A DNA stretch of 64,000 nucleotides. Origin: an uncultured Glaciecola sp. Lineage in GTDB: Bacteria; Pseudomonadota; Gammaproteobacteria; Enterobacterales; Alteromonadaceae. The position numbers were made by a program, and so were the translations under genes. Shown in pieces: positions 1 through 64,000 of the stretch (position 1 is the stretch's first letter; each line of letters begins with the position of its first letter). The stretch covers positions 227,869 to 291,868 of the forward strand of contig CANMCE010000006.1 in NCBI GenBank assembly GCA_947496235.1, read 5' to 3'. Below the pieces are notes generated by a model. It was not told the DNA's origin and did no database searches. It saw nothing but the letters and a program-made list of their open reading frames with translations.

Positions 1-199
1 GCGTCGCTTTCTAGAAGGTGGTGATAAAGCCAAAGTCACAATTCGCTTCCGCGGACGTGAAATGGCGCATCAAGATATAGGTATCGACTTGCTAACACGT
101 GTTAAAGACGATTTGCAAGACGTTGCTACTGTGGAGTCTTTCCCTAATAGAGTGGAAGGTCGCCAAATGATCATGGTGCTCGCCCCAAGTAAGAAGTAG
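1..199 (+). CDS. infC: Translation initiation factor IF-3, C-terminal part (5' truncated by window edge)
   Basis: The window opens inside this gene; the reading frame starts at base 2 and runs to the TAG at 197-199. The 65 visible residues match the C-terminal domain of IF-3, the 30S-binding part that discriminates initiator tRNA: they start [12 protein letters not shown], continue with [12 protein letters not shown] and end MVLAPSKK, as expected for the family. The downstream rpmI and rplT genes complete the conserved infC-rpmI-rplT operon. Only the start is missing; nothing looks broken. Confidence 0.97.
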
Positions 200-316
200 T
201 TAAGGTTTTTTAAAGTACAAAGAGTCTGCACAACTCAATGTCACCTTGCTGCATAATGTCATAACTGATTGGTCTGCAACTATCAGTTTTAATTTAATAA
301 ATGCGGAGTTTTAGCA
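200..316 (+). promoter_or_regulatory. infC-rpmI intergenic leader, possible L20 autoregulatory region
   Basis: This untranslated stretch precedes rpmI. Bases 263-269 (AACTGAT) can pair with 282-288 (ATCAGTT), followed by TTTTAATTT, and the heptamer GTCTGCA occurs twice (224-230 and 272-278). GGAG at about 305-308 is the rpmI ribosome-binding site. In enterobacteria ribosomal protein L20 represses rpmI-rplT by binding structures in this region. That this leader does the same is an inference from position; I did not derive the classical pseudoknot. Confidence 0.35.
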
Positions 317-514
317 ATGCCTAAAATGAAAACAAACAGCGGAGCACTTAAGCGCTTCCGTAAGACTGGCTCTGGTCGCTTTAAGAGCAAACAGTCTCAC
401 TTGCGTCACATTTTGACCAAGAAGAGTTCTAAGCGTAAACGTCATTTACGTGGTAAGAAGTTAGTTCACACTAGTGATACAGCTCTTATCCAACGTATGT
501 TGCCCTACGTATAA
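317..514 (+). CDS. rpmI: 50S ribosomal protein L35
   Basis: A 65-residue, very basic protein of the usual L35 length. It begins [20 protein letters not shown] and carries the family pattern KSKQSHLRH...[14 protein letters not shown]35 is a small component of the large ribosomal subunit. It lies between infC and rplT, 21 bases before rplT, in the standard operon order. The ATG start has a GGAG about 8 bases upstream. There is no sign of damage. Confidence 0.98.
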
Positions 515-532
515 GTAACTTGAGGAGACTAA

Positions 533-892
<360 letters not shown>

Positions 893-924
893 GCTAGATT
901 TTATTAACAAAGATTAAGCTCTTT

Positions 925-957
925 GAAAAAAGCGAGCAGGAAGCTCGCTTTTTTTAT
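925..957 (+). terminator. Rho-independent terminator of the infC-rpmI-rplT operon
   Basis: Stem GCGAGC (932-937) pairs with GCTCGC (942-947) across a short AGGA loop, with A residues before and a run of seven T residues after. This is a classical intrinsic terminator 34 bases beyond the rplT stop. Confidence 0.9.
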
Positions 958-962
958 ACGTA

Positions 963-996
963 AAAAAAGACCGGAATCAACTTCCGGTCTTTTTTC
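963..996. terminator. Bidirectional terminator between rplT and the convergent AhpD-like gene
   Basis: AAAAGACCGGAA and TTCCGGTCTTTTTT form a perfect stem around TCAAC, with A residues on one flank and T residues on the other, so it reads as an intrinsic terminator on both strands. It lies directly beyond the stop of the leftward gene ending at 1000 and backs up the rplT terminator. Confidence 0.85.
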
Positions 997-999
997 GTT

Positions 1000-1551
1000 T
1001 TAAGCTTTTGTCCATGCAAAAGATTGGAAAGGTTTATCAACAGGTGTCTCAGCTACGTGATTTACGTAATTGCTCAACACTTTTTGACCAAGAATTAAAA
1101 TAATATCCAAAATATTTCGAGGTTTAAAACCAGCATCTAAAAATCTTTGTTTTTGGGTATCACTTAACACACCGCGATTTACCACTAATTCAAGCACGGT
1201 TTCTCTTAACACATTTAATTCATCCGTTGGTAAGGGGGTTTCATTACGCAGGGCTTCATTAACCTCTTTTGACACTTTCATACTGGTTGCAATAGCGGTA
1301 TGCGCTGGAACGCAATAGTGACAGTTGTGAAAAACGTTAATTGATTGCCAAACTACAGTAAGTTGTTCAACGGTAAAATCAGTTTTTTGTGCCAAGTCAT
1401 GGAGTACTTGATAACCCTCCAATAACTCAGGAGAACCTGCCATAACCCCATGTAAATTTGGAATCATGCCAAATGCCTTGATAGAATTTTCCAACAATGG
1501 TTTGGCTTTTTCTGGGGCTGTTGTTGCATCAAATATTGTAAACTTACTCAT
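1000..1551 (-). CDS. Carboxymuconolactone decarboxylase / AhpD-like family protein
   Basis: A 183-residue protein with the AhpD-type redox motif: C77-H-Y-C80 followed by H84 (NCHYCVPAHTA), inside a helical domain of the carboxymuconolactone decarboxylase fold. Family members are alkylhydroperoxidases or peroxidase-related enzymes that use this Cys pair. The substrate cannot be told from the sequence, and the usual AhpC partner is not adjacent. It stands alone, convergent with rplT, and has its own upstream region (1552-1727) shared with the divergent small secreted protein. A role in peroxide detoxification is an inference. Confidence 0.8.
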   Translation of the reverse strand: MSKFTIFDATTAPEKAKPLLENSIKAFGMIPNLHGVMAGSPELLEGYQVLHDLAQKTDFTVEQLTVVWQSINVFHNCHYCVPAHTAIATSMKVSKEVNEALRNETPLPTDELNVLRETVLELVVNRGVLSDTQKQRFLDAGFKPRNILDIILILGQKVLSNYVNHVAETPVDKPFQSFAWTKA

Positions 1552-1727
1552 TTATTTAAATCCTGTTTAGTTACATTAAAAGTCCTAAACAAGACCAAGT
1601 ATGGAAAACTTAGCTTACAATCAAAAAATTCATATCATATGCTTATTTTTTAACTTGCAACTCTAGATTCGCTTTACTACTCTACTAGCTCTTTTTATTG
1701 TATTAAAAATTTCACAAGGAAAGTGCT

Positions 1728-2087
1728 ATGAAAAAAATCGCTATAGTTTCATTTTTAGTCATTTTATGTGCGTTATCGCAAAAAATTGATGCCAAAGACA
1801 TTCAAGAAAGTATCAATAAGCTTTGTGACAAAGTTGAACAATGTGTAATTCCTGAAATCGAACAATCAGATTTACCCCCTGAAATGTTTAAAATGATGGT
1901 AGATCAAATAAAAACTCAATGCAGAAGTACTTATGAGTGGGCTGATAATGCTTTTACATCGGAAATTGAAGATGCAGCCATTGCCTGTTTAGATTCGTTA
2001 TCAGCTTTAACTTGTTCGGAATTTTTGGAAGACGACGGAGAAGTTAATACGCCTGAATGTCAAGAATACGAAAAGTTAACCCAATAA
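1728..2087 (+). CDS. Small secreted cysteine-rich protein of unknown function
   Basis: 119 residues. The N-terminus (MKKIAIVSFLVILCALSQ, cleavage near DA-KD around residue 22) is a signal peptide. The mature part is acidic and holds six cysteines (33, 39, 65, 87, 96, 111), enough for three disulfides, spread over predicted helices. That suggests a small helical disulfide-stabilised periplasmic or secreted protein. I do not recognise a named family. CAAGGA about 8 bases before the ATG supports the start. It is monocistronic, between the divergent AhpD-like gene and pheS, with a possible terminator hairpin at 2151-2184. Confidence 0.65.
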   Translation: MKKIAIVSFLVILCALSQKIDAKDIQESINKLCDKVEQCVIPEIEQSDLPPEMFKMMVDQIKTQCRSTYEWADNAFTSEIEDAAIACLDSLSALTCSEFLEDDGEVNTPECQEYEKLTQ

Positions 2088-3403
<1,316 letters not shown>

Positions 3404-3416
3404 GTGAAAGTAAAGA

Positions 3417-5804
3417 ATGAAATTTAGTGAATCTTGGTTAAGAGAATGGGTAAATCCAGCCTTAAACACAAATGAATTGTGTGAACAGTTAAGCATGGCT
3501 GGTTTAGAAGTAGATGGCGTTGAGGCTGTCGCAGGTGATTTTTCAGGTGTGGTTGTAGGAGAGGTTGTAGCCTGCGGTCAACACCCAGACGCTGATAAAT
3601 TGCAAGTAACCAAAGTCAATGTTGGCGAAGAAGAATTACTTGATATTGTTTGTGGTGCACCTAATTGTCGTCAAGGACTGAAAGTCGCTGTAGCCAAAGT
3701 CGGCGCTGTTCTGCCTGGTAATTTTAAAATTAAGAAAGCGAAACTTCGAGGGCAGCCATCTTTTGGTATGTTATGTAGTTTTTCAGAATTGGGCATGGGT
3801 GAAGACCACTCGGGTATTCTTGAATTACCTGAGGATGCACCAATTGGCACTGATATCAGAGAATATTTGCAGTTAGATGATCAAATTATAGAAATTGATT
3901 TAACTCCGAATAGAGCAGACTGTTTAGGTATCAGAGGTGTTGCCAGAGAAATTGGAGTGCTAAATCAACTTGATGTTTGCTATCCAGAAGTGCATGCCAT
4001 AGCGTCAACTACATCCTCGTCGCGAAGAATTCACCTTGATGCGCCAGAAGCTTGTGCTCGCTACATTGGCCGCTCAATTAAAAATGTCGATTTAACCCAG
4101 CCTAGTCCGTTATGGTTAAAAGAAAAGTTGCGTCGAAGTGGAATTCGAAGCATAGATCCTATCGTGGATGTCACCAACTATGTGCTAATGGAATTCGGTC
4201 ATCCTATGCATGCATTCGATGATGACAAGCTATCTGGCGATATTCATGTTCGTTTGGCCAACGAAAATGAAAAAATTACCTTGTTAGATGAAACCACTGT
4301 TGAAATCCAACAAGACACCTTAGTCATAGCTGATGAAGCTAAACCCTTGGCACTGGCCGGTATTTTTGGTGGTTTAGAGTCTGGTGTTACCGAACAAACG
4401 AAAAATATCTTTTTAGAATCGGCGTTTTTCAACCCTGACCTTATGTTAGGTAAAGCCAGAGCTTATGGTTTGCATACAGATGCAAGTCATCGTTATGAAC
4501 GTGGCGTTGATTTCACATTGCAACGTGAAGCTATGGAGAGAGCCACGGCATTGTTAGTCGATATCGTGGGTGGAGAAGTTGGTGAAATTGTTGAAGCCGT
4601 AGCTGCAGAATATTTACCCCAGCGCGCAAAAGTAAGTCTTCGAAAAGCAAGATTAAAAAGAATTCTTGGACATGACATCGAAGATAATAGGGTTACCGAT
4701 ATTTTGAATAGACTCGGTTTAAGCTGTGAGTTTGATGGTGAAAGTTGGACGGCAACGGCACCCAACTACCGTTTTGATATCGCGATTGAAGAAGATTTAG
4801 TGGAAGAAGTTGCTCGTGTTTATGGATATAATAATATTCCAAATCAGGCACCTTTGTCCCATTTGAACATGCTGGATACACCTGAGACTTCGGTAAATCT
4901 ATCGCAATTAAAGCAGGTACTATTAAATACCGGTTTTCAAGAAGCTATTACCTATTCATTTGTAGATCCGAAAATACAAAAAGCCTTACTGCCTGAGGTT
5001 GATGGTTTACATTTACCCCATCCAATTTCTTCTGATATGTCAGTAATGCGGATGACAGTTGTGCAGGGTTTGTTGCAGGCGCTTTCATACAATCAGAATC
5101 GACAACAAGCCAATATTAAATTATTTGAAACCGGTTTGGTGTTTATACCTGATGAAACTCAACCGTCGGGTGTTGAGCAATTTCCTGTAATTGCAGGGGT
5201 AATGACGGGGAATCTGACGGGAGAACACTGGACTATAGCAAGTAGAGCAGTTGATTTTTACGATGTAAAAGCTGCTGTTGAGGCATTGTTTGACGTATCT
5301 GATGCCAACGAATCCGTTGATTACCAAGTATCGGAAAGGTCCGCCTTACATCCTGGACAAAGCGCTGATATTTATGTGGACGGAAAATGTGTGGGCTTCG
5401 TCGGCGCTATTCACCCTAGACTAGAAAAAACCTTAGGTTTAAATGGTCGAACATTTGTGTTTGAAGTGGCGCAAAGTGCGTTAAATGTGAGAAAACTTCC
5501 ATGGGCAACTAAAGTATCAAAATTCCCAATGAATCGAAGAGATCTTGCATTCACTATAGACGAATCGCTAGAAATAGGTAAACTATTAAAAAGTATCAAA
5601 AAAATTGGCATATCAGAGATAGTTGACATAAACTTATTTGATATCTACCAAGGTAAGGGTATTGAGGATGGTAAAAAAAGCATCGCAATATCTTTGTGGT
5701 TACAAAGTAGTGAACGTACTCTAGAAGATGAAGAAATCCAACTGGCAGTCGATAAGGTTGTTACTCATCTACAGGGACACTTCGGTGCAACATTGAGAGA
5801 TTAG
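3417..5804 (+). CDS. pheT: Phenylalanine--tRNA ligase beta subunit
   Basis: A 795-residue subunit of full family length. It begins [14 protein letters not shown], followed by the tRNA-binding OB domain ([19 protein letters not shown]...VCGAPN), the B3/B4 editing domain, the B5 and catalytic-like core, and the C-terminal anticodon-binding ferredoxin fold ([12 protein letters not shown] ... [16 protein letters not shown]). It recognises tRNA-Phe and edits Tyr-tRNA-Phe. It lies 13 bases after pheS and 5 bases before ihfA, so the three genes are almost certainly co-transcribed, as in other gammaproteobacteria. Confidence 0.98.
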
Positions 5805-5809
5805 GCAAC

Positions 5810-6109
5810 ATGGCATTAACCAAAGCGGAAATGGCCGAACACTTGTTCGAAAAGCTCGGCATCAATAAAAAGGATGCAAAGGACTTAGTTGAATTGTTCT
5901 TTGAAGAAATCAAAGTTTGTTTAGAATCTGGAGAGCAGGTGAAATTGTCCGGGTTTGGAAACTTCGATTTGAGGACTAAGAATGAACGACCAGGACGCAA
6001 CCCAAAAACTGGTCAGGACATTCCAATTAAAGCAAGGCGCGTGGTTACTTTCCGTCCAGGCCAAAAGCTGAAAAGTCGAGTTGAGAGTATTCCACCTCAA
6101 AATGACTAA
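5810..6109 (+). CDS. ihfA: Integration host factor subunit alpha
   Basis: A 99-residue HU/IHF-family DNA-bending protein: [18 protein letters not shown], then the beta-arm signature [21 protein letters not shown] with the intercalating proline, and [13 protein letters not shown]. It forms the IHF heterodimer with IhfB, which is not in this window. It starts 5 bases after pheT, and its last 8 bases overlap the start of the following lipoprotein gene. A strong terminator stands 20 bases after its stop. Confidence 0.97.
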
Positions 6110-6680
6110 AGCTGTAAATCGTATTCTGAGGCGCACAATAGTATTGTGCGCTTTTTTCGTTGTTTTTGCTTGCAGTCAGCAAGTTGAAGAGTCTTCCCCA
6201 GAAACACTAAATCCGTCGGAAACACCTGCACAGCCATTGTTAACTTTGTCTGAGTTACTTTCTGCCACTGATGTAAAAGATGGTTTAGCCTCAGCGGCCG
6301 AGACTAATGATCAGATGCTTTTAAAACAATGGCAAGATAGGTTATTGCAAGCCGCTGACGAAGTATACTTGCTAGAATCAGAGAAAAAATTGCTTGAAGG
6401 GGAGCAAGGTATCATCTTTTTGTCTTTTCAAGGCATGAAAGTAAATTACCAAAGGGACTTTGAACAAGCGTTTTTTAACTTTGGTGATGTAGAACAGGTT
6501 TATCTGGACTATCCAGCTTTTGAATCTTTGCATGGAAAAAGTCAGGATTTAGTCGAGCAGCGGGATAATCTAATTTCAAACGCCACGGAAAAACTCAAAC
6601 AAAATGGTTTTCAAGGTGACGCCGAAGCTGAGGCTAAACGCCAGTGGCAACAGCTTATGCAGCAAGCGCAACAGAATTAA
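6102..6680 (+). CDS. Putative lipoprotein of unknown function
   Basis: Taken from the ATG at 6102, whose codon overlaps the end of ihfA (ATGACTAA), giving 192 residues. The start is basic ([11 protein letters not shown]), then hydrophobic, ending in a lipobox-like VFAC with Cys24, so a lipid-anchored envelope protein is likely. The rest is helical and Gln/Glu-rich, ending [14 protein letters not shown] do not recognise a family. The terminator hairpin of ihfA (6131-6151) lies inside the codons for the signal peptide, so read-through from pheST-ihfA should be limited. An upstream GTG-type start at 6081 is possible but would extend the overlap to 29 bases. It converges on the penicillin-acylase gene with no gap. 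Confidence 0.7.
6130..6157 (+). terminator. Intrinsic terminator after ihfA, inside the next gene's signal-peptide codons
   Basis: GCGCACAATA (6131-6140) pairs with TATTGTGCGC (6142-6151) over an almost absent loop and is followed by six T residues, a textbook rho-independent terminator. It lies 21 bases beyond the ihfA stop but within the lipoprotein reading frame, where it encodes part of the hydrophobic signal sequence. Confidence 0.85.
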
Positions 6681-8990
6681 CTATTGCGCTTTTAAGGTAA
6701 TTTGATGTTCAGTCGTTCTCGGTAACAATGGTACAGATTGCTGCTCCACATAACCGCTGAAATTACTGTCAAAATACTTAGATAACGGGTGCATAGATTG
6801 ACCGCCAGGTATGGTCAATATAGCATCTTCCAAATTGCCTAATTGCACAATAAATCTTTCAGAAGCACCAAAAGAAGTTGATTGCACGGCAGGCATAAAA
6901 CTATCGCCAAATCCTGGGTATTCAGGCATATTAACCAAACCGCTTAATGGACCTAGGGCGCTGGAAAACGGGTGTCTAACTTTTAAAGCGTTTACTTTAC
7001 CCCAAGTAATATCACTAAATGACGGCTTATCTGGTGTAGAATAACGGTCGATTAATTTGTCTTTACCTTTAAGATAAGCGGCTTTTAGCATCTCATCATA
7101 GTTAGCGTACTTATCATCTAGCCAGTTCATGGGTTGCTCTCGTAACAATTGCCAAATGGCAGACTCTATGGAGCGTATTAAAACACCGGTTTCGATCCCA
7201 GAAGGCTCAACTTTTCTTCGAATAGGTTGAATAATTTCATTAATTACTTGGTTGCGAAAAATGCGCACCAAACTATATCCAGCCGAATCAGAACAAGCAC
7301 AAGCTTGCCAATTTTCTAATTCTATTATGTCTTGTTCGTACAACTGAGGGTTTTGTTGCAGCGTCTGTAACAATAAATTATGCCAAGGCATTAAAAATAA
7401 CGCGCGATTATCCAATTGCAGGTTATAAAAATCCTGTTCAGTAAAACCGTTGCCTTGCATTAATTGATCGGCGATTTGTTGTTGCCTCGCGCCTAGCGCG
7501 TAACCACCATCCCCATATCGAGGCAAATCTTTGGTACTTACTACTCTGGCATTTGCTGACCAGACTCTGCCATGCGCTGGGTTAATCACATTCGCGGGTG
7601 AGTTTTCATTGCGATCCCATAACGCACTATATTCAGAAGAGGGTATAGCAACCTTGGATGGCGTTGTGCGAGCTGTAATAGCCCCAGTCAATTGCCATGC
7701 AACATTTCCTAAGTGATCAGCAATTACCATGTTTTGCACAGGAATTCGAATCAACTTTGCAGTTTCTAATGCTTCATACACATTAGCGGCTAACGGAAGC
7801 TGGCTAAACCCCATATTTACAGCGTAATCAGTATGTGCCACCCATTTTAATGCAAAAGGTTTGTTATCGATGTAACGCACAGGACCAAAATCGCTCATTT
7901 TTATTTCATATTGCACGGGATTTTGCCCAGCAACATAGATAGCTTCGATTTCAGTTCTGATAGCGTCGTCATCAGTCAAGGCTACCCAATCCACGTTATC
8001 AACGTTTGAATTAGTAAATCCCCAAGCAATCTTATCTGTTGCGCCAACAATAACACCAGGTGTACCCGGCAGACTAACCCCTGTAATGCGAATATCCTGA
8101 CCTTGTTGCGTATACTTCAACTGTGTTTTATACCATAACGCTGGCACGTTTAGCCCCAAGTGCATATCGTTACTTAACAAAGCACCTTGCCCATTGGAAG
8201 TAAGGTTTCCGCTAACTGCCCAATTATTACTGCCAATATCAGCAGGCTCTTCTTCAGGGACATAAGGCAAATAAGTTACGCTATCCTCAGATGGAGGCGG
8301 CATGGGTATTTCAGGAGTGCTTGAAAGCCTTTCAATACTAAAATCCATTGTCGCCTGATAAGTACTAGGTTGAGTAAAAAACGCCAATAAGTGAGGAGAG
8401 GTTAATTGGCTGATACCAGTAAAGTTAAAATCACGATTGATTTGACCTTGCTGCAAATCTAAATACATAGAATATGAAACCAACAACGAATCTTCAGGTC
8501 GCCAAGGGGAAAATTCAGAAGAGGTTAACCAATATTCGAAAGGCTTAACTGAATATTGAGCTGCGGCGGCATTAACGCCATTAGCATAGGCCACTAACAA
8601 AGACTTTTCAGACGCTGAAAAAGCATTAAAAATGTTAAACGCACGTTTTCTAAATTGATGAAACCTATGTTTTTTGTCTTGCTCAATTGCGCGTTGACCG
8701 ATAATTTCTGAAAGTTCACCAGCGGCATTGCGTCTTAATAAATCAATTTGAAATAATCTATCCTGGCCGTGAGCGAATCCTAGAGCAAATGCTGCATCAT
8801 TTATAGATTCAGCTTCTATGGTGACAGTGCCTAAATCATCTCTTAAGATTCGCACATCTTTTTCTATGTGAGTTGCTGTTAAATCATTATCTAAATCGGG
8901 TAGGCTTAACCACAAACCCATATACACTGTTGTAAATGCCAGCACGATTAACAACAGAATACTTATGCTTATCCATTTAAGTGCCTTCAT
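6681..8990 (-). CDS. Penicillin acylase family (Ntn-hydrolase) protein
   Basis: A 769-residue enzyme. An N-terminal hydrophobic helix (residues 5-27) anchors or exports it. The alpha-chain part includes GFAHGQDRLFQIDLLRR, typical of the family. The predicted autocatalytic cleavage site is at G253-S254 in GSNNWAVSG, which makes Ser254 the N-terminal nucleophile of the beta chain; SNDMHLGLNVPALWY follows as expected. Relatives hydrolyse beta-lactams, acyl-homoserine lactones or other amides, and the substrate cannot be chosen here. It overlaps the upstream adenosyltransferase gene by 4 bases, the last gene of the mfd operon. The start is fixed by that overlap. Confidence 0.92.
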   Translation of the reverse strand: MKALKWISISILLLIVLAFTTVYMGLWLSLPDLDNDLTATHIEKDVRILRDDLGTVTIEAESINDAAFALGFAHGQDRLFQIDLLRRNAAGELSEIIGQRAIEQDKKHRFHQFRKRAFNIFNAFSASEKSLLVAYANGVNAAAAQYSVKPFEYWLTSSEFSPWRPEDSLLVSYSMYLDLQQGQINRDFNFTGISQLTSPHLLAFFTQPSTYQATMDFSIERLSSTPEIPMPPPSEDSVTYLPYVPEEEPADIGSNNWAVSGNLTSNGQGALLSNDMHLGLNVPALWYKTQLKYTQQGQDIRITGVSLPGTPGVIVGATDKIAWGFTNSNVDNVDWVALTDDDAIRTEIEAIYVAGQNPVQYEIKMSDFGPVRYIDNKPFALKWVAHTDYAVNMGFSQLPLAANVYEALETAKLIRIPVQNMVIADHLGNVAWQLTGAITARTTPSKVAIPSSEYSALWDRNENSPANVINPAHGRVWSANARVVSTKDLPRYGDGGYALGARQQQIADQLMQGNGFTEQDFYNLQLDNRALFLMPWHNLLLQTLQQNPQLYEQDIIELENWQACACSDSAGYSLVRIFRNQVINEIIQPIRRKVEPSGIETGVLIRSIESAIWQLLREQPMNWLDDKYANYDEMLKAAYLKGKDKLIDRYSTPDKPSFSDITWGKVNALKVRHPFSSALGPLSGLVNMPEYPGFGDSFMPAVQSTSFGASERFIVQLGNLEDAILTIPGGQSMHPLSKYFDSNFSGYVEQQSVPLLPRTTEHQITLKAQ

Positions 8991-9526
8991 GTAGCTACCT
9001 TTATGTCTGGTTTATTTTGTTGCATGTTGACAAACCTTGCAGCAACAAAAAAGTAATCACTTAATCGGTTGGTGAAAGCTAGTGCCAATGGATTTATCGA
9101 ATGGTTTTTTTTTAAACTGACTAAATGCCTTTCAGCTCTGCGAGCAATGGTCCTACATACATGCAATTGGGCAGCCGTTATAGAGCCTCCAGGTAATATA
9201 AAAGAGGTCAGGGGGGCTAGTTGCTGTGACATTTCGTCTATCCAAAACTCGAGCCTTTCAATCATGTCTTGGGTTAATTTATCTTCGTCAGATAAGGCAA
9301 ACCCAATGTTAAAAATACTATTTTGAATAAAGGTTAAAGTTTCAACCAATATTTTATGCTTATTGTCATCGGTGACTAGTTGAGCAATCGCTAAGCCTAC
9401 ATTTGCATTGAGTTCATCAAAACTGCCGTAGGTGTCTAGTAAGACATGGTCTTTGTCTACCTTCAGTATTTGGGAGGTGTAAACAGAGGTTTGACCGGCG
9501 TCGCCTTGCTTAGTGTAAATTTTCAT
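8987..9526 (-). CDS. PduO-type cob(I)alamin adenosyltransferase
   Basis: A 179-residue ATP:corrinoid adenosyltransferase of the PduO/MMAB class. It shows the N-terminal ATP-binding motif YTKQGDAGQTS, the conserved DTYGSFDELNANVG, and the C-terminal ICRTIARRAERHLV-like RRAER helix followed by NRLSDYFFVAAR. It makes adenosylcobalamin from cob(I)alamin in the cytoplasm. It overlaps the csiV stop by one base (TAATG) and the penicillin-acylase start by four, so it is translationally coupled on both sides. No other cobalamin gene is present in the window. Confidence 0.93.
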   Translation of the reverse strand: MKIYTKQGDAGQTSVYTSQILKVDKDHVLLDTYGSFDELNANVGLAIAQLVTDDNKHKILVETLTFIQNSIFNIGFALSDEDKLTQDMIERLEFWIDEMSQQLAPLTSFILPGGSITAAQLHVCRTIARRAERHLVSLKKNHSINPLALAFTNRLSDYFFVAARFVNMQQNKPDIKVAT

Positions 9527-10761
9527 TATTCAGACAAACCTTCAACTTGGTTAACAGGTGGGGTATATCGGTTTAATCTAACAACAATTCCAAACGCAGG
9601 ATGATCAAAATAATGTATTTGACGGCTAATGATACGGCGGCGCTGTTTGAACGGATAGACTTCTAGATAGGCTTGACCTTGACTGTCAATATCCACTTTG
9701 TAATGTTTAAATTCAGCCGTAATATTCAAATAGGGAATACTACCCACGTACTCTAGATAGACTTTAAACAATCCGGACAATTCAAAATCATTGAAATACA
9801 CTTGTTGCTCGGTTGATAAATCCTCTTGTTTAGCCTCTAGACTTAACCAATCGATTTCAGGCGCGTTTTCCAAAGATTGAGCAATGTCATTTAGAACTGT
9901 GCTTATGCTTTGCTCTTCAGCCTCTAAAAAAGTTTCATCAACTTCTGTGGCAACCTCATCTGCTGGAGATAAATTAAGTTTATTGCCAGCAAACACCTTT
10001 ATAAAATCTGCATTATCTTCTCCAAACACCACCTGTTGTCGCCATATGGTGTAAAGTAAAGGTTTAACATCGGGCTGTTTAAAAACGCGATCCACGTATT
10101 TCTGCATGTGTAAATCTGACTCACCAACCGTTAGGTTTTGTCCAACGACATAGGCGAGATTGTTGAAGACACGGGTAGGCACTGATTCAAAACCCTGTAC
10201 TGCATAGTCATCTACACAACCTATGGATATGTCATCGGTAATAGCTTCGGGAATTGAAAATAACGCTAAGTTTTGTTTGGGTTCTAATTCTGTCTCTGTC
10301 TCATTTTGGATGTTCGCTGTTTCTGTAGTTTCTGGTTCCGCTGAATCTATCTCATCAATAGGTCTATCAAATGTCATTGTATCTGCGTCATCTAACGCTT
10401 GTTGTACGTTGTGTTGTGGAGATAATAAGGTTAATTCTTCCACATCAACAAGAGTGTCAGGTTCAGTGCTAGGATTACAACTAGGAACAGCGAGATAAAT
10501 GCCGTGCAACGGGTTTAAATTACGTAATATGGGTAAACTAAGTAAATCGGTCGCAATATTTTGTTGGAAATCAAAATTGCCAGCACTAAAGTCTTCATTT
10601 AAATTAGATGTTTGGCTACGTTTGAATATTGCGATCTCAACGTCAAACCACCATTCTTCATCTTGCTGCGCGGATGCTAAATTAAATCCAGTAGAGGAAA
10701 TGTAAAAAACGGCGCTAATTACCAGGGTAAACAAACGCACTGCAAAAAGTTTATTTTCCAT
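9526..10761 (-). CDS. csiV: CsiV family protein (putative peptidoglycan-binding)
   Basis: Taken from the ATG at 10761, which has AAGGA 8 bases upstream, giving 411 residues; a TTG 15 bases earlier lacks support. It has a signal peptide (to about ASAQQ), then EEWWFDVEIAIFKR near the mature start, which is the conserved opening of the CsiV family found beside mfd in Shewanella, Vibrio and relatives. The middle is acidic and of low complexity, and the end (EVYPFKQRRRIISRQIHYFDHPAFGIVV) is conserved. CsiV has been linked to peptidoglycan binding and cell-shape control. The family assignment rests on the motif and neighbourhood together. Confidence 0.75.
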   Translation of the reverse strand: MENKLFAVRLFTLVISAVFYISSTGFNLASAQQDEEWWFDVEIAIFKRSQTSNLNEDFSAGNFDFQQNIATDLLSLPILRNLNPLHGIYLAVPSCNPSTEPDTLVDVEELTLLSPQHNVQQALDDADTMTFDRPIDEIDSAEPETTETANIQNETETELEPKQNLALFSIPEAITDDISIGCVDDYAVQGFESVPTRVFNNLAYVVGQNLTVGESDLHMQKYVDRVFKQPDVKPLLYTIWRQQVVFGEDNADFIKVFAGNKLNLSPADEVATEVDETFLEAEEQSISTVLNDIAQSLENAPEIDWLSLEAKQEDLSTEQQVYFNDFELSGLFKVYLEYVGSIPYLNITAEFKHYKVDIDSQGQAYLEVYPFKQRRRIISRQIHYFDHPAFGIVVRLNRYTPPVNQVEGLSE

Positions 10762-13700
10762 TTGATTCCTTTTCAAATTTACTCAACAAGTCCTCAACCG
10801 ATGCAACTCTTTCATCACTTGATGTGCTCTTCTTGGTTACGCGTAGCTTTTCTGGGCCTTCAAATTTATAGTGTGAAGGATGCTTTTGAATTAGATGAAT
10901 TAAATACCCCGGGTCTACAGTGGTATTTTGCGTAAATTCAAAAACGCCACCAATTTCGGTAAACTCTATTCTTTTTATACCCAAACTGCCTGCTCTAAGT
11001 TTAAAACAAGTCACTTTAATCAAGTTTTTAGCAGCATCTGGTAAAAGTCCAAATCTGTCAATTAATTCAATTTGCAACTCATCGATGTCATCTTGATTTT
11101 GACAACTTGCTAGTTTCTTATAAATAGACAATCGGATATTAACATCCCCAATATAATCCTCTGGCAACAATGCGGGAATACGTAATTCAATTTCTGTCTG
11201 TTCAACTAGGGTGTCCGCTAAACTAGGTTCTTTCCCTTGTTTTAACGCTTCTACGGCTTTTTCTAGCATATCCATGTATAAGGAAAACCCGATTGCATTG
11301 ATTTGTCCGGATTGTTCGTCACCTAAAAGCTCTCCAGCACCACGAATTTCTAGATCATGGGTAGCTAGGGCAAAACCAGCGCCCAAACCTTCCAATGAAG
11401 AGATTGCTTCTAATCGCTTGGTGGCATCTTTTGTCATGCGTTTGGGATGTGGAGTAAGCAAATAGGCATAGGCTTGGTGATGAGAACGACCAACTCGTCC
11501 TCTCAATTGGTGCATTTGCGCTAGTCCCAGATGGTCAGCGCGGTCCATAATTATAGTATTTGCAGTAGGGATATCTATACCCGTTTCAATTATGGTTGAA
11601 CAAACTAACACATTGTATCTTTGATGATAAAAATCATTCATGACACTTTCCAGTTCTCGTTCACGCATTTGGCCATGACCAATTGCGACACGGGCTTCTG
11701 GTACAATTTCTTCGATTTCGGCGGCTGTTTTTTCTATGGTTTTGACTTCATTGTGTAAGAAGTAAACTTGTCCTCCGCGTAAAATCTCCCGCATTATGGC
11801 TTCTCGGATCACCTCTTTATTGCGTTGAATAACAAAGGTTTTAATCGAAAGACGTTTGGCTGGCGGTGTGGCGATAATCGACAGATCACGCATGCCACTC
11901 ATGGCCATATTCAATGTGCGAGGAATTGGGGTAGCGGTTAAGGTTAAGATGTCGACATCTGATCTTAAGGCTTTAAATTGTTCTTTTTGCCTAACACCAA
12001 ACCTATGTTCTTCGTCGATAATAACTAGGCCTAAGTCGGCAAATTTAACGTCTTTTTGTAGCAGTTTATGGGTGCCTACAACAATGTCTGTTTTACCCTC
12101 AGCGAGGGATTGTACTATCTCTTTTTGCTTTTTAGCGCTGATAAACCTTGATATCACTTCGATTTTAAAGGGAAACTGCGAAAATCTGTCTTTAAAGTTA
12201 TCAAAATGTTGTTGAGCAAGAAGCGTAGTAGGTACTAAGATAGCAACCTGTTTACCACAAGATGCTGCAATATAAGCCGCTCGCATAGCAACTTCAGTTT
12301 TACCAAAACCTACGTCACCACAGACCAATCTATCCATGGCATTATCAGTCCCCATATCTTGAATCACTGCGTTGATAGCGCGTTCTTGATCTTCGGTTTC
12401 TTGGTAAGGGAAACTATTTTTAAAATTTAGATAATCTTGCCATTCCAAGGGATAGGCAAAACCAGGCTTGGCTGCACGCTTAGCGTAAATGTCTAACAGT
12501 TGCGCCGCTACGTCTCGTACTTTCTCAGCCGCTTTTTTCTTCGCTTTGCTCCAAGTGTCATTGCCTAAATTATGTAAGGGGGCATGCTCCACATCACCAC
12601 CACTATAGCGACTAATTAAGTGCAATGAAGACACTGGAACATATAGCTTGGCTTGTTTGGCATATTCTATGGTTAAAAATTCTGTGGTTACCCCAGCAAC
12701 ATCTAAGGTTTGCATACCCAAAAAGCGACCGACGCCGTGTTCAATATGCACCACAGGTGAACCTTCACTTAGCTCGGCTAAGTTACGAATTATGGCACTT
12801 TCATCAACTTGCTTAGATTTTCTAGCGCTTCTTCGTTTTGCAACTTTATGACCCAGTAGCTGTTTTTCCGTGACTAGCAACAATGGGCTGTGTTTGAGTT
12901 TACATTCAAAGCTATCCTCAACGCTGCCAACCGCGATTGATATTGATTTAGCTTCCAGTTGATCCAGATTCTTTAATTCAATACTTGACGCTTTTATCGA
13001 TGCCTTAGATAGAATGTCTAACAAGGCCTCTTTGTGACCGGTAGATTCTGCAACAAATAACACAGAAGACTTTTCCGAAAGCGCTTGTTTTACACGCGCT
13101 TGAATTCCTTGATAAGGGTTAGAAGCGGTGAGATTTATGCCAATATTCTCAACCGTTTGGCAGGCAAAATCTGCATAGCCTTTAGATTCTCGGCCTTGTT
13201 TATCTGTGATTTGAATGCGAGACGTGTTTTTTAACGAACTAAATAACTCGTCTTTATTGATGAAAAGATCTTCTGGCGGCAATAAAGGACGCGCTAAATT
13301 AAATTGATATTGCTGGTAGCGTTTTTGAACATCAAGCCAATATTTTTCCGCAACCTGCTCTAGATTATCACTAAAGATGACCAAGCTGTCTTGGTGTAAA
13401 TAATCAAATAATGTCGCGGTTTTTTCAAAAAATAACGGAAGGTAATACTCAATACCGCCTGGCATGGTGCCGCGACTAGCTTGATAAAGAATCGATTCTT
13501 GGTCGCTATTGTGGGCGTTTGGGAATTTATCTAAAAACCTGATTCTAAATTCGCTAATGGACTCTTTATCAGTGGGGAATTCTCTTGCAGGCAGTAATCT
13601 AACCTGCTGTATTTTTTCTAAACTACGTTGGCTAGAGGGGTCAAATACATGAATTGAGTCTATTTCATCGTCGAACAGATCTATCCTAAAAGGGTGGTCG

Positions 13701-14245
13701 CTGCCCATAGGAAATAAATCGATGATGGAACCTCGAATGCTAAACTCACTATGACCCATAACCTGATTGACATGTAAATAACCTGAGTTCTCTAAGGTTC
13801 TTCTAAACTCAGTAGGGATAAGCTTTTCGCCGACATTTAAATACAATAAATGCTTGCCGACATAGTCTAATGGCGCGAGTCGTTGCAACACTGTATTTAC
13901 AGGTAGTAGAAAAATGCTAGGGTGATTTTTAGACAGTAAATATAGGGTTTCTAAACGTTTCGAAACAATGTCTTGATGGGGACTAAATGCATCATAGGCT
14001 AGGGTTTCCCAATCTGGAAACAAATGAACATCGGTTTTACTTTGTTTGCAAAAAAAACGGATTTCTTTTTCTAGTTGATATGCTTGGCTACTGTCATTTG
14101 TTATGACCAGAATTGAGCCTTTGTGTTGTTTGGCTGCATTTGCTATCGCTAGCGCTTTACTGCTTCCACCAAGCTGAGTCCAATAAATAGAATCAGCAGT
14201 TTTTGTTTCATTGATGATAGGTAATCGAGGACTAAATAAACTCAT
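10751..14245 (-). CDS. mfd: Transcription-repair coupling factor
   Basis: A 1164-residue ATP-dependent translocase that removes stalled RNA polymerase and recruits UvrA. Visible parts in order: UvrB-homology region, CarD-like RNA-polymerase-interacting domain (GSPVVHIEHGVGRFLGM, about residue 495), helicase motifs with Walker A GDVGFGKTE (about 645) and DEEHRFG, LTATPIPRTL, and QLRGRVGRS, then the C-terminal TRCF domain. Length is normal. Its end overlaps csiV by 11 bases, and it starts 10 bases after the PilZ-like gene, so it lies in the middle of a leftward operon. Confidence 0.98.
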   Translation of the reverse strand: MSLFSPRLPIINETKTADSIYWTQLGGSSKALAIANAAKQHKGSILVITNDSSQAYQLEKEIRFFCKQSKTDVHLFPDWETLAYDAFSPHQDIVSKRLETLYLLSKNHPSIFLLPVNTVLQRLAPLDYVGKHLLYLNVGEKLIPTEFRRTLENSGYLHVNQVMGHSEFSIRGSIIDLFPMGSDHPFRIDLFDDEIDSIHVFDPSSQRSLEKIQQVRLLPAREFPTDKESISEFRIRFLDKFPNAHNSDQESILYQASRGTMPGGIEYYLPLFFEKTATLFDYLHQDSLVIFSDNLEQVAEKYWLDVQKRYQQYQFNLARPLLPPEDLFINKDELFSSLKNTSRIQITDKQGRESKGYADFACQTVENIGINLTASNPYQGIQARVKQALSEKSSVLFVAESTGHKEALLDILSKASIKASSIELKNLDQLEAKSISIAVGSVEDSFECKLKHSPLLLVTEKQLLGHKVAKRRSARKSKQVDESAIIRNLAELSEGSPVVHIEHGVGRFLGMQTLDVAGVTTEFLTIEYAKQAKLYVPVSSLHLISRYSGGDVEHAPLHNLGNDTWSKAKKKAAEKVRDVAAQLLDIYAKRAAKPGFAYPLEWQDYLNFKNSFPYQETEDQERAINAVIQDMGTDNAMDRLVCGDVGFGKTEVAMRAAYIAASCGKQVAILVPTTLLAQQHFDNFKDRFSQFPFKIEVISRFISAKKQKEIVQSLAEGKTDIVVGTHKLLQKDVKFADLGLVIIDEEHRFGVRQKEQFKALRSDVDILTLTATPIPRTLNMAMSGMRDLSIIATPPAKRLSIKTFVIQRNKEVIREAIMREILRGGQVYFLHNEVKTIEKTAAEIEEIVPEARVAIGHGQMRERELESVMNDFYHQRYNVLVCSTIIETGIDIPTANTIIMDRADHLGLAQMHQLRGRVGRSHHQAYAYLLTPHPKRMTKDATKRLEAISSLEGLGAGFALATHDLEIRGAGELLGDEQSGQINAIGFSLYMDMLEKAVEALKQGKEPSLADTLVEQTEIELRIPALLPEDYIGDVNIRLSIYKKLASCQNQDDIDELQIELIDRFGLLPDAAKNLIKVTCFKLRAGSLGIKRIEFTEIGGVFEFTQNTTVDPGYLIHLIQKHPSHYKFEGPEKLRVTKKSTSSDERVASVEDLLSKFEKESNGK

Positions 14246-14255
14246 TTATTATTTG

Positions 14256-14846
14256 TTATTCCGCTTTTGAGGCTTTGTTTTTGCGTAACTGTTTAGTCTG
14301 TAGATGTAATGATGCTCTTACTAATAATTCTTGATCAATTTCGCGAATGTGAGTGAAATAATAATCTGTGACGTAAGTGTCATTCTCGGATTTTTCGCAA
14401 TTAATCGCTTCAGCATAGGTAAAAACAGCCGCGTATTCCTCTTCTAGAAACATCTTGATAATGACGGGTTGACCTTGTTCCACTGGGGTATCTGAAATAA
14501 CTGAAATACCGCCGCCGCCAAATTTTTGCGCACAAAGGCGATAATTTTCATCATCTTGCTGTTGCAAAATATAGGACATCATTAAGTCCATCTTTTTTGC
14601 TTGTAATTGTAGATAATCCACCAGTTCTTCAAATTTTTCACCCATATTACGAAAAGGCTTAAGGGCTCTTGACTCTATCTCTGACATTTCTGATGCTATT
14701 CTAAATGCATAAGGCATATCGCGTTCGAAGCTTTGCATATCAACGTCAACAGTGGATTTTTCCACTGGAATCAAATTAATGGGAAGCGGATGTTGAATTA
14801 AAAAAAACGAGGCAAATTGTGCTTGTTTGTCGGCAAGTGAATGCAA
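14256..14846 (-). CDS. PilZ-like protein upstream of mfd
   Basis: 196 residues starting at a TTG that has AGGAA 7 bases upstream; there is no ATG in a plausible place. The N-terminal half is helical (residues about 40-100, KPFRNMGEKFEELVDYLQLQAKK). The C-terminal half is a beta barrel-like region with CAQKFGGGGISVIS, which sits where PilZ domains have D-x-S-x-x-G, and later VTDYYFTHIREIDQELLVR. I see no R-x-x-x-R motif, so c-di-GMP binding is doubtful. Similar proteins sit beside mfd in related genera. It heads the operon with mfd and csiV. Confidence 0.6.
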   Translation of the reverse strand: MHSLADKQAQFASFFLIQHPLPINLIPVEKSTVDVDMQSFERDMPYAFRIASEMSEIESRALKPFRNMGEKFEELVDYLQLQAKKMDLMMSYILQQQDDENYRLCAQKFGGGGISVISDTPVEQGQPVIIKMFLEEEYAAVFTYAEAINCEKSENDTYVTDYYFTHIREIDQELLVRASLHLQTKQLRKNKASKAE

Positions 14847-14947
14847 AATTATTTCCTATTGTAAATCACTGGGTGAATTTTCTCATACATTAACCTGAAA
14901 ATGATAGTAAACTTTACGTATTAGTCTAAAAAATGGATAAGTAATTC

Positions 14948-16141
14948 ATGTTGTTACCTCAGTATATCGCGTTAAGATATACAAAATCTGGGAGTTCAAA
15001 AAGCTTTGTTGCTTTTATCAATCGCTTTTCCATCGCAGGTATCGCCTTAGGTATAGCGGCCTTGATCATAGTATTGTCGGTAATGAACGGCCTAGAAGGG
15101 CAATTAAAATCACGTATTCTCGGCATCTTACCGCACATTGTAGTGAATAGTTCTGATGTCAATATTTCTCCAGAGTTCCAAGATAACTTAATTGCTACCG
15201 CTCCATACATCGAAAACGAAGTGGTAGTGCAGTCAAGAAATGAACTCAAAGGTGTCATAATGCAAGGGGTTGATGGGCAAACTGATGCTCCTTTTTCAAT
15301 TATTGCTCAAAAAATGGTAGCAGGGCGCTATGCCAGCCTTACCGCAAATTCTTATAATGTAATAATCAGCAGTGCTTTATCCAATCAACTAGGCGTTTCA
15401 ATAGGCGATAAATTGCGATTGGTTAGCCCCCAAGCAAGTGTTTATTCGCCGCTTGGACGTATACCAAGTCAGCGGTTGTTTCAGGTCAGTGGTATATTTA
15501 ATGTGGTGTCCGAAATGGATGACAAGGTCGTCATTGTAGATTATCGGGATGCGGCACGGCTAATTCGCCAAAAGCCACAAGATGCAGTGCATACACGACT
15601 ATACCTTAAGGATGCTTTTGACTATCAAACTATCACTGAATATCTGCAGCAAGAATATTCACAAGTACAAACTTGGCGGGCTCGACAAGGTGCATTGTTT
15701 GATGCGGTTAAAATGGAAAAAAATATGATGACCTTGATGTTAGGATTGGTCATTCTAGTCGCTGGCTTTAACGTTGTGTCTGCCTTGGTCATGGTAGTTG
15801 CAGAAAAAACCAAGGACATTGCGATTTTACAAACCCAAGGCATGCTACCAAATCAAATTATGCAGATTTTTTTACTCAATGGTGTGTTCAATGGTGCAAT
15901 AGGGGCGCTTTTAGGATCAGCTTTAGGTATACTCGGCGTTTTTGGGCTAAACCCATTGTTAGACGCGTTTAATTCAGGATTGGCGTTTGGAGAAAACGGG
16001 CAAGGTTTACCTATAGATGTTCGTCTAATTCAATGCGTATCCATAGTTTTGCTGACTATGATACTTTGTGCGCTCGCTTCGATTTATCCCGCGCGAAAAG
16101 CAGCACAAATTCGTCCAGCGAATGGTCTGGCGGCTGAATAG
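14948..16141 (+). CDS. LolC/LolE-type lipoprotein-releasing permease
   Basis: A 397-residue FtsX-like ABC permease. It has an N-terminal membrane helix (residues about 25-47, IAGIALGIAALIIVLSVMNGLE), a large periplasmic domain, then three C-terminal helices (about 260-285, 310-335, 360-385). The opening matches LolC and LolE of the LolCDE complex, which extracts lipoproteins from the inner membrane. The ATPase gene lolD and a second permease are not adjacent: the next gene is a phosphoribosyltransferase. Whether this is LolC, LolE or a single homodimeric form cannot be decided here. Confidence 0.85.
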   Translation: MLLPQYIALRYTKSGSSKSFVAFINRFSIAGIALGIAALIIVLSVMNGLEGQLKSRILGILPHIVVNSSDVNISPEFQDNLIATAPYIENEVVVQSRNELKGVIMQGVDGQTDAPFSIIAQKMVAGRYASLTANSYNVIISSALSNQLGVSIGDKLRLVSPQASVYSPLGRIPSQRLFQVSGIFNVVSEMDDKVVIVDYRDAARLIRQKPQDAVHTRLYLKDAFDYQTITEYLQQEYSQVQTWRARQGALFDAVKMEKNMMTLMLGLVILVAGFNVVSALVMVVAEKTKDIAILQTQGMLPNQIMQIFLLNGVFNGAIGALLGSALGILGVFGLNPLLDAFNSGLAFGENGQGLPIDVRLIQCVSIVLLTMILCALASIYPARKAAQIRPANGLAAE

Positions 16142-16179
16142 TGCTACAATATTGTTAATTTATTTGTTAAGAGGTGTTT

Positions 16180-16743
16180 GTGAACAAGTTCTATATTGAT
16201 GCAAGTTCACTTTTGCGTGATTCGTTTGTCCTAGCTGATAAAGTGTTCAAAGACGGTTATCGGCCTGATTTTATTATTGGTATTTGGCGAGGTGGTGCGC
16301 CTATAGGTATCGCTGTTCAAGAATATTTTGAATATAAAAATACGCCTACCGACCACATTGCGGTACGAACGTCTTCGTATTATGGAATAAACCAACAATC
16401 GAAAGAAATTCGGGTACATGGCCTTCATTATTTAGTTGAAAATGCCAATGCTATCGATAAATTGTTGATTGTCGATGATGTGTTCGATTCAGGTCGTTCC
16501 ATTGAGGCGCTGATCAATCAAATTCATGTACTCATGCGTTTAAATGCGCCTAAAGATATAAGAATTGCTACGCCTTGGTATAAGCCTGCCAACAATAAAA
16601 CTAGCATCATTCCTGATTATTTCGTGCATGAAAGTAATGAGTGGTTGGTGTTTCCACATGAATTATCGGGGTTGACTAAAGAAGAAATTCGAGAGGGAAA
16701 AACGGAACTTGCTGATATTTTTGATATGTTACAAGTGAAATAA
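16180..16743 (+). CDS. Phosphoribosyltransferase (hypoxanthine-type)
   Basis: 187 residues from the GTG at 16180, which has AAGAGG 5 bases upstream; another GTG at 16174 overlaps that ribosome-binding site and is less likely. The PRPP-binding loop LLIVDDVFDSGRS (about residues 98-110) and the GIWRGGAPIG loop mark a type I phosphoribosyltransferase, probably of the small hypoxanthine/guanine-like group. It could salvage purines in the cytoplasm. It lies 38 bases after the LolC/E permease in the same direction. The exact base is not determinable from sequence. Confidence 0.85.
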   Translation: MNKFYIDASSLLRDSFVLADKVFKDGYRPDFIIGIWRGGAPIGIAVQEYFEYKNTPTDHIAVRTSSYYGINQQSKEIRVHGLHYLVENANAIDKLLIVDDVFDSGRSIEALINQIHVLMRLNAPKDIRIATPWYKPANNKTSIIPDYFVHESNEWLVFPHELSGLTKEEIREGKTELADIFDMLQVK

Positions 16744-16766
16744 GACGGTAATTTACTTACCGTCTA
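16744..16766. terminator. Hairpin between convergent phosphoribosyltransferase and ECF permease
   Basis: GACGGTAA (16744-16751) and TTACCGTC (16757-16764) form a perfect 8-pair stem with a 5-base loop, directly after the rightward stop and overlapping the last codons of the leftward gene. The T-tract is poor on both sides, so it may act as a weak bidirectional terminator. Confidence 0.55.
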
Positions 16767-17397
16767 AATAAAATTTATCGCTATAGGTATAAACCCAATC
16801 GGGTTTATACACGATAAGACAAGTCATCATCATGCCGTTAAAAAAAGCTTCTTGGAACATAAGCAAAATCGTCATTTGCGCGTAGTTATACATTATAGTG
16901 TTCCAAGTATAGCTACCCTCAGCTAAGTAATATCCACTCATCAAGGCCATTTTCAATCCGATACTTAACGCCCCTGGAAAAAAAGCACAAATAAACAGAT
17001 AGATAAATATATGTTTTGGTAATTTATGGAAACTAAACATATAAAATACATAGCTTAGAGCAACAGGCACGACTACGCCCAATAGTGCATTAACACCGAA
17101 TTTTGCAAAGCTATCGTATCCAAAAACGGTGCTTAACAATAACACTGCAATGCCTGAAATTATCGCCCATCTAAAACCTAGAATCAGAGTAAAAGCAGTA
17201 ATGCCTAGAAAGTGCATTACTAGGCCTTCGTGGATACTGACTTTAAATAGCCAAAGTACAAATAACGCTGTAGATGTACCAAACACTCTGTGTTGCAGGC
17301 GTTTACTTGATACCAAAGCATTTAAGTCGGTTTTTGAAATAACAAAGACCAATATAAGAATGGCTAAAATGAGCGCTATTGTTTGCAAAGTGCTCAA
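16753..17397 (-). CDS. Energy-coupling-factor-type (CbiM-like) membrane permease
   Basis: A 214-residue membrane protein with about six hydrophobic segments. SIHEGLVMHFLGITAFTLILG resembles the metal-coordinating N-terminal loop and first helices of CbiM/NikM-like substrate-binding components; relatives are annotated as ECF transporter permeases of unknown substrate. A divalent metal such as nickel or cobalt is an inference. The only plausible start is a TTG at 17397, directly after the xthA stop, with AAGGG about 9 bases upstream, so it is translationally coupled to xthA. No CbiQ or CbiO partner is nearby. Confidence 0.7.
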   Translation of the reverse strand: MSTLQTIALILAILILVFVISKTDLNALVSSKRLQHRVFGTSTALFVLWLFKVSIHEGLVMHFLGITAFTLILGFRWAIISGIAVLLLSTVFGYDSFAKFGVNALLGVVVPVALSYVFYMFSFHKLPKHIFIYLFICAFFPGALSIGLKMALMSGYYLAEGSYTWNTIMYNYAQMTILLMFQEAFFNGMMMTCLIVYKPDWVYTYSDKFYLDGK

Positions 17398-18210
17398 TTA
17401 AATACCCTTAAATGTTGTCCAAACAGGCGCATGATCAGAAGGTTTTTCTATACCGCGTAATTCATAATCAATGTCAGATTCCACTATTGCATCTTTTAAC
17501 GATGGCGTTGTGAGAATCAAGTCAATACGAAGCCCTCGATTGTCATTAAAGCCTTTCGAACGATAGTCAAACCAGCTGTACTTGTCTTCTACCGAAGGAT
17601 GTAGTTGCCGATAGGAGTCGATCAATCCCCAATCCATAATCTTATTCAACCATTCTCTTTCTTCAGGTAAAAAGCTACATTTGCCTGTTCTTAACCAGCG
17701 TTTTTTGTTTTCTTCGCCAATGCCAATATCCAGATCAGTATGGGAAATGTTGAAATCGCCCATAATGAGAAGCGGTTGTTCTGGGTCGCAATCATTTTCT
17801 AAATAGTTTTGTAAATCCGCATAGAACTGCGCTTTATAAGGAAATTTTGTTTCATGTTTGCGGCTTTCACCTTGCGGGAAATATCCATTAAGCATACGAA
17901 TACTGCTACCGTTTGGAGTGGGGTAGTCAATAATAATCATGCGTTTTTGATGTTCTTCGGTATCTGTAGGAAAGCCTAACTGCACATTATTAGGTGTTTC
18001 TTTGCATAGATAAGCAACACCATAGTGTCCTTTTTGCCCATGGAAATACACTTTATAACCAAGCTTTTCCACATCTTCTACCGGAAACATATCATTATGC
18101 ACTTTGATTTCTTGTAACCCGATGACGTCAGGATCATGTTTATCAATGATGGCTTGTAGTTGATGTAAACGAGCACGAATGCCATTGATATTAAAGGAGA
18201 TTACTTTCAT
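17398..18210 (-). CDS. xthA: Exodeoxyribonuclease III
   Basis: A 270-residue AP endonuclease / 3'-5' exonuclease of the exonuclease III family, about the E. coli length (268). Visible motifs: [25 protein letters not shown] (metal-binding Glu), [31 protein letters not shown] and the catalytic SDHAPVW near the C-terminus. It acts in base-excision repair in the cytoplasm. AAAGGAG lies about 8 bases before the ATG. It is followed without a gap by the CbiM-like gene. Confidence 0.96.
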
Positions 18211-18329
18211 TTGTTGTATTTTACTTATTATCTTTTCCAGTATTGTATCAATTTAGCGCTCTACTGACAGTGCTTAAAAAGCAATTGTTTGAAAAAAATG
18301 ACAACGTATAATGACAACATACCAAAAGT

Positions 18330-19946
18330 TTGAAAACTGTCGTGCGATCTCAATTTCCATTTTTTTCACAAAATTCATCTGTTTGCTATCTCGATAACGC
18401 AGCGACTACACAAAAGTTAGCTTCGGTAATTGAATTTCAAACGCAATTTCAATCTAACGAATATGCCACTGTCGGCAGGGCCGACTATGCCCTAGCAAAT
18501 AAAGCAACCGCGCAACTAGAAGATACTCGTAGAACCTTAGCTACATTTATCAATGCCAATGAAAATGAAATTGTATTTACCAGTGGCGCTACTGAAAGTA
18601 TTAACCTAGTAGCCAGAGGCATAAACCGACAAATGCTAAATGGCGATACCATATTAATTTGCGCTTCCGAGCACCACGCTAATCTGCTGCCGTGGCAACA
18701 ATTAGCAAATGAATTGGAACTCACCATTAAAATTTTGCCTTTAACAGCAAATGGTGAATTTACGGCTAGTACATTTGACCAATGGCAATCGTATTTCACC
18801 CCAGATGTATGCCTTGTTGCCTGTGCCCATGTGTCGAACGTTTTAGGCAATATATTTCCAGTAAAAGATATCTGTGCGCTAGCCCATTCTATTAACGCCA
18901 TTAGCGTTATCGACGGTACTCAAGCTGTGGCGCATATGTCGGTGGACGTTTCCGATTTGAATTGCGATTTTTATGTTTTTAGTGCGCATAAAATGTATGG
19001 CCCGACAGGGGTGGGCGTTCTGTTTGGAAAATTTGCTATGTTGGAACAGCTAAAACCAAGCAAACTTGGCGGAGAGATGGTTTCTCAGGTCAGTTATCAG
19101 CATTATGTCCCCATGCCGCCGCCGACCAAGTTTGAAGCAGGAACCGCCAATATCACCGGCATTTTGGCGTTTAAATCTGCGGTTGAGTTTTTGCAGGCAA
19201 ATATGCAAAGCATCGCATCTCATGAACATCAATTAAACATTGAGTTGGTGACTATGCTAAGTCAGTTTCCTAACATTCGATTGCTCGGAAACATAGAACA
19301 ACAAACAGTAGGCGTGCTGAGTTTTTATTTTGAAGACGCAGACAACTATCAAATCGCAATTAGTCTGTGGCAACAAAATGTCGCTATACGCTATGGTCAA
19401 CATTGCGCCATGCCTTTGATTGCGTCTCTTGGTATTTCTGGTTGCTTGCGAGTTTCATTGGCTTGTTACAGTAACAAGGATGATTTGCAGAAGTTACAAA
19501 TAGCATTACAGACTATCTTTACAAATAATCAAGACAAAGAGTTAGAGCAACATCGAGAGCAAGTAGCCATCGATAGCCAGGGTGTTTCTGAGCATATTCA
19601 GGCGATTAACAAAGCAAATGACTGGTCTGCAAAACATAGAAGTTTACTCTTGATGAGCAAGCTGTTACCTATACTTGAAGAAAATGATCGACAAGATACA
19701 TATTACATTTCTGGCTGTGAAGCTAAGGTTTGGTTAAAGCAAGATATTATTCAGGGATGGCAAGCATATTCCGACAGCAAAGTCATTCGCGGGATTTTAA
19801 CCTTGTTAATCAGCAAGAGTGGCGAATTTTCTACTCCGTCAGACTATGTGCAGTTTCTACAAGAGATTGGCCTTGCGCATTATTTCAGTGAAAGCCGGCG
19901 CAATGGGGTAAACCAAATCATTCAGCGTCTGACATCAAATCTTTAA
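18330..19946 (+). CDS. Cysteine desulfurase fused to a SufE-like sulfur acceptor
   Basis: 538 residues in two domains. Residues 1-400 are a class V aminotransferase of the SufS/CsdA group: YLDNAATTQK at the start, PLP lysine K221 in FSAHKMYGPTGVG, and catalytic C359 in RYGQHCAMP. Residues 420-538 are a SufE/CsdE domain, with the acceptor Cys463 in ISGCEAKVWL. In most bacteria these are two proteins; here donor and acceptor are covalently joined. It probably supplies persulfide sulfur for Fe-S or related pathways. The start is uncertain: TTG at 18330 or GTG at 18342, neither with a clear ribosome-binding site. Its end overlaps the convergent glycosyltransferase by 29 bases. Confidence 0.92.
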   Translation: MKTVVRSQFPFFSQNSSVCYLDNAATTQKLASVIEFQTQFQSNEYATVGRADYALANKATAQLEDTRRTLATFINANENEIVFTSGATESINLVARGINRQMLNGDTILICASEHHANLLPWQQLANELELTIKILPLTANGEFTASTFDQWQSYFTPDVCLVACAHVSNVLGNIFPVKDICALAHSINAISVIDGTQAVAHMSVDVSDLNCDFYVFSAHKMYGPTGVGVLFGKFAMLEQLKPSKLGGEMVSQVSYQHYVPMPPPTKFEAGTANITGILAFKSAVEFLQANMQSIASHEHQLNIELVTMLSQFPNIRLLGNIEQQTVGVLSFYFEDADNYQIAISLWQQNVAIRYGQHCAMPLIASLGISGCLRVSLACYSNKDDLQKLQIALQTIFTNNQDKELEQHREQVAIDSQGVSEHIQAINKANDWSAKHRSLLLMSKLLPILEENDRQDTYYISGCEAKVWLKQDIIQGWQAYSDSKVIRGILTLLISKSGEFSTPSDYVQFLQEIGLAHYFSESRRNGVNQIIQRLTSNL

Positions 19947-21207
19947 GTTTGTTTTTAGCGGTTATCCACTGACCCATATATTTAGACGCATAAGAATTCT
20001 GATGGGTTAATAAAGCCTGCAAGAAGTGTTGCCTGCGATGCTGTTGTAAATTCTCTTGAATGTATTTGATGTCATTAAGTAATTTTATTTTGTTTTGCTG
20101 TAAGTTCACACCACTATCAGTTTTGGCTTGTAGACAATCACTTGCCGCTTTATTCCACGCATCTTCGTCTGTGTAAAGATCTATAATGGCTTGGCAAAAA
20201 GCATCAATATTATCTACCACTGCACCCGGCCAAGGTTTTACTTCGATTCCTTCAGAGCCAATAGGCGTGGTAATTGAAGGCGTGTTGGTGGCGAAACTAT
20301 CAATAATTTTACCTTTAATTCCAGCCCCAAAGGTCAGTGGGCTGACTAATAATCTATGTTGCGAAATTTCAGCTAAATGATCTTCAACATAGTCTTTTAA
20401 CAAAATGCCTTTTTTGGCATTTAAACGCTGGGTAATTCTGTGGGGAGCATAGCGCCCAACAATATGCAACTCTACATCTGGGATTTGTTTACGTATCACA
20501 GGCATTACCAAATCAATTAAGATTTCTGTCGAAATCACATTGGGTTCATGCAACAGACTACCAATAGATATTAAGTGCTGGCGCTCAGAAAACTCCCTCG
20601 AAGGTGCTATTTTGATATCCCGTATGAAGGGTATATGACTGATTTGGGTATCTGGCACATTAAATTCGGAAATTAACAATTGTCGTTCGAAGCTCGACAA
20701 TACAATGCTCAGATCACAACGCAAAATACTGGCGATTTCTCGGTAACATTTGTCATTTAATAGATATTTTTTATGTGCCGGTGAAAGCACAAAGTCACTG
20801 GTTTGAAAACGGGGCAAGGGAAGGTCTTTTAATGCATCTTTACGTCCAGTGCGTAGGAAATGCAAATCTTCACAGTCTAATACTCTTACTGTTTGCGGAC
20901 TGTGTTGGGCAACTCGCCAGCCAAATTGTTCTTCTGTTAGAAAACGATCAAAGATGACAACTTGTGGTGAAATCTGCTTGATTAAACTATTGAAACTGTC
21001 ATTATTTAATTCAACTTGTTGAATTTTTATACCAAGTTTAAGTAGGTTATCAGAATATTGACTTGTTGCTGCGGCGCAAAAGAAATGTACGACCCAGTTA
21101 TCTTCCAGAAATGTCTTGAGATAGCTGAGAATGTTTTGACCTGCGGCTGTGGTTTGAGATTCTGGCCAAACATACCCAATAAATACAATTTGCTTTTGGT
21201 CAGCCAT
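19918..21207 (-). CDS. Glycosyltransferase (GT-B fold, family 4-like)
   Basis: 429 residues. The N-terminal half opens with a Rossmann-like strand (IVFIGYVWPES...GQNILSYL), and the C-terminal half has HLISIGSLLHEPN, PDVELHIVGRYAPHR, LKDYVEDHL and SPLTFGAGIKGKIIDSFATNTPSITTPIGSEGI, the pattern of a GT-B nucleotide-sugar binding domain including the E of the GxEG-like loop. It probably transfers a sugar to a cell-surface glycan or lipid. No polysaccharide cluster surrounds it. Its 3' end overlaps the SufS-SufE fusion gene by 29 bases in convergent orientation. Confidence 0.8.
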   Translation of the reverse strand: MADQKQIVFIGYVWPESQTTAAGQNILSYLKTFLEDNWVVHFFCAAATSQYSDNLLKLGIKIQQVELNNDSFNSLIKQISPQVVIFDRFLTEEQFGWRVAQHSPQTVRVLDCEDLHFLRTGRKDALKDLPLPRFQTSDFVLSPAHKKYLLNDKCYREIASILRCDLSIVLSSFERQLLISEFNVPDTQISHIPFIRDIKIAPSREFSERQHLISIGSLLHEPNVISTEILIDLVMPVIRKQIPDVELHIVGRYAPHRITQRLNAKKGILLKDYVEDHLAEISQHRLLVSPLTFGAGIKGKIIDSFATNTPSITTPIGSEGIEVKPWPGAVVDNIDAFCQAIIDLYTDEDAWNKAASDCLQAKTDSGVNLQQNKIKLLNDIKYIQENLQQHRRQHFLQALLTHQNSYASKYMGQWITAKNKLKDLMSDAE

Positions 21208-21246
21208 TAATCTTTTTCGCCTTTTAATTACTGGAGTTCAGGGTAA

Positions 21247-22296
21247 ATGCCAAAGATACCACAACATGATGCTCATCACATTGTATTTGGCGCAGGTCTA
21301 ATAGGGTCTTATCTAGGGGCTTGTTTAATTAAAGCAAAACAGCAAGTGACCCTGTATGGTAGAGAGGAACTGTTTTCTAAGCTACAACACAATTTTAAAA
21401 TTGCTGACTATTCCGGACATCATTATACAGTACCTCAATTACCTCATTTTATGACGTCGATTGAACAGAAAACCACAGTTGAAAAAGCGGATGTTGTTTG
21501 GTTGACGGTTAAATGCACCGCCTTAACCACAGTAATCGATGAATTAAGTCAATTAGTGGATGAAAGCACTATTATTATTTGCTGCCAAAATGGGGTGGGT
21601 AATCATAAAATTATCAAAAATGCGTTTCCACAAAATCAGGTGATCCGCGCGATGATCCCGTTTAACGTTGTTTCTGATTCGCCTGGGGATTTTTTCAGAG
21701 GCTCAGAAGGGCACATGACCTTAGAAATTACCGCGCCGATGGAAAATACTGTGATTTGGCTGGCAAGACAACTTGATTGTGATTTGTTACCGGTTGATAT
21801 CAGCCATAATATGACAGCTCTACAATGGGCGAAACTGCAATTAAATTTAGGCAATGCCATGAATGCACTGGTCGATATGCCAGTAAAAGCCATGTTGGAG
21901 AACAAGAAATATCGACTCATCATTGCGTTAATGATGGATGAATTACTAAAAATTACCGAAAAACAGAAAATAAAACTACCGAAAGTTACAAATTTGCCGA
22001 ATAAATGGATACCAAAGGTATTACGCTTGCCCAATTGGTTATTTAATATTGTTGCGCAAAAGATGCTAGCAATAGACCCCAAAGTTAGAACATCCATGTA
22101 TTGGGATCTTAAAAACGGGAAAAAAACCGAGATTGATTTCATCAACGGAAAAGTGGTGGATGAGGCGGCAAAGTTTGATATTTCAGTACCTGCGAATCGT
22201 TTAGTGACTGCATTGATAAAAAAGCGAGAGCAGGGTAAGCAAGATACAAATGATGAATTAGAAAAACGCTTCAGTGCGCTATTGAAATCGCGCTGA
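21247..22296 (+). CDS. panE: Ketopantoate reductase family protein (2-dehydropantoate 2-reductase)
   Basis: 349 residues. The N-terminal NADPH-binding Rossmann motif FGAGLIGSYLGACL (residues about 15-28) is followed by LTVKCTAL and CQNGVGNHKII. The C-terminal helical domain carries KLQLNLGNAMNAL with the catalytic lysine, and KKTEIDFINGKVV with the substrate-binding Glu. This is the ApbA/PanE family, which makes pantoate for coenzyme A. It is longer than E. coli PanE (303), so a related ketoacid reductase is possible. It is divergent from the glycosyltransferase and 29 bases before the HDOD gene. Confidence 0.85.
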   Translation: MPKIPQHDAHHIVFGAGLIGSYLGACLIKAKQQVTLYGREELFSKLQHNFKIADYSGHHYTVPQLPHFMTSIEQKTTVEKADVVWLTVKCTALTTVIDELSQLVDESTIIICCQNGVGNHKIIKNAFPQNQVIRAMIPFNVVSDSPGDFFRGSEGHMTLEITAPMENTVIWLARQLDCDLLPVDISHNMTALQWAKLQLNLGNAMNALVDMPVKAMLENKKYRLIIALMMDELLKITEKQKIKLPKVTNLPNKWIPKVLRLPNWLFNIVAQKMLAIDPKVRTSMYWDLKNGKKTEIDFINGKVVDEAAKFDISVPANRLVTALIKKREQGKQDTNDELEKRFSALLKSR

Positions 22297-22325
22297 CAAA
22301 AAAGGATTGGAGTGGCGAAGTTCTT

Positions 22326-23156
22326 ATGAACGCAATTGAATATGCTAACAGAGCATCAAAATTATTTGCGGTTCCTGAAACGGCAACTAAGATAAAACAT
22401 CTTTCAGACTCTGGCTCAGCGCAGATGCGTGATATTGCTAGGGTCGTGTCTTCAGATCCTGGGTTAGCCGCTCATGTACTGAAACTCGCAAATTCAGCTG
22501 TTTATCGATTTTCGCGAAAGATTGAAGATCTGGAAAAAGCAATTCAAATCATTGGGGTTAATTCAGTTTACGAATTTGCTTTAGCATTTGCGGTGTCAGA
22601 CTCACTAACCAAAGAACATTACAAATATATCGATGTAAAAAAATACTGGTTTCAGTCATTAAGCTGCGCATTGTTCTGTCGAGAAATAGCCAAAATATGT
22701 CATGAAAAAGATGGCTCCAGACTTTTCATGGCAGGGTTGTTTCATAATATTGGTGAACTTGCTGTATTACGCATTAATCCAACTCTAGCGCGTGACTGTG
22801 GACGTTTTAACGCGACAAAATTTCCTAAAACAGTGCAGCAGGAGCTGTTAGGCTTTGGCTATGCGGAAATTTCTGCCTCATTGTTACAAAAATGGTTATT
22901 GCCAGATTCCATCGTTAGCACAGTCGCAATGCAACACCATGATGAATCGCCTGCCGTAACCCAAGAGATTCAAATATTGCAACTGGCTTATACGCTTTCG
23001 ATGATTATTACCTATCCAGATCTATATGATTTGGAGCTCTTTGTACCTGAATTTCTTTACACCAGTTTGAATATTTCATCCGAAGAAATAGACAGTGTTA
23101 TCAACAAAGTACGTACAGAAACAGAAAAAACTGTGCATTTATTTGTTGATCATTAG
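22326..23156 (+). CDS. HDOD domain protein
   Basis: 276 residues covering one HDOD domain (about 10-210): IARVVSSDPGLAAHVLKLANSAVY, IQIIGVNSVYEFALA, then GLFHNIGELAVL and MQHHDESPAV. In the place of the metal-binding HD pair it reads HN, as usual for HDOD proteins, which are thought to be non-catalytic regulators of signalling or stress. The C-terminal 60 residues are unassigned. It is 29 bases after panE in the same direction and stops 7 bases from the convergent thioesterase gene. Confidence 0.88.
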   Translation: MNAIEYANRASKLFAVPETATKIKHLSDSGSAQMRDIARVVSSDPGLAAHVLKLANSAVYRFSRKIEDLEKAIQIIGVNSVYEFALAFAVSDSLTKEHYKYIDVKKYWFQSLSCALFCREIAKICHEKDGSRLFMAGLFHNIGELAVLRINPTLARDCGRFNATKFPKTVQQELLGFGYAEISASLLQKWLLPDSIVSTVAMQHHDESPAVTQEIQILQLAYTLSMIITYPDLYDLELFVPEFLYTSLNISSEEIDSVINKVRTETEKTVHLFVDH

Positions 23157-23163
23157 AGAACGT

Positions 23164-23967
23164 TCAGTCAAATACAGCTACCGTTTGTCGCGACAAGGCA
23201 ATCACTTCGCCGTCTTTATCCCAAATGGTGGCTTCGGTGTGTCCATAACCGCCCGCTGCTTGTCGTGTTTCTGCTTTATAAGCAAACCAATCCGTAGGCC
23301 CGATAGGGCGATGAGGGTGAATAAATTCCAAATTCCAACTCACGGTACTGGCGGGAGACGGCCATTTTAACATTTGTAGTAGCGTTGGCGGCCAAGCATC
23401 TATAATCCCCACGATGTGTGCATCAGTGATTTCGGCCGGCGCAGTTTTATAACGCATCCAACCATAATATTGCGCTTGTTTTTTGCCTGTGAAGGGAATT
23501 CCTCCTTTTTCTATGGATAAGTCAAAATGGCGCAGGAATTTTGGCGTTATTTTGGGTATCTGCGGGATAAAATTAGATTTCTCCGGCAAGGGTAAGTTAT
23601 GAACTTCTTCATTCTTTACTTCAATCTTTGACTGTCGTTGTTCACCAAAACAAGCTTGAACCACGACGGCCACTTTTTGTTCTTGAATAGCGCGAGCCTG
23701 AAGTTGAGATACATTTTTTCCTTCACGAAGAACTTCCACTGTAATAGTAAAGTTTTGTTCCGACAATAACGGCCCCACAAAATTCGTGGTAAGTGATCTG
23801 AGCACCCTTGCAGAATCAACATTCAATTTACAAGCATAATAGAGCAGAGCAGCACTTATGCCACCATATACAGTGCGACCTTGTGACCAATCTTTGGACA
23901 CCGATATTTCTACTGAGTGCTTATTTGGGGCTGCATCAATTACAGCAAAAAGTTGGTCTATGGTCAT
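23164..23967 (-). CDS. Acyl-CoA thioesterase (TesB-like double hot-dog)
   Basis: 267 residues from the ATG at 23967; a TTG 66 bases earlier would add a poorly conserved extension and was not used. The N-terminal hot-dog has DWSQGRTVYGGISAALLYYA and SLTTNFVGPL, the second has WMRYKTAPAEITDAHIVGIIDAWPPTLLQ and WNLEFIHPHRP, typical of the TesB/4HBT_3 thioesterase group. It would hydrolyse acyl-CoA esters in the cytoplasm. The convergent HDOD gene ends 7 bases away, and the spinster-type MFS gene is divergent. Confidence 0.85.
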   Translation of the reverse strand: MTIDQLFAVIDAAPNKHSVEISVSKDWSQGRTVYGGISAALLYYACKLNVDSARVLRSLTTNFVGPLLSEQNFTITVEVLREGKNVSQLQARAIQEQKVAVVVQACFGEQRQSKIEVKNEEVHNLPLPEKSNFIPQIPKITPKFLRHFDLSIEKGGIPFTGKKQAQYYGWMRYKTAPAEITDAHIVGIIDAWPPTLLQMLKWPSPASTVSWNLEFIHPHRPIGPTDWFAYKAETRQAAGGYGHTEATIWDKDGEVIALSRQTVAVFD

Positions 23968-24155
23968 TATGCTTCTACTTAAATTTCTGGTCCGATGAGA
24001 ATGGAATGTAAAATATTTAAAGCTGCGAGACAACTCACCAGTAGTGTGTAGAAACTATAATTTCCCATGATATTTACAAATAATTCACATAAAGTGGAAC
24101 AATATTAACAATGTACATTACCTTAAGCTTATGGATGGCTGTGTAAGCAGCAAAG

Positions 24156-24168
24156 TTAGACTGTCTAA
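24156..24168. promoter_or_regulatory. Perfect palindrome upstream of MFS transporter gene
   Basis: TTAGACTGTCTAA is a 6+1+6 inverted repeat 36 bases before the transporter start. A near-identical palindrome (TTAGACTATCTAA, 28765-28777) lies between glgC and a second MFS gene. Its size fits an operator for a dimeric regulator, but no regulator is identified. Confidence 0.4.
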
Positions 24169-24204
24169 TAAATAATATTGACGAGAAGTGATCGGAGATA
24201 ATGC

Positions 24205-25521
24205 ATGAGTCAATCAGCAACAGAAACCATTAGCCAAGGTGAAACACCGTCGGGTGCTTACCGAAATTATGTGTTGTTTATACTGACCTTAGTGTATGCC
24301 TTTAATTTTATTGATCGACAAATCATCGGGATTCTATCTCCCTTTATACAAGCAGACTTAGGTTTGTCAGATGCACAGTTAGGTTGGTTGAAAGGCTTTG
24401 CATTTGCTTTGCTTTACACTATCGTCGGGATTCCAATTGCTTGGTTAGCAGACAGATATAGTCGGGTAAATATTGTCAGTGTCTCACTGGCGCTATGGAG
24501 CGGATTTACAGCCTTATCAGGGGTTGCAACTAACTTTTTCCAACTAGCTTTGGCTCGCGTTGGTGTTGGTATTGGAGAAGCTGGCGGTAGTCCTCCTTCA
24601 CATTCCATGTTATCCGATTTATTCGCGCCTCATGAACGCGCAAAAGCACTTGGCATTTATTCTTTAGGTATTCCTTTTGGGATCATGGCAGCTTATTTGG
24701 CTGCAGCGTTTTTCTTGCAAGGGGGAAGTGCTGATTGGCGTTCTGTCATGATAGCGGTGGGTATACCCGGCGTATTGTTAGCGTTATTGGTCAAATTTAC
24801 GGTAAAAGAAACCGTACGCACAAGTGTTGGCAACGGTCCGGCGCAAATGAAGTTTACGACAGCTGTATCCACTTTACTTCGAATTCCTACCTGGTGGGGA
24901 ATGTGTCTAGGTATTTCGTTCGGCTCTTTTGGTAACTATGCAATAGGCGCCTGGATTATCGACTTCTTCGTGCGCATTCATACTGATATGCCGGTTCAAA
25001 CCCTGCTCATTACTTTCGGAATTATTAATGGTACCGCTTATGCTTTGGGCGTTTGGTTAGGTGGTGTTATTGCTGATAAATGGGGTAAAAAAGATAAACG
25101 TGGTTACGCTTGGTTACCAACGATATCGATGCTTATAGGTGTACCTTGTTTTGTCGCTTCGCTTTACGTGGCAAACCCATGGATCACATTAGCACTATTA
25201 ACCATACTGCTATTCACTAGTGGCATGTATTTAGGACCTTGTTTTGCAATTGCACAAACCCTAGCGCCAGTAAATGCCCGCGCTATGTCGACAGCCTTAT
25301 TCTTCTTTGTGCTAAATATTATTGCGTTAGGTGGCGGACCAACTTTCGTAGGCTTGGCCAGTGATTATTTCACGGAAAGCATGGGCAGCAGTGAAGCATT
25401 GCGATTTTCTTTGATGTTATTAACGGTGCCGTATTTACTTTCTATTCTTACCTTTTACTGGTCAAGTTTAAAAATACGTCAAGACTGGGCAAATTCTGAA
25501 GCAAAACAAAAAGCGATGTAA
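24205..25521 (+). CDS. MFS transporter (spinster-like)
   Basis: A 438-residue protein with about 12 membrane helices. The first helix pair reads YVLFILTLVYAFNFIDRQIIGILSPF and is followed by the loop motif WLADRYSRVNIVS, then ARVGVGIGEAGGSPPSHSMLSDLF, typical of the spinster-like MFS group widespread in marine proteobacteria. Substrates of these proteins are mostly unknown. ATG 24205 has GGAGA about 7 bases upstream. It stands alone, with a palindrome 36 bases upstream and a terminator downstream. Confidence 0.92.
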   Translation: MSQSATETISQGETPSGAYRNYVLFILTLVYAFNFIDRQIIGILSPFIQADLGLSDAQLGWLKGFAFALLYTIVGIPIAWLADRYSRVNIVSVSLALWSGFTALSGVATNFFQLALARVGVGIGEAGGSPPSHSMLSDLFAPHERAKALGIYSLGIPFGIMAAYLAAAFFLQGGSADWRSVMIAVGIPGVLLALLVKFTVKETVRTSVGNGPAQMKFTTAVSTLLRIPTWWGMCLGISFGSFGNYAIGAWIIDFFVRIHTDMPVQTLLITFGIINGTAYALGVWLGGVIADKWGKKDKRGYAWLPTISMLIGVPCFVASLYVANPWITLALLTILLFTSGMYLGPCFAIAQTLAPVNARAMSTALFFFVLNIIALGGGPTFVGLASDYFTESMGSSEALRFSLMLLTVPYLLSILTFYWSSLKIRQDWANSEAKQKAM

Positions 25522-25564
25522 TAAAAAGGGGATATGGGTCATTTATTGCCAAACAATTAAAAAA

Positions 25565-25600
25565 GCTCTACTGTATCTAGTCTGCTAGTAGAGCAAATTT
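25565..25600 (+). terminator. Probable terminator of MFS transporter gene
   Basis: GCTCTACT (25565-25572) and AGTAGAGC (25587-25594) form an 8-pair stem with a 14-base loop, preceded by six A residues and followed by AAATTTTC. It lies between the transporter stop and the AraC-type regulator start. Confidence 0.65.
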
Positions 25601-25627
25601 TCGTTGTTCATTATTTAGGTTAATAGA

Positions 25628-26638
25628 TTGGCAAGATCACATATTCCTGTGGTAAAGGTTTCACACTTGATAGAGTTACTTGAGCGCCATACTGGTGCTA
25701 AAAGTGCTTTTGGTAGTCGGACATTAGAAGATGTTTACCCAACAGATAGTGCACTTTTCGATGATGTGAAGGCTAGACAGCAACTACTAACGCTTATTAA
25801 TGAAATGCCTTTGTCAGAACTAGGTCAATTACTGACACAGAAAGTGCTAAACGCAGAACATGAGGGTTTCGATAATGCTTTGCAACATTGTCAGTCAATA
25901 GAACAAGGGTTATATGTCATAAGCCAGTATTTGACGGTGAAACTACTAGGCATAGAAATAACCTTAGTTAAAAGAACTAACGAATATAGGTTACTTATTG
26001 ATGACTTTTATTGGCAGCAAGATTTCCATCAATTGGTAATTCAAGTCGTCGTTAGCATGTTGATTAGGCATCTTCATACACTTACAGAGAAGTTCCCTGA
26101 GCTTAGTATTAAATATATCGCTTTTGATTTTGAAAAAACGTCAAAAAATCAGAATGATAAGCTTTATAAAGGTGTTGATTTATACTTCGAACAAACATTC
26201 TGTGCGATGAATATTCACATAAGTTCACGCCGTTCTAATACGCGGAAAATCAAATCTGAACGCTTTTTACAGGCAATTGAACTATGTGAATTTGAAAAAC
26301 GCGCGTATCTAGAGACGGCACTAACAACACAAAAAGTTTGGCATTTAATTTCTCAATCGTCAGGTGCGAGTATTCCATCTTTGAATGAAATTGCGCACTT
26401 ATTAAATACTAGCTCGCGAACTCTGCATAGAGAATTGTTAAAAGAACAGACTAGTTTCAGTGCTTTGGTCAATAATTTTCAAGCAAGTAAATCAAAACAG
26501 TTATTGCTATCGTATCAGTATTCAGTACAGGAAGTAGGGCAGCTTTTAGGATATTCCGATGTTGCTAATTTTAGACGAGCATTTAAGCGTTGGTACAAAT
26601 GCTCACCCATAGAGTTTATTAGATTAAGAAGTAAATGA
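25628..26638 (+). CDS. AraC family transcriptional regulator
   Basis: 336 residues. The N-terminal 220 residues form a ligand-sensing domain of the arabinose-binding-like type seen in OruR/ArgR-like AraC proteins. The C-terminal about 100 residues are the double helix-turn-helix: SLNEIAHLLNTSSRTLHREL, then VQEVGQLLGYSDVANFRRAFKRWYKCSPIEF. It probably activates a nearby catabolic gene. The start is a TTG with AGG 8 bases upstream, as no ATG is available. It overlaps the alpha/beta hydrolase gene by 4 bases, which suggests that gene is in its operon or is a target. Confidence 0.9.
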   Translation: MARSHIPVVKVSHLIELLERHTGAKSAFGSRTLEDVYPTDSALFDDVKARQQLLTLINEMPLSELGQLLTQKVLNAEHEGFDNALQHCQSIEQGLYVISQYLTVKLLGIEITLVKRTNEYRLLIDDFYWQQDFHQLVIQVVVSMLIRHLHTLTEKFPELSIKYIAFDFEKTSKNQNDKLYKGVDLYFEQTFCAMNIHISSRRSNTRKIKSERFLQAIELCEFEKRAYLETALTTQKVWHLISQSSGASIPSLNEIAHLLNTSSRTLHRELLKEQTSFSALVNNFQASKSKQLLLSYQYSVQEVGQLLGYSDVANFRRAFKRWYKCSPIEFIRLRSK

Positions 26639-27438
26639 AGCCAAAACTTACACTACATTTTGCTCATGCGAATGGCTTTCCAGCTGCAAGTTATAAAAAG
26701 CTATTTAGCCAAATAGACGATCAAATCGACATTATTGCCATCGATAAATTTGCACATGATCCAAGGTTTCCACCTAATAACCACTGGCAGAATCAAGTCG
26801 ATGAATTGATCAATTTCATACAGGCATCTAGTAATCAACCTGTCATAGGCGTAGGCCATAGTTTTGGCGCGGTTATTACCTACATTGCAAGTTGCCAAAA
26901 GCCGGAATTATTTTCTAGCATCATATTGCTCGATCCTCCGCTGGTAACTGGATTTTCCAAATATTTATTTCGGATGGCAAAAAGAAGCCCATTTATTAAT
27001 AAAATCACACCGGCTGGGAAAACCGCAAATCGAAAACGCGAGTGGCCAATAGAAGCAAATTTATATGAATACTTCTCATCTAGAGCTTTGTTTCAGAATA
27101 TGGATAAAGACTGTATTCATGATTATATTGATGCAGTCATTCATGAAGCGCCGCCGATTAAACGACTCACCTTTGATCCGAACATTGAATGTCAAATTTT
27201 TAGGACAATTCCAGATAATCTGAACAACTATTATGGAAAATTAAAAGTGCCGGCAAAACTGGTAACCGGCAAATATACCCAAGTCTGTGTGGATAAGTTG
27301 CGTACGCCATTTTTAAAGGGCAATCCCACTATGGAGCATTTACCTTTGAACTATGGGGGACACATGTTTCCTCTAGAACAGCCGCTTAAAATTGCAGACT
27401 GCATCAATTCAACATTAAAATCATGGGAGATTATCTAA
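26635..27438 (+). CDS. Alpha/beta hydrolase
   Basis: 267 residues with an alpha/beta hydrolase fold: FAHANGFPAASYKKLF (oxyanion strand), nucleophile elbow GVGHSFGAV with the Ser at about residue 80, and a C-terminal GGHMFPLEQP histidine region. The opening HANGFP is shared by a group of uncharacterised bacterial hydrolases. The substrate is unknown. Its ATG overlaps the AraC stop (ATGA), so both are translationally coupled. A perfect 11-pair hairpin overlaps its stop codon. Confidence 0.87.
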   Translation: MKPKLTLHFAHANGFPAASYKKLFSQIDDQIDIIAIDKFAHDPRFPPNNHWQNQVDELINFIQASSNQPVIGVGHSFGAVITYIASCQKPELFSSIILLDPPLVTGFSKYLFRMAKRSPFINKITPAGKTANRKREWPIEANLYEYFSSRALFQNMDKDCIHDYIDAVIHEAPPIKRLTFDPNIECQIFRTIPDNLNNYYGKLKVPAKLVTGKYTQVCVDKLRTPFLKGNPTMEHLPLNYGGHMFPLEQPLKIADCINSTLKSWEII

Positions 27439-27461
27439 GGCGATATAGCGATATCGCCTTA
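27436..27461. terminator. Hairpin at convergent end of hydrolase and glgC
   Basis: TAAGGCGATAT (27436-27446) pairs perfectly with ATATCGCCTTA (27451-27461) across AGCG. The first arm includes the hydrolase stop codon. There is no T-tract, so it may be a weak terminator or an mRNA 3'-end protector rather than a strong intrinsic terminator. Confidence 0.5.
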
Positions 27462-27474
27462 GGCAAGAATGGTT

Positions 27475-28728
27475 TTACTCTTTTGGCAGTGCTTCAATCA
27501 TTTCTTGGGTGATTAATACAACACCACCGCTAGAAACTCTAAATCCTCGACTTCTGTCTTGATCGTGATCATGCCCAATCACCATGCCATCGGGAATCTG
27601 ACAGCCTCTATCGATAATGGCTTTTTTAATCTGACATCTTTCACCTATTTTAACGCTAGGTAAGACAACAGTTTCTTCAACCAGACTGTAAGATTTAACT
27701 TTCACGTTACTAAAACAAATGCTGCGTCTTAAGGTTGCCCCAGACACTATGCAACCGCCTGATACCACGGAATTCAATGCTTCACCGCGTCTGTCATGTT
27801 CTTCCCAAACAAATTTTGCTGGCGGAAGTTGCTCTTGATAAGTCCATATTGGCCAGGTTTTATCATATAGATTTAGTTCAGGAACCGGGGCAACCAACTC
27901 CATATTGGCTTCCCAGAAGCTATCCAAGGTACCAACATCTCGCCAATAAGCGTCATTTTTGGCACTTTTTCTAAAATCAAAGGCGAATACATCAAAATTA
28001 TTAATGATGCGAGGAATAATATCTTTACCAAAATCATGGGCTGAACTTGGTTGAGTTGCGTCTTGTCTTAATTGTTCGAACAGAAATTCAGTATCGAACA
28101 CATAATTACCCATGGATGCTAAACAATAGTTGGGGTCGTCATGCAGTGGGTGAGGATCATCAGGTTTTTCGACAAAATCCGTTACTCGATTGTCCTGATC
28201 AACTGTTAATACGCCAAAGGCACCTCTTGCTTGTTCTATAGGTACTGACATACAAGATACTGTCATCTTTGCTCCAGATTCCACATGCCTTGCGAGCATT
28301 GGACCATAGTCCATTTTATAAATATGGTCGCCAGATAAAATCATTACGTATTTAGGTAATTCATCTCGAATAATATCAATATTTTGGTAAACCGCGTCAG
28401 CTGTACCTTGATACCAGTCTTCTGAAAAACGCTGGGACGCTGGCAGGATCTCTACAGATTCTCCCAGTTCTTTTTTGAAATGTCCCCAACCGCGCACAAT
28501 ATGGCGTATCAATGAGTGGCTTTTATATTGAGTAAGCACCCCAATGTTTCGAATGCCGCTGTTAATACAGTTTGATAAAGGGAAATCAATAATTCTAAAT
28601 TTGCCACCAAAATAGAGCGCAGGCTTTGCACGCCAATTAGTGAGTTCATGAAGTCGGGAGCCTCGTCCACCAGCAAGTACTAGGGCATAAGTATCACGCG
28701 TTAAATTACTAATATATCTATTATTCAT
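27475..28728 (-). CDS. glgC: Glucose-1-phosphate adenylyltransferase
   Basis: 417 residues from the ATG at 28728. ADP-glucose pyrophosphorylase, making ADP-glucose for glycogen. Motifs: [16 protein letters not shown] (nucleotide-binding loop), [27 protein letters not shown] is represented across two segments, [19 protein letters not shown] (sugar-phosphate site) and a C-terminal left-handed helix with [13 protein letters not shown]. The TTG 21 bases upstream is not needed. No clear ribosome-binding site is seen. No glgA or glgB is adjacent, so the rest of the glycogen pathway must lie elsewhere. Confidence 0.96.
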
Positions 28729-28764
28729 ATGGCTATGTATTACACGCAAAAGTGACTGTAATTG

Positions 28765-28777
28765 TTAGACTATCTAA
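28765..28777. promoter_or_regulatory. Palindrome between divergent glgC and MFS gene
   Basis: TTAGACTATCTAA is an inverted repeat with 5-base arms, 37 bases upstream of glgC and 120 bases upstream of the divergent MFS gene. It differs by one base from the palindrome at 24156-24168. A shared dimeric regulator is an inference. Confidence 0.35.
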
Positions 28778-28896
28778 ACAGAACCACGATTACCAGCTTT
28801 CCGTGAAAACTTATTAAACATCTGTAATGAAAACAAAAAAATCAAACTTAATACTGTATATACGCGTAGGATAAAAAAAACAAAAGACATACCACT

Positions 28897-30066
28897 TTGA
28901 ACGTTAAAAAATCTCATCGCATTGGCATTTCACTTATTACTTCAAAATCGGCTGATCTACTGCTGTCGCCCAAAACAACCTTAACTACCATATTAAGTGC
29001 TGTGGGTGCACCTAGTTGGATGGTGCAATTATTAGTACCACTAAGAGAAGCTGGCGCCTTGTTGCCACAAATAGGTTATTCAAAGTTACTGTCCAAAGTA
29101 GAAGAGCGACAAAAATACTGGATTCTGGGAATGTATCTTCAATTTTTTTCCAGCTTAGGCATGCTCTCTGTGATATTCGTGCAAGATGCCATTTGGGCCG
29201 GCGTATTAATGTTACTCAGTCTAACTTGTTTTTCATTTGCTAGAGCACTTACGTCACTCATTATGAAAGACATCCAAGGCGTGCATATTGATAAAGGAAA
29301 TAGAGGAAAGTTACTGGGTAGTGCAGGTACCATTTCCAGTGCTATCTCTGTCGCTGTTGCCTTACTTTCCATGTACGGAAGCATGACGAAAGACGCTAAC
29401 TCTGTGTTGATCGTCGGCGGAATCGCGGTATTTTGCCAATTAACAGCTACTATAGTGCTAACTAAGTTAACTACCAAGGTAGATACTCAAGAAAATAAGA
29501 TCAAAATACTCTGGTCTGAAAATTTCACTCAGTTTGTCTTAGTGAGAAGTCTGTTGGCCCATTCTGCGCTTCTAGCGCCAATTTTTGTATTAGCTTTTGA
29601 TGGTGATCTGGTCAATATTCTTGCTTATTTAATTATTACCCAGTCAGCAGCTGGTTTTGTTTCTTCCTATCTTTGGGGAAGTTTATCTGACAATAATGCT
29701 AAATTGAGCATGCAAATTGGCGCTGTTATCTGCTTACTCTCTAACGCTGTGCTGTTGTTCGGTATGTTTGCAGAACAAGCTTTGTTAGCTAATCATTATT
29801 TTATTATCGCTTTATATTTTGTGCTTTCTATAGGCCATAACGGTATTCGCACTGGTAGAAAAGTCTATGTGGTCGATATTGCAAAAGGGCAAAACAGAAC
29901 TGAATTTGTAGCAGGCGCAAACACCGTTGTTGGCGCTGTCATTTTGGTGCTAGGCGCGCTCTATTCAGTGGTTTCAACTCACGCGTTAAGCACAACACTA
30001 GCATTGATGACGGCGCTACTTGCGGTCGGTTTTGTGTTAAGTTTTTGGTTAAAAAATGAAAAATAA
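28897..30066 (+). CDS. MFS family transporter
   Basis: 389 residues, hydrophobic throughout with about 10-12 membrane helices. It opens with a short polar stretch, and then SAVGAPSWMVQLLVPLREAGALLPQIGYS, which resembles a group of MFS proteins of unknown substrate in marine gammaproteobacteria. The start is a TTG at 28897; a stop codon 30 bases upstream in the same frame limits alternatives, and no strong ribosome-binding site is visible. It is divergent from glgC and convergent with the liu operon. Confidence 0.8.
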   Translation: MNVKKSHRIGISLITSKSADLLLSPKTTLTTILSAVGAPSWMVQLLVPLREAGALLPQIGYSKLLSKVEERQKYWILGMYLQFFSSLGMLSVIFVQDAIWAGVLMLLSLTCFSFARALTSLIMKDIQGVHIDKGNRGKLLGSAGTISSAISVAVALLSMYGSMTKDANSVLIVGGIAVFCQLTATIVLTKLTTKVDTQENKIKILWSENFTQFVLVRSLLAHSALLAPIFVLAFDGDLVNILAYLIITQSAAGFVSSYLWGSLSDNNAKLSMQIGAVICLLSNAVLLFGMFAEQALLANHYFIIALYFVLSIGHNGIRTGRKVYVVDIAKGQNRTEFVAGANTVVGAVILVLGALYSVVSTHALSTTLALMTALLAVGFVLSFWLKNEK

Positions 30067-30069
30067 CCA

Positions 30070-30102
30070 CTGTTCTTGTCAGGTAGGCGCTATGAAGAAC
30101 AG
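30070..30102. terminator. Possible hairpin between MFS gene and liuE
   Basis: CTGTTCTT (30070-30077) and AAGAACAG (30095-30102) form an 8-pair stem with a 17-base loop at the convergent gene ends, overlapping the last liuE codons. There is no T-tract; the function as a terminator is weakly supported. Confidence 0.35.
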
Positions 30103-30998
30103 GCTTGGCCAACTTTCGAATTATTCAACCTTTGTAATTTTTGGCTAATGTCTTGACCTGCTGCAATTAATAAATCTAAGTCTACCCCAGTATTTATTTG
30201 CATGTTGTTTAACATGTAGATCAGATCTTCTGTGGCTAAATTTCCTGAAGCACCTTTGGCGTATGGACATCCCCCAAGACCTGCAACAGAAGCGTCAAAA
30301 CAAGCTATACCTTGTTGTAAACTGGCTAAGACATTGGCTAATGCCTGTCCGTATGTGTCATGAAAATGCATCGCAATTTTTTCTTTTGGGAAGCGACTTA
30401 ATACCGCTGATAATAAAGCTTGGGTCGCAAGTGGTGTTCCCACACCTATGGTATCGCCTAGGGATATTTGGTAGCAACCCATGTTCAACAGACTGTCGCA
30501 GACATCAATCACTGACTGATGTGAAATTTGCCCTTCATAAGGACAGCCTAAGACACAACTCACATAGCCTCTAACAGGTATATTGCGTTTTTTAGCCTCA
30601 GTAAAAATCGGTGAGAAGCGTTCTAAGCTTTCTGCAATGGAGCAATTAATGTTTTTTTGGGTAAAACTCTCAGATGCTGCACCAAAAACAGCAACCTCGT
30701 CCACATTGGCATCAACAGCATCTTCAAAGCCTCTTAAATTTGGTGTTAAGGCACTATAGCAAATGTTTTGGTGTCGTTTTATTTGAGCGAGGACCTGATC
30801 ACTATTGGCCATTTGAGGTACCCACTTAGGCGAAACAAAGCTACCTACTTCAATTTTGCTAAGCCCTGTGGCAGATAACTGATCGACTAAGGCGACTTTG
30901 TCTTCAACACTGACTAGACTTTTTTCGTTTTGTAGGCCATCTCTTGGGCCTACTTCAACGATTTCTACAAATTCAGGTAAATCAGCTCTATTAATCAT
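30090..30998 (-). CDS. liuE: Hydroxymethylglutaryl-CoA lyase
   Basis: 302 residues of the HMGL/DRE-TIM family. [13 protein letters not shown] (catalytic Arg/Asp), [28 protein letters not shown] (metal-binding His) and the signature [16 protein letters not shown] with the catalytic Cys are all present. It cleaves HMG-CoA to acetoacetate and acetyl-CoA, the last step of leucine breakdown in the cytoplasm. It is the final gene of the leftward liu operon and overlaps liuD by 8 bases. Confidence 0.96.
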
Positions 30999-32979
30999 CT
31001 AGACTCTCTAACTCTATTAAAGTAGCACCACCATCGACTCTATCACCGGCAGAAAAATAGCAATTCACTACTTTGGCATCAGCACTGGCTTTCAAACTTT
31101 GCTCCATTTTCATAGCTTCTATGATGGCCAAGGTTTGTCCGCTTTCTACGCTGTCACCTGGGGATACTAGAATATCCACTATAGTGCCATTCATAGGCGC
31201 TAGTATATTGCTGACGAGTTCGTTATCCTCGGCGTGATTTAAGACGTTTTGCGGCAGCGTAAAACTCAAGGTGCCGTCATAGGTAAATAGACTAATTAAT
31301 CCGGTAGTTGCATCAAAATAAAAGCCAAGTCGTTTGGTTGCAGTACCTAGTGTGATATTCATGCTATCTGCAAGCATGTCAACCTTTACTGCATAAGATT
31401 CTTGGTTTAGTTGAACTTTAAAAGCCCCTTGGTTGAGATGTTCAAATACCAGATCAACTTGATTATCTTTAATCAACAGTGATATTGGGGTCTTTTTGCA
31501 GTGATTTAATCTATAACCGGCATATTTCGCGAAAGGATTGCTAGTCAAGGATTCAGGTTTTTGCACGTTTTTATTTAACGCTACCAAACCTGCCGCAATC
31601 ACATACTGAACATCTAACTCAGCCGTTGATTGAAGCAAGGATTCATGACGAGAAATAAAATCTGTCGTTAATTGTGCCTGGCTGAAGGGCTGAGATTTTG
31701 CAACTTGGATTAAATACGGAATGTTCGTTTTTACCCCCGCGATTTCGTAAGCGGCAAGGGCATTGACCAGTTGTTTAAGTGCGGTTTCTCTGTCATCAGC
31801 ATGTACAATGAGTTTTGCGATCATGGGATCGTAAAACATACTGACTTCATCGCCTTGAACAACACCTGTGTCAACACGAACCTGTTTGGTTGTGGTAGGC
31901 GTTTTAAGGTGTTTGAGCAGACCTGTACTAGGTAAAAAATCATGCTCAGGATCTTCAGCATAAATGCGCGCTTCAAAGGCGTGACCAGAGATAGATAACT
32001 CATCTTGAGCTTTAGGTAGAGGCTGACCATCGGCGATCATAAGCTGCCAAGCAACCAAATCTTCACCGGTTATCATTTCAGTCACTGGGTGTTCTACTTG
32101 TAACCTAGTATTCATTTCCATGAAGTAAAAACTACCGTCTTTATCATAGAGGAACTCAATGGTACCTGCACCGGTATAATTGATGGCACTAGCAGCTCGC
32201 AGCGCGGCTTCCCCCATGGCTTTTCTTTGCTGTTCAGGAAAATTGGGGGCAGGGGCTTCTTCTATGATTTTTTGATGACGACGTTGGACTGAACAATCGC
32301 GTTCAAATAAATAAACGCCATTGCCATGACTGTCACAAAATACTTGTATTTCAATATGGCGAGGTTCAGTTAGATATTTTTCAACGAGCATCAAATCGTC
32401 GCCAAAACTGTTTTTAGCTTCTCGTTTAGCCGCTTCTAGCGCATCGAAAAACTCATCGTCTTGCCAAACTAATCGCATGCCTTTGCCACCGCCGCCAGCT
32501 GCCGCTTTTAACAACACTGGATATCCAATGTCTTGGGCTTGCTGATGCAAAAAGTCAGCATCTTGGTTATCTCCATGATAACCTGGCACTAGGGGCACGC
32601 CTGCATCTTGCATGATGCGTTTTGCTGCTGATTTAGAACCCATTGCAATAATAGAATCTTCGCTAGGGCCAACAAAAATGATATTATTGTCAGCACAGAG
32701 CTTAGCAAAATGGGCATTTTCAGATAAAAATCCATAGCCAGGATGAATGGCATCTACACCAGATTCTTTGGCTTTTTGTATTATGTACTCTGCTTTCAAA
32801 TAGCTTTCGGTGGCAGGCGCAGGCCCAAGATGAATCGCTTCATCTGCCATTTTGACGTGCAACGCGTGTTTATCTGCGTCTGAATAGACCGCAATTGTTT
32901 TGATGCCTAGTTGCTTTGCTGTTCGAATAACGCGGCAGGCTATTTCGCCACGATTAGCAATTAATAAGGTGTTTATCAT
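30991..32979 (-). CDS. liuD: Methylcrotonoyl-CoA carboxylase alpha (biotin) subunit
   Basis: 662 residues. It contains biotin carboxylase (residues 1-445: [50 protein letters not shown]), a linker domain, and a C-terminal biotinyl domain with the biotin lysine in EAMKMEQ near residue 625. It carboxylates biotin with ATP and bicarbonate and works with LiuB on 3-methylcrotonyl-CoA. It overlaps liuC by 4 bases and liuE by 8, so the genes are translationally coupled. Identification as MCC rather than another acyl-CoA carboxylase rests on the operon. Confidence 0.95.
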
Positions 32980-33764
32980 AGGGCGCCAATCCAGCTAGGT
33001 TTGCTTTTATTTAAAAACGCACTCAGACCTTGTTGTCCTTCTTCAGATACCCTTATATCTGCGATTTTTTGACTGGTCGCTGACATAAGCTCTTCATTGA
33101 TAGGCGAATTTGCCAAATCTAACACCAGTTTTTTTGCAGCTGCAACAGCCTTAGGCCCATTTTTTAAGATGTGAGTAATAATGCTATCAATGGTTGAATC
33201 TAACTCATCTTCGCTCACTGTTTCACTTAATAGACCTAAGCGTCTAGCTCTTCTGCTACTAATGACTTCAGCGGTCATAAACAAGCGTTTGGCTTCTCTA
33301 GCCCCTATGGCATCAATTACATAGGGAGAAATGGTTGCAGGGATTAAGCCTAATTTGACTTCGCTGAAACAAAATTTACTGAGTTTGCTGCCGACAGCAA
33401 TATCACAACAGGCGACCAGACCTACAGCACCGCCAAAAGCGGCGCCCTGTACTCGGGCAATCGTCGGGATATTGAGATTGTAGAGTTTATTTAACATTAC
33501 AGAAAGTTGCATGGCGTCTGATTGGTTTTCTTCTACCGAATAGCTAGCCATGCGTTTCATCCAGTTTATGTCTGCGCCTGCACTGAAGGATTTTCCTTTG
33601 GCAGATAATATAAGTACTCGAACATCTGGATTTTGATCTAGGCTACTAAATGCTTCAATAAGCTCGTTTATCGTAACGTCGTCAAATGCGTTATGCATTT
33701 CAGGACGATTTAAAATCACCTTAGCAATGCCTTTTTTATCTATCGAAAATTCAATATTTTGCAT
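32976..33764 (-). CDS. liuC: Methylglutaconyl-CoA hydratase (enoyl-CoA hydratase family)
   Basis: 262 residues of the crotonase fold: VILNRPEMHNAFDD, oxyanion-hole motif AKGKSFSAGADINWMK, VQGAAFGGAVGLVACCDIAV and the catalytic-Glu region CFSEVKLGLIPATISPYV. By its place between liuB and liuD it should hydrate 3-methylglutaconyl-CoA to HMG-CoA. The 3' end overlaps liuD by 4 bases, and it begins 11 bases after liuB. Sequence alone only gives the broad family; the specific role comes from the operon. Confidence 0.93.
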   Translation of the reverse strand: MQNIEFSIDKKGIAKVILNRPEMHNAFDDVTINELIEAFSSLDQNPDVRVLILSAKGKSFSAGADINWMKRMASYSVEENQSDAMQLSVMLNKLYNLNIPTIARVQGAAFGGAVGLVACCDIAVGSKLSKFCFSEVKLGLIPATISPYVIDAIGAREAKRLFMTAEVISSRRARRLGLLSETVSEDELDSTIDSIITHILKNGPKAVAAAKKLVLDLANSPINEELMSATSQKIADIRVSEEGQQGLSAFLNKSKPSWIGAL

Positions 33765-33775
33765 GCTTAACTTCC

Positions 33776-35383
33776 TTACATACGGAAGATACCAAACTGG
33801 GTATCTTCTATTGGTGCGTTGAGTGCCGCAGCTAATGAGAGTGCAAGCACTTTTCTTGTGTCTTTAGGATCAATTACCCCATCGTCCCATAGTCGTGCAG
33901 AAGCGTAATAGGGATGACCTTGTTGTTCGTAGGTGTCTATGACAGGTTGCTTGATTTGTTGTTCCTGTTCAGGTGTAAATTGTTCACCAGCTCTCTCTGC
34001 TTGGGATTTTTTGATTTGCGCTAGTACACCTGCAGCTTGTTCGCCGCCCATCACGGAAATCCGGGCATTTGGCCACATAAATAAGAACCTGGGGTCATAA
34101 GCTCTACCGCACATGCCATAATTGCCAGCGCCAAAGCTACCTCCGATAAGAATTGTTATTTTGGGTACTTTCGCACAAGCTACCGCTGTTACCATTTTTG
34201 CGCCATGTTTAGCGATCCCACCGGCTTCATATTGTTTGCCTACCATGAAACCAGTAATATTTTGCAAAAATATTAACGGGATCTTACGTTGGCAACATAG
34301 CTCAATAAAATGCGCGCCTTTTTGCGCAGATTCTGAAAATAAAATGCCGTTATTCGCTAAGATACCCACAGGGAATCCATCAATATGGGCAAAACCACAG
34401 ACTAATGTGCTGCCATAGAGGGCTTTGAATTCATCAAATTCACTATTATCGACGACTCTTGCGATGACTTCTCTAACATCGTAAGGCGTTTTGCCGTCTT
34501 TAGGGATTACGCCGTAAATATCGTCAATAGGATATTTTGGAGGTTGTGATTCACGCCTAACAACAGATAATGTTGTTTGACGATTTAATTGTGCTACAGA
34601 ACGACGGGCAATTTCCAATGCATGATGATCATTGTTTGCCAAGTGATCAACTACACCTGACGTTCGACAATGCACGTCACCGCCACCTAATTCCTCAGCG
34701 CTAACCACTTCCCCAGTAGCCGCTTGTACAAGAGGCGGACCACCTAAAAATATAGTGCCTTGGTTTTTTACAATAATAGATTCATCAGCCATAGCCGGCA
34801 CATAAGCACCACCTGCGGTACAACTGCCCATAACGACGGCTATTTGCGGGATGTTTTTTGATGACATATTGGCTTGATTAAAGAATATGCGACCAAAATG
34901 TTCTTTATCTGGAAAAACCTCATCTTGACGCGGCAGGTTAGCACCACCAGAATCAACTAAATAGATACATGGCAAATGATTCTGCTCAGCGATGGCTTGT
35001 GCACGCAAATGCTTTTTAACCGTTAGAGGATAATAGGTGCCACCTTTCACTGTCGCGTCATTTGCGACTATCATGCAGGTAATCCCAGACACCTGACCTA
35101 TACCAGCAACCACACCGGCACAAGGCACAACATCTTCATATACTTCCCAGGCTGCTAATTGACCAATTTCTAAAAAGGCCGATTCGTCATCAAGCAAAAC
35201 ATTAATACGATCTCGGGCTAATAATTTGCCCCGTTCTTGATGCCGTTGGTTATATTTCTCGCCGCCACCTAGTAAAATCTTTTCAACGACCTGATAGAGA
35301 TCATCTACTTGCGCTTGCATATGCGCTTGATTTTCTTTGAATTCGGCGCTTTGAGAATTAATTTTAGTTACAATTTCGCTCAC
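33776..35383 (-). CDS. liuB: Methylcrotonoyl-CoA carboxylase beta (carboxyltransferase) subunit
   Basis: 535 residues with two crotonase-like carboxyltransferase halves. Motifs: [60 protein letters not shown], and in the C-terminal half [25 protein letters not shown], all typical of MCC beta. It moves the carboxyl group from biotin on LiuD to 3-methylcrotonyl-CoA. The start is a GTG with AGG 8 bases upstream. It lies 23 bases after liuA. Confidence 0.96.
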
Positions 35384-35406
35384 AAAATTACCTATTGAAT
35401 GTTGTG

Positions 35407-36579
35407 TTAAATTGATTCATTGAATAATTCGCGACCGATTAGCATGCGACGAATCTCAGATGTTCCAGCGCCGATTTCATAAAGCTTGGCGTCTCTAAGC
35501 AAGCGGCCGGTTGGATACTCATTGATGTATCCATTTCCACCGAGTAGTTGGATAGCATCTAAAGCCATCTTGGTGGCTAATTCGGCTGAATAAAGAATTG
35601 CCCCAGCAGCATCTTTACGAGTGGTTTCTCCACGATCACAAGATTTAGCTACTGTATAAACATAAGCGCGAGCGGCATTCATTTGGGTATACATATCGGC
35701 TATCTTGCCTTGAACTAGCTGGAATTCGCCGATAGATTTGCCAAACTGGCTGCGATCATGAATGTAGGGAACTACAATATCCATACAGGCCTGCATAATG
35801 CCTAAGGGACCGCCTGACAATACTAATCGTTCGTAATCTAAGCCGCTCATTAGTACTTTGACTCCGCCGCCAACTTCTCCCAACACGTTTTCAGCGGGTA
35901 CTTCGCAGTTTTCAAACACTAGTTCACAAGTGTTTGAGGAGCGCATACCCAATTTATCCAGTTTTTGTGCTTGGCTGAATCCCGAAAACTCTTTTTCTAC
36001 AATAAAAGCGGTAATGCCTTTAGAACCTGCGTTTACATCGGTTTTCGCATAAATAATAAAAACGTTGGCATCTGGTCCATTGGTGATCCACATCTTGTTT
36101 CCGTTAAGCACAAATTTATCGCCTTTTTGTTCGGCGCGTAATTTCATGCTTACCACATCAGATCCAGCATTAGGCTCACTCATAGCAAGGGCGCCTATAT
36201 GTTCACCAGACACTAGCTTTGGCAAATATTGTAGCTTTTGTGCTTGGGTCCCGTTTTTGAATAATTGATTAACACATAGGTTACTGTGTGCGCCATAACT
36301 TAAGCCAATACCAGCACTTGCTCGACTAATTTCCTCCATGGCTACTGTGTGAGCAAGATATCCCATATCAGAGCCACCGAATTCTTCACTAACGGTTACG
36401 CCTAACAGCCCCATGTCGCCAAATTTGCGCCAAAGGTGGTTTGGGAACTGATTATCGTGATCGGCTTGTTCTGCCAGTGGGGCGATCTCATTAGTGGCAA
36501 AACTGTTGACATGTTCTCTTAACATGTCGACTTCTTCGCCTAAACCAAAATTTAAACTAGGGTAGGACGCTCGAATCAT
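35407..36579 (-). CDS. liuA: Isovaleryl-CoA dehydrogenase
   Basis: 390 residues of the acyl-CoA dehydrogenase family: [31 protein letters not shown] (FAD/substrate loop), [30 protein letters not shown], where the Glu is at the isovaleryl-CoA dehydrogenase position, and [11 protein letters not shown]. It oxidises isovaleryl-CoA to 3-methylcrotonyl-CoA and passes electrons to ETF. Its ATG overlaps the liuR stop (ATGA), making the regulator the first gene of the operon. Confidence 0.96.
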
Positions 36580-36974
36580 TTTGTACCTCTTGTTATGTCA
36601 TTCAACTCTTCACGACAGCGTGTTTCAACTTCATCCAGTTCATTCATTAACATTTGAATATCATCTAGCTGTTGTTGCAGTATCGCGCGTTTATGTTCAG
36701 TAAGCTGAAGCATGGTTTTAAGTTGTTCGGCTGAATTGTGATTAGTATCGTACAATTCAAATAATTTACGAATTTCCGCCAAAGAAAACCCTAATCGTTT
36801 ACCTCGTAGAATTAACTTAAGACGAACTTTATCTTTGTTAGTATAGATACGAGTTTGCCCGTTTCTTTTGGGCTCTATGAGGCCTTGCTCCTCATAAAAG
36901 CGGATAGAACGGGTGGTTAAATCAAAAAGTTTAGATATTTCACCAATACTGAATTGTTCTTTTTCTATCTTCAT
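36576..36974 (-). CDS. liuR: MerR family regulator LiuR
   Basis: 132 residues: an N-terminal MerR winged helix-turn-helix ([37 protein letters not shown]) and a C-terminal dimerisation helix (residues 80-125). No metal-binding Cys pattern is seen, which fits the LiuR class that regulates leucine and isovalerate degradation. It heads the operon, overlaps liuA by 4 bases, and two matching palindromes lie just upstream, so autoregulation is likely. Confidence 0.92.
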
Positions 36975-37009
36975 TTATTCACTCTAGTTACAATCTATAC
37001 TGCAATGTG

Positions 37010-37042
37010 ATAATAATGCTCTTTACGTTTACGTAAAGTCAA
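37010..37042 (-). promoter_or_regulatory. Probable LiuR-controlled liu operon promoter
   Basis: On the minus strand TTGACT (37042-37037) is a good -35, and -10-like hexamers follow at 18 bases (CATTAT) or 21 bases (TATTAT). The overlong spacer containing a palindromic operator is the known architecture of MerR-regulated promoters. The transcription start is not determined. Confidence 0.5.
37021..37038. promoter_or_regulatory. LiuR operator 1
   Basis: CTTTACGT-TT-ACGTAAAG is a perfect 8+2+8 palindrome between the divergent liuR and thiolase genes. It matches the TTTACGTTnACGTAAA-like motif known for LiuR regulators of gammaproteobacteria and falls inside the -35/-10 spacer of the leftward promoter. 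Confidence 0.75.
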
Positions 37043-37060
37043 GTTAACGTAAACGTTATG
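37043..37060. promoter_or_regulatory. LiuR operator 2
   Basis: GTTAACGT-AA-ACGTTATG is an imperfect copy of operator 1, its centre 22 bases away (about two helical turns). It could serve the rightward thiolase promoter or cooperative binding. Confidence 0.6.
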
Positions 37061-37181
37061 TGTGAAATATTTGTAAATTTTTTTACATCTGTCAACTGAT
37101 ACCACTAAAGTATAGATACTTGTGTGATAAGGTTGGTTTATAGTGAGACTGCAAAAAGCATAAAGAATAGGAAGAAATACC

Positions 37182-38354
37182 ATGAGTGATTCAGTAGTTA
37201 TCGTAGCGGCTAAACGAACTCCAATGGGCGGTTTTATGGGAGGTTTGTCTAGCGTTCCTTCACCGGAATTGGGGGCAACCGCAATATCAGCTGTATTATC
37301 AGACAACTTACAAGACAGTATTGATGAAGTCATTATGGGCTGCGTACTGCCAGCTGGTTTAAAACAAGCGCCAGCGCGTCAAGCAACCTTAGGTGCAGGT
37401 TTACCGCTTGCTGTTGGGGCAACGACCATCAATAAAGTCTGTGGAAGTGGTATGAAAGCCATTATGCTTGCTCATGATTTAATTAAAGCTGGAAGCGCTG
37501 AAGCTGTAATTGCCGGTGGTATGGAAAGTATGTCTGGTGCACCTTATTTGTTACCGAAAGCCAGAGCTGGTTATCGTATGGGGCATGGACAGATGTTTGA
37601 CCATATGATGCTCGATGGGCTGGAAAACGCTTATGACGGTCAAGCTATGGGATGTTTTGCTCAAGCTACGGCTGACGGTGAAAGCCTGACCAGAGAAGAT
37701 ATGGATGAATTTGCTATAAGTTCGTTGACCAAGGCACAAGCAGCTATTGATAGTGGCGCATTTGCTGATGAAATTGTCCCTGTTACTGTATCTTCAAGAA
37801 AAGGTGACGTCGTGGTAGACACCGATGAAGGCCCCGGCAGTGCGCGCGTTGATAAAATTCCTCAGTTACGACCAGCGTTTAAAAAAGACGGTACAGTAAC
37901 TGCCGCTAATTCTAGCTCTATTTCCGATGGTGCTGCTGCGCTTCTTGTTATGTCTGAATCGAAAGCTAAAGAAAAAGGTTTAACGCCCATGGCACGCATT
38001 GTAAGTCATGCGACCAATGCTATAAAACCTGAAGATTTCACCGTAGCGCCAGTAGGCGCAATAGAAAAAGCGCTGTCTAAAGCTGGTTGGTCAGTAGATG
38101 ACGTTGATTTATTCGAAATCAATGAAGCCTTTGCTATGGTTACCATGCTGGGTATTAAAAAATTAGGATTAGATCCTGCTAAGGTCAACATCAAAGGTGG
38201 CGCTTGTGCTTTAGGTCATCCAATAGGTGCATCTGGTGCGCGTATTGTTGTTACCTTATTACATGCCTTGAAACAACAAGGTAAGAAAAAAGGTGTTGCT
38301 GCGCTTTGTATTGGTGGCGGTGAGGGCACTGCATTAGCACTAGAAATGCTGTAA
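37182..38354 (+). CDS. Acetyl-CoA C-acetyltransferase (thiolase)
   Basis: 390 residues of the thiolase family: VVIVAAKRTPMGGFMG, nucleophile Cys87 in NKVCGSGMKAI, AGGMESMSGAPYL, FEINEAFAM, and GGACALGHPIGASGARI with the second catalytic Cys and His. The biosynthetic-length protein suggests acetoacetyl-CoA thiolase, which would use the acetoacetate from leucine breakdown. It is divergent from the liu operon with LiuR-like operators between, so co-regulation is likely. AGGAAG lies about 9 bases before the ATG. Confidence 0.95.
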   Translation: MSDSVVIVAAKRTPMGGFMGGLSSVPSPELGATAISAVLSDNLQDSIDEVIMGCVLPAGLKQAPARQATLGAGLPLAVGATTINKVCGSGMKAIMLAHDLIKAGSAEAVIAGGMESMSGAPYLLPKARAGYRMGHGQMFDHMMLDGLENAYDGQAMGCFAQATADGESLTREDMDEFAISSLTKAQAAIDSGAFADEIVPVTVSSRKGDVVVDTDEGPGSARVDKIPQLRPAFKKDGTVTAANSSSISDGAAALLVMSESKAKEKGLTPMARIVSHATNAIKPEDFTVAPVGAIEKALSKAGWSVDDVDLFEINEAFAMVTMLGIKKLGLDPAKVNIKGGACALGHPIGASGARIVVTLLHALKQQGKKKGVAALCIGGGEGTALALEML

Positions 38355-38367
38355 CTTGATTTGGATT

Positions 38368-38402
38368 GGGAATTCGAATCTAAATAATAGGTTCGTATTC
38401 CC
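38368..38402. terminator. Hairpin between thiolase and FapA gene ends
   Basis: GGGAATTCGAA (38368-38378) pairs with TTCGTATTCCC (38392-38402) with one mismatch, located at the convergent ends and overlapping the last FapA codons. No T-tract; a weak bidirectional terminator is possible. Confidence 0.4.
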
Positions 38403-40023
38403 ACTTTCCATTCTTCAAAAAGATCCGAGATTTTAAGTATTCTTTTTCGGCTTTCCAATTTTTCTTATTCAGCTTAACAAATACCCCAGGATAAAGTTCT
38501 TGAAAGGCAAGTACTCGAGCATCTGTTTCGTATTGCGCTAACTTTTCTCTGAGTTCTGTTTCCATTTTATCTAACCACTCTAAAAGCTCTTTTTCTTTTT
38601 CGAGCGCGTCTTCAAGTAGCTTCATGCGATCCCATAATTTTACTGGAATCACTTTAGGGCGAATTGCACTTGCGTGAATAACATGATCAGCATTGGTTTT
38701 GCGCAATTCAGTATGTAATTCATGCACAGATTCTAAGCGGTCATGTAAACGGTTAAATCCTTCGCTAAAATCGATTTCTAGTGCTGAACCTGAAACCGCA
38801 CCTACGATGCCTGCGCGAATGGTACTATATGCATTAATTTTTGAAGCAAATAAACTACCGTTTGGATGATCTGGATTGCCAACGGTTATTTTGCCTTGGC
38901 ATTTCACTCGAGAATAGGCTAATTGACGTCCAACGTTAATGTCTTTGCCGGCAATAATGTCTAAACCTTGGCCATGTTGAATAAAAACACTGCCGTTAGC
39001 ATAGATTTGGCAGTCAGTAATATCCATTTTCCCGGTAGCACCTTGTGTAATGATAATGTCACCGCCAGCGCGAATAAGCGCTGATTCAACAAAACCATTA
39101 ATGGTAATATCACCTTTAGATATGATTTGCATTTGCTCAGTGACGTCACCATTGACGATTACCGCGCCATCAAAATTGATATTGCCAGTTTTTACATTCA
39201 CCCCTTTGGTAACAAAGGTATCATCAATAGACATTTGCTCATCGATGAATTTCGGCTGTCCAGAAACTGCCGCAATAATTAAATTTTCATTTTGTTCGTC
39301 TAATTGGGTATTGGGACCTAGTTTTATATCGATCCATTTACCTTCATCGGGCTTCACAATATCACCGTGAATATTAAAACCGTTTCGGCCTTTACTCGGT
39401 GGTAAGCGTTTAGCTATCGGTTGTCCTGCTTGTACACAGATAATTTCACCAAGGTTGCGCATATCGACTTTATCGCCCTGCTTAAACTGAGGTTGTAACA
39501 CCCGATCGATAGCATTAGGTACTAATGGAAAAAGTCGAGAGTTTTTGCCGTGCCTAGGAGGCAGACCCATGGCTACATTGGCAGCATGCTCTACGCCAGG
39601 TTTATCTTCGGCGACTTTATTTAATAATTGGAGAATAGATTTTTTACTTATACCGCGTTTCACGCCTTGGTTATGAAAAGCGTCAACCAGTTTGTCTACA
39701 CTAGGAAGATTACCGCTCTGTGGTTTTGTCAGCGCTAATTTAGCCGACATTTTATCTTCAGCTACGGTAATTGTGTATGGTGTGGTATTAAACTCGCCAA
39801 TGACTCCTTTAATCGTATCTAGATTACCTTCATCTTTTGCATTTGAAATTGCATTGATGAGATCATCTAGTTCAAGGGCGCGAACTTTAAAATCTGAAAA
39901 TTCAGACGACTTGATGAAATCAATGAACATAGTAGGGGAGAGATCAGCATCACATAACAAAGGATCAACTGTCGCCTGAAGTTCTTTGTTATCATTAATT
40001 GTGCTAAATGTTATGCCTTTCAC
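38380..40023 (-). CDS. FapA family protein (DUF342)
   Basis: 547 residues from a GTG with GGAG 6 bases upstream. The centre (about 170-400) is rich in short beta repeats with GDI, NGxV and ARGDI-like turns (INGDVTEQMQIISKGDITINGFVESALIRAGGD is the style, seen over 280-315), typical of the DUF342/FapA right-handed beta-helix. A coiled coil follows (about 430-520). FapA relatives act in flagellar assembly or polymer formation, but no flagellar genes are adjacent, so the role is open. It runs in the same direction as sbcB, 17 bases downstream of it. Confidence 0.85.
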   Translation of the reverse strand: MKGITFSTINDNKELQATVDPLLCDADLSPTMFIDFIKSSEFSDFKVRALELDDLINAISNAKDEGNLDTIKGVIGEFNTTPYTITVAEDKMSAKLALTKPQSGNLPSVDKLVDAFHNQGVKRGISKKSILQLLNKVAEDKPGVEHAANVAMGLPPRHGKNSRLFPLVPNAIDRVLQPQFKQGDKVDMRNLGEIICVQAGQPIAKRLPPSKGRNGFNIHGDIVKPDEGKWIDIKLGPNTQLDEQNENLIIAAVSGQPKFIDEQMSIDDTFVTKGVNVKTGNINFDGAVIVNGDVTEQMQIISKGDITINGFVESALIRAGGDIIITQGATGKMDITDCQIYANGSVFIQHGQGLDIIAGKDINVGRQLAYSRVKCQGKITVGNPDHPNGSLFASKINAYSTIRAGIVGAVSGSALEIDFSEGFNRLHDRLESVHELHTELRKTNADHVIHASAIRPKVIPVKLWDRMKLLEDALEKEKELLEWLDKMETELREKLAQYETDARVLAFQELYPGVFVKLNKKNWKAEKEYLKSRIFLKNGKWEYEPII

Positions 40024-40040
40024 ATCATCTCCTATCAGCG

Positions 40041-41450
40041 TTAAATCGTTGCTAAATAGTTTTCCAGTTGTTTCAAAATAGCCAGATGTCTTTCGTTCGA
40101 GCTATTTTGCTGCGCCAACTCATAAATTCTCTCACCATAAGCTTGCAAAGAGAGGCAGCCATCTCCGTTTTGTAGCCTGTCAACACGATAGTGTTGCCAC
40201 TGTTGTTGCATTTGGTCATCAAAAGACGACGGAAAGTTTCGTCCTTGATACTTAAATAATTGTCTTTTATTTAATGACGAATCTGTTTGTGCACTTAAAG
40301 CACCCAATTCCATTGGGTCGGCCTGTCTAACTTTCATCATCCATAATTTATCGGCAGGGGATGGAAATCCTCTAGAATAAAGCATTGCATCCACATTGCT
40401 GTCTTCAGATGTATAGTCTTTATTGGCAAAGAAACTCATGAGAAATTCCATCACTTGTGGATTATTCACCAATTGCTGTCTCCTTGACTCACACAAACTC
40501 AAATCAATGCCGAGTTCTTCTGCTCTTGTAGAAGATAAAACATTCATAGGAGCAACAAAAGGGCACTGGTTTATTTTAACCAGGTTAACCCCAGGTCGAT
40601 TGTTGCTTTGTGAATTATACAACAAGTCTTGTAGTTGCTCGGCATTGCACGGTAGCAAGCCATCTATAGGTTTGGTTAAGTCAACACAAATGACCGAATT
40701 TTGATTACTTGGATGCTGAGCGATTGGCAAAATTATGCTACAGCAACCTTGATTTGCTGAGGTAAATCCAGATATATATACCAAACTTTTAAAACTGCCT
40801 AAATTGATATGGGAAGCGACCTGATGTTTGTCCCGACATTGCCAATAATAGTCGTAAAGTTTGGGTTGAACCTCTTTAATAATTTTGGCCATTCCTATGG
40901 TGGCATAAACGTCGCTAAGTGCGTCATGTGCATTAGCATGGGTAATGTTATTTGCCACACTCAATTGGTCAAGTTTAAAACAAGGTTTGCCGTCGTCGTA
41001 ATAGCACCATTCAATACCTTCCGGTCTTAACGCATAGGCTGCTCTAACTAGATCGATAATGTCCCATCTAGAATTTCCTTGGGCGTATTCTCTATCGTAG
41101 ACAGGATAGAAATTGCGGTATAACAGATGTCGAGTGACTTCATCATCAAATTTTAAACTGTTGTAGCCGGCTACACAGGTATTGGGTACTGTCATTTCCT
41201 GATAAATTTTTTGTGCAAACTGCATTTCAATGTAGCCTTTTTGTAAGCTCAATTGCGGCGTAATACCCGTTACTAAGCAGGCTTCAGGGTGGGGAAGGTA
41301 ATCATTTGGAATTTGGCAGAAGAAATTACTGGGTTTACCAATAACCTCTAAATTAAGATCTGTCCTAATGGCAGCAAATTGTGCGGGGAAATCCAACTGA
41401 GGATTTGTACCCCAAGTTTCGTAATCATGCCAAAGAATAGTTTGCGACAT
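40041..41450 (-). CDS. sbcB: Exodeoxyribonuclease I
   Basis: 469 residues, E. coli-like length. The N-terminal DEDDh exonuclease domain starts ILWHDYETWGTNPQLD, with VAGYNSLKFDDEV, RWDIIDLVRAAYAL and HDALSDVYATIGMAK, followed by the exonuclease I C-terminal helical and SH3-like region. It degrades single-stranded DNA 3'-5' in recombination and mismatch repair. It stands at the head of a two-gene run with the FapA-family gene. Confidence 0.96.
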   Translation of the reverse strand: MSQTILWHDYETWGTNPQLDFPAQFAAIRTDLNLEVIGKPSNFFCQIPNDYLPHPEACLVTGITPQLSLQKGYIEMQFAQKIYQEMTVPNTCVAGYNSLKFDDEVTRHLLYRNFYPVYDREYAQGNSRWDIIDLVRAAYALRPEGIEWCYYDDGKPCFKLDQLSVANNITHANAHDALSDVYATIGMAKIIKEVQPKLYDYYWQCRDKHQVASHINLGSFKSLVYISGFTSANQGCCSIILPIAQHPSNQNSVICVDLTKPIDGLLPCNAEQLQDLLYNSQSNNRPGVNLVKINQCPFVAPMNVLSSTRAEELGIDLSLCESRRQQLVNNPQVMEFLMSFFANKDYTSEDSNVDAMLYSRGFPSPADKLWMMKVRQADPMELGALSAQTDSSLNKRQLFKYQGRNFPSSFDDQMQQQWQHYRVDRLQNGDGCLSLQAYGERIYELAQQNSSNERHLAILKQLENYLATI

Positions 41451-41799
41451 ATGGCGACTCGTTATATTTCAACAGCTTGGAGTCTAACGTTTCGGACCTT
41501 TAAGTTCAAATGATAGATCACATTCTACCAGCCCTTAAATTGTCGATTTAGTAAGTTTTTTAATAAACCTACAAAGGAATATAAAAAGTTATTTATATAT
41601 CAATTTGAAATATGCAAAAAGTGTCAATCTTTTGACAGCCTAGCCTAAGCGATAACTGGCCTGAGATCGAAAAATGCAATGAAAAAATAGTAATTATTTT
41701 TATATTTTTAATGCTACTTTAGAATAATAAACGAGACGATTTTCAGAGTAATATAATTTCTCAGGAAAAAAGAAGCAGTTATTATATGAGGGTATTACC
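41451..41799. promoter_or_regulatory. AT-rich intergenic region with a 16-base palindrome
   Basis: This 349-base region separates sbcB from a small rightward gene. It holds TGTCAA-TCTT-TTGACA (41622-41637), a perfect inverted repeat that also contains a TTGACA -35-like hexamer. It also contains long A/T runs around 41690-41730 that could bend DNA. No further gene is seen. Confidence 0.45.
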
Positions 41800-42030
41800 A
41801 TGTTAGAAACACAAGACTTTTATACCTCAGATTCCCTTGATAATGGCCGGTATGGCAGCATAGTTACGCCTTTCTTCTCAATGCGGCAATTGAGATTAGT
41901 GTACAATGAGCTCAAGGGGAACACTGAATTTGAATATGATGACTTCGACGCTTTCAAACACAATGTATTGTCGTCCACAGTGCCGCAACTTGAACTTAGT
42001 AAGTGGCAAACCATAGCGGCGAGAAGATAA
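41800..42030 (+). CDS. Small protein of unknown function
   Basis: 76 residues with no signal peptide or membrane segment and an acidic middle (FEYDDFDAFKHNV). GAGGG lies 8 bases before the ATG, which supports real translation. The N-terminal residues (NGRYGSIVTPFFSMRQLRLVYNEL) suggest a small helical domain. I recognise no family. It stands between sbcB and the isoaspartyl peptidase, with its own long upstream region containing a palindrome. Confidence 0.55.
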   Translation: MLETQDFYTSDSLDNGRYGSIVTPFFSMRQLRLVYNELKGNTEFEYDDFDAFKHNVLSSTVPQLELSKWQTIAARR

Positions 42031-42069
42031 AGCTTATACTTGTGTAAGACAATAGACATTAATTCAAAA

Positions 42070-42117
42070 ACCCCTTAGTGTATAGCCTTTCTCACTAGGG
42101 GGTATTATGAAGGCTAT
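42070..42117 (+). promoter_or_regulatory. Structured leader sequestering the isoaspartyl peptidase start
   Basis: ACCCCTTAGTG (42070-42080) pairs with CACTAGGGGGT (42093-42103), which contains the likely ribosome-binding site AGGGGG four bases before the ATG. In addition ATAGCCTT (42082-42089), in the loop, is exactly complementary to AAGGCTAT (42110-42117) just after the start codon. The two pairings could form a pseudoknot or alternate. Translational control is inferred. Confidence 0.5.
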
Positions 42118-43114
42118 TTTTCGTTCAATCGCGATTTGCGTTACCGCTCTATTCGTATGTTTTAATGCTTATTCTAATCAACCCATTGCCATAGTTTTAC
42201 ATGGCGGGGCTGGCACTATTTCGCCAGATAAAATGACCAAAGAAGTTGAAGCCGCTTATTACGCTAAACTTAATCAGGCGTTAGATGCAGGCTATGCGGT
42301 GTTAAAAGACAAGGGTGAAGGATTGGATGCAGTAGTTGCAACCATTACTATTTTAGAAAACTCACCTCTGTTTAACGCTGGCGTTGGCGCTGTGTATACC
42401 TATGAAGGTGAACATGAGCTAGATGCTTCCATAATGCACGGAAAGGAGCGTCAAGCCGGCGCTGTTGCTGGCGTGAAAACCATTCAAAATCCCATTTTAG
42501 CTGCGCGTTTAGTGATGGAAAAATCTGTTCATGTGATGCTGTCAGGACAAGGTGCTGAATCCTTTGCCCATGAGCACGGATTAGCTAAAATAGATAACAC
42601 AATGTTTGATACGCAGCGTCGTTTCGACGCCTTGCAAAAAGCCAAGCAACGCATAGATAAACTTTCCAGTATAGGTGTTGATAAATTGGGTGCAGATATG
42701 CGCTTTGGCACTGTAGGTGCTGTTGTATTGGATGCCCAAGGAAATATAGTCGCAGGTACATCTACAGGGGGCATGACAGCTAAGCGTTATGGTCGAGTGG
42801 GCGATTCTCCAATCATAGGAGCAGGAACTTTTGCAGATAACGCTTCTTGTGGTGTTTCAGCTACTGGTCATGGTGAATTTTTTATCCGCTATAACGTAGC
42901 GTCTGACATTTGTGCGCGCATGAAATATCAACATTTATCGCTACAAGATGCGGCTAACCAAGTAATCAACGTAGAATTAAAAGCAGTAGGCGGCGATGGT
43001 GGTATAATCGCGCTTGATGCTAAAGGAAATGTGGCAATGCCATTTAACACTTCAGGTATGTACAGAGCCAGTATAGATGGGCAAGGTAAACGAGTAGTAG
43101 CCATTTATAAATGA
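42107..43114 (+). CDS. iaaA: Isoaspartyl peptidase / L-asparaginase (plant-type, Ntn-hydrolase)
   Basis: 335 residues. A signal peptide (cleavage near residue 24, AYSNQ) points to the periplasm. It then shows IVLHGGAGTIS, PLFNAGVGAV and the autocleavage site G201-T202 in RFGTVGAVV, which makes Thr202 the nucleophile, followed by AGTSTGGMTAKRYGRVGDSPIIGAGTFAD and SATGHGEFFIR. It degrades isoaspartyl dipeptides and asparagine after self-processing. Its stop overlaps the hrpA start by 4 bases, so both are translationally coupled. Confidence 0.94.
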   Translation: MKAIFRSIAICVTALFVCFNAYSNQPIAIVLHGGAGTISPDKMTKEVEAAYYAKLNQALDAGYAVLKDKGEGLDAVVATITILENSPLFNAGVGAVYTYEGEHELDASIMHGKERQAGAVAGVKTIQNPILAARLVMEKSVHVMLSGQGAESFAHEHGLAKIDNTMFDTQRRFDALQKAKQRIDKLSSIGVDKLGADMRFGTVGAVVLDAQGNIVAGTSTGGMTAKRYGRVGDSPIIGAGTFADNASCGVSATGHGEFFIRYNVASDICARMKYQHLSLQDAANQVINVELKAVGGDGGIIALDAKGNVAMPFNTSGMYRASIDGQGKRVVAIYK

Positions 43115-46100
43115 TAGATTTTAATATTAAAAAGGCATTAGAAAAATGCCGAGTAAAAGATAGATTTAAGTTTCAAAAACGATTTCAAACCCTAAGCCAG
43201 CAAAAAAACATTGAACAAGAGGCACTTGAAAAACTACTGCTAGATATTCAAGAAAGCCAATCAAAAGTTACTAACAAGCAAGAATTGATTCCGGATATAG
43301 AATATCCGGATCTTCCTGTGTCAAATCGCCGAGAAGAAATTCAAAAACTGATTCAAGACAATCAAGTGGTGATCATTGCAGGGGAAACTGGCTCTGGTAA
43401 AACAACTCAAATTCCAAAGATGTGTTTAGAGTTAGGGCGGGGAACCACTGGCTACATCGGGCACACCCAACCAAGGCGTCTAGCCGCACGAAGCGTTGCC
43501 GATCGCATTGCGGATGAGTTAAACACGCAATTGGGTGAAAAAGTCGGGTATAAAGTTAGATTTAATGATCAAGTCGGGGATAACTCCTACATTAAATTGA
43601 TGACCGACGGGATCTTACTTGCTGAAATTCAACAAGATCGATTTCTAAACGCTTATGACACCATCATCATAGATGAGGCCCATGAAAGAAGCTTAAACAT
43701 TGATTTTCTTATTGGTTATTTAAAACGTTTATTGCCGAAACGCCCTGATCTTAAAGTGATTATTACTTCAGCAACCATAGATCCTGAGCGATTTGCGAAG
43801 CACTTTAACAATGCCCCTATTATCGAGGTAAGCGGTCGAACTTATCCCGTTGAAATTCGCTACCATGATCCTGTGGAAGAAGACGACAATGATCAACAAA
43901 GCATGATCATTAAGGCCGTTGATGAGTTAATGCGTGAACCTCTGGGCGATATTTTGATATTTCTATCCGGTGAACGTGATATCAGAGATACAGAAGACGC
44001 ACTTAGAAAACGTCAATATAGAAACACCCAGATATTGCCGTTATACGCCAGACTTTCGAGCGCTGAACAACAGCGTATTTTTGCACCTCATAACCAGCGA
44101 CATATTATTTTATCTACCAATGTGGCTGAAACATCCTTAACAGTGCCTGGTATCAAATATGTTATAGATACCGGTGAAGCAAGAATTTCCAGATACAGTG
44201 CAAGAAGTAAAATTCAACGCTTACCCATTGAAGCAATTTCACAAGCCTCTGCTAACCAGCGCTCTGGTCGTTGTGGACGTCAATCTAATGGTATTGCCAT
44301 ACGTCTGTATTCTGAGGACGATTTTAACGCTAGACCTGCATTCACTGATCCTGAAATTTTACGCACTCACTTATCAAGCGTTATCCTGCAAATGTTATCC
44401 TTAGGTTTAGGTGAAATTGAGCGCTTTCCGTTTGTTCAGCCACCGGATCAACGACAAATAAACGATGGCATTAAATTACTCGAAGAACTTAATGCTGTGG
44501 CACACAAAGGACGGCAATTACAATTAACGGCCATAGGTCAGCGGATGGCGAAATTACCCTTAGATCCGCGCTATGCACGTATGCTTATTGAATCTGAAAA
44601 ATACGATGCGGTGTCTGAAATCGCAATAATCGCTGCGGGCTTGAGCGTACAAGACCCTAGAGAACGCCCAACGGATAAACAACAAAAGGCGGATCTAGCC
44701 CACGCGCAATTTGTCGACAAAGATTCAGATTTATCCAGTCTACAAAATCTGTGGTTAGGGTTTAAAGAACAACAAAAAACCACCAGTAACAACCAAGTAA
44801 GAAAATGGTGTAAACAAAACTTTATCCATTATCAGCGCATGCGAGAATGGCAAGACATTGTTAGCCAAATCAAGCAAACTCTGGTGGCGGTTAATTTAAG
44901 ATTAAATCAGCAACCGGCTGATTATGAAGCTGTGCATCGCAGTGTGGCTGTAGGCTTGCTCTCGCAGATTGGTATGAAAGACAAAAACAAACAATATTTA
45001 GGTTGTCGCAATACCAACTTCATGATTTTCCCCGGTTCTGGTGTATTTAAACAGCAGCCTAAATGGTTAATGGCCACAGAATTAGTGGAAACTTCTAAAT
45101 TGTATGCCCGCCAAGTGGCTAAAATTGATGTGGCATGGTTAGAGTCTATCAGTGAACACCTGAGCAAAAAGTCTTATTCAGAACCCCATTGGAGTAAAGA
45201 TGCAGGGGCGACCAAAGCCTATTTAACCGTTACTCTATTAGGGTTACCCATTGTTAATCGTCGACTTGTGGAATATTCCAAAATAGATCCGGTGATTTCT
45301 AGAGAGTTGATGATTCGAGAAGGCTTGGTTTACGGTCATACCAAACTTAAATATGCCTTCTTAACCCATAACCAAGCACAAATTGAAGCGGTTGAATTAC
45401 TCGAAAAGAAAGCACGCCGGCGAGATATCTTGGTTGACGAAGAAACCCTTTGTCAATTCTATGACAATATCATTCCTCATGACGTTGTAAATGAAGCAAC
45501 TTTTAAAAAGTGGTGGCGAATAAAATCACAAAAGTCACCAGAGTTATTGCATTTTTCTTATGAAAGTTTACTCAAAAAATCCGCCGAGGAAATCACCGAA
45601 GGTGCTTATCCAAACGTATGGCATCAAGATGGATTGACTTTAAAACTGTCGTATCATTTTGAACCAAATGAAGCGATAGACGGTGTGTGCTTGCATGTAC
45701 CTGTTACCATTCTCAATCAAGTAAAAGATGTAGGATTTGATTGGCTAGTGCCGGGCATGCGTCATGAGTTGATTGTGCAGTACATTAAAACTCTACCAAA
45801 AGCCTTACGCCGCAGTTTTGTGCCTGCCCCAAATTTTGCCGATGCTTGTGCGGGTGAAATTTCCCCTAAAGATAAAAATGGGCAAGATGTCGCCTTAGTG
45901 GACGCTTTAGCACTAAAATTATTTAGGATGACAGGCACCAAGGTAACAGGGGAGGACTTTGATAGCACGCAATTGCCTTCTCATTTGCGCTTTAACTTTG
46001 CTGCAATTGATGAAAAAGGCAAGATTTTGGGCTCTGCAAAATCCCTTGTTGAATTGAAAAAACAATTTCAACATAAACTCAAACATACCTTAGAAAAAGT

Positions 46101-46986
46101 GGCAGCTACTGACAACATAGAACAAAGTAGCTTAACTGACTGGAGCATTAAAGATATTCCGGCAGTGTACAAACGAAAGCAAGCGGGCTTTGAAATCACA
46201 GGTTATCCAGCGTTAAAGGTTAACAATAAAAGTGTCGATTTAGTCTTGTTCGACAGCGAAAGAGCTGCGCAAGAGTCCCATAAAGAAGGTGTTTTACACC
46301 TGATAAAAAACAACATTCCATCGCCTGTGAAGTTCTTACAACAAAAATTGCCAAACAAAACCAAGCTTAGCTTATATTACACGCCCTTCGGCCATGTATC
46401 AGTGCTTATCGACGATATAATCCTGGCGGCTTTATATTTGTTATGCGAAGAAATTCAACCGTTGGATCAGGCTAGAACTAAGCAAGTATATGAGCAAATG
46501 CGAGAACATTGTCGAATGCATTTGAACGACAAAGCCTTAGAAGTGGCAACGGGCATTGAAGACGGGCTGTCAACTGCGCATAAAATTCAATCTTTGTGTA
46601 AAGGCAATATTCCTTTAAACCTGATTAATAGCATTGCGCACATAAAAGATAACGTAGAAAAGTTAGTGTATAAGGGCTTTGTCTTGGATTTTTGTCAAGG
46701 CCGGTTAAACGACTGGAATCGATATCTACAAGCGCTAAAACAAAGGGCCGAAAAGCTAAAAGTTGATCCAAGTCGTGATAGATTAAATCAACTTGAGGTA
46801 GATAAGGCAGAAAGTGCTATACTCGATAAGGAGAAAGCTTTAAGCAAAGTCAGCGCTTCAAACGTAATATTGCACGAAGCGCGGGAAATGCTTGAAGAAT
46901 ATAAGGTGTCCCTATTTGCCCAGCAATTAGGCACCAAATTTCCAATATCATTGAAAAGAATAAAAAATAAACTCGAAGAATATTAG
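43111..46986 (+). CDS. hrpA: ATP-dependent RNA helicase HrpA
   Basis: 1291 residues, the usual HrpA length. A DEAH-box helicase with Walker A GETGSGKTT (residues 91-99), TQPRRLAARSVA, DEAH at 188-191, ITSATID, STNVAETSLTVPGI and QRSGRCGRQ, then HA2, OB and the long C-terminal DUF3418 region characteristic of HrpA. It processes mRNA and rescues stalled ribosomes in relatives. Its ATG overlaps the peptidase stop (ATGA). Length and motifs show an intact gene. Confidence 0.97.
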   Translation: MIDFNIKKALEKCRVKDRFKFQKRFQTLSQQKNIEQEALEKLLLDIQESQSKVTNKQELIPDIEYPDLPVSNRREEIQKLIQDNQVVIIAGETGSGKTTQIPKMCLELGRGTTGYIGHTQPRRLAARSVADRIADELNTQLGEKVGYKVRFNDQVGDNSYIKLMTDGILLAEIQQDRFLNAYDTIIIDEAHERSLNIDFLIGYLKRLLPKRPDLKVIITSATIDPERFAKHFNNAPIIEVSGRTYPVEIRYHDPVEEDDNDQQSMIIKAVDELMREPLGDILIFLSGERDIRDTEDALRKRQYRNTQILPLYARLSSAEQQRIFAPHNQRHIILSTNVAETSLTVPGIKYVIDTGEARISRYSARSKIQRLPIEAISQASANQRSGRCGRQSNGIAIRLYSEDDFNARPAFTDPEILRTHLSSVILQMLSLGLGEIERFPFVQPPDQRQINDGIKLLEELNAVAHKGRQLQLTAIGQRMAKLPLDPRYARMLIESEKYDAVSEIAIIAAGLSVQDPRERPTDKQQKADLAHAQFVDKDSDLSSLQNLWLGFKEQQKTTSNNQVRKWCKQNFIHYQRMREWQDIVSQIKQTLVAVNLRLNQQPADYEAVHRSVAVGLLSQIGMKDKNKQYLGCRNTNFMIFPGSGVFKQQPKWLMATELVETSKLYARQVAKIDVAWLESISEHLSKKSYSEPHWSKDAGATKAYLTVTLLGLPIVNRRLVEYSKIDPVISRELMIREGLVYGHTKLKYAFLTHNQAQIEAVELLEKKARRRDILVDEETLCQFYDNIIPHDVVNEATFKKWWRIKSQKSPELLHFSYESLLKKSAEEITEGAYPNVWHQDGLTLKLSYHFEPNEAIDGVCLHVPVTILNQVKDVGFDWLVPGMRHELIVQYIKTLPKALRRSFVPAPNFADACAGEISPKDKNGQDVALVDALALKLFRMTGTKVTGEDFDSTQLPSHLRFNFAAIDEKGKILGSAKSLVELKKQFQHKLKHTLEKVAATDNIEQSSLTDWSIKDIPAVYKRKQAGFEITGYPALKVNNKSVDLVLFDSERAAQESHKEGVLHLIKNNIPSPVKFLQQKLPNKTKLSLYYTPFGHVSVLIDDIILAALYLLCEEIQPLDQARTKQVYEQMREHCRMHLNDKALEVATGIEDGLSTAHKIQSLCKGNIPLNLINSIAHIKDNVEKLVYKGFVLDFCQGRLNDWNRYLQALKQRAEKLKVDPSRDRLNQLEVDKAESAILDKEKALSKVSASNVILHEAREMLEEYKVSLFAQQLGTKFPISLKRIKNKLEEY

Positions 46987-47101
46987 TAGTTTGTGTAATT
47001 AACGATGAAATGTTTCAATTTTGTTAACAAATTGCAGTTGACAGAGTAGGAGCATGTCTCTATAAAGTTTAACGCGAATATAAAAATAAAGAGGTAACTC
47101 G

Positions 47102-47404
47102 ATGTTAGGGTATGATGATAAACGCAATTTTTATCGCATGATGGTTAACTCGCCTTGTGAAGTAAAATTGTTAGATCAACCTTCGGTGTCTAGTTTGTCG
47201 GCAGTGTGCCGCGATATTAGTGCGACAGGCATGTCTTTGGAATTAGATCTACCTACAGTAGAACTCGGCGCATTGTTAGATATTACCATTGAATCAAACA
47301 ATGATCAGATCCCATCTCTTGAAGCAAAAGCAAAGGTTGTGCGTTGCGAAGACGGTGAGGACGAGACTTGCTTAATTGGCGTAGAAATTAACGAAATGAA
47401 ATAG
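47102..47404 (+). CDS. PilZ domain protein (c-di-GMP binding)
   Basis: 100 residues forming one stand-alone PilZ domain. Both c-di-GMP motifs are complete: R8-N-F-Y-R12 (RxxxR) and D38-I-S-A-T-G43 (DxSxxG), so it should bind cyclic di-GMP. AAAGAGG stands about 7 bases before the ATG. It has its own promoter region (46987-47101) and hairpins after the stop. The target or effector partner is unknown. It marks the left border of the accessory region. Confidence 0.9.
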   Translation: MLGYDDKRNFYRMMVNSPCEVKLLDQPSVSSLSAVCRDISATGMSLELDLPTVELGALLDITIESNNDQIPSLEAKAKVVRCEDGEDETCLIGVEINEMK

Positions 47405-47475
47405 TTTGTTCTAGTATCAAACTATTAAAATGGGCTCACAGGTCAGTATCATTCCACCGTGAGCTTAGTTTTATT
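47400..47475 (+). terminator. Two hairpins after the PilZ gene
   Basis: AATAGTTTG (47400-47408) pairs with CAAACTATT (47418-47426) and overlaps the stop codon. GCTCAC (47434-47439) pairs with GTGAGC (47459-47464), followed by TTAGTTTTATTT. The second resembles an intrinsic terminator with a long loop. Confidence 0.5.
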
Positions 47476-47778
47476 TGCTCTCTCTTATTTTACTTTTATT
47501 CCTTAATATTCAGCTAGGTTAATATTTTTCCCCGCAATTAATCCGATATTTTTAATAACCAATAATAGTCGATTTAAAAGTTTTAATAGCTTTCGATTAT
47601 AGGCTCGCTATAAAACAAAAAAGCAGACTTTTTACTCACTATATACTCAAGCTATTATTCATTGAAATCAGATAGTTAAGAGTAATTAGTTTACCTAGAG
47701 GGAAAACCCGCTAAATACAGACTCGCGAAATCGAGCCCTAATAAACCTAAACTAAAGTTGACCACGCAAAATTAAATG
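47476..47778. other. AT-rich intergenic region left of cassette array
   Basis: About 300 bases without a convincing gene on either strand. In an integron this is where the integrase gene and attI would be expected, but neither is visible. A small hairpin (CTCG/CGAG) lies near 47722-47735. Nothing else is recognised. Confidence 0.4.
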
Positions 47779-47780
47779 AT

Positions 47781-47876
47781 GTATAACAATGATTTAGGCT
47801 AAAAGGATATTGGCGATGAACTTGCAGTTGCTTTGTGTATATGCAAGATGTTTGCTAATAAGCTGTTAGGGGCTCT
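47781..47876 (+). other. Weak attC-like site at start of array
   Basis: GTATAAC at 47781-47787 and GTTAGGG near 47869-47875 could be the outer boxes, with an inner inverted repeat CTTGCA/TGCAAG (about 47821-47846). Both boxes deviate from consensus, so this is the weakest site of the series. Confidence 0.35.
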
Positions 47877-47883
47877 TTATCGA

Positions 47884-48279
47884 ATGCTTAGTTTATCTGA
47901 TACCACTGTAAGGCAATACCGGAAAAAGAATGGAAAAGTTTCGATTCGCCTAAGGAGTCACCTTTTGATCGAGTCAACCGAATCCTTTTCTTTGACGGCT
48001 TATTTGAAAGATATTAGGTGCTACCTAACTTTTCCAAATGAGGAGCCATGGATGTTTAAAGATGTCGCAGTTTCACCTGACTGTATCTGTTCTACTGATT
48101 CCTTCATGGTTCATGATTTGACAGCTTCTGGTGAAAAAAGCATTAGGGATATCTGTGATACAGTTGGTAATTTAAGGCTGGATTATCATATTAGCTTTAC
48201 TGGGCACCCTTCCGAAGAGCCAAGCTCAAAATCATATGTGGTCCCTATCATTAGAAGGAAGACAGCGTATGGCCCCTAA
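47884..48279 (+). CDS. Cassette-type protein of unknown function
   Basis: 131 residues from the ATG at 47884; the frame is open upstream to a TTG at 47833, but the later start sits just beyond the presumed recombination box, as cassette genes usually do. The protein is soluble, with a basic N-terminus (TTVRQYRKKNGKVSIRLRSH) and strand-rich middle. I recognise no family. Its stop codon (TAA in CCCCTAACAAG) is part of the left end of the next attC-like site, a hallmark of gene cassettes. Confidence 0.5.
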   Translation: MLSLSDTTVRQYRKKNGKVSIRLRSHLLIESTESFSLTAYLKDIRCYLTFPNEEPWMFKDVAVSPDCICSTDSFMVHDLTASGEKSIRDICDTVGNLRLDYHISFTGHPSEEPSSKSYVVPIIRRKTAYGP

Positions 48280-48405
48280 CAAGGGAATTTTATCATTCGC
48301 TGTCGCTCCTTCGGACATTTTGCACTTTTTAAAATCTGCTTTTCGCTTCGTTCAATTTTCGCAGATTTTAACACCTACAAACTGCCGTAAATGCAGGCGT
48401 TAGAA
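48274..48405 (+). other. attC-like recombination site 1
   Basis: Left box CCCTAAC (48274-48280) and right box GTTAGAA (48399-48405) are complementary at the ends, and each fits the attC consensus (RYYYAAC / GTTRRRY) at six of seven positions. Between them AAAATCTGC (48331-48339) pairs perfectly with GCAGATTTT (48361-48369). The overall imperfect palindrome of 132 bases is typical for attC sites. Confidence 0.65.
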
Positions 48406-48411
48406 GCCAAT

Positions 48412-48960
48412 ATGAATATTGTAGAATACCGTGAGCTTGTACAAGACCTGTTATTTGAGCCATTAGCGGCAATCGGATTTCAAATGAAGGGTGATCACAT
48501 TTATTTGAGAGAAAATGGCAATTGTCTAGCCTTGTTAAGAGTTAAAGATAAATGGTCTAACATCACTCAGCAGGTCAAGTATCTATTAGTTGTCCGGCAA
48601 GAATTTCTGCCTGATTTGGAAGAAAGAGAAATAACTGAATTTGTTGATCATCCTGCTTTGTATCCATTCAAAGCAAATCCTTTGAAATTGGATAACTTTC
48701 AAAGGGGGGTGTTTAAAAAGAAAATTGTATACAAATACCGAAGCTGTAACTTGGGGCATTACGATACGGCGAATATAAATTATGGAGAAGAAGATCCAAG
48801 TTGCATTCTCCAAACAATAGCATCCGAAGTGGCGACCAAGGGTGTTGAATGGTTTCATAGTCTAACTCCCAGCATGTCTGCGAAACAGATAAGGAAATAT
48901 GGCAACAAAGAGTACATTGAAGAAATCTGGGATAGAGCATATGCAAAAAATGGCTTCTAA
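48412..48960 (+). CDS. Cassette-type protein, DUF4304-like
   Basis: 182 residues from the ATG at 48412, directly after the recombination box; an ATG at 48391 would start inside the site. The N-terminal part (EPLAAIGFQMKGDHIYLRENGNCLALLRV) resembles DUF4304-type proteins, which begin with a similar helix, GF and strand pattern, often found on mobile elements. That is a tentative match. It has no signal peptide or membrane segment. Its stop overlaps the next attC-like site. Confidence 0.45.
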   Translation: MNIVEYRELVQDLLFEPLAAIGFQMKGDHIYLRENGNCLALLRVKDKWSNITQQVKYLLVVRQEFLPDLEEREITEFVDHPALYPFKANPLKLDNFQRGVFKKKIVYKYRSCNLGHYDTANINYGEEDPSCILQTIASEVATKGVEWFHSLTPSMSAKQIRKYGNKEYIEEIWDRAYAKNGF

Positions 48961-49050
48961 TAAACGGGTCAAATTCGCTCTCTTTTGTCGCAAGGACGCG
49001 CAAAATGCCCGCTTGCTTTACCCTGCTAAATAATTGTTGAAGCGTTATGT
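48955..49050 (+). other. attC-like recombination site 2
   Basis: Left box TTCTAAT (48955-48961, one step away from the AAC core) and right box GTTATGT (49044-49050) flank a 96-base imperfect palindrome (GGGTCAAA on the left against TTTACCC on the right). The left box contains the stop of the preceding gene. The box degeneracy lowers confidence. Confidence 0.5.
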
Positions 49051-49065
49051 TCTTCAGGGGTTAAC

Positions 49066-49437
49066 TTGAAAGTAATTAAAGCTAAGTTAAATACCGAGCC
49101 TTATCACTCACTCAGCATTAAGGACGTAAAATATATTCTGGGGCTCGTGCCTGAGCACTGGTATCGAAATGTGAATAAAATAGTCCTTAGCTCTACTCAT
49201 TTTAATAAGTCACGATTCGACAGACCTGTTTTTGGACACGCCGCACTATTAGATATAAATATATTGTCTAGGGGGTTTACTAGGCAGGAAATAGCGAAGG
49301 AATTTCTCAGAGAATTGGCAGTTTTAGGTAGAGTCTCTCAAACACAGAGCTTCAATCACATCCCCAAAAAAGAGTTAAAAAAGATTGATGAAGTAATTGA
49401 GCCATTTTTACAGGAGTTTTTGAATGCCAGAACATAA
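49066..49437 (+). CDS. Cassette-type protein of unknown function
   Basis: 123 residues starting at a TTG with AGGGG 5 bases upstream; no ATG is available near the cassette border. It is basic and soluble (LGLVPEHWYRNVNKIVLSS, then GFTRQEIAKEFLRELAVLG). I recognise no family. The stop TAA (49435-49437) sits in the ACATAACAAG box of the following site. Gene size and spacing match the neighbouring cassettes. Confidence 0.45.
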   Translation: MKVIKAKLNTEPYHSLSIKDVKYILGLVPEHWYRNVNKIVLSSTHFNKSRFDRPVFGHAALLDINILSRGFTRQEIAKEFLRELAVLGRVSQTQSFNHIPKKELKKIDEVIEPFLQEFLNART

Positions 49438-49509
49438 CAAGTGACTATGGTGTTAAGTCAATTAATCGAGATTATCAGGGCAGGACATTATTGAAGCATT
49501 AGGTTACGA
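49432..49509 (+). other. attC-like recombination site 3
   Basis: Left box ACATAAC (49432-49438) includes the preceding stop codon; the right box is weak (GTTACGA, 49503-49509). The first 48 bases (49435-49482) agree with site 4 (49807-49854) at 40 of 48 positions, showing that the two sites are related although the genes between them are not. Confidence 0.5.
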
Positions 49510-49512
49510 AAA

Positions 49513-49809
49513 ATGGGAACCGAATTAATTTACATTTCTAACGTTACTACTCCCGCAATCTTTTTTGTATATTTTCTATTATTGTTCAAAGGCATGTTTC
49601 CGAATCCCAGAGCTGTTATTGCATTGATTATAAATACCACGTGGATGCTTTCATTCTTGATATCAGGAGTTATCGATGGCGATTTGTATTTAAGCTATCT
49701 ATATGGAGGATTTTTCTTAATCATCTTTCAGATAGTCGTTTTAATTATTGTCTGGTTATTTGGTATTCAACTTGGCAAGTTCATAGGGCTAAGTAAGCAT
49801 ACAACCTAA
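49513..49809 (+). CDS. Small membrane protein of unknown function (cassette)
   Basis: 98 residues with three predicted membrane helices: about 8-32 (TTPAIFFVYFLLLFKGMF), 34-55 (ALIINTTWMLSFLISGV) and 62-90 (YGGFFLIIFQIVVLIIVWLFGIQ). The start ATG follows the presumed recombination box by 3 bases. No family is recognised. Small integral membrane proteins are common integron cassette products. Its stop TAA is inside ACCTAAC of site 4. Confidence 0.55.
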   Translation: MGTELIYISNVTTPAIFFVYFLLLFKGMFPNPRAVIALIINTTWMLSFLISGVIDGDLYLSYLYGGFFLIIFQIVVLIIVWLFGIQLGKFIGLSKHTT

Positions 49810-49920
49810 CAAGCGACTATGGTACCAAATCAATTAATGGAGATTATAAGTGCATGCCATGCCACTTGCATTCGCAAATGTCACACCATACTCTGCTAAC
49901 TCATTATTGTGGTGTTATAT
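49804..49920 (+). other. attC-like recombination site 4
   Basis: Left box ACCTAAC (49804-49810) matches RYYYAAC exactly; right box GTTATAT (49914-49920) fits at six of seven positions. The left 48 bases are homologous to site 3. The right box overlaps the stop of the reversed ccdB gene. Confidence 0.6.
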
Positions 49921-50232
49921 GCCGGTAAATAATAGATCGATTGCTGAAATTACTTCAAATCTGAAAGCATTAACATTATCTACTTTTGAGGATAAAAATG
50001 ATTCTGGTACAGTTGTTATTTGATGGGTTAAAAGGACATAATCTTTTCCCTTGATTTGTATTATCGGGCAGAGTTTTTTTGCATCTCTATGCTTTATTGA
50101 ACCTGGTGAGGAAAAAGGTATTACAACTCTTGAATTGAGTTCGTCGAGTAAATCGTTTTGTACATTCAAAAAATAAGGGTAAGTTTTCTTTGTAGCCTTA
50201 TCTTTGTTTAAGTAAACCGTAAACTGACTCAT
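49915..50232 (-). CDS. ccdB: CcdB family toxin
   Basis: 105 residues aligning over their length with CcdB, the gyrase-poisoning toxin: FTVYLNKD, VQNDLLDELNSRVVIPF, LCPIIQIKGKDYVLLTHQITTVPESFL and the ending AIDLLFTGI. In F-plasmid CcdB the last three residues W-G-I contact gyrase; here Trp is replaced by Thr, so the strength of gyrase poisoning is uncertain. Its start overlaps the antitoxin stop by one base (TAATG). The operon runs against the direction of the cassette array. Confidence 0.9.
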   Translation of the reverse strand: MSQFTVYLNKDKATKKTYPYFLNVQNDLLDELNSRVVIPFSSPGSIKHRDAKKLCPIIQIKGKDYVLLTHQITTVPESFLSSKVDNVNAFRFEVISAIDLLFTGI

Positions 50233-50477
50233 TAGAACTCACGGAAAGAGTCAGAGAAAAGGCCATGTTTTTCTGTTAACTCATTTAACGCCTCAATGGC
50301 ATCTCGGTTTTCGTTTTTCCAATTTTCGCGCTCAGTTTGGCGTAGTTGATGGACCAATGCGCGTTCGAGAGTTGCGGAAAGGTTGATTTTATTTTTCCGA
50401 GCTTTAGTTAGTAAATCACTGTTTATACTCAAGTTTGTTGGTTTCTTGGGGGCTTTTAAATCATAAAGCTGAGGCAT
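50232..50477 (-). CDS. ccdA: CcdA family antitoxin
   Basis: 81 residues. The N-terminal half (KKPTNLSINSDLLTKARKNKINLSATLERAL) is a ribbon-helix-helix DNA-binding domain; the C-terminal half (RENWKNENRDAIEALNELTEKHGLFSDSFREF) is the disordered toxin-binding tail, ending with the F/W-type residues of CcdA. AGGAG lies about 10 bases upstream of the ATG. It neutralises CcdB and should repress its own promoter. Confidence 0.9.
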   Translation of the reverse strand: MPQLYDLKAPKKPTNLSINSDLLTKARKNKINLSATLERALVHQLRQTERENWKNENRDAIEALNELTEKHGLFSDSFREF

Positions 50478-50499
50478 TATGGCTTGCTCCTAACAGTTA

Positions 50500-50531
50500 A
50501 TGCGTATAAGTTATGCGTATAATGTTGTCAC
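50500..50531 (-). promoter_or_regulatory. ccdAB promoter/operator with tandem repeats
   Basis: The minus strand has TTATACGCAT twice in tandem about 25-45 bases upstream of ccdA, and on the same strand GTGACA followed after 17 bases by TATACG could be a promoter. Repeats of this kind fit autoregulation by a ribbon-helix-helix antitoxin. A promoter of its own would let the reversed cassette be expressed. Confidence 0.5.
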
Positions 50532-50544
50532 AATATCAGGAAGC

Positions 50545-50622
50545 GTAAAACAAGGCAAATCACTCGGATGCCAAAACATCCGCTCTGCATTGGTTTCGCC
50601 ATCGGCGTTTGCGGCGTTAAAC
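50545..50622 (+). other. attC-like recombination site 5
   Basis: Left box GTAAAAC (50545-50551) is followed by AAGGCAAAT, and the right box GTTAAAC (50616-50622) matches GTTRRRY exactly. CGGATG/CATCCG in between form a hairpin, and GGCAAAT...GTTTGC extend the outer symmetry. At 78 bases it is a compact attC-like palindrome. Confidence 0.6.
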
Positions 50623-50653
50623 CCTTTCCACAAGATTAAATGGATGTATTCAA

Positions 50654-50734
50654 ATGAAAAAAATACTAATTGCTCTTATTTCTCTGTCTGATCTTCCCCT
50701 AAAACACAAAGAATTGCCGAAATGGACAAGCTAA
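50654..50734 (+). pseudogene. Possible remnant gene, 26 residues
   Basis: A short frame MKKILIALISLSDLPLKHKE... begins like a signal peptide and stops after 26 residues. It stands where a cassette gene would start after site 5, so it may be a truncated secreted-protein gene. No ribosome-binding site is evident. CTAACAAGG next to GTTATTA at about 50768-50782 could be a collapsed attC site. Confidence 0.3.
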
Positions 50735-50781
50735 ATGAATTATTACATTCCACACTCGTTTGAGGGGCTAACAAGGTTATT

Positions 50782-51278
50782 ATGAAGAAATCCAGTATAC
50801 TTTTTTTAATACTTCTTATTAGTGGTTGTTTTGATTGGTATGAAGTGCCTACATTTTCGATGGAACCTACGATTATGTCTGGAGGCAAGATCAAAATTGA
50901 AGAAGACTATTATGATACCAACCGTATTCAGAGGTTTGGTATCGTTGGCCATATAGTTCCCAGTAACAATTTATTTCAAGCTAAAAGAATTATTGGGTTG
51001 AGGAAACTATAGAAATTAAAAATGGAGTAATCTTGATAGATGGACAAAACTTAGATGAACCTTATGAGTTTGATAAAATAAAAATGGATTATGGACCTGT
51101 AGTTATTCCAAAAAATCACTATTTTCTGTTAGGAGATAACCGAAACCAAAGTAATGATAGTCGCTACTGGGGAACGCTACCTCTAGAGTCCATAAGAGGA
51201 AAAGTGGTGGAAATTAAGAATCCACGAAAATACATTATGAAAACGAAGCCGCATAGGAAAGTCAACTCAATAGATTAA
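50782..51278 (+). pseudogene. Frameshifted signal peptidase I (S26 family)
   Basis: The first frame (50782-51014) gives a lipoprotein-like N-terminus (ILLISGCFDWYEV), then the catalytic-Ser motif PTFSMEPTI and AKRIIGL, and stops at once. The second frame, open from 51003, continues exactly where the family should go on: ETIEIKNGVILIDGQNLDEPY and then GDNRNQSNDSRYWGTLP. So one ancestral gene has been split by a frameshift near 51000. Four bases are probably missing there, between GGGTTG and GAAACT. The general-base lysine is in the first part. No slippery heptamer is visible, so programmed frameshifting is not supported. Confidence 0.8.
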
Positions 51279-51308
51279 AAGAGGATTTTACGGATTTTCA
51301 GACCTCCT

Positions 51309-51350
51309 CAGATAGGCCACAATAATATGGCTACTATCTGTTTATAATTT
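51309..51350 (+). terminator. Hairpin after signal peptidase pseudogene
   Basis: CAGATAG-GCCA (51309-51319) pairs with TGGC-TA-CTATCTG (51328-51340), one bulge, followed by TTTATAATTTATTTT. It looks like a rho-independent terminator. Confidence 0.6.
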
Positions 51351-51378
51351 ATTTTGAATAAATGAGCGAATAGAACTT

Positions 51379-51654
51379 ATGGATTTAGTTGAATTAGGTG
51401 AAGCAAGCGACAGTGAATATGATCGCGAACATACTTGCGTTGAGAATGAGTTCCCTAAATTTGATCGCATAATTCACTGTGTTAAAGCCAATGATGAACC
51501 TCTTAATATATGGCAAATACACGGTATTCATTATGCGGTGGAAGAAGAAGTGAAATTGGGAGAGGCTGACTACGTAGGGCAAGTCACTTACCACAGCGTG
51601 ATTTCAATAAATTATTGTCCGTTTTGCGGAGCAAATTTAGTAAATGACGCATAG
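51379..51654 (+). CDS. Small protein with C-terminal CxxC (unknown)
   Basis: 91 residues, acidic N-terminus. Near the C-terminus NYCPFCGANL is a single Cys-x-x-Cys knuckle; other cysteines at 20 and 34 could complete a zinc site. No family is recognised. The ATG lacks a strong ribosome-binding site. It lies between the signal-peptidase pseudogene and the HicB-like gene, in the presumed decayed part of the cassette region. Confidence 0.45.
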   Translation: MDLVELGEASDSEYDREHTCVENEFPKFDRIIHCVKANDEPLNIWQIHGIHYAVEEEVKLGEADYVGQVTYHSVISINYCPFCGANLVNDA

Positions 51655-51778
51655 AGTTGGGCTTAAGAGCATTAAAAATTCTCTGTACATCATAAAGAGT
51701 GTCCACAAACTCTGGTAAGAATGCTGTAATGTTAACTAGTTAGTTTGAGCATAAGCGCGCTATCGAGGAGTCAAAAAA

Positions 51779-52006
51779 ATGAAAGATTCGGATAGATATA
51801 TAAAAATTGTCGAATGGTCAGAAGATGACAATTGCTATGTGGGTTCTAGTCCCGGACGAATGCTTGCTGGTTGTCATGGAGATGATCAGAGAAAGGTTTT
51901 TGACGAACTTTGCTTAGTTATAGAAGATACAATAGCCCTCTACAAAACTGATAACAAGCCTTTGCCGTCACCTACGTCAGGCAGAGACTGGACTAATGTT
52001 GCATAA
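51779..52006 (+). CDS. Orphan HicB-like protein
   Basis: 75 residues with the partial RNase H-like fold of the HicB antitoxin family: RYIKIVEWSEDDNCYVGSSPG, then HGDDQRKVFDELCLVIEDTIALYKTDNKPLP. GAGGAG lies 9 bases before the ATG. No DNA-binding domain is attached and no hicA toxin gene lies on either side, so it is an orphan, a frequent finding in integron cassettes. The stop TAA is inside GCATAACAAGG, which resembles an attC left box. Confidence 0.65.
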   Translation: MKDSDRYIKIVEWSEDDNCYVGSSPGRMLAGCHGDDQRKVFDELCLVIEDTIALYKTDNKPLPSPTSGRDWTNVA

Positions 52007-52018
52007 CAAGGAGGTAGT

Positions 52019-52357
52019 TTGGAGAAGGAAATTGCAGTACGGATGTTGGAACAAGTTGCCCGTAATTTGACGGCTATTGAGAACTTATCTAGAGTTCTAG
52101 GTCTCCTTACTGAGATCAAAGATAGGAAATTGTACACTCCAATGCTGAAAGAATTGCTTAGCAGTAATTTTGAGTTGCAACACGAGATTGGGCGGATTTA
52201 TAACGATTTAGACCCTATGTATCTGGGCTTGGAGGAGTTTACTTTGATGCGTAAAAAATTTGAGGACCCAGAAAATCCAATTCCAATGCCAACACAAAAG
52301 GATATCGAAAATGCTAAACGGTCCTGGGAGAGAATTAGTAGGATGCTTAAAAAGTAG
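52019..52357 (+). CDS. Helical protein of unknown function
   Basis: 112 residues from a TTG preceded by AAGGAGG at 5 bases, an excellent ribosome-binding site. Almost entirely helical (EIAVRMLEQVARNLTAIENLSRVLG ... LKELLSSNFELQHEIGRIYNDL). No signal peptide or membrane segment. I recognise no family. It starts 12 bases after the HicB-like gene in the same direction, so the two could be co-expressed, but it is not a HicA toxin. Confidence 0.5.
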   Translation: MEKEIAVRMLEQVARNLTAIENLSRVLGLLTEIKDRKLYTPMLKELLSSNFELQHEIGRIYNDLDPMYLGLEEFTLMRKKFEDPENPIPMPTQKDIENAKRSWERISRMLKK

Positions 52358-52699
52358 AAAGTTTACATACCAAAAGCCTAAAGACGAAAATTGGTAAGAG
52401 CGGCCAGCTCCGCTTAAATTAGTGTTTTAAGCCAAGGGACAATGCATTGCGGTATTTCATACCGCTACTAATTTATAATTGTACCCTCAGAAAACTCATA
52501 TAAACTGCTTCTCAAACGAATAGATATGGTGTCATTGAAAATTTCGCCAGAACTTCCTATTCAAAAGTGGATTAAGGAAACGATGATGGATGGGAGCCTT
52601 TAATTAGGGCTTCCATAGGGAATTTGGAAAATTAACGCCAAAAAGTTAAGTACTTGTTCCTATGTAATAGTGCTGTAGACAAATCAAGGAAGTTGATTG
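52358..52699. other. Intergenic region with hairpins and a gene remnant
   Basis: This 342-base gap has a perfect 7-pair hairpin with a 3-base loop, GCGGTAT (52449-52455) / ATACCGC (52459-52465), probably a terminator of the preceding genes, and a short one AGCGG/CCGCT (52399-52414). A 25-residue frame (52526-52603) is discussed separately. No other gene is visible. Confidence 0.4.
52526..52603 (+). pseudogene. Possible TlpA-like redoxin remnant
   Basis: A 25-residue frame containing LKISPELPIQKWIK, which resembles the beginning of TlpA/AhpC-TSA redoxins (usually ...PAPxLxxxxWxKG). It then ends at a TAA. If real, it is the N-terminal stump of a lost gene. The match is short, so this is only a suggestion. 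Confidence 0.25.
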
Positions 52700-52948
52700 A
52701 TGTTGATTTATTGGGTCGTAATTGGTTTTTTCACCATATTAAATCTCTATGTCAGTGTCCTTTTAATACGAAGGGATGATTTAGAACAAATACAAAAAAT
52801 ACTGCAAATATTACTTGTCTGGTTAATTCCATTGTTAGGCGCAATTGGAATTTGGCTACTTATCAAAAGCCAAGATGATGATGACAATAATAAACCCAGT
52901 AAACCTTCGTTTGGTGGCGGGGCGAATGACAGCATCGGGGCGCAATGA
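52700..52948 (+). CDS. Small two-helix membrane protein
   Basis: 82 residues from the ATG at 52700, with AAGGA 8 bases upstream. Two membrane helices (about 3-23 and 32-55: ILLVWLIPLLGAIGIWLLI) are followed by a charged tail (QDDDDNNKPSKPS). The pattern W-x-x-P-x-x-G-A between helices resembles the phospholipase D N-terminal membrane domain seen as stand-alone proteins. The same frame continues after the TGA for 31 more codons to 53044. Confidence 0.5.
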   Translation: MLIYWVVIGFFTILNLYVSVLLIRRDDLEQIQKILQILLVWLIPLLGAIGIWLLIKSQDDDDNNKPSKPSFGGGANDSIGAQ

Positions 52949-53136
52949 TTATTATATGGTTCGATTCCAGATAACTACGAGCGCATGCAACTAGAACTCG
53001 TGCGTTTGTTAAAGTCTAAAGTGCCGCGCTATATAAATTTGTAATCAGCGAATAGATTTTCAATTAGTTTTTTACAATAAATTAGCTCATTGACCGGTCG
53101 TTGTAATTGATGATTAAAATAATTCAAAGGACTTTT

Positions 53137-53415
53137 ATGTTTGTATTTGCAACGATAACGCCGAAAAAACAATTCTTCGAAAATGCTAAACAAGCTATTT
53201 TAGGTATTCTTGATCAAACCAGAGATGAGCCGGGATGTATTCAGTTCGAACTACATGAAAATAGTGAAGAGGGTAAACTCTTTTTATATGAACAGTGGCA
53301 AGATGAAAATGCACTGACGTTGCATTATCAACAGCCTTACACTGCACACGTATTTGAACAATACGAACAATGGTTACAAATACCCGTTGACGTAGTTAAA
53401 ATGGATAAATGCTAA
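53137..53415 (+). CDS. Putative quinol / antibiotic biosynthesis monooxygenase (ABM domain)
   Basis: 92 residues from the ATG at 53137, which has AAGGA 6 bases upstream; an earlier TTG is not supported. One ABM ferredoxin-like domain: FATITPKKQFFENAKQAILGILDQTRDEPGCIQFEL-style opening, ENSEEGKLFLYEQW and the C-terminal helix. Such small enzymes dimerise and act on quinols or reactive carbonyls without a cofactor. The substrate is unknown. It begins a rightward series of small, unrelated enzyme genes. Confidence 0.8.
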   Translation: MFVFATITPKKQFFENAKQAILGILDQTRDEPGCIQFELHENSEEGKLFLYEQWQDENALTLHYQQPYTAHVFEQYEQWLQIPVDVVKMDKC

Positions 53416-53472
53416 GAACTTTAACCTGTAAATACTATAGGTTTGATGCGTTACAAAGGAATGTAATACGAA

Positions 53473-53934
53473 ATGAAAGTTTATCTTTTTGATTGGGGGG
53501 ACACCCTAATGGTTGATTTCCCAAACGGCAAAGGAAAGATGTGCGATTGGGAAACAGTTCAAGCGGTAGAGGGTGCAAAAGAGTTACTGCAACGCTTGTC
53601 GTCAGATGACAAAATTTATATTGCTACTGGCGCGGCTGAATCATCAGAGTCTGACATCAAAGCAGCGTTTGAACGCGTAGGCTTAGACCGCTTTATTAGC
53701 GGCTACTTTTGTAAGGCTAATCTAGGCATCTCAAAAGGTTCACCGGAATTCTTGCGAAGCATATTAGATAAACTCAATGTTACACCCGAATGCGTTTTCA
53801 TGGTGGGGGATAGCTATGAAAAAGATATTGTTCCAGCGCTAGCAATTGGCATACAAGCAATATGGCTGTCGCCAAGTACCACTCAAGCACCTTTTGATAA
53901 CGTTCGCATTATCAAATCACTTCGAGAAATGTGA
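53473..53934 (+). CDS. HAD-superfamily hydrolase
   Basis: 153 residues. Motif I reads FDWGDTL, with the nucleophile Asp7 but Gly in place of the usual second Asp (D-x-D), followed by Asp at the next position; this variant is known among HAD proteins. Motif II is in IYIATGAA, the motif III lysine in GISKGSPEFL, and motif IV is VGDSYEKDI. There is almost no cap domain (C0/C1 minimal). A small-molecule phosphatase is likely. AAGGA lies about 13 bases upstream of the ATG. Confidence 0.85.
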   Translation: MKVYLFDWGDTLMVDFPNGKGKMCDWETVQAVEGAKELLQRLSSDDKIYIATGAAESSESDIKAAFERVGLDRFISGYFCKANLGISKGSPEFLRSILDKLNVTPECVFMVGDSYEKDIVPALAIGIQAIWLSPSTTQAPFDNVRIIKSLREM

Positions 53935-53973
53935 AACTATGTTGTATCAATTAAAAAAAGGCGAGTCTTATAA

Positions 53974-55245
53974 ATGAAGCAAATCGTTATTTTATTCTTC
54001 TTAGCGCTAAGTTTTACTTATTTCAGTGCCAAAGCCGCAACTCCCGAGCAAATTAAAATCGCAAAAACAGAGTATCCAACACAGATCCTATATAAACTTT
54101 GGCAGGACCATCAAAACGATCCCAATGCAGCACTAAGATTTTACAACACACTTGATCAAAAACACCTTATCGAGGTCAGTAGTGATGCTCCTAATACAGC
54201 CACCGTGACGTATTTTGCCAAGGGGAGTGAGGATACCGACTACATTATGCAATCAGGTGGTCCTGACTTTTATGGCTTGAGGTTCAAACAAATAGGTAAC
54301 ACTGACATTTATTTTTGTGTCCAAAAAATTCCAACTGATGCCTTTTTCACTTATGGCGTAAATGAATTTAAACGCAAAAAAGTGGAAGGAACGGAACAAC
54401 TATACCAAACCGATATGGCGCATATTTACGATGGAACGGTAATAGGGCCACAAGCACCTTTATCTAACTATATCGTTAATCATAAGAATGTGGCCAAAGG
54501 GATTATTAAGGAGGTCATCATCGAGAGTGAATACATGGATGAAAAGCGCAAGCTTGAAGTGTATTTGCCCGCTAACTATAACCCAGCGCATGCCCATAAC
54601 TTAGTTATTCAATTGGATGGACAAAACTTTTCAGCAGATGCAGAACAAGCTCCAGCTTGGCGAGGTTGGACGCCATTACCAACTATTTTAGATAACCTGA
54701 TCAATGAGGATAAAATTACACCCACTATTGCAGTGTTTGTTCACAATCAAGGTAATCGCTCAAAAGATCTGATTGATGATAGAATGGCAGATTTTATCGC
54801 CCTTGAGGTTTTGCCATGGGCAAAAAGTAATTTCAACGTTTCATCTGACAATAAACATATTGTGCTTTCAGGGCCAAGCCGAGCAGGGTTTACCGCTGCA
54901 TACACTGCGCTACGTCACTCAGAACTTATCGGTTCCGTGCTTTCTCAATCTGGTTCCTTTTATTACACCAAGTCTGACAAGTCGAATTGGCCTATTTATC
55001 CGGAATTTGAAGGTGTTTTAATTCCTGGTTATAAAGATGCTCCAACTCAAAATATCCAGTTTTATCTCGATGTTGGCTTGTATGATCTTGGTTTGGCCGC
55101 AGTAGGAACAAATCGTCGCTTGAAGGACATTCTTCAGCTTAAAGGCTACAAAGTTGAATATTACGAATATAAAGGTGGGCATTCTCATTTGGCCTGGCGT
55201 CATACACTCGCTAAGGGGTTGATTACGCTAATTGGTAACAAGTGA
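53974..55245 (+). CDS. Secreted enterochelin-esterase-like hydrolase
   Basis: 423 residues. A signal peptide (to AKAA, about residue 22) is followed by an N-terminal Ig-like domain (80-190) and an alpha/beta hydrolase of the Fes/IroE (esterase D) class: KRKLEVYLPANYNP, VIQLDGQNFSAD, nucleophile elbow SGPSRAGFTAAY, and GGHSHLAWRHTLAKGL with the catalytic His. Relatives cleave siderophore esters, but no siderophore gene is nearby, so the substrate remains open. It lies 39 bases after the HAD gene in the same direction. Confidence 0.85.
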   Translation: MKQIVILFFLALSFTYFSAKAATPEQIKIAKTEYPTQILYKLWQDHQNDPNAALRFYNTLDQKHLIEVSSDAPNTATVTYFAKGSEDTDYIMQSGGPDFYGLRFKQIGNTDIYFCVQKIPTDAFFTYGVNEFKRKKVEGTEQLYQTDMAHIYDGTVIGPQAPLSNYIVNHKNVAKGIIKEVIIESEYMDEKRKLEVYLPANYNPAHAHNLVIQLDGQNFSADAEQAPAWRGWTPLPTILDNLINEDKITPTIAVFVHNQGNRSKDLIDDRMADFIALEVLPWAKSNFNVSSDNKHIVLSGPSRAGFTAAYTALRHSELIGSVLSQSGSFYYTKSDKSNWPIYPEFEGVLIPGYKDAPTQNIQFYLDVGLYDLGLAAVGTNRRLKDILQLKGYKVEYYEYKGGHSHLAWRHTLAKGLITLIGNK

Positions 55246-55447
55246 TTTAGTAAGCATTAAAATGACGGATAAAATTGTCCATAAATTAAACTTTAGGTAG
55301 TTGTAAATCTGAATTAAGCGTGTAAATTTAAAAGTTGGTCGTTTGTTTATCAACAGTTCCTCGTCAAATATTTGAAGTTAACAACATGGAAAGTGAAGTT
55401 TACCTGAACAAACCTCAACCAAAGTTAATTACATAAGGAAATAAGGC

Positions 55448-55828
55448 ATGACCAGAGTAACTGGAATAGGAGGCGTTTTTATTAAAGCTAAAGCGCCCGA
55501 AGTATTGCAAAATTGGTATAAAACGCATCTTGGCATTGATGTACAAGTTTGGGGTGGAACATTCTTTAAATGGGTTGATAGTGAAGGCAAGCCCTACGCT
55601 GGCTCAACCGCGTGGATGGTTGGTAAAGGTGAGAACTTTGCACCTAGTGAATCCTCTTTTATGGTGAACTATCGAGTTGCGGATCTGAATCAATTATTGA
55701 GCGCGCTGCGCGCAGAAGGCTGCAATGTATTAGACGAAACCGACGAATCTGAATTCGGAAAATTCGGTTGGTTTATGGACCCTGAAGGAAACAAAGTAGA
55801 ACTTTGGGAGCCGCCTGTTGGCGAATAG
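55448..55828 (+). CDS. VOC family protein (glyoxalase/dioxygenase fold)
   Basis: 126 residues with two beta-alpha-beta-beta-beta modules: GGVFIKAKAPEVLQNWYKTHLGI, then FMVNYRVADLNQLLSALRAEGCNVL and GKFGWFMDPEGNKVELWEPP, the usual VOC ending with the metal Glu. It could be a lyase, isomerase or binding protein for small molecules or antibiotics. ATAAGGAAATAAGG precedes the ATG. A 202-base gap separates it from the esterase gene, so it probably has its own promoter. Confidence 0.88.
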   Translation: MTRVTGIGGVFIKAKAPEVLQNWYKTHLGIDVQVWGGTFFKWVDSEGKPYAGSTAWMVGKGENFAPSESSFMVNYRVADLNQLLSALRAEGCNVLDETDESEFGKFGWFMDPEGNKVELWEPPVGE

Positions 55829-55929
55829 AATTTGCCGACATTCAGCTATTTGAAGGCTAGAGAGTAATTAGCCATTGGTTAACACTTTAAAATAAGCTCA
55901 ACCGTTTTAATTGGAATGAAGTACTGATT

Positions 55930-58900
55930 ATGGAAAACCCGCAGAAGAAATATAAAGCTTTTATCAGTTATTCGCAAAAGGATAAACGTTGGGCTGCAAA
56001 AATTCATAGTTGGCTTGAGTCATACCGAGTGCCTGCTGGCGCTCTTATTCAAATCCAAAGCAATAGACGATTAGGCAAATTTTTCCGCGATGATGATGAA
56101 ATGTCAGCGTCATCGGATCTTGCATCAGCACTTAAAGAAGCCTTAATAAATTCAGAAAATTTAATAGTCATTTGTTCTCCTAATTCAGCAAAATCTGAGT
56201 GGGTGGATGCTGAAATTAGGCACTTTAGAGAAACCGGTAGAGCAGACAATATTTTCGCAATAATTGTTTCTGGTGAACCCAACTCTACGGACCCCAATAG
56301 CGAGTGTTTTCCACCAAGCTTACGTGCTTATGAAGAAGAAGAGGGCATTATGCCCATTGAGCCACTCGCCATTGATTTACTGAAAGATGGTAAAAGCAGG
56401 GCTTGTACGCGCTTGGCTGCTGGCCTGTTAAAAATTGACTTTGACGATTTATGGCGACGCGAACAGCGCAGAAAAACTAAACAATTAATAGGTTGGGCTT
56501 TATTAGTATTTTCCGTGCTAATGATTTATGCCGTGATTTTGGCTTACCAAACTCGCTTGTTTAATGGTGATAAGGCTCAGTTTTTTGGCCAAATGGCTGA
56601 GTTACAAAATGCTGCTGTAGATAGTGGCAATGATGAAGATAAAGGGCAATACGATAGAGCGCTTAGGTTTGGCGTTGTGGCCACAAGAGAAGGAATACTC
56701 GATCCAGTAACAAATAAGTCTCAAGATGAACTTGTTAAAACCTTGCATAGCATGCCGGATGCGATGCAATTAAATAGTCCTGATAGACTCATTGGGAATG
56801 TTGCGCTAAGCCATGGACGGACCAAACTCGCCATGGTAGAGCTCGACGTACAAGGCGACATACTGATAGTTGATCTTAACGATTTTAAAATAATTGAACG
56901 CATTACTCATGGATTAAGCGCGAAAATTCGGGGCGTCACCTGGCACCCGACGAGAAATTGGTTAGGTCTATTTGATGACGAAGGTGTTACTTACATCTTA
57001 GATTTAGATGCACGTAAAGTTATTTTTAAAACGCCATCAATAGGGCAAACAATTCTAACGACTTCCTTTTCCGACAACGGGCAATATTTGTTAATTCGAG
57101 GTTGGAGCTCATATCAAGTTTGGGAGCTGGCAACGGGTAAATTAGTTGACCGCTTATCAAACCCTAAATTTAGTAGTATGGACGTTGCTTGGGTTCCTTG
57201 GTCGACAAATATTGCAGTGTTGCCCATCTTAAAAGAGTATGGATCAAAACAGTCCCTAAGAATTCGTGATGTGGTTGAAAAAAAGGATCTTCTTACATTG
57301 GGTGGAGATGCTTCTTCAATAAGCACTTTTTCTTTACCACCTTCAGGCAAGGGCTTAATGATTCATGAACGCTTGGGTAACGAATATAGCGAATACGCTT
57401 ATAAAATAGCCTATGTTGATTTGCCCAGTGGCGAAAGGAAATTAGAAACTTCTGTCGATGATATTTATAATTTTTTGGGATTAGAAGCTAACGATAGGGG
57501 CGGTTTGGCCGGCATTGTATCCAAGGACAAAGAGCTACATTTTTATGAATTTACCTCAGGTAATAAGGTTAAACATTGGCAGGTTGATTTTGCTGATGGC
57601 AACGTCCCAGCGCTGTTGAGTCATACCGGAAGTAATGAATCTGTGTTGATTGGGTCTGAAAATGGCGTCATTCGGCTTTACAGTAAAATGTCCAATGATA
57701 AGCCTTTACTTAAAATTCAAGCCCATAACGGACAGGGCCTGAACAAGCTAATTCTCACCAATGCTCAAGACAAGCTTATATCACACGGCAGTGACGGTAA
57801 TGTTATGGTGTGGGACATAAAGGGTTACGATAATCTGGTCCATAAAGCACCACTGAATGGTATGGTGAATGGATTTATTAAAAGCTTACAATTCAATCAT
57901 AATAGGTCAGCTGTACTGGCATTAAATGAAGGTTCCATTGGTGTTATGGGGTTACCGGTAAAAACATCAGTGCCTGAAAGACTCATTCAACCTTTTGAAT
58001 CTAAATCATTGTTTACCTTGCCAACTCATATGCGTTCGCAATTTAAAATTCTTGATGGGTATTTTACCGACGACAAAAACAATGTGCGATTTATCGTAAA
58101 TAACGGTGAAATAATTGAGGTTCCCATCATTGGTGATAAAAAACTTTCTACTATTGAGCATATTCCAGAAGTAATTGATATTGCAAAAGCTAACACGGAC
58201 AAAGTTGTGATGGCGGTAGCGACCAAAGGTGGCGTTTATACTATTGATGGGGAAAATATAGCACTGTTAACGTCTTCAGATCCTGAAACCATACCCTACA
58301 CTAAAGTAGCCGTAAGTCCAGATGGTAAGTTTATAGCTGCGGGCACCGAAGATGGTCAAGTTAGGCTTTGGTCGCTGGCAAATCGCAATTTACTCAATAC
58401 GTTTAAGCTTGATTCAGCTAGCAACGTCAAACTCCTATCGTTTACCCCATCTTCACAATACTTATTTGTAGGTGGGCCAAGAAAGGGGGCAAAGCTATTT
58501 CATCTACCCGATGGTGATCCCGTCAATATTGATGCTGTAAATGAACGTTTTTGGACTATCGACTACATAACCTATTCGCCAAATGGTAAGCTCGCTTTGA
58601 TTCAGGGTTCTAACAATAACACCCTGGTTTTGCATGCCGAATATGGCATATTTGACCTAAATGAAAATCAATTACAGCCAGATGGTTGGCGTTTTGGTTC
58701 GTCGGAAAAAACGGCTTTTCTTAACGATGATCGCGTTATGTATATGATTCCGCAAGGAGAACAAAAGCTAGTTATTTGTTCTATCAGCAGTTTGGTGTGC
58801 TTGGCGCGCAAACACAATTTAAGATATTTTACATCTGGCGCTTTGTTTGATGACGATCAAGATATCATGATCGTAGATAATTTTGGTGGGTTATTATTTT

Positions 58901-59895
58901 GGAGTGTGGGTTGGTTAGTTGATGACAATGTCAGACAAAACCTGTGCTCTGGCATCATAGATCCAAATTTACTGATAGTAACTGATGAAGATGTCAGACA
59001 AGCACCTATGTTGGTGAATCATTTAGGTCAAAATGTGTGTGACATCAATGCTCCTTGGTATGAAAGATTTTTCTCGTCATCCAAACCAAAACCCTTCGTT
59101 TCTATTGCGGCACACACCCCTGATGATTATTTGAATTCAATTGAGAATTTTGCGACTGCAGATAATCCAACAAGTAAAATTTTGCGGCAATATCTTAGTG
59201 AGTTTGAATTTAAGGCTTTAGACAAAATAAATGGGTCTGCTGAGATAAGAGCACAATTACTTCAAGCAACGGGTTACATAGAAGGGATTGGTGTACCAAA
59301 AGATTTTGATAAAGCTGAGGAAATTCTAAAGGCACTGGTTAAGCAAGAGAATTCAATAGCGCAGTTTAATTTGGCTATGGCATTAACTCTCAAACAGGAT
59401 AAACGATCAGCAATTAATCCTGAAGAGCAGGAAATTCAAAAGTTAATAGCGGCATCTGCTCAACAAGGTTTTTGGGCGGCAAACCAATTTTTAGGGGTTA
59501 ACGCCTATCAAAATGAAAATTTTGACCAAGCCAGGAAGTATTTTAAACAGGCCGTCGAAAATGGTGATAAAAACTCCATGCATTGGCAAGCCTTGGTAGC
59601 AGAAGCTATAAATGACAAGCCTGAATTACCATCAATTAATGCTTGTGAGTTACATAGGCAAGCTGCTATAGCAGGTGCAGGGAAAAGTTTAATGCCTTTT
59701 TTGAAATGTATTGAATCAGGTGTATTAACGACAAAATTAACTCATCAGCAACTTATGGCAATGCTCAAATTTTACGGCTTTCAAGATAATGAACCAAAAG
59801 TTCGTCAACAGGCACAAAGTCTATTTTATAGGTATATAGATCCCTTGGTGATGACGCCAAAATTATTAAATGATGTTGTTGTATCTAAAGATTAG
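55930..59895 (+). CDS. TIR domain protein with membrane helix, WD40 propeller and Sel1 repeats
   Basis: 1321 residues. Residues 6-130 are a TIR domain: YKAFISYSQKDKRWA, an LGKFFRDDDEMSASSDL loop and SEWVDAEI, which fits the S-x-W-x-x-x-E helix where Glu95 would be the NADase residue. One membrane helix follows (about 186-207, GWALLVFSVLMIYAVILAY). Residues about 280-1010 are WD40-like blades (HPTRNWLGLFDDEGV, HGSDGNVMVWDI, SPDGKFIAAGTEDGQVRLW). The C-terminal part (about 1110-1240) is Sel1/TPR-like (GYIEGIGVPKDFDKAEEIL). So a cytoplasmic TIR is tethered to a membrane and a presumably periplasmic sensor. Defence or stress signalling is an inference. Confidence 0.88.
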   Translation: MENPQKKYKAFISYSQKDKRWAAKIHSWLESYRVPAGALIQIQSNRRLGKFFRDDDEMSASSDLASALKEALINSENLIVICSPNSAKSEWVDAEIRHFRETGRADNIFAIIVSGEPNSTDPNSECFPPSLRAYEEEEGIMPIEPLAIDLLKDGKSRACTRLAAGLLKIDFDDLWRREQRRKTKQLIGWALLVFSVLMIYAVILAYQTRLFNGDKAQFFGQMAELQNAAVDSGNDEDKGQYDRALRFGVVATREGILDPVTNKSQDELVKTLHSMPDAMQLNSPDRLIGNVALSHGRTKLAMVELDVQGDILIVDLNDFKIIERITHGLSAKIRGVTWHPTRNWLGLFDDEGVTYILDLDARKVIFKTPSIGQTILTTSFSDNGQYLLIRGWSSYQVWELATGKLVDRLSNPKFSSMDVAWVPWSTNIAVLPILKEYGSKQSLRIRDVVEKKDLLTLGGDASSISTFSLPPSGKGLMIHERLGNEYSEYAYKIAYVDLPSGERKLETSVDDIYNFLGLEANDRGGLAGIVSKDKELHFYEFTSGNKVKHWQVDFADGNVPALLSHTGSNESVLIGSENGVIRLYSKMSNDKPLLKIQAHNGQGLNKLILTNAQDKLISHGSDGNVMVWDIKGYDNLVHKAPLNGMVNGFIKSLQFNHNRSAVLALNEGSIGVMGLPVKTSVPERLIQPFESKSLFTLPTHMRSQFKILDGYFTDDKNNVRFIVNNGEIIEVPIIGDKKLSTIEHIPEVIDIAKANTDKVVMAVATKGGVYTIDGENIALLTSSDPETIPYTKVAVSPDGKFIAAGTEDGQVRLWSLANRNLLNTFKLDSASNVKLLSFTPSSQYLFVGGPRKGAKLFHLPDGDPVNIDAVNERFWTIDYITYSPNGKLALIQGSNNNTLVLHAEYGIFDLNENQLQPDGWRFGSSEKTAFLNDDRVMYMIPQGEQKLVICSISSLVCLARKHNLRYFTSGALFDDDQDIMIVDNFGGLLFWSVGWLVDDNVRQNLCSGIIDPNLLIVTDEDVRQAPMLVNHLGQNVCDINAPWYERFFSSSKPKPFVSIAAHTPDDYLNSIENFATADNPTSKILRQYLSEFEFKALDKINGSAEIRAQLLQATGYIEGIGVPKDFDKAEEILKALVKQENSIAQFNLAMALTLKQDKRSAINPEEQEIQKLIAASAQQGFWAANQFLGVNAYQNENFDQARKYFKQAVENGDKNSMHWQALVAEAINDKPELPSINACELHRQAAIAGAGKSLMPFLKCIESGVLTTKLTHQQLMAMLKFYGFQDNEPKVRQQAQSLFYRYIDPLVMTPKLLNDVVVSKD

Positions 59896-60030
59896 TTAAG
59901 CGGTTTTAACCACTTCATTTAGGAAATCTACTAAACGTTCTTAGGTGTTTGAAGTGGCAAGTTTCACTGTACTCATTTAATAAAGAAATAGAGAATTACT
60001 TAAATAGTTTCAACGTTAGGAAAATAACGA
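59896..60030 (+). other. Gap with hairpin between TIR gene and ATPase gene
   Basis: CCACTTCA (59910-59917) and TGAAGTGG (59950-59957) form an 8-pair stem with a 32-base loop and no T-tract. Whether it separates or joins the transcripts of the flanking genes is unclear. TTAGGA (60016-60021) is the ATPase ribosome-binding site. Confidence 0.35.
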
Positions 60031-60789
60031 ATGGATGCATTACCGTATTTACAAAAAGTAAAACTCAAACGAGAAAAAATCTTCTCTTTTGACGCTTATC
60101 TATTCTCTATACCTGCGGTACGAGAGCTTTATGAAATAGATTTTTCCAAAGAGGTCACGATTCTTGTTGGTGAAAATGGCTCGGGTAAATCAACTCTTTT
60201 AGAAGCAATTGCTGTAGCAATGGGATTTAACGCAGAGGGTGGGTCCAAAAACTTTAATTTCCAAACACGAAAAACGCATTCTGATTTATTTGAATACCTA
60301 TTGCTTTCAAAATCGTTTAAAAGGTATAAAGACGGCTTTTTCCTACGAGCCGAAAGTTTTTACAATGTCGCAACTAATATAGATGAGATGGATGAAGGGT
60401 TTTCTAAAACACCTATGCTGAAAGACTCTTATGGAGGAAAGTCTTTGCATCATCAATCTCACGGCGAGTCCTTTCTTGCACTTATGGTTAATAGGTTTGG
60501 CGGGAATGGGCTATACATTTTAGATGAACCGGAAGCTGCGTTGTCTCCATCACGGCAATTAGCTGTGTTAAGTAGGATGTATCAATTAATTGAACTGCAA
60601 TCTCAATTCATAATTGCTACACATTCTCCCATTCTAATGGCTTACCCAAATGCAAAAATATACCAAGTAAGCTCGAATGGTATTGAACCAGTCAAGTATG
60701 AAGAAACCGAACATTATGAAATAACTAGAGCTTTTTCAAATAACCCTCAACCCATGCTTAAAGAATTATTTAGAGAAGACAGTGTTTAA
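60031..60789 (+). CDS. AAA family ATPase (ABC-like, COG3910-type)
   Basis: 252 residues, a single ABC-like ATP-binding domain without transmembrane part. Walker A GENGSGKST (47-55), a signature-like SHGES (143-147), Walker B LYILDEPE (161-168) and H-loop ATHSP (His198). This fits the predicted ATPases of the AAA_21/SMC-like class, stand-alone ATPases found in phage-defence and other accessory loci. It lies 135 bases after the TIR gene and 15 bases before the DUF5329 gene. Confidence 0.9.
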   Translation: MDALPYLQKVKLKREKIFSFDAYLFSIPAVRELYEIDFSKEVTILVGENGSGKSTLLEAIAVAMGFNAEGGSKNFNFQTRKTHSDLFEYLLLSKSFKRYKDGFFLRAESFYNVATNIDEMDEGFSKTPMLKDSYGGKSLHHQSHGESFLALMVNRFGGNGLYILDEPEAALSPSRQLAVLSRMYQLIELQSQFIIATHSPILMAYPNAKIYQVSSNGIEPVKYEETEHYEITRAFSNNPQPMLKELFREDSV

Positions 60790-60804
60790 AAATAGGAAAA
60801 TTCT

Positions 60805-61161
60805 GTGAAAAAGTACTTATTTTCGTTATTGATTTCTCTTTTTAGCATATCAGCGATAGCGAACACAGACAGTTTAGACGAAATAAATCACCTATTATCT
60901 TTTGTAGAAAATACTAATTGTAAGTATGAACGAAATGGCAAAATCCATACGGGTGCAGAGGCGGTTGAACATATTAAGAAAAAATATGATTACTACAAAG
61001 ATGATATTGTTACTGCGGAAGATTTTGTGAAATATGCCGCAACTAAAAGCAAGATGTCAGGAAAATTTTATTGGGTGCAATGTGATTCAAACTCTCGAAT
61101 TAAAAGCAAAGATTGGCTGTTAAGAGAATTACATCACTTTAGTCAAATAGACACAGATTAG
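60805..61161 (+). CDS. DUF5329 family secreted protein
   Basis: 118 residues from a GTG with AGGA 7 bases upstream. A signal peptide (to AIA-N, about residue 19) is followed by INHLLSFVENTNCKYERNGKIHTGAEAVEHIKKKYDYYK-type sequence, TAEDFVKYAATKSKMSGKFYWVQC, and two cysteines that could form a disulfide, all as in DUF5329. The function is unknown; the protein is probably periplasmic. It lies 15 bases after the ATPase gene, probably in one transcript. Confidence 0.85.
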   Translation: MKKYLFSLLISLFSISAIANTDSLDEINHLLSFVENTNCKYERNGKIHTGAEAVEHIKKKYDYYKDDIVTAEDFVKYAATKSKMSGKFYWVQCDSNSRIKSKDWLLRELHHFSQIDTD

Positions 61162-61187
61162 GCCAGACTTTATTTATCAATCTGGCC
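61161..61187. terminator. Hairpin between DUF5329 gene and rnhA
   Basis: GGCCAGA (61161-61167) pairs with TCTGGCC (61181-61187) across 13 bases at the convergent gene ends; it starts in the DUF5329 stop codon. The T-tract is weak. Confidence 0.5.
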
Positions 61188-61199
61188 AAGAAATTCCCG

Positions 61200-61664
61200 T
61201 TAAGTTGGCTGGTAACCTTTGTCTTCTAGCAGATTACTTGCGCTTGCAGCGTCTCTTGCCAAGGTATCCACTTTTTCGTTGCCTGGGTTGCCTGAATGCC
61301 CCTTAACCCATCGCCAATCTATCTGGTGTTTATTGGCTACTAGATCCAATTTTTTCCACAGGTCTTCATTTTTGACTTTTTTCTTATCGGCTGTGCGCCA
61401 GTCGCGTTTTTTCCAGTTGTGAATCCATTTTTGAATGCCGTTTTTAACGTATTGGCTGTCGGTATACAAAGTAACATGGCAGGGCGATTTTAATGCGTTT
61501 AAACCTTCAATGACTGCTAGCAACTCCATGCGATTATTGGTGGTTAATTTAAACCCTTTGGCAATTGACTTTTCAGTACCTTTATATTCGAGTAATGCGC
61601 CAAAGCCGCCAGGACCTGGATTCCCCAAACATGATCCATCGGTATACATAACAACTTTTTTCAT
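61200..61664 (-). CDS. rnhA: Ribonuclease HI
   Basis: 154 residues, the E. coli length. All active-site residues are visible: Asp in [16 protein letters not shown], Glu in [13 protein letters not shown], Asp in YTDSQYV, His in [13 protein letters not shown] and the last Asp following it. It degrades RNA in RNA-DNA hybrids. It is divergent from dnaQ with 84 bases between, the common gammaproteobacterial rnhA-dnaQ pair. This marks the return to core genome. Confidence 0.97.
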
Positions 61665-61748
61665 TTATTTAATTTCTTTCTCAACAAGCGGTTTTTTTAA
61701 ATTCTCATAAGAGTATACTTTGATAAAAACTCACAACAATAAAAAACT

Positions 61749-62459
61749 ATGAGACAAATAGTACTAGATACCGAAACAACCGGCATAGACCCCGCTGATG
61801 GCCACAGGATCATTGAAATTGGTTGCGTTGAACTGATTGACCGAAAATTAACCGGTAACACCTATCACCAATACATAAATCCCGATAGGGAAGTTGAAGA
61901 GGAGGCGATTCAGGTTCACGGTATAACCAATGAATTTTTAGAAGATAAGCCTAAATTTAACGCCATAGCAGACGAATTTATCGCTTTTATTGAAGGCGCT
62001 GAACTAGTCATTCATAACGCCGCGTTTGACGTAGGCTTTATGGATCATGAGTTTAGACTCTGTGGCAGAAATCTCCCCCTTACCAATGACATTTGTTCGG
62101 TATTGGATACGTTAGAATTAGCTCGCCAAATTCGCCCGGGTAAAAAGAATAGCCTAGATGCACTTTGTAAAGCCTATCATGTTGATAATAGTCATAGGAC
62201 GTATCACGGCGCATTGATGGATAGTGAGATTCTCGCCGAAGTTTACTTGTTTATGACAGGGGGCCAACGCAAATTAGGATTATCTGACGATGAATCATCC
62301 GATGGGCATCAACAAGAAGCCAAAATAACCAAACTTTCTTACCGTCCAAACTTAAAGGTTTTGCCTGCTTCTGCCGATGAACTAGCTATACATGAAGCAT
62401 ATTTAGATAGCATTGAAAAAAGTTCTAGCAAGGTTATTTGGCGTAGCGATAACCCATAA
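61749..62459 (+). CDS. dnaQ: DNA polymerase III subunit epsilon
   Basis: 236 residues. The DEDDh proofreading exonuclease: VLDTETTGIDP (Asp/Glu), NAAFDVGFMDHEF (Asp), and HRTYHGALMDSEI (His/Asp). The C-terminal about 50 residues are the linker to the polymerase alpha subunit. It removes mismatched nucleotides at the replication fork. It is divergent from rnhA, and the next gene starts inside its last codons. Confidence 0.97.
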   Translation: MRQIVLDTETTGIDPADGHRIIEIGCVELIDRKLTGNTYHQYINPDREVEEEAIQVHGITNEFLEDKPKFNAIADEFIAFIEGAELVIHNAAFDVGFMDHEFRLCGRNLPLTNDICSVLDTLELARQIRPGKKNSLDALCKAYHVDNSHRTYHGALMDSEILAEVYLFMTGGQRKLGLSDDESSDGHQQEAKITKLSYRPNLKVLPASADELAIHEAYLDSIEKSSSKVIWRSDNP

Positions 62460-63801
62460 ATACATTTCCTATTTGTGCGCTTGTGTTTGGTTGTTTGCCA
62501 GCACAGGCGTGGCGCCGTTATGGGCAAATCAAGACGATTTATCCGCAGAAGAGGTGTTACGAAAAGTAACGCCTATCGATAGTCAATATCACAATAGTAT
62601 CCCACTTTTAAATAACAGGTTTAGAATCGACAGCGATGTTGCCGAAGTTACCTTAGTGTTTTTCCGTGATTATGGCTCAGCCCCTGTGGTATTAGTGCGC
62701 CCTGATGGTTCAAAGTTATATTTAGATAACGATAGTGTCGATGACAGTTACACCTGGTATGAAACAGATACATACGACATGATCGCGTTGAAAAATCCGA
62801 TGCCAGGTCCATGGCAAGCCGTAGGGCGCATTCTGCCTGAAAGTCGGGTCATGGTTATTGCTGATATTCAGTTAGAAACGGATCCAATTCCTAAGCTTAT
62901 TTTCTCCGGAGAAACGCTTAAAATGACCGCCAGATTAAGTAATGGCGGACAAAGCATTGATTTAAGCGAATTCAAAGATGTGGTTATCTTATCGGTGGAT
63001 TTCGCTAGCACTAACAATCCAAATTATGAAAACTTTGGCCTAGGAAGTCGCAATGTTGCGCGCTTTGAAGATAATGGCATGGGGTATGATGAAAAAAACA
63101 GTGACGGTGTTTTTACTGGACAATTTAATCTACAAATAGCGCCAGGTGAATGGCAGCCTATTATTTCAGTGCGAACACCTTTGTATTCAAGAGAAAAGGT
63201 CTTAAATAAAATCGTTTTACAAAAGAGTCCTTTGTTTGTTTCTCATGTTGCCAATGAAACTGAAACAGGATTTCATCAACTGACCGTAGATGGCGATCCT
63301 GAAGCCATCAGCATGGCGACTTTGCTTATTGACGGTAATGTCAAACATCCAACGGGTGAAATCTCACGATTTTCAGTCACTGAAATGACCGATGGAAAGA
63401 AAGTTATTGATATTGAAAACACAGATTATGGTACCTATAGAATTAACATGACGGTATTTGCGCAAAGTATGACAGGCAGAGACTTAGTGCTAACGTTGCC
63501 TGAATATAGTTTTGAAACTATAGCGCCACCGCCACCTCCCGAACCTGTCGAAGCAGAAGGCTCTGAAACAGAAGGCGAATTAGCTGTTGTGGAAAAAGAA
63601 ATCGAAGAAGAACCAAATTTTCTTGTGATTGGATTAATAATTAATTTTTCACTGATGCTAGTGGGGGGGGTAATCATATTTTTTATTGTTGATAAGCGTC
63701 GTAACCCAGACAATCCAATTCTGCAACGAATGAAAAATAAACTCGGAAAAATCAGCTTTAAATTTGGAAAAAAAGAGCAAACAACCGCTGAAAATGCCTA
63801 A
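62413..63801 (+). CDS. TIGR03503 family membrane protein
   Basis: 462 residues. An N-terminal signal (MKKVLARLFG...LCACVWLFASTGVAPLWA) is followed by a large extracytoplasmic beta-rich domain: NNRFRIDSDVAEVTLVFFRDYGSAPVVLVRPDGSK at the start, as in TIGR03503. A C-terminal membrane helix (about 402-425) precedes a short basic tail. The function is unknown; genes like it occur next to dnaQ in related marine bacteria. The TTG start overlaps dnaQ by 47 bases and lacks a clear ribosome-binding site, so a later start is possible. Confidence 0.85.
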   Translation: MKKVLARLFGVAITHKYISYLCACVWLFASTGVAPLWANQDDLSAEEVLRKVTPIDSQYHNSIPLLNNRFRIDSDVAEVTLVFFRDYGSAPVVLVRPDGSKLYLDNDSVDDSYTWYETDTYDMIALKNPMPGPWQAVGRILPESRVMVIADIQLETDPIPKLIFSGETLKMTARLSNGGQSIDLSEFKDVVILSVDFASTNNPNYENFGLGSRNVARFEDNGMGYDEKNSDGVFTGQFNLQIAPGEWQPIISVRTPLYSREKVLNKIVLQKSPLFVSHVANETETGFHQLTVDGDPEAISMATLLIDGNVKHPTGEISRFSVTEMTDGKKVIDIENTDYGTYRINMTVFAQSMTGRDLVLTLPEYSFETIAPPPPPEPVEAEGSETEGELAVVEKEIEEEPNFLVIGLIINFSLMLVGGVIIFFIVDKRRNPDNPILQRMKNKLGKISFKFGKKEQTTAENA

Positions 63802-63847
63802 GTTTGGACAATAATTCGCCAAGTTCACCAAACTGTAAAAAAACAAG

Positions 63848-63884
63848 TTGACTAGAGCAGATCAGAACCGTATTATCTGCGCCG
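63848..63884 (+). promoter_or_regulatory. Promoter of tRNA-Asp
   Basis: TTGACT (63848-63853), a 17-base spacer and TATTAT (63871-63876) form a strong sigma-70 promoter. The following CTGCGCCGC is a GC-rich discriminator, characteristic of stable-RNA promoters under stringent control. Confidence 0.8.
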
Positions 63885-63908
63885 CACTTCGGATTGAACA
63901 CCGAAGTG
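63885..63908 (+). other. Hairpin in the tRNA-Asp 5' leader
   Basis: CACTTCGG (63885-63892) pairs perfectly with CCGAAGTG (63901-63908) around ATTGAACA, between the promoter and the mature 5' end of the tRNA. It may affect 5' processing of the precursor. Confidence 0.5.
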
Positions 63909-63923
63909 ACGATTTTGACATGC

Positions 63924-64000
63924 GGAGTGGTAGTTCAGTTGGTTAGAATACCGGCCTGTCACGCCGGGGGTCGCGGGTTCGAGTCCCGTCCACTCCGCCA
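63924..64000 (+). tRNA. tRNA-Asp (GTC)
   Basis: 77 bases closely resembling enterobacterial tRNA-Asp. The acceptor stem GGAGTGG pairs with CCACTCC, the anticodon loop CTGTCAC contains GTC, the T-arm is GCGGGTTCGAGTCCCGT, and the discriminator G plus CCA are encoded at the window's last bases. A full promoter precedes it; further tRNA or rRNA genes may follow outside the window. Confidence 0.98.

Follow-up and report, generated by a model that had tools for sequence, protein, structure and literature searches.

What does a TIR domain do at the end of a protein laid out like a membrane receptor, and do the genes behind it take part? The question arises from a locus in the window, the 64,000-nucleotide stretch of an uncultured Glaciecola sp. 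contig that was analysed here. A gene for a 1321-aa protein (positions 55930..59895, + strand, ATG start) joins a TIR domain, a predicted membrane helix, a tandem beta-propeller and helical repeats. It is followed on the same strand by a 252-aa stand-alone ATPase gene of the Pfam AAA_15/AAA_21 type (60031..60789, ATG start) and by a 118-aa DUF5329 gene (60805..61161, GTG start, Pfam 8.5e-29) whose product, judged by eye, likely carries a signal peptide; this gene order, given in a sequence-only reading of the DNA, agrees with the ORF list and Pfam. Comparison with genus mates placed the three genes in a variable block of about 13.8 kb (47405..61199, no strand assigned), with a hrpA-type gene and its 100-aa neighbour at one edge and rnhA-dnaQ at the other; the hrpA-type side and rnhA-dnaQ are nearer each other in nine genus mates. 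Integron-like cassettes are suspected between 47 and 53 kb, on account of ccdAB, a 58-nt repeat and the small size of the genes there, and Rfam gave no match at gathering score from 46.9 to 61.8 kb. The TIR gene is preceded by 101 bp. Since 15 bp separate the ATPase and DUF5329 genes versus 135 bp between the TIR and ATPase genes, the former two may share a transcript to which the TIR gene need not belong.

The TIR domain (residues 8-125, 55951..56304, + strand) was delimited using Pfam, AlphaFold2 and Foldseek. Pfam matched the 1321-aa protein to TIR_2 (1.9e-12, residues 11-116) and ThsB_TIR (1.2e-9), and the AlphaFold2 model of residues 1-216 (mean pLDDT 91.2) matched the TIR structures of MAL, AbTir, TLR1, MyD88 and SARM1; Pfam, model and PDB matches together place the domain in the TIR superfamily. 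The best PADLOC match of this part was weak (2.8e-5, ThsB model). The sequence around residue 95 is WVDAEIRHF, and Glu95 (codon 56212..56214, + strand), the putative catalytic residue, occupies the SxxW(C/V)xxE position of TIR NADases; when aligned to the TIR structure of plant L6, it pairs with the Glu in the SKWCLMEL stretch of that protein. It was invariant in 64/64 homologues and in the 20/20 sequences of a second alignment, the window sequence among them, while the FRDxxE and SxxWVxxE stretches were almost invariant in the 64 homologues. The initial observation of a TIR domain with a putative catalytic Glu95 was thus borne out, and so was one of the two conditions on which the initial interpretation had been staked, conservation of the catalytic residues across the family. 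A Glu is aligned at this position in TLR2 as well, whose TIR domain is not known to be an NADase, and Glu95 therefore does not prove catalysis. From the fold and Glu95 taken together, the TIR domain would likely cleave NAD+.

The TIR domain is prolonged by a linker (residues 126-185, 56305..56484, + strand), defined by conserved columns and the model, with a CFPP motif and an Arg-rich end. Its conserved columns in the homologue alignment are C126, E144, A164, L174 and R177, and in the AlphaFold2 model it runs into a single long helix, 171-215. Hydropathy revealed one strongly hydrophobic stretch in the 1321-aa protein, a predicted membrane helix at residues 186-204 (56485..56541, + strand) whose N-terminus, by charge bias, is likely inside: 63/64 homologues showed a Lys/Arg excess on its TIR side. 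Among 46 non-redundant homologues, 34 had an even number of ectodomain cysteines (P 8e-4 versus one half; 32/44, P 0.002, without two Cys-free homologues) and 12 an odd one; on the TIR side the number was even in 26/46. Charge bias and cysteine parity suggest that the ectodomain may be periplasmic and, together with hydropathy, support the proposed cytoplasmic TIR with one membrane helix as the likely topology.

The beta-strand region that would face the periplasm (residues ~278-992, 56761..58905, + strand) was read from Pfam and the model as tandem WD40-type propellers. Many Pfam WD40/beta-propeller models matched, with their best stretches within residues 310-928, and the propeller-type part spans about 700 aa, in agreement with the long propeller region that had been announced. 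The ectodomain model was weak (mean pLDDT 66, pTM 0.44), and the solved folds closest to this low-confidence model were mostly tandem WD40 proteins. Further on lie a possible disulfide, Cys1006 to Cys1037 (58945..59040, + strand), and C-terminal helical repeats of TPR/Sel1-like type from Pfam and the model (residues ~1064-1315, 59119..59874, + strand). The window protein has six ectodomain cysteines, four of which are retained in the full-length relative P0002: Cys1006 and Cys1037, and Cys1239 and Cys1260 in the C-terminal repeats. The earlier assignment of Sel1 repeats held in part: the model displays paired helices at residues ~1064-1315, but Pfam named no Sel1 among the best 25 of 54 families, where the C-terminus matched TPR_16 under the cut-off (1.3e-5).

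Among the 120 proteins listed as relatives, only P0002 matched across 98% of the length, the next one reaching 70% coverage, and the N-terminal module of TIR, linker and helix was present in 64/120. The conserved part is the first ~200 residues and the ectodomains attached to it vary. A fixed TIR-linker-helix module with differing ectodomains defines a putative modular receptor family, for which we coin the name membrane-TIR receptor family; the window protein displays all its marks, from the TIR, the CFPP linker and the Arg-rich stretch to the hydrophobic segment around residue 190 and an ectodomain of the variable kind. The module occurs in proteobacteria and beyond, and the window's genome encodes two further paralogues of it. 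When genome contigs were scanned with one sequence no relative turned up, whereas scanning with an alignment gave 20 loci, none full-length. In 147 genomes of the organism's family, searched with thresholds of 1e-10 for the TIR, 1e-60 for the ATPase and 1e-8 for DUF5329, the TIR was patchy (10/147).

A TIR domain, a likely membrane-spanning stretch and a long repeat region together predict a single-gene receptor. With modest confidence we favour a stand-alone inner-membrane TIR receptor, in which periplasmic repeats would sense and the cytoplasmic TIR would cleave NAD+. The repeats would detect a periplasmic ligand or periplasmic damage, the signal presumably entering via the ectodomain; TIR domains may then cluster through the long helix 171-215, which would be the switch, and would cleave NAD+ inside the cytoplasm. 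Downstream, NAD+ loss could lead to growth stop, or a cyclic ADP-ribose-type messenger could be produced, and SLOG-membrane, SLATT, RyR and TPR-S neighbours in some relatives favour the messenger for the family. The window gene itself is an orphan, and any messenger reader would act in trans. Envelope stress or phage defence is the likeliest setting.

SLOG/SLATT systems are reportedly described as nucleotide-sensing by Burroughs in 2015. SLOG-membrane, SLATT and RyR proteins are kinds linked to reading NAD-derived messengers, and TPR-S is a suspected one. A gene of these four sorts lay no more than two genes from the TIR gene in at least 10 of the 32 loci examined, a post hoc count made by hand with neighbours scanned and domain sorts picked after inspection, and with loci partly dependent on each other (L018 and L020 from one genus; L071 and L073 from one family and alike in gene order), so that we give no weight to a chance estimate based on it. 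SLOG-membrane and TIR genes co-occurred in 4/147 genomes (TIR 10, SLOG 7, P 3.6e-4), a count biased by an SLOG query taken from G014 (P 0.003 with G014 removed, P 0.18 with the three loci that made up the SLOG alignment removed), and in 3/369 genomes of a sample excluding the query source (TIR 9, SLOG 6, P 1.9e-4). SLATT_1 overlapped weakly with TIR (2/8 genomes, P 0.09); TPR-S, with 23 places listed over cut-off, showed no overlap by genome (2/22 versus 1.5 expected, P 0.46). RyR, SLATT and TPR-S neighbours were seen in individual loci. We take the membrane proteins to be SLOG proteins from their GITGHRxL and GADR motifs; they matched no PDB sequence, that of L018 matched no Pfam family, and Pfam support was weak elsewhere (DNA_processg_A in L019, YAcAr/SLATT in L116 and L120). 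SLATT_1 was under the Pfam cut-off in L112 and, in L025, just under it in one scan and over it in another. The window gene had none of the four sorts as a neighbour among the proteins scanned, and its own genome gave no SLOG-membrane and no SLATT_1 match.

Could the reader then be a channel elsewhere in the same genome? A cyclic ADP-ribose-type messenger might be read in trans by the two RCK-RyR (TrkA_N-RyR) channel-like proteins encoded there, a possibility that we consider unlikely. A TrkA_N-RyR protein adjoins a membrane-TIR gene in G127, as does an RyR protein with two membrane-like stretches in Harenicola maris, and three of the six RyR-positive genomes among the 147 also carried the TIR (TIR 10, P 0.004). 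However, both channel-like genes of the window's genome lie within 5 kb of other TIR genes and not near the window gene, and in a second set RyR occurred in 1/8 TIR-positive versus 1/72 TIR-negative genomes (P 0.19). Cyclic ADP-ribose is linked to this same sort of domain in animal ryanodine receptors. A bacterial counterpart of receptor-to-calcium-store signalling, in which membrane TIR receptors would make a cADPR-type messenger that opens RCK channels via RyR or SLOG domains, the window protein feeding the two RCK-RyR proteins in trans, seems to us rather improbable. We recognised no publication on a pairing of membrane TIR and RCK-RyR, in a literature scope made up mostly of journals outside subscription.

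The gene might instead be ordinary cargo of a variable region with no role in defence, acting perhaps in osmotic or envelope signalling of a housekeeping kind. In its favour, both paralogues of the module in the window's genome and several relatives elsewhere lie among housekeeping-like genes, which around some relatives we take to be groEL, uvrB or aroC. Its patchy distribution, its place in a variable block and the defence-type neighbours of other relatives (restriction-modification, OLD/UvrD or ThsB_TIR/SLATT genes) speak against it, and leave it doubtful. The proposed check for enrichment in defence islands gave a mixed picture, some homologues having defence-type neighbours and others housekeeping-like surroundings. 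Residues 1-216 had no relative in 50,697 phage records and a two-pattern scan of viral contigs confirmed none, which means that a defence role is not established; a phage or prophage origin was rejected on the same results. Among plasmids, 23 records matched, none over 80% of the length.

Membership of Thoeris, CBASS, Pycsar and TIR-STAND was rejected. The 16 proteins scanned from 47.8 to 61.7 kb, besides the TIR protein itself, included no ThsA-type effector (SIR2-SLOG, Macro-TM or other) as in Thoeris, and no CD-NTase or nucleotide cyclase as in CBASS or Pycsar; the best 25 of 54 families in the window protein included no STAND/NACHT NTPase as in NLR-like TIR-STAND proteins. Thoeris resembles the present case in a TIR predicted to convert NAD+ to a messenger and in the SLOG-type proteins that adjoin some membrane-TIR relatives, whereas the window TIR is probably anchored in the membrane, carries a large ectodomain and lacks a ThsA at its locus; where Thoeris has SIR2-SLOG, the relatives' neighbours are SLOG-membrane, SLATT or RCK-RyR proteins. 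TIR-STAND and TIR-WD40 defence proteins likewise join a TIR to propeller or TPR repeats, and the same genome carries a TIR-nSTAND1-WD40 gene, but the window protein has a membrane helix and, among its best 25 families, no NTPase domain. SLOG/SLATT systems, presented as nucleotide-sensing in PMC7159879 and PMC9503650, share with membrane-TIR relatives a TIR adjoining SLOG or SLATT membrane proteins; unlike them, the window TIR protein is itself likely a membrane receptor, and an effector is absent at this copy.

The window protein shares with animal Toll-like receptors a single-pass layout, its TIR being placed inside the cell and its repeats probably facing outwards, and Toll-like receptor TIRs ranked high among the matches by solved fold and by profile. 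This likeness would fit a non-enzymatic TIR scaffold as in animal Toll-like receptors, passing on the periplasmic signal through protein contacts. Such a scaffold is distinctly improbable, as Glu95 is invariant and the FRDxxE and SxxWVxxE stretches nearly so, the NADase TIRs L6, AbTir and RUN1 match about as well as those of Toll-like receptors by structure and profile, and no adaptor partner was seen. The window protein also differs in its N-terminal TIR, predicted type II topology, WD40/TPR-type repeats and invariant Glu95 module, and we found no evidence of common descent with Toll-like receptors as a receptor.

Turning to the neighbouring genes, the ATPase is a member of an abundant family (at least 7998 matches). 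Its best 120 relatives listed, itself apart, share 65-79% identity with it and are close to it in length, which marks them as stand-alone proteins; it reached no NCBIfam cut-off and partially matched several unlike PADLOC systems (mad3, best, at 1.4e-20; AriA, PtuA, GajA). A single defence or envelope-stress operon, in which propeller and DUF5329 would sense, the ATPase transmit and the TIR execute, could draw on the shared strand, the close spacing and these PADLOC matches, but is very improbable and largely refuted by co-occurrence, the conserved pairing once expected being absent from the 147 genomes (TIR in 10 and ATPase in 5, with the window's genome as the sole overlap; DUF5329 in 26, joined by the TIR in that genome and in one more, there on different contigs, 2/147), besides the stand-alone ATPase relatives, the variation of the block among genus mates and the 135-bp gap. 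Neither gene is a conserved partner in the genomes sampled, and we rejected a three-gene system.

The stand-alone receptor thus remains our preferred reading. To our knowledge, bacterial TIR defences all sense intracellularly. If this reading is true, a TIR tethered by a membrane helix to sensors that are interchangeable and probably extracytoplasmic would resemble the layout of Toll-like receptors in reversed order, and the SLOG-membrane, SLATT and RCK-RyR neighbours of its relatives would offer a direct and testable link between TIR chemistry and ion channels.

When the frames were re-read, all three open reading frames proposed in the sequence-only reading were found at the positions it had given: the TIR gene at 55930..59895, the ATPase gene at 60031..60789 and the DUF5329 gene at 60805..61161, all on the forward strand. 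Judged by its sequence, the 1321-aa TIR protein is real, rare at full length and organised around a module that occurs in many bacteria, an N-terminal TIR domain with linker and membrane helix. Pfam placed TIR_2 at residues 11-116. Numerous WD40/propeller models also matched, their best stretches falling within residues 310-928, and TPR_16 matched weakly at residues 1189-1222; hydropathy gave one strong membrane stretch (residues 186-204). With 20 aligned sequences as input, AlphaFold2 gave a good model of residues 1-216 (mean pLDDT 91.2), with a TIR fold followed by a single long helix (171-215) containing the hydrophobic stretch. Its Foldseek matches in the PDB were TIR domains, including MAL, AbTir, TLR1, MyD88 and SARM1. 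The model of the ectodomain, the region beyond the helix, was weaker (mean pLDDT 66.4, pTM 0.44), with beta strands at about 278-992 and paired helices at about 1064-1315, and its closest solved folds were for the most part tandem WD40 proteins.

A homologue search with this protein scored at least 7992 candidates, of which 147 passed and 120 were listed. Among the matches listed, protein P0002 was the sole one besides the query whose match spanned 98% of the length, at 32% identity in the search and 34% in the alignment, and the second-best coverage was 70%. The module, called from phmmer matches of residues 1-215 (E < 1e-5, start before residue 20, end after 100), was present in 64 of the 120 matches listed, query included; beyond the helix, module proteins varied, with WD40, TPR or no named domain. 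The putative catalytic Glu95 held up as a conserved residue, being kept in 64/64 module carriers and in 20/20 sequences of a second alignment built from loci. Ten other positions were invariant among the 64 (F11, Y14, E30, P35, F52, L78, V80, G115, P117 and R177), and R53, D54, S83 and S89 were each kept in 63/64. Glu95 aligns with the glutamate of SKWCLMEL in the L6 TIR; because TLR2, in the same search, also has a glutamate at this position, the residue is at best necessary, not sufficient. Lysines and arginines were in excess on the TIR side of the helix in 63/64 homologues. Of 46 non-redundant homologues, 34 had an even number of ectodomain cysteines (P 8e-4 against one half), compared with 26/46 for the TIR side; excluding the two homologues that lack cysteine, the ectodomain figure was 32/44 (P 0.002). 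The window protein has 6 ectodomain cysteines, four of which (1006, 1037, 1239, 1260) are conserved in P0002. Charge bias and cysteine parity together support a predicted periplasmic location of the ectodomain.

The ATPase and DUF5329 genes had been read as partners of the TIR gene in a possible three-gene NADase system sensing envelope stress or phage. Across 147 genomes of the host's family, the TIR query matched in 10 (E 1e-10), the ATPase query in 5 (E 1e-60) and the DUF5329 query in 26 (E 1e-8). TIR and ATPase occurred together in the window's own genome only (1/147); TIR and DUF5329 did so in that genome and in G127, there on separate contigs (2/147). The hypergeometric values, 0.30 and 0.56 respectively, were unremarkable. 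The ATPase has at least 7998 relatives, every candidate scored having matched, and those listed, self excluded, were 65-79% identical and 234-323 aa long. The three-gene system is thus not supported.

These genes lie in a variable block between an hrpA-type gene and rnhA-dnaQ, an interval that we read in nine of twelve other genus genomes. All 9/9 carried a gene of 393-402 aa, RlmI-like to judge by a motif, with no match in the window; a 100-aa gene was also present in 8/9, its frame not being picked up in L051, and G148 (L058) had about 6 kb of other genes. The window holds about 13.8 kb there (47405-61199): ccdAB, small genes, an esterase, a glyoxalase-like gene and the TIR, ATPase and DUF5329 genes. 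The ccdA-ccdB toxin-antitoxin pair lies at 49915-50477. A 58-nt direct repeat, 81% alike (49431-49488 and 49803-49860), starts near TAACAA and may represent cassette-type sites. An 81-aa frame (51033-51278) matched the C-terminal part of signal peptidase S26 only and is fragment-like. GC was 0.396 for the TIR gene versus 0.398 for the window. Identity to the window module was 40-43% for the three closest relatives from the family sample and 45-55% for loci L070-L076 and L082, hosted by Parvularculaceae, Roseibium, other alphaproteobacteria and one gammaproteobacterial MAG; this higher identity outside the family hints that the module may have been transferred.

Defence-type settings of module genes exist and are not the rule. 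The module gene of Sinorhizobium plasmid pK101b lies near a PLD-like match just under the cut-off, an Eco57I methylase and an annotated UvrD, and that of genome G399 near ThsB_TIR, SLATT/DUF4231, an OLD-like TOPRIM ATPase and UvrD. ThsB_TIR with SLATT is found about 8 kb from the module gene in G123, HsdM near that of L076, and a second TIR with nSTAND1 near that of L078. At L016, L017, L070, L074 and L077 the module gene sits among what are presumably housekeeping genes, to judge by their sequences; a Pfam scan found AdoHcyase near that of L070.

TPR-S proteins have a suspected link to NAD-derived messengers. Published accounts tie SLOG (Thoeris ThsA; PMC11204291), SLATT (PMC7159879, PMC9503650) and RyR (PMC13232231) to such messengers. 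Our neighbourhood set comprised 32 distinct module loci, 13 from the family sample (window counted) and 19 others; L111 (apparent duplicate of L082), L080, L081 and L083-L089 (module match absent or distant) and L134 (without annotation) were left out, and contig G094:C6 was not taken in full. By Pfam scans of selected neighbours, where misses are possible, a SLOG-membrane, RyR, SLATT_1 or TPR-S protein lay at most two genes from the TIR gene in at least 10/32 loci, which include the near-relative pairs L018/L020 and L071/L073. The neighbour was SLOG-membrane in L018, L019, L020 and L112, TrkA_N-RyR with a SLOG-like end in L024, a borderline SLATT_1 in L025, and TPR-S in L023, L071 and L073; in L075 (Harenicola maris) a RyR gene with membrane-like stretches follows the membrane TIR gene (L075:9947-14964). 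L018:7674-12731 and L020:4622-9671, from one genus, each present a row of membrane TIR, ion channel and SLOG-membrane genes, the channel assignment (Ion_trans) coming from a scan of L018 only. The gene after TIR in L071:11555-13348 and L073:11380-13170 (Parvularculaceae MAGs) combines TPR-S, MAP3K_TRAF_bd and a guanylate-cyclase-type domain.

At the genome level, SLOG-membrane and TIR occurred together in 4/147 family genomes (TIR 10, SLOG 7; P 3.6e-4), with P 0.003 without the query's source genome and 0.18 without all three alignment source genomes. In a sample without the SLOG alignment sources they met in 3/369 genomes (TIR 9, SLOG 6; P 1.9e-4), adjoining in G412 and on separate contigs in G165 and G504. 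Among the 147 family genomes, TIR was also present in 3 of the 6 that have RyR (P 0.004), in 2 of the 8 with SLATT_1 (P 0.09) and in 2 of the 22 with TPR-S above cut-off (P 0.46); in a second set, drawn from the class sample, RyR was present in 1/8 TIR-positive versus 1/72 TIR-negative genomes (P 0.19). Genome G094 has a TrkA_N-RyR gene followed by a 711-aa SLOG-profile match and a membrane-like 637-aa gene without Pfam match (L129:5894-11686), with a membrane TIR gene about 22 kb away. It also has a tandem pair of TIR-module frames (L021:5461-11913), of which 5461-8607, without Pfam TIR match, is possibly a degenerate partner copy. Small RyR, TPR-S and nSTAND1-WD40 proteins are encoded consecutively in G106 (L130:7183-13858), and in G504 a SLATT gene with a SLOG-profile match precedes a patatin-like phospholipase gene (L120:3813-6393).

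Profile searches of the window's own genome found no match to the SLOG-membrane protein and none to SLATT_1, and the single TPR-S match above cut-off lies on contig C8, far from the window TIR gene. At L016 and L017 this genome carries two more modules. It also encodes two proteins in which N-terminal membrane-like stretches are combined with TrkA_N and RyR domains. The one on C2 (L127:6632-8431) is 1.4 kb from the TIR_2 gene of a 678-aa protein (pair L127:3198-8431), and that on C10 (L128:3728-5626) about 4.9 kb from a TIR_2-nSTAND1-WD40 gene (pair L128:3728-13999). These pairs are the basis, without amounting to a demonstration, for a reading in which a messenger would lead to an RCK-RyR channel, which we hold to be improbable. 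No description of a receptor type like the window's TIR protein was found in the literature searched. We propose that the likely mechanism is NAD+ cleavage set off from the periplasm, and that a messenger would be the favoured output for the membrane-TIR family.
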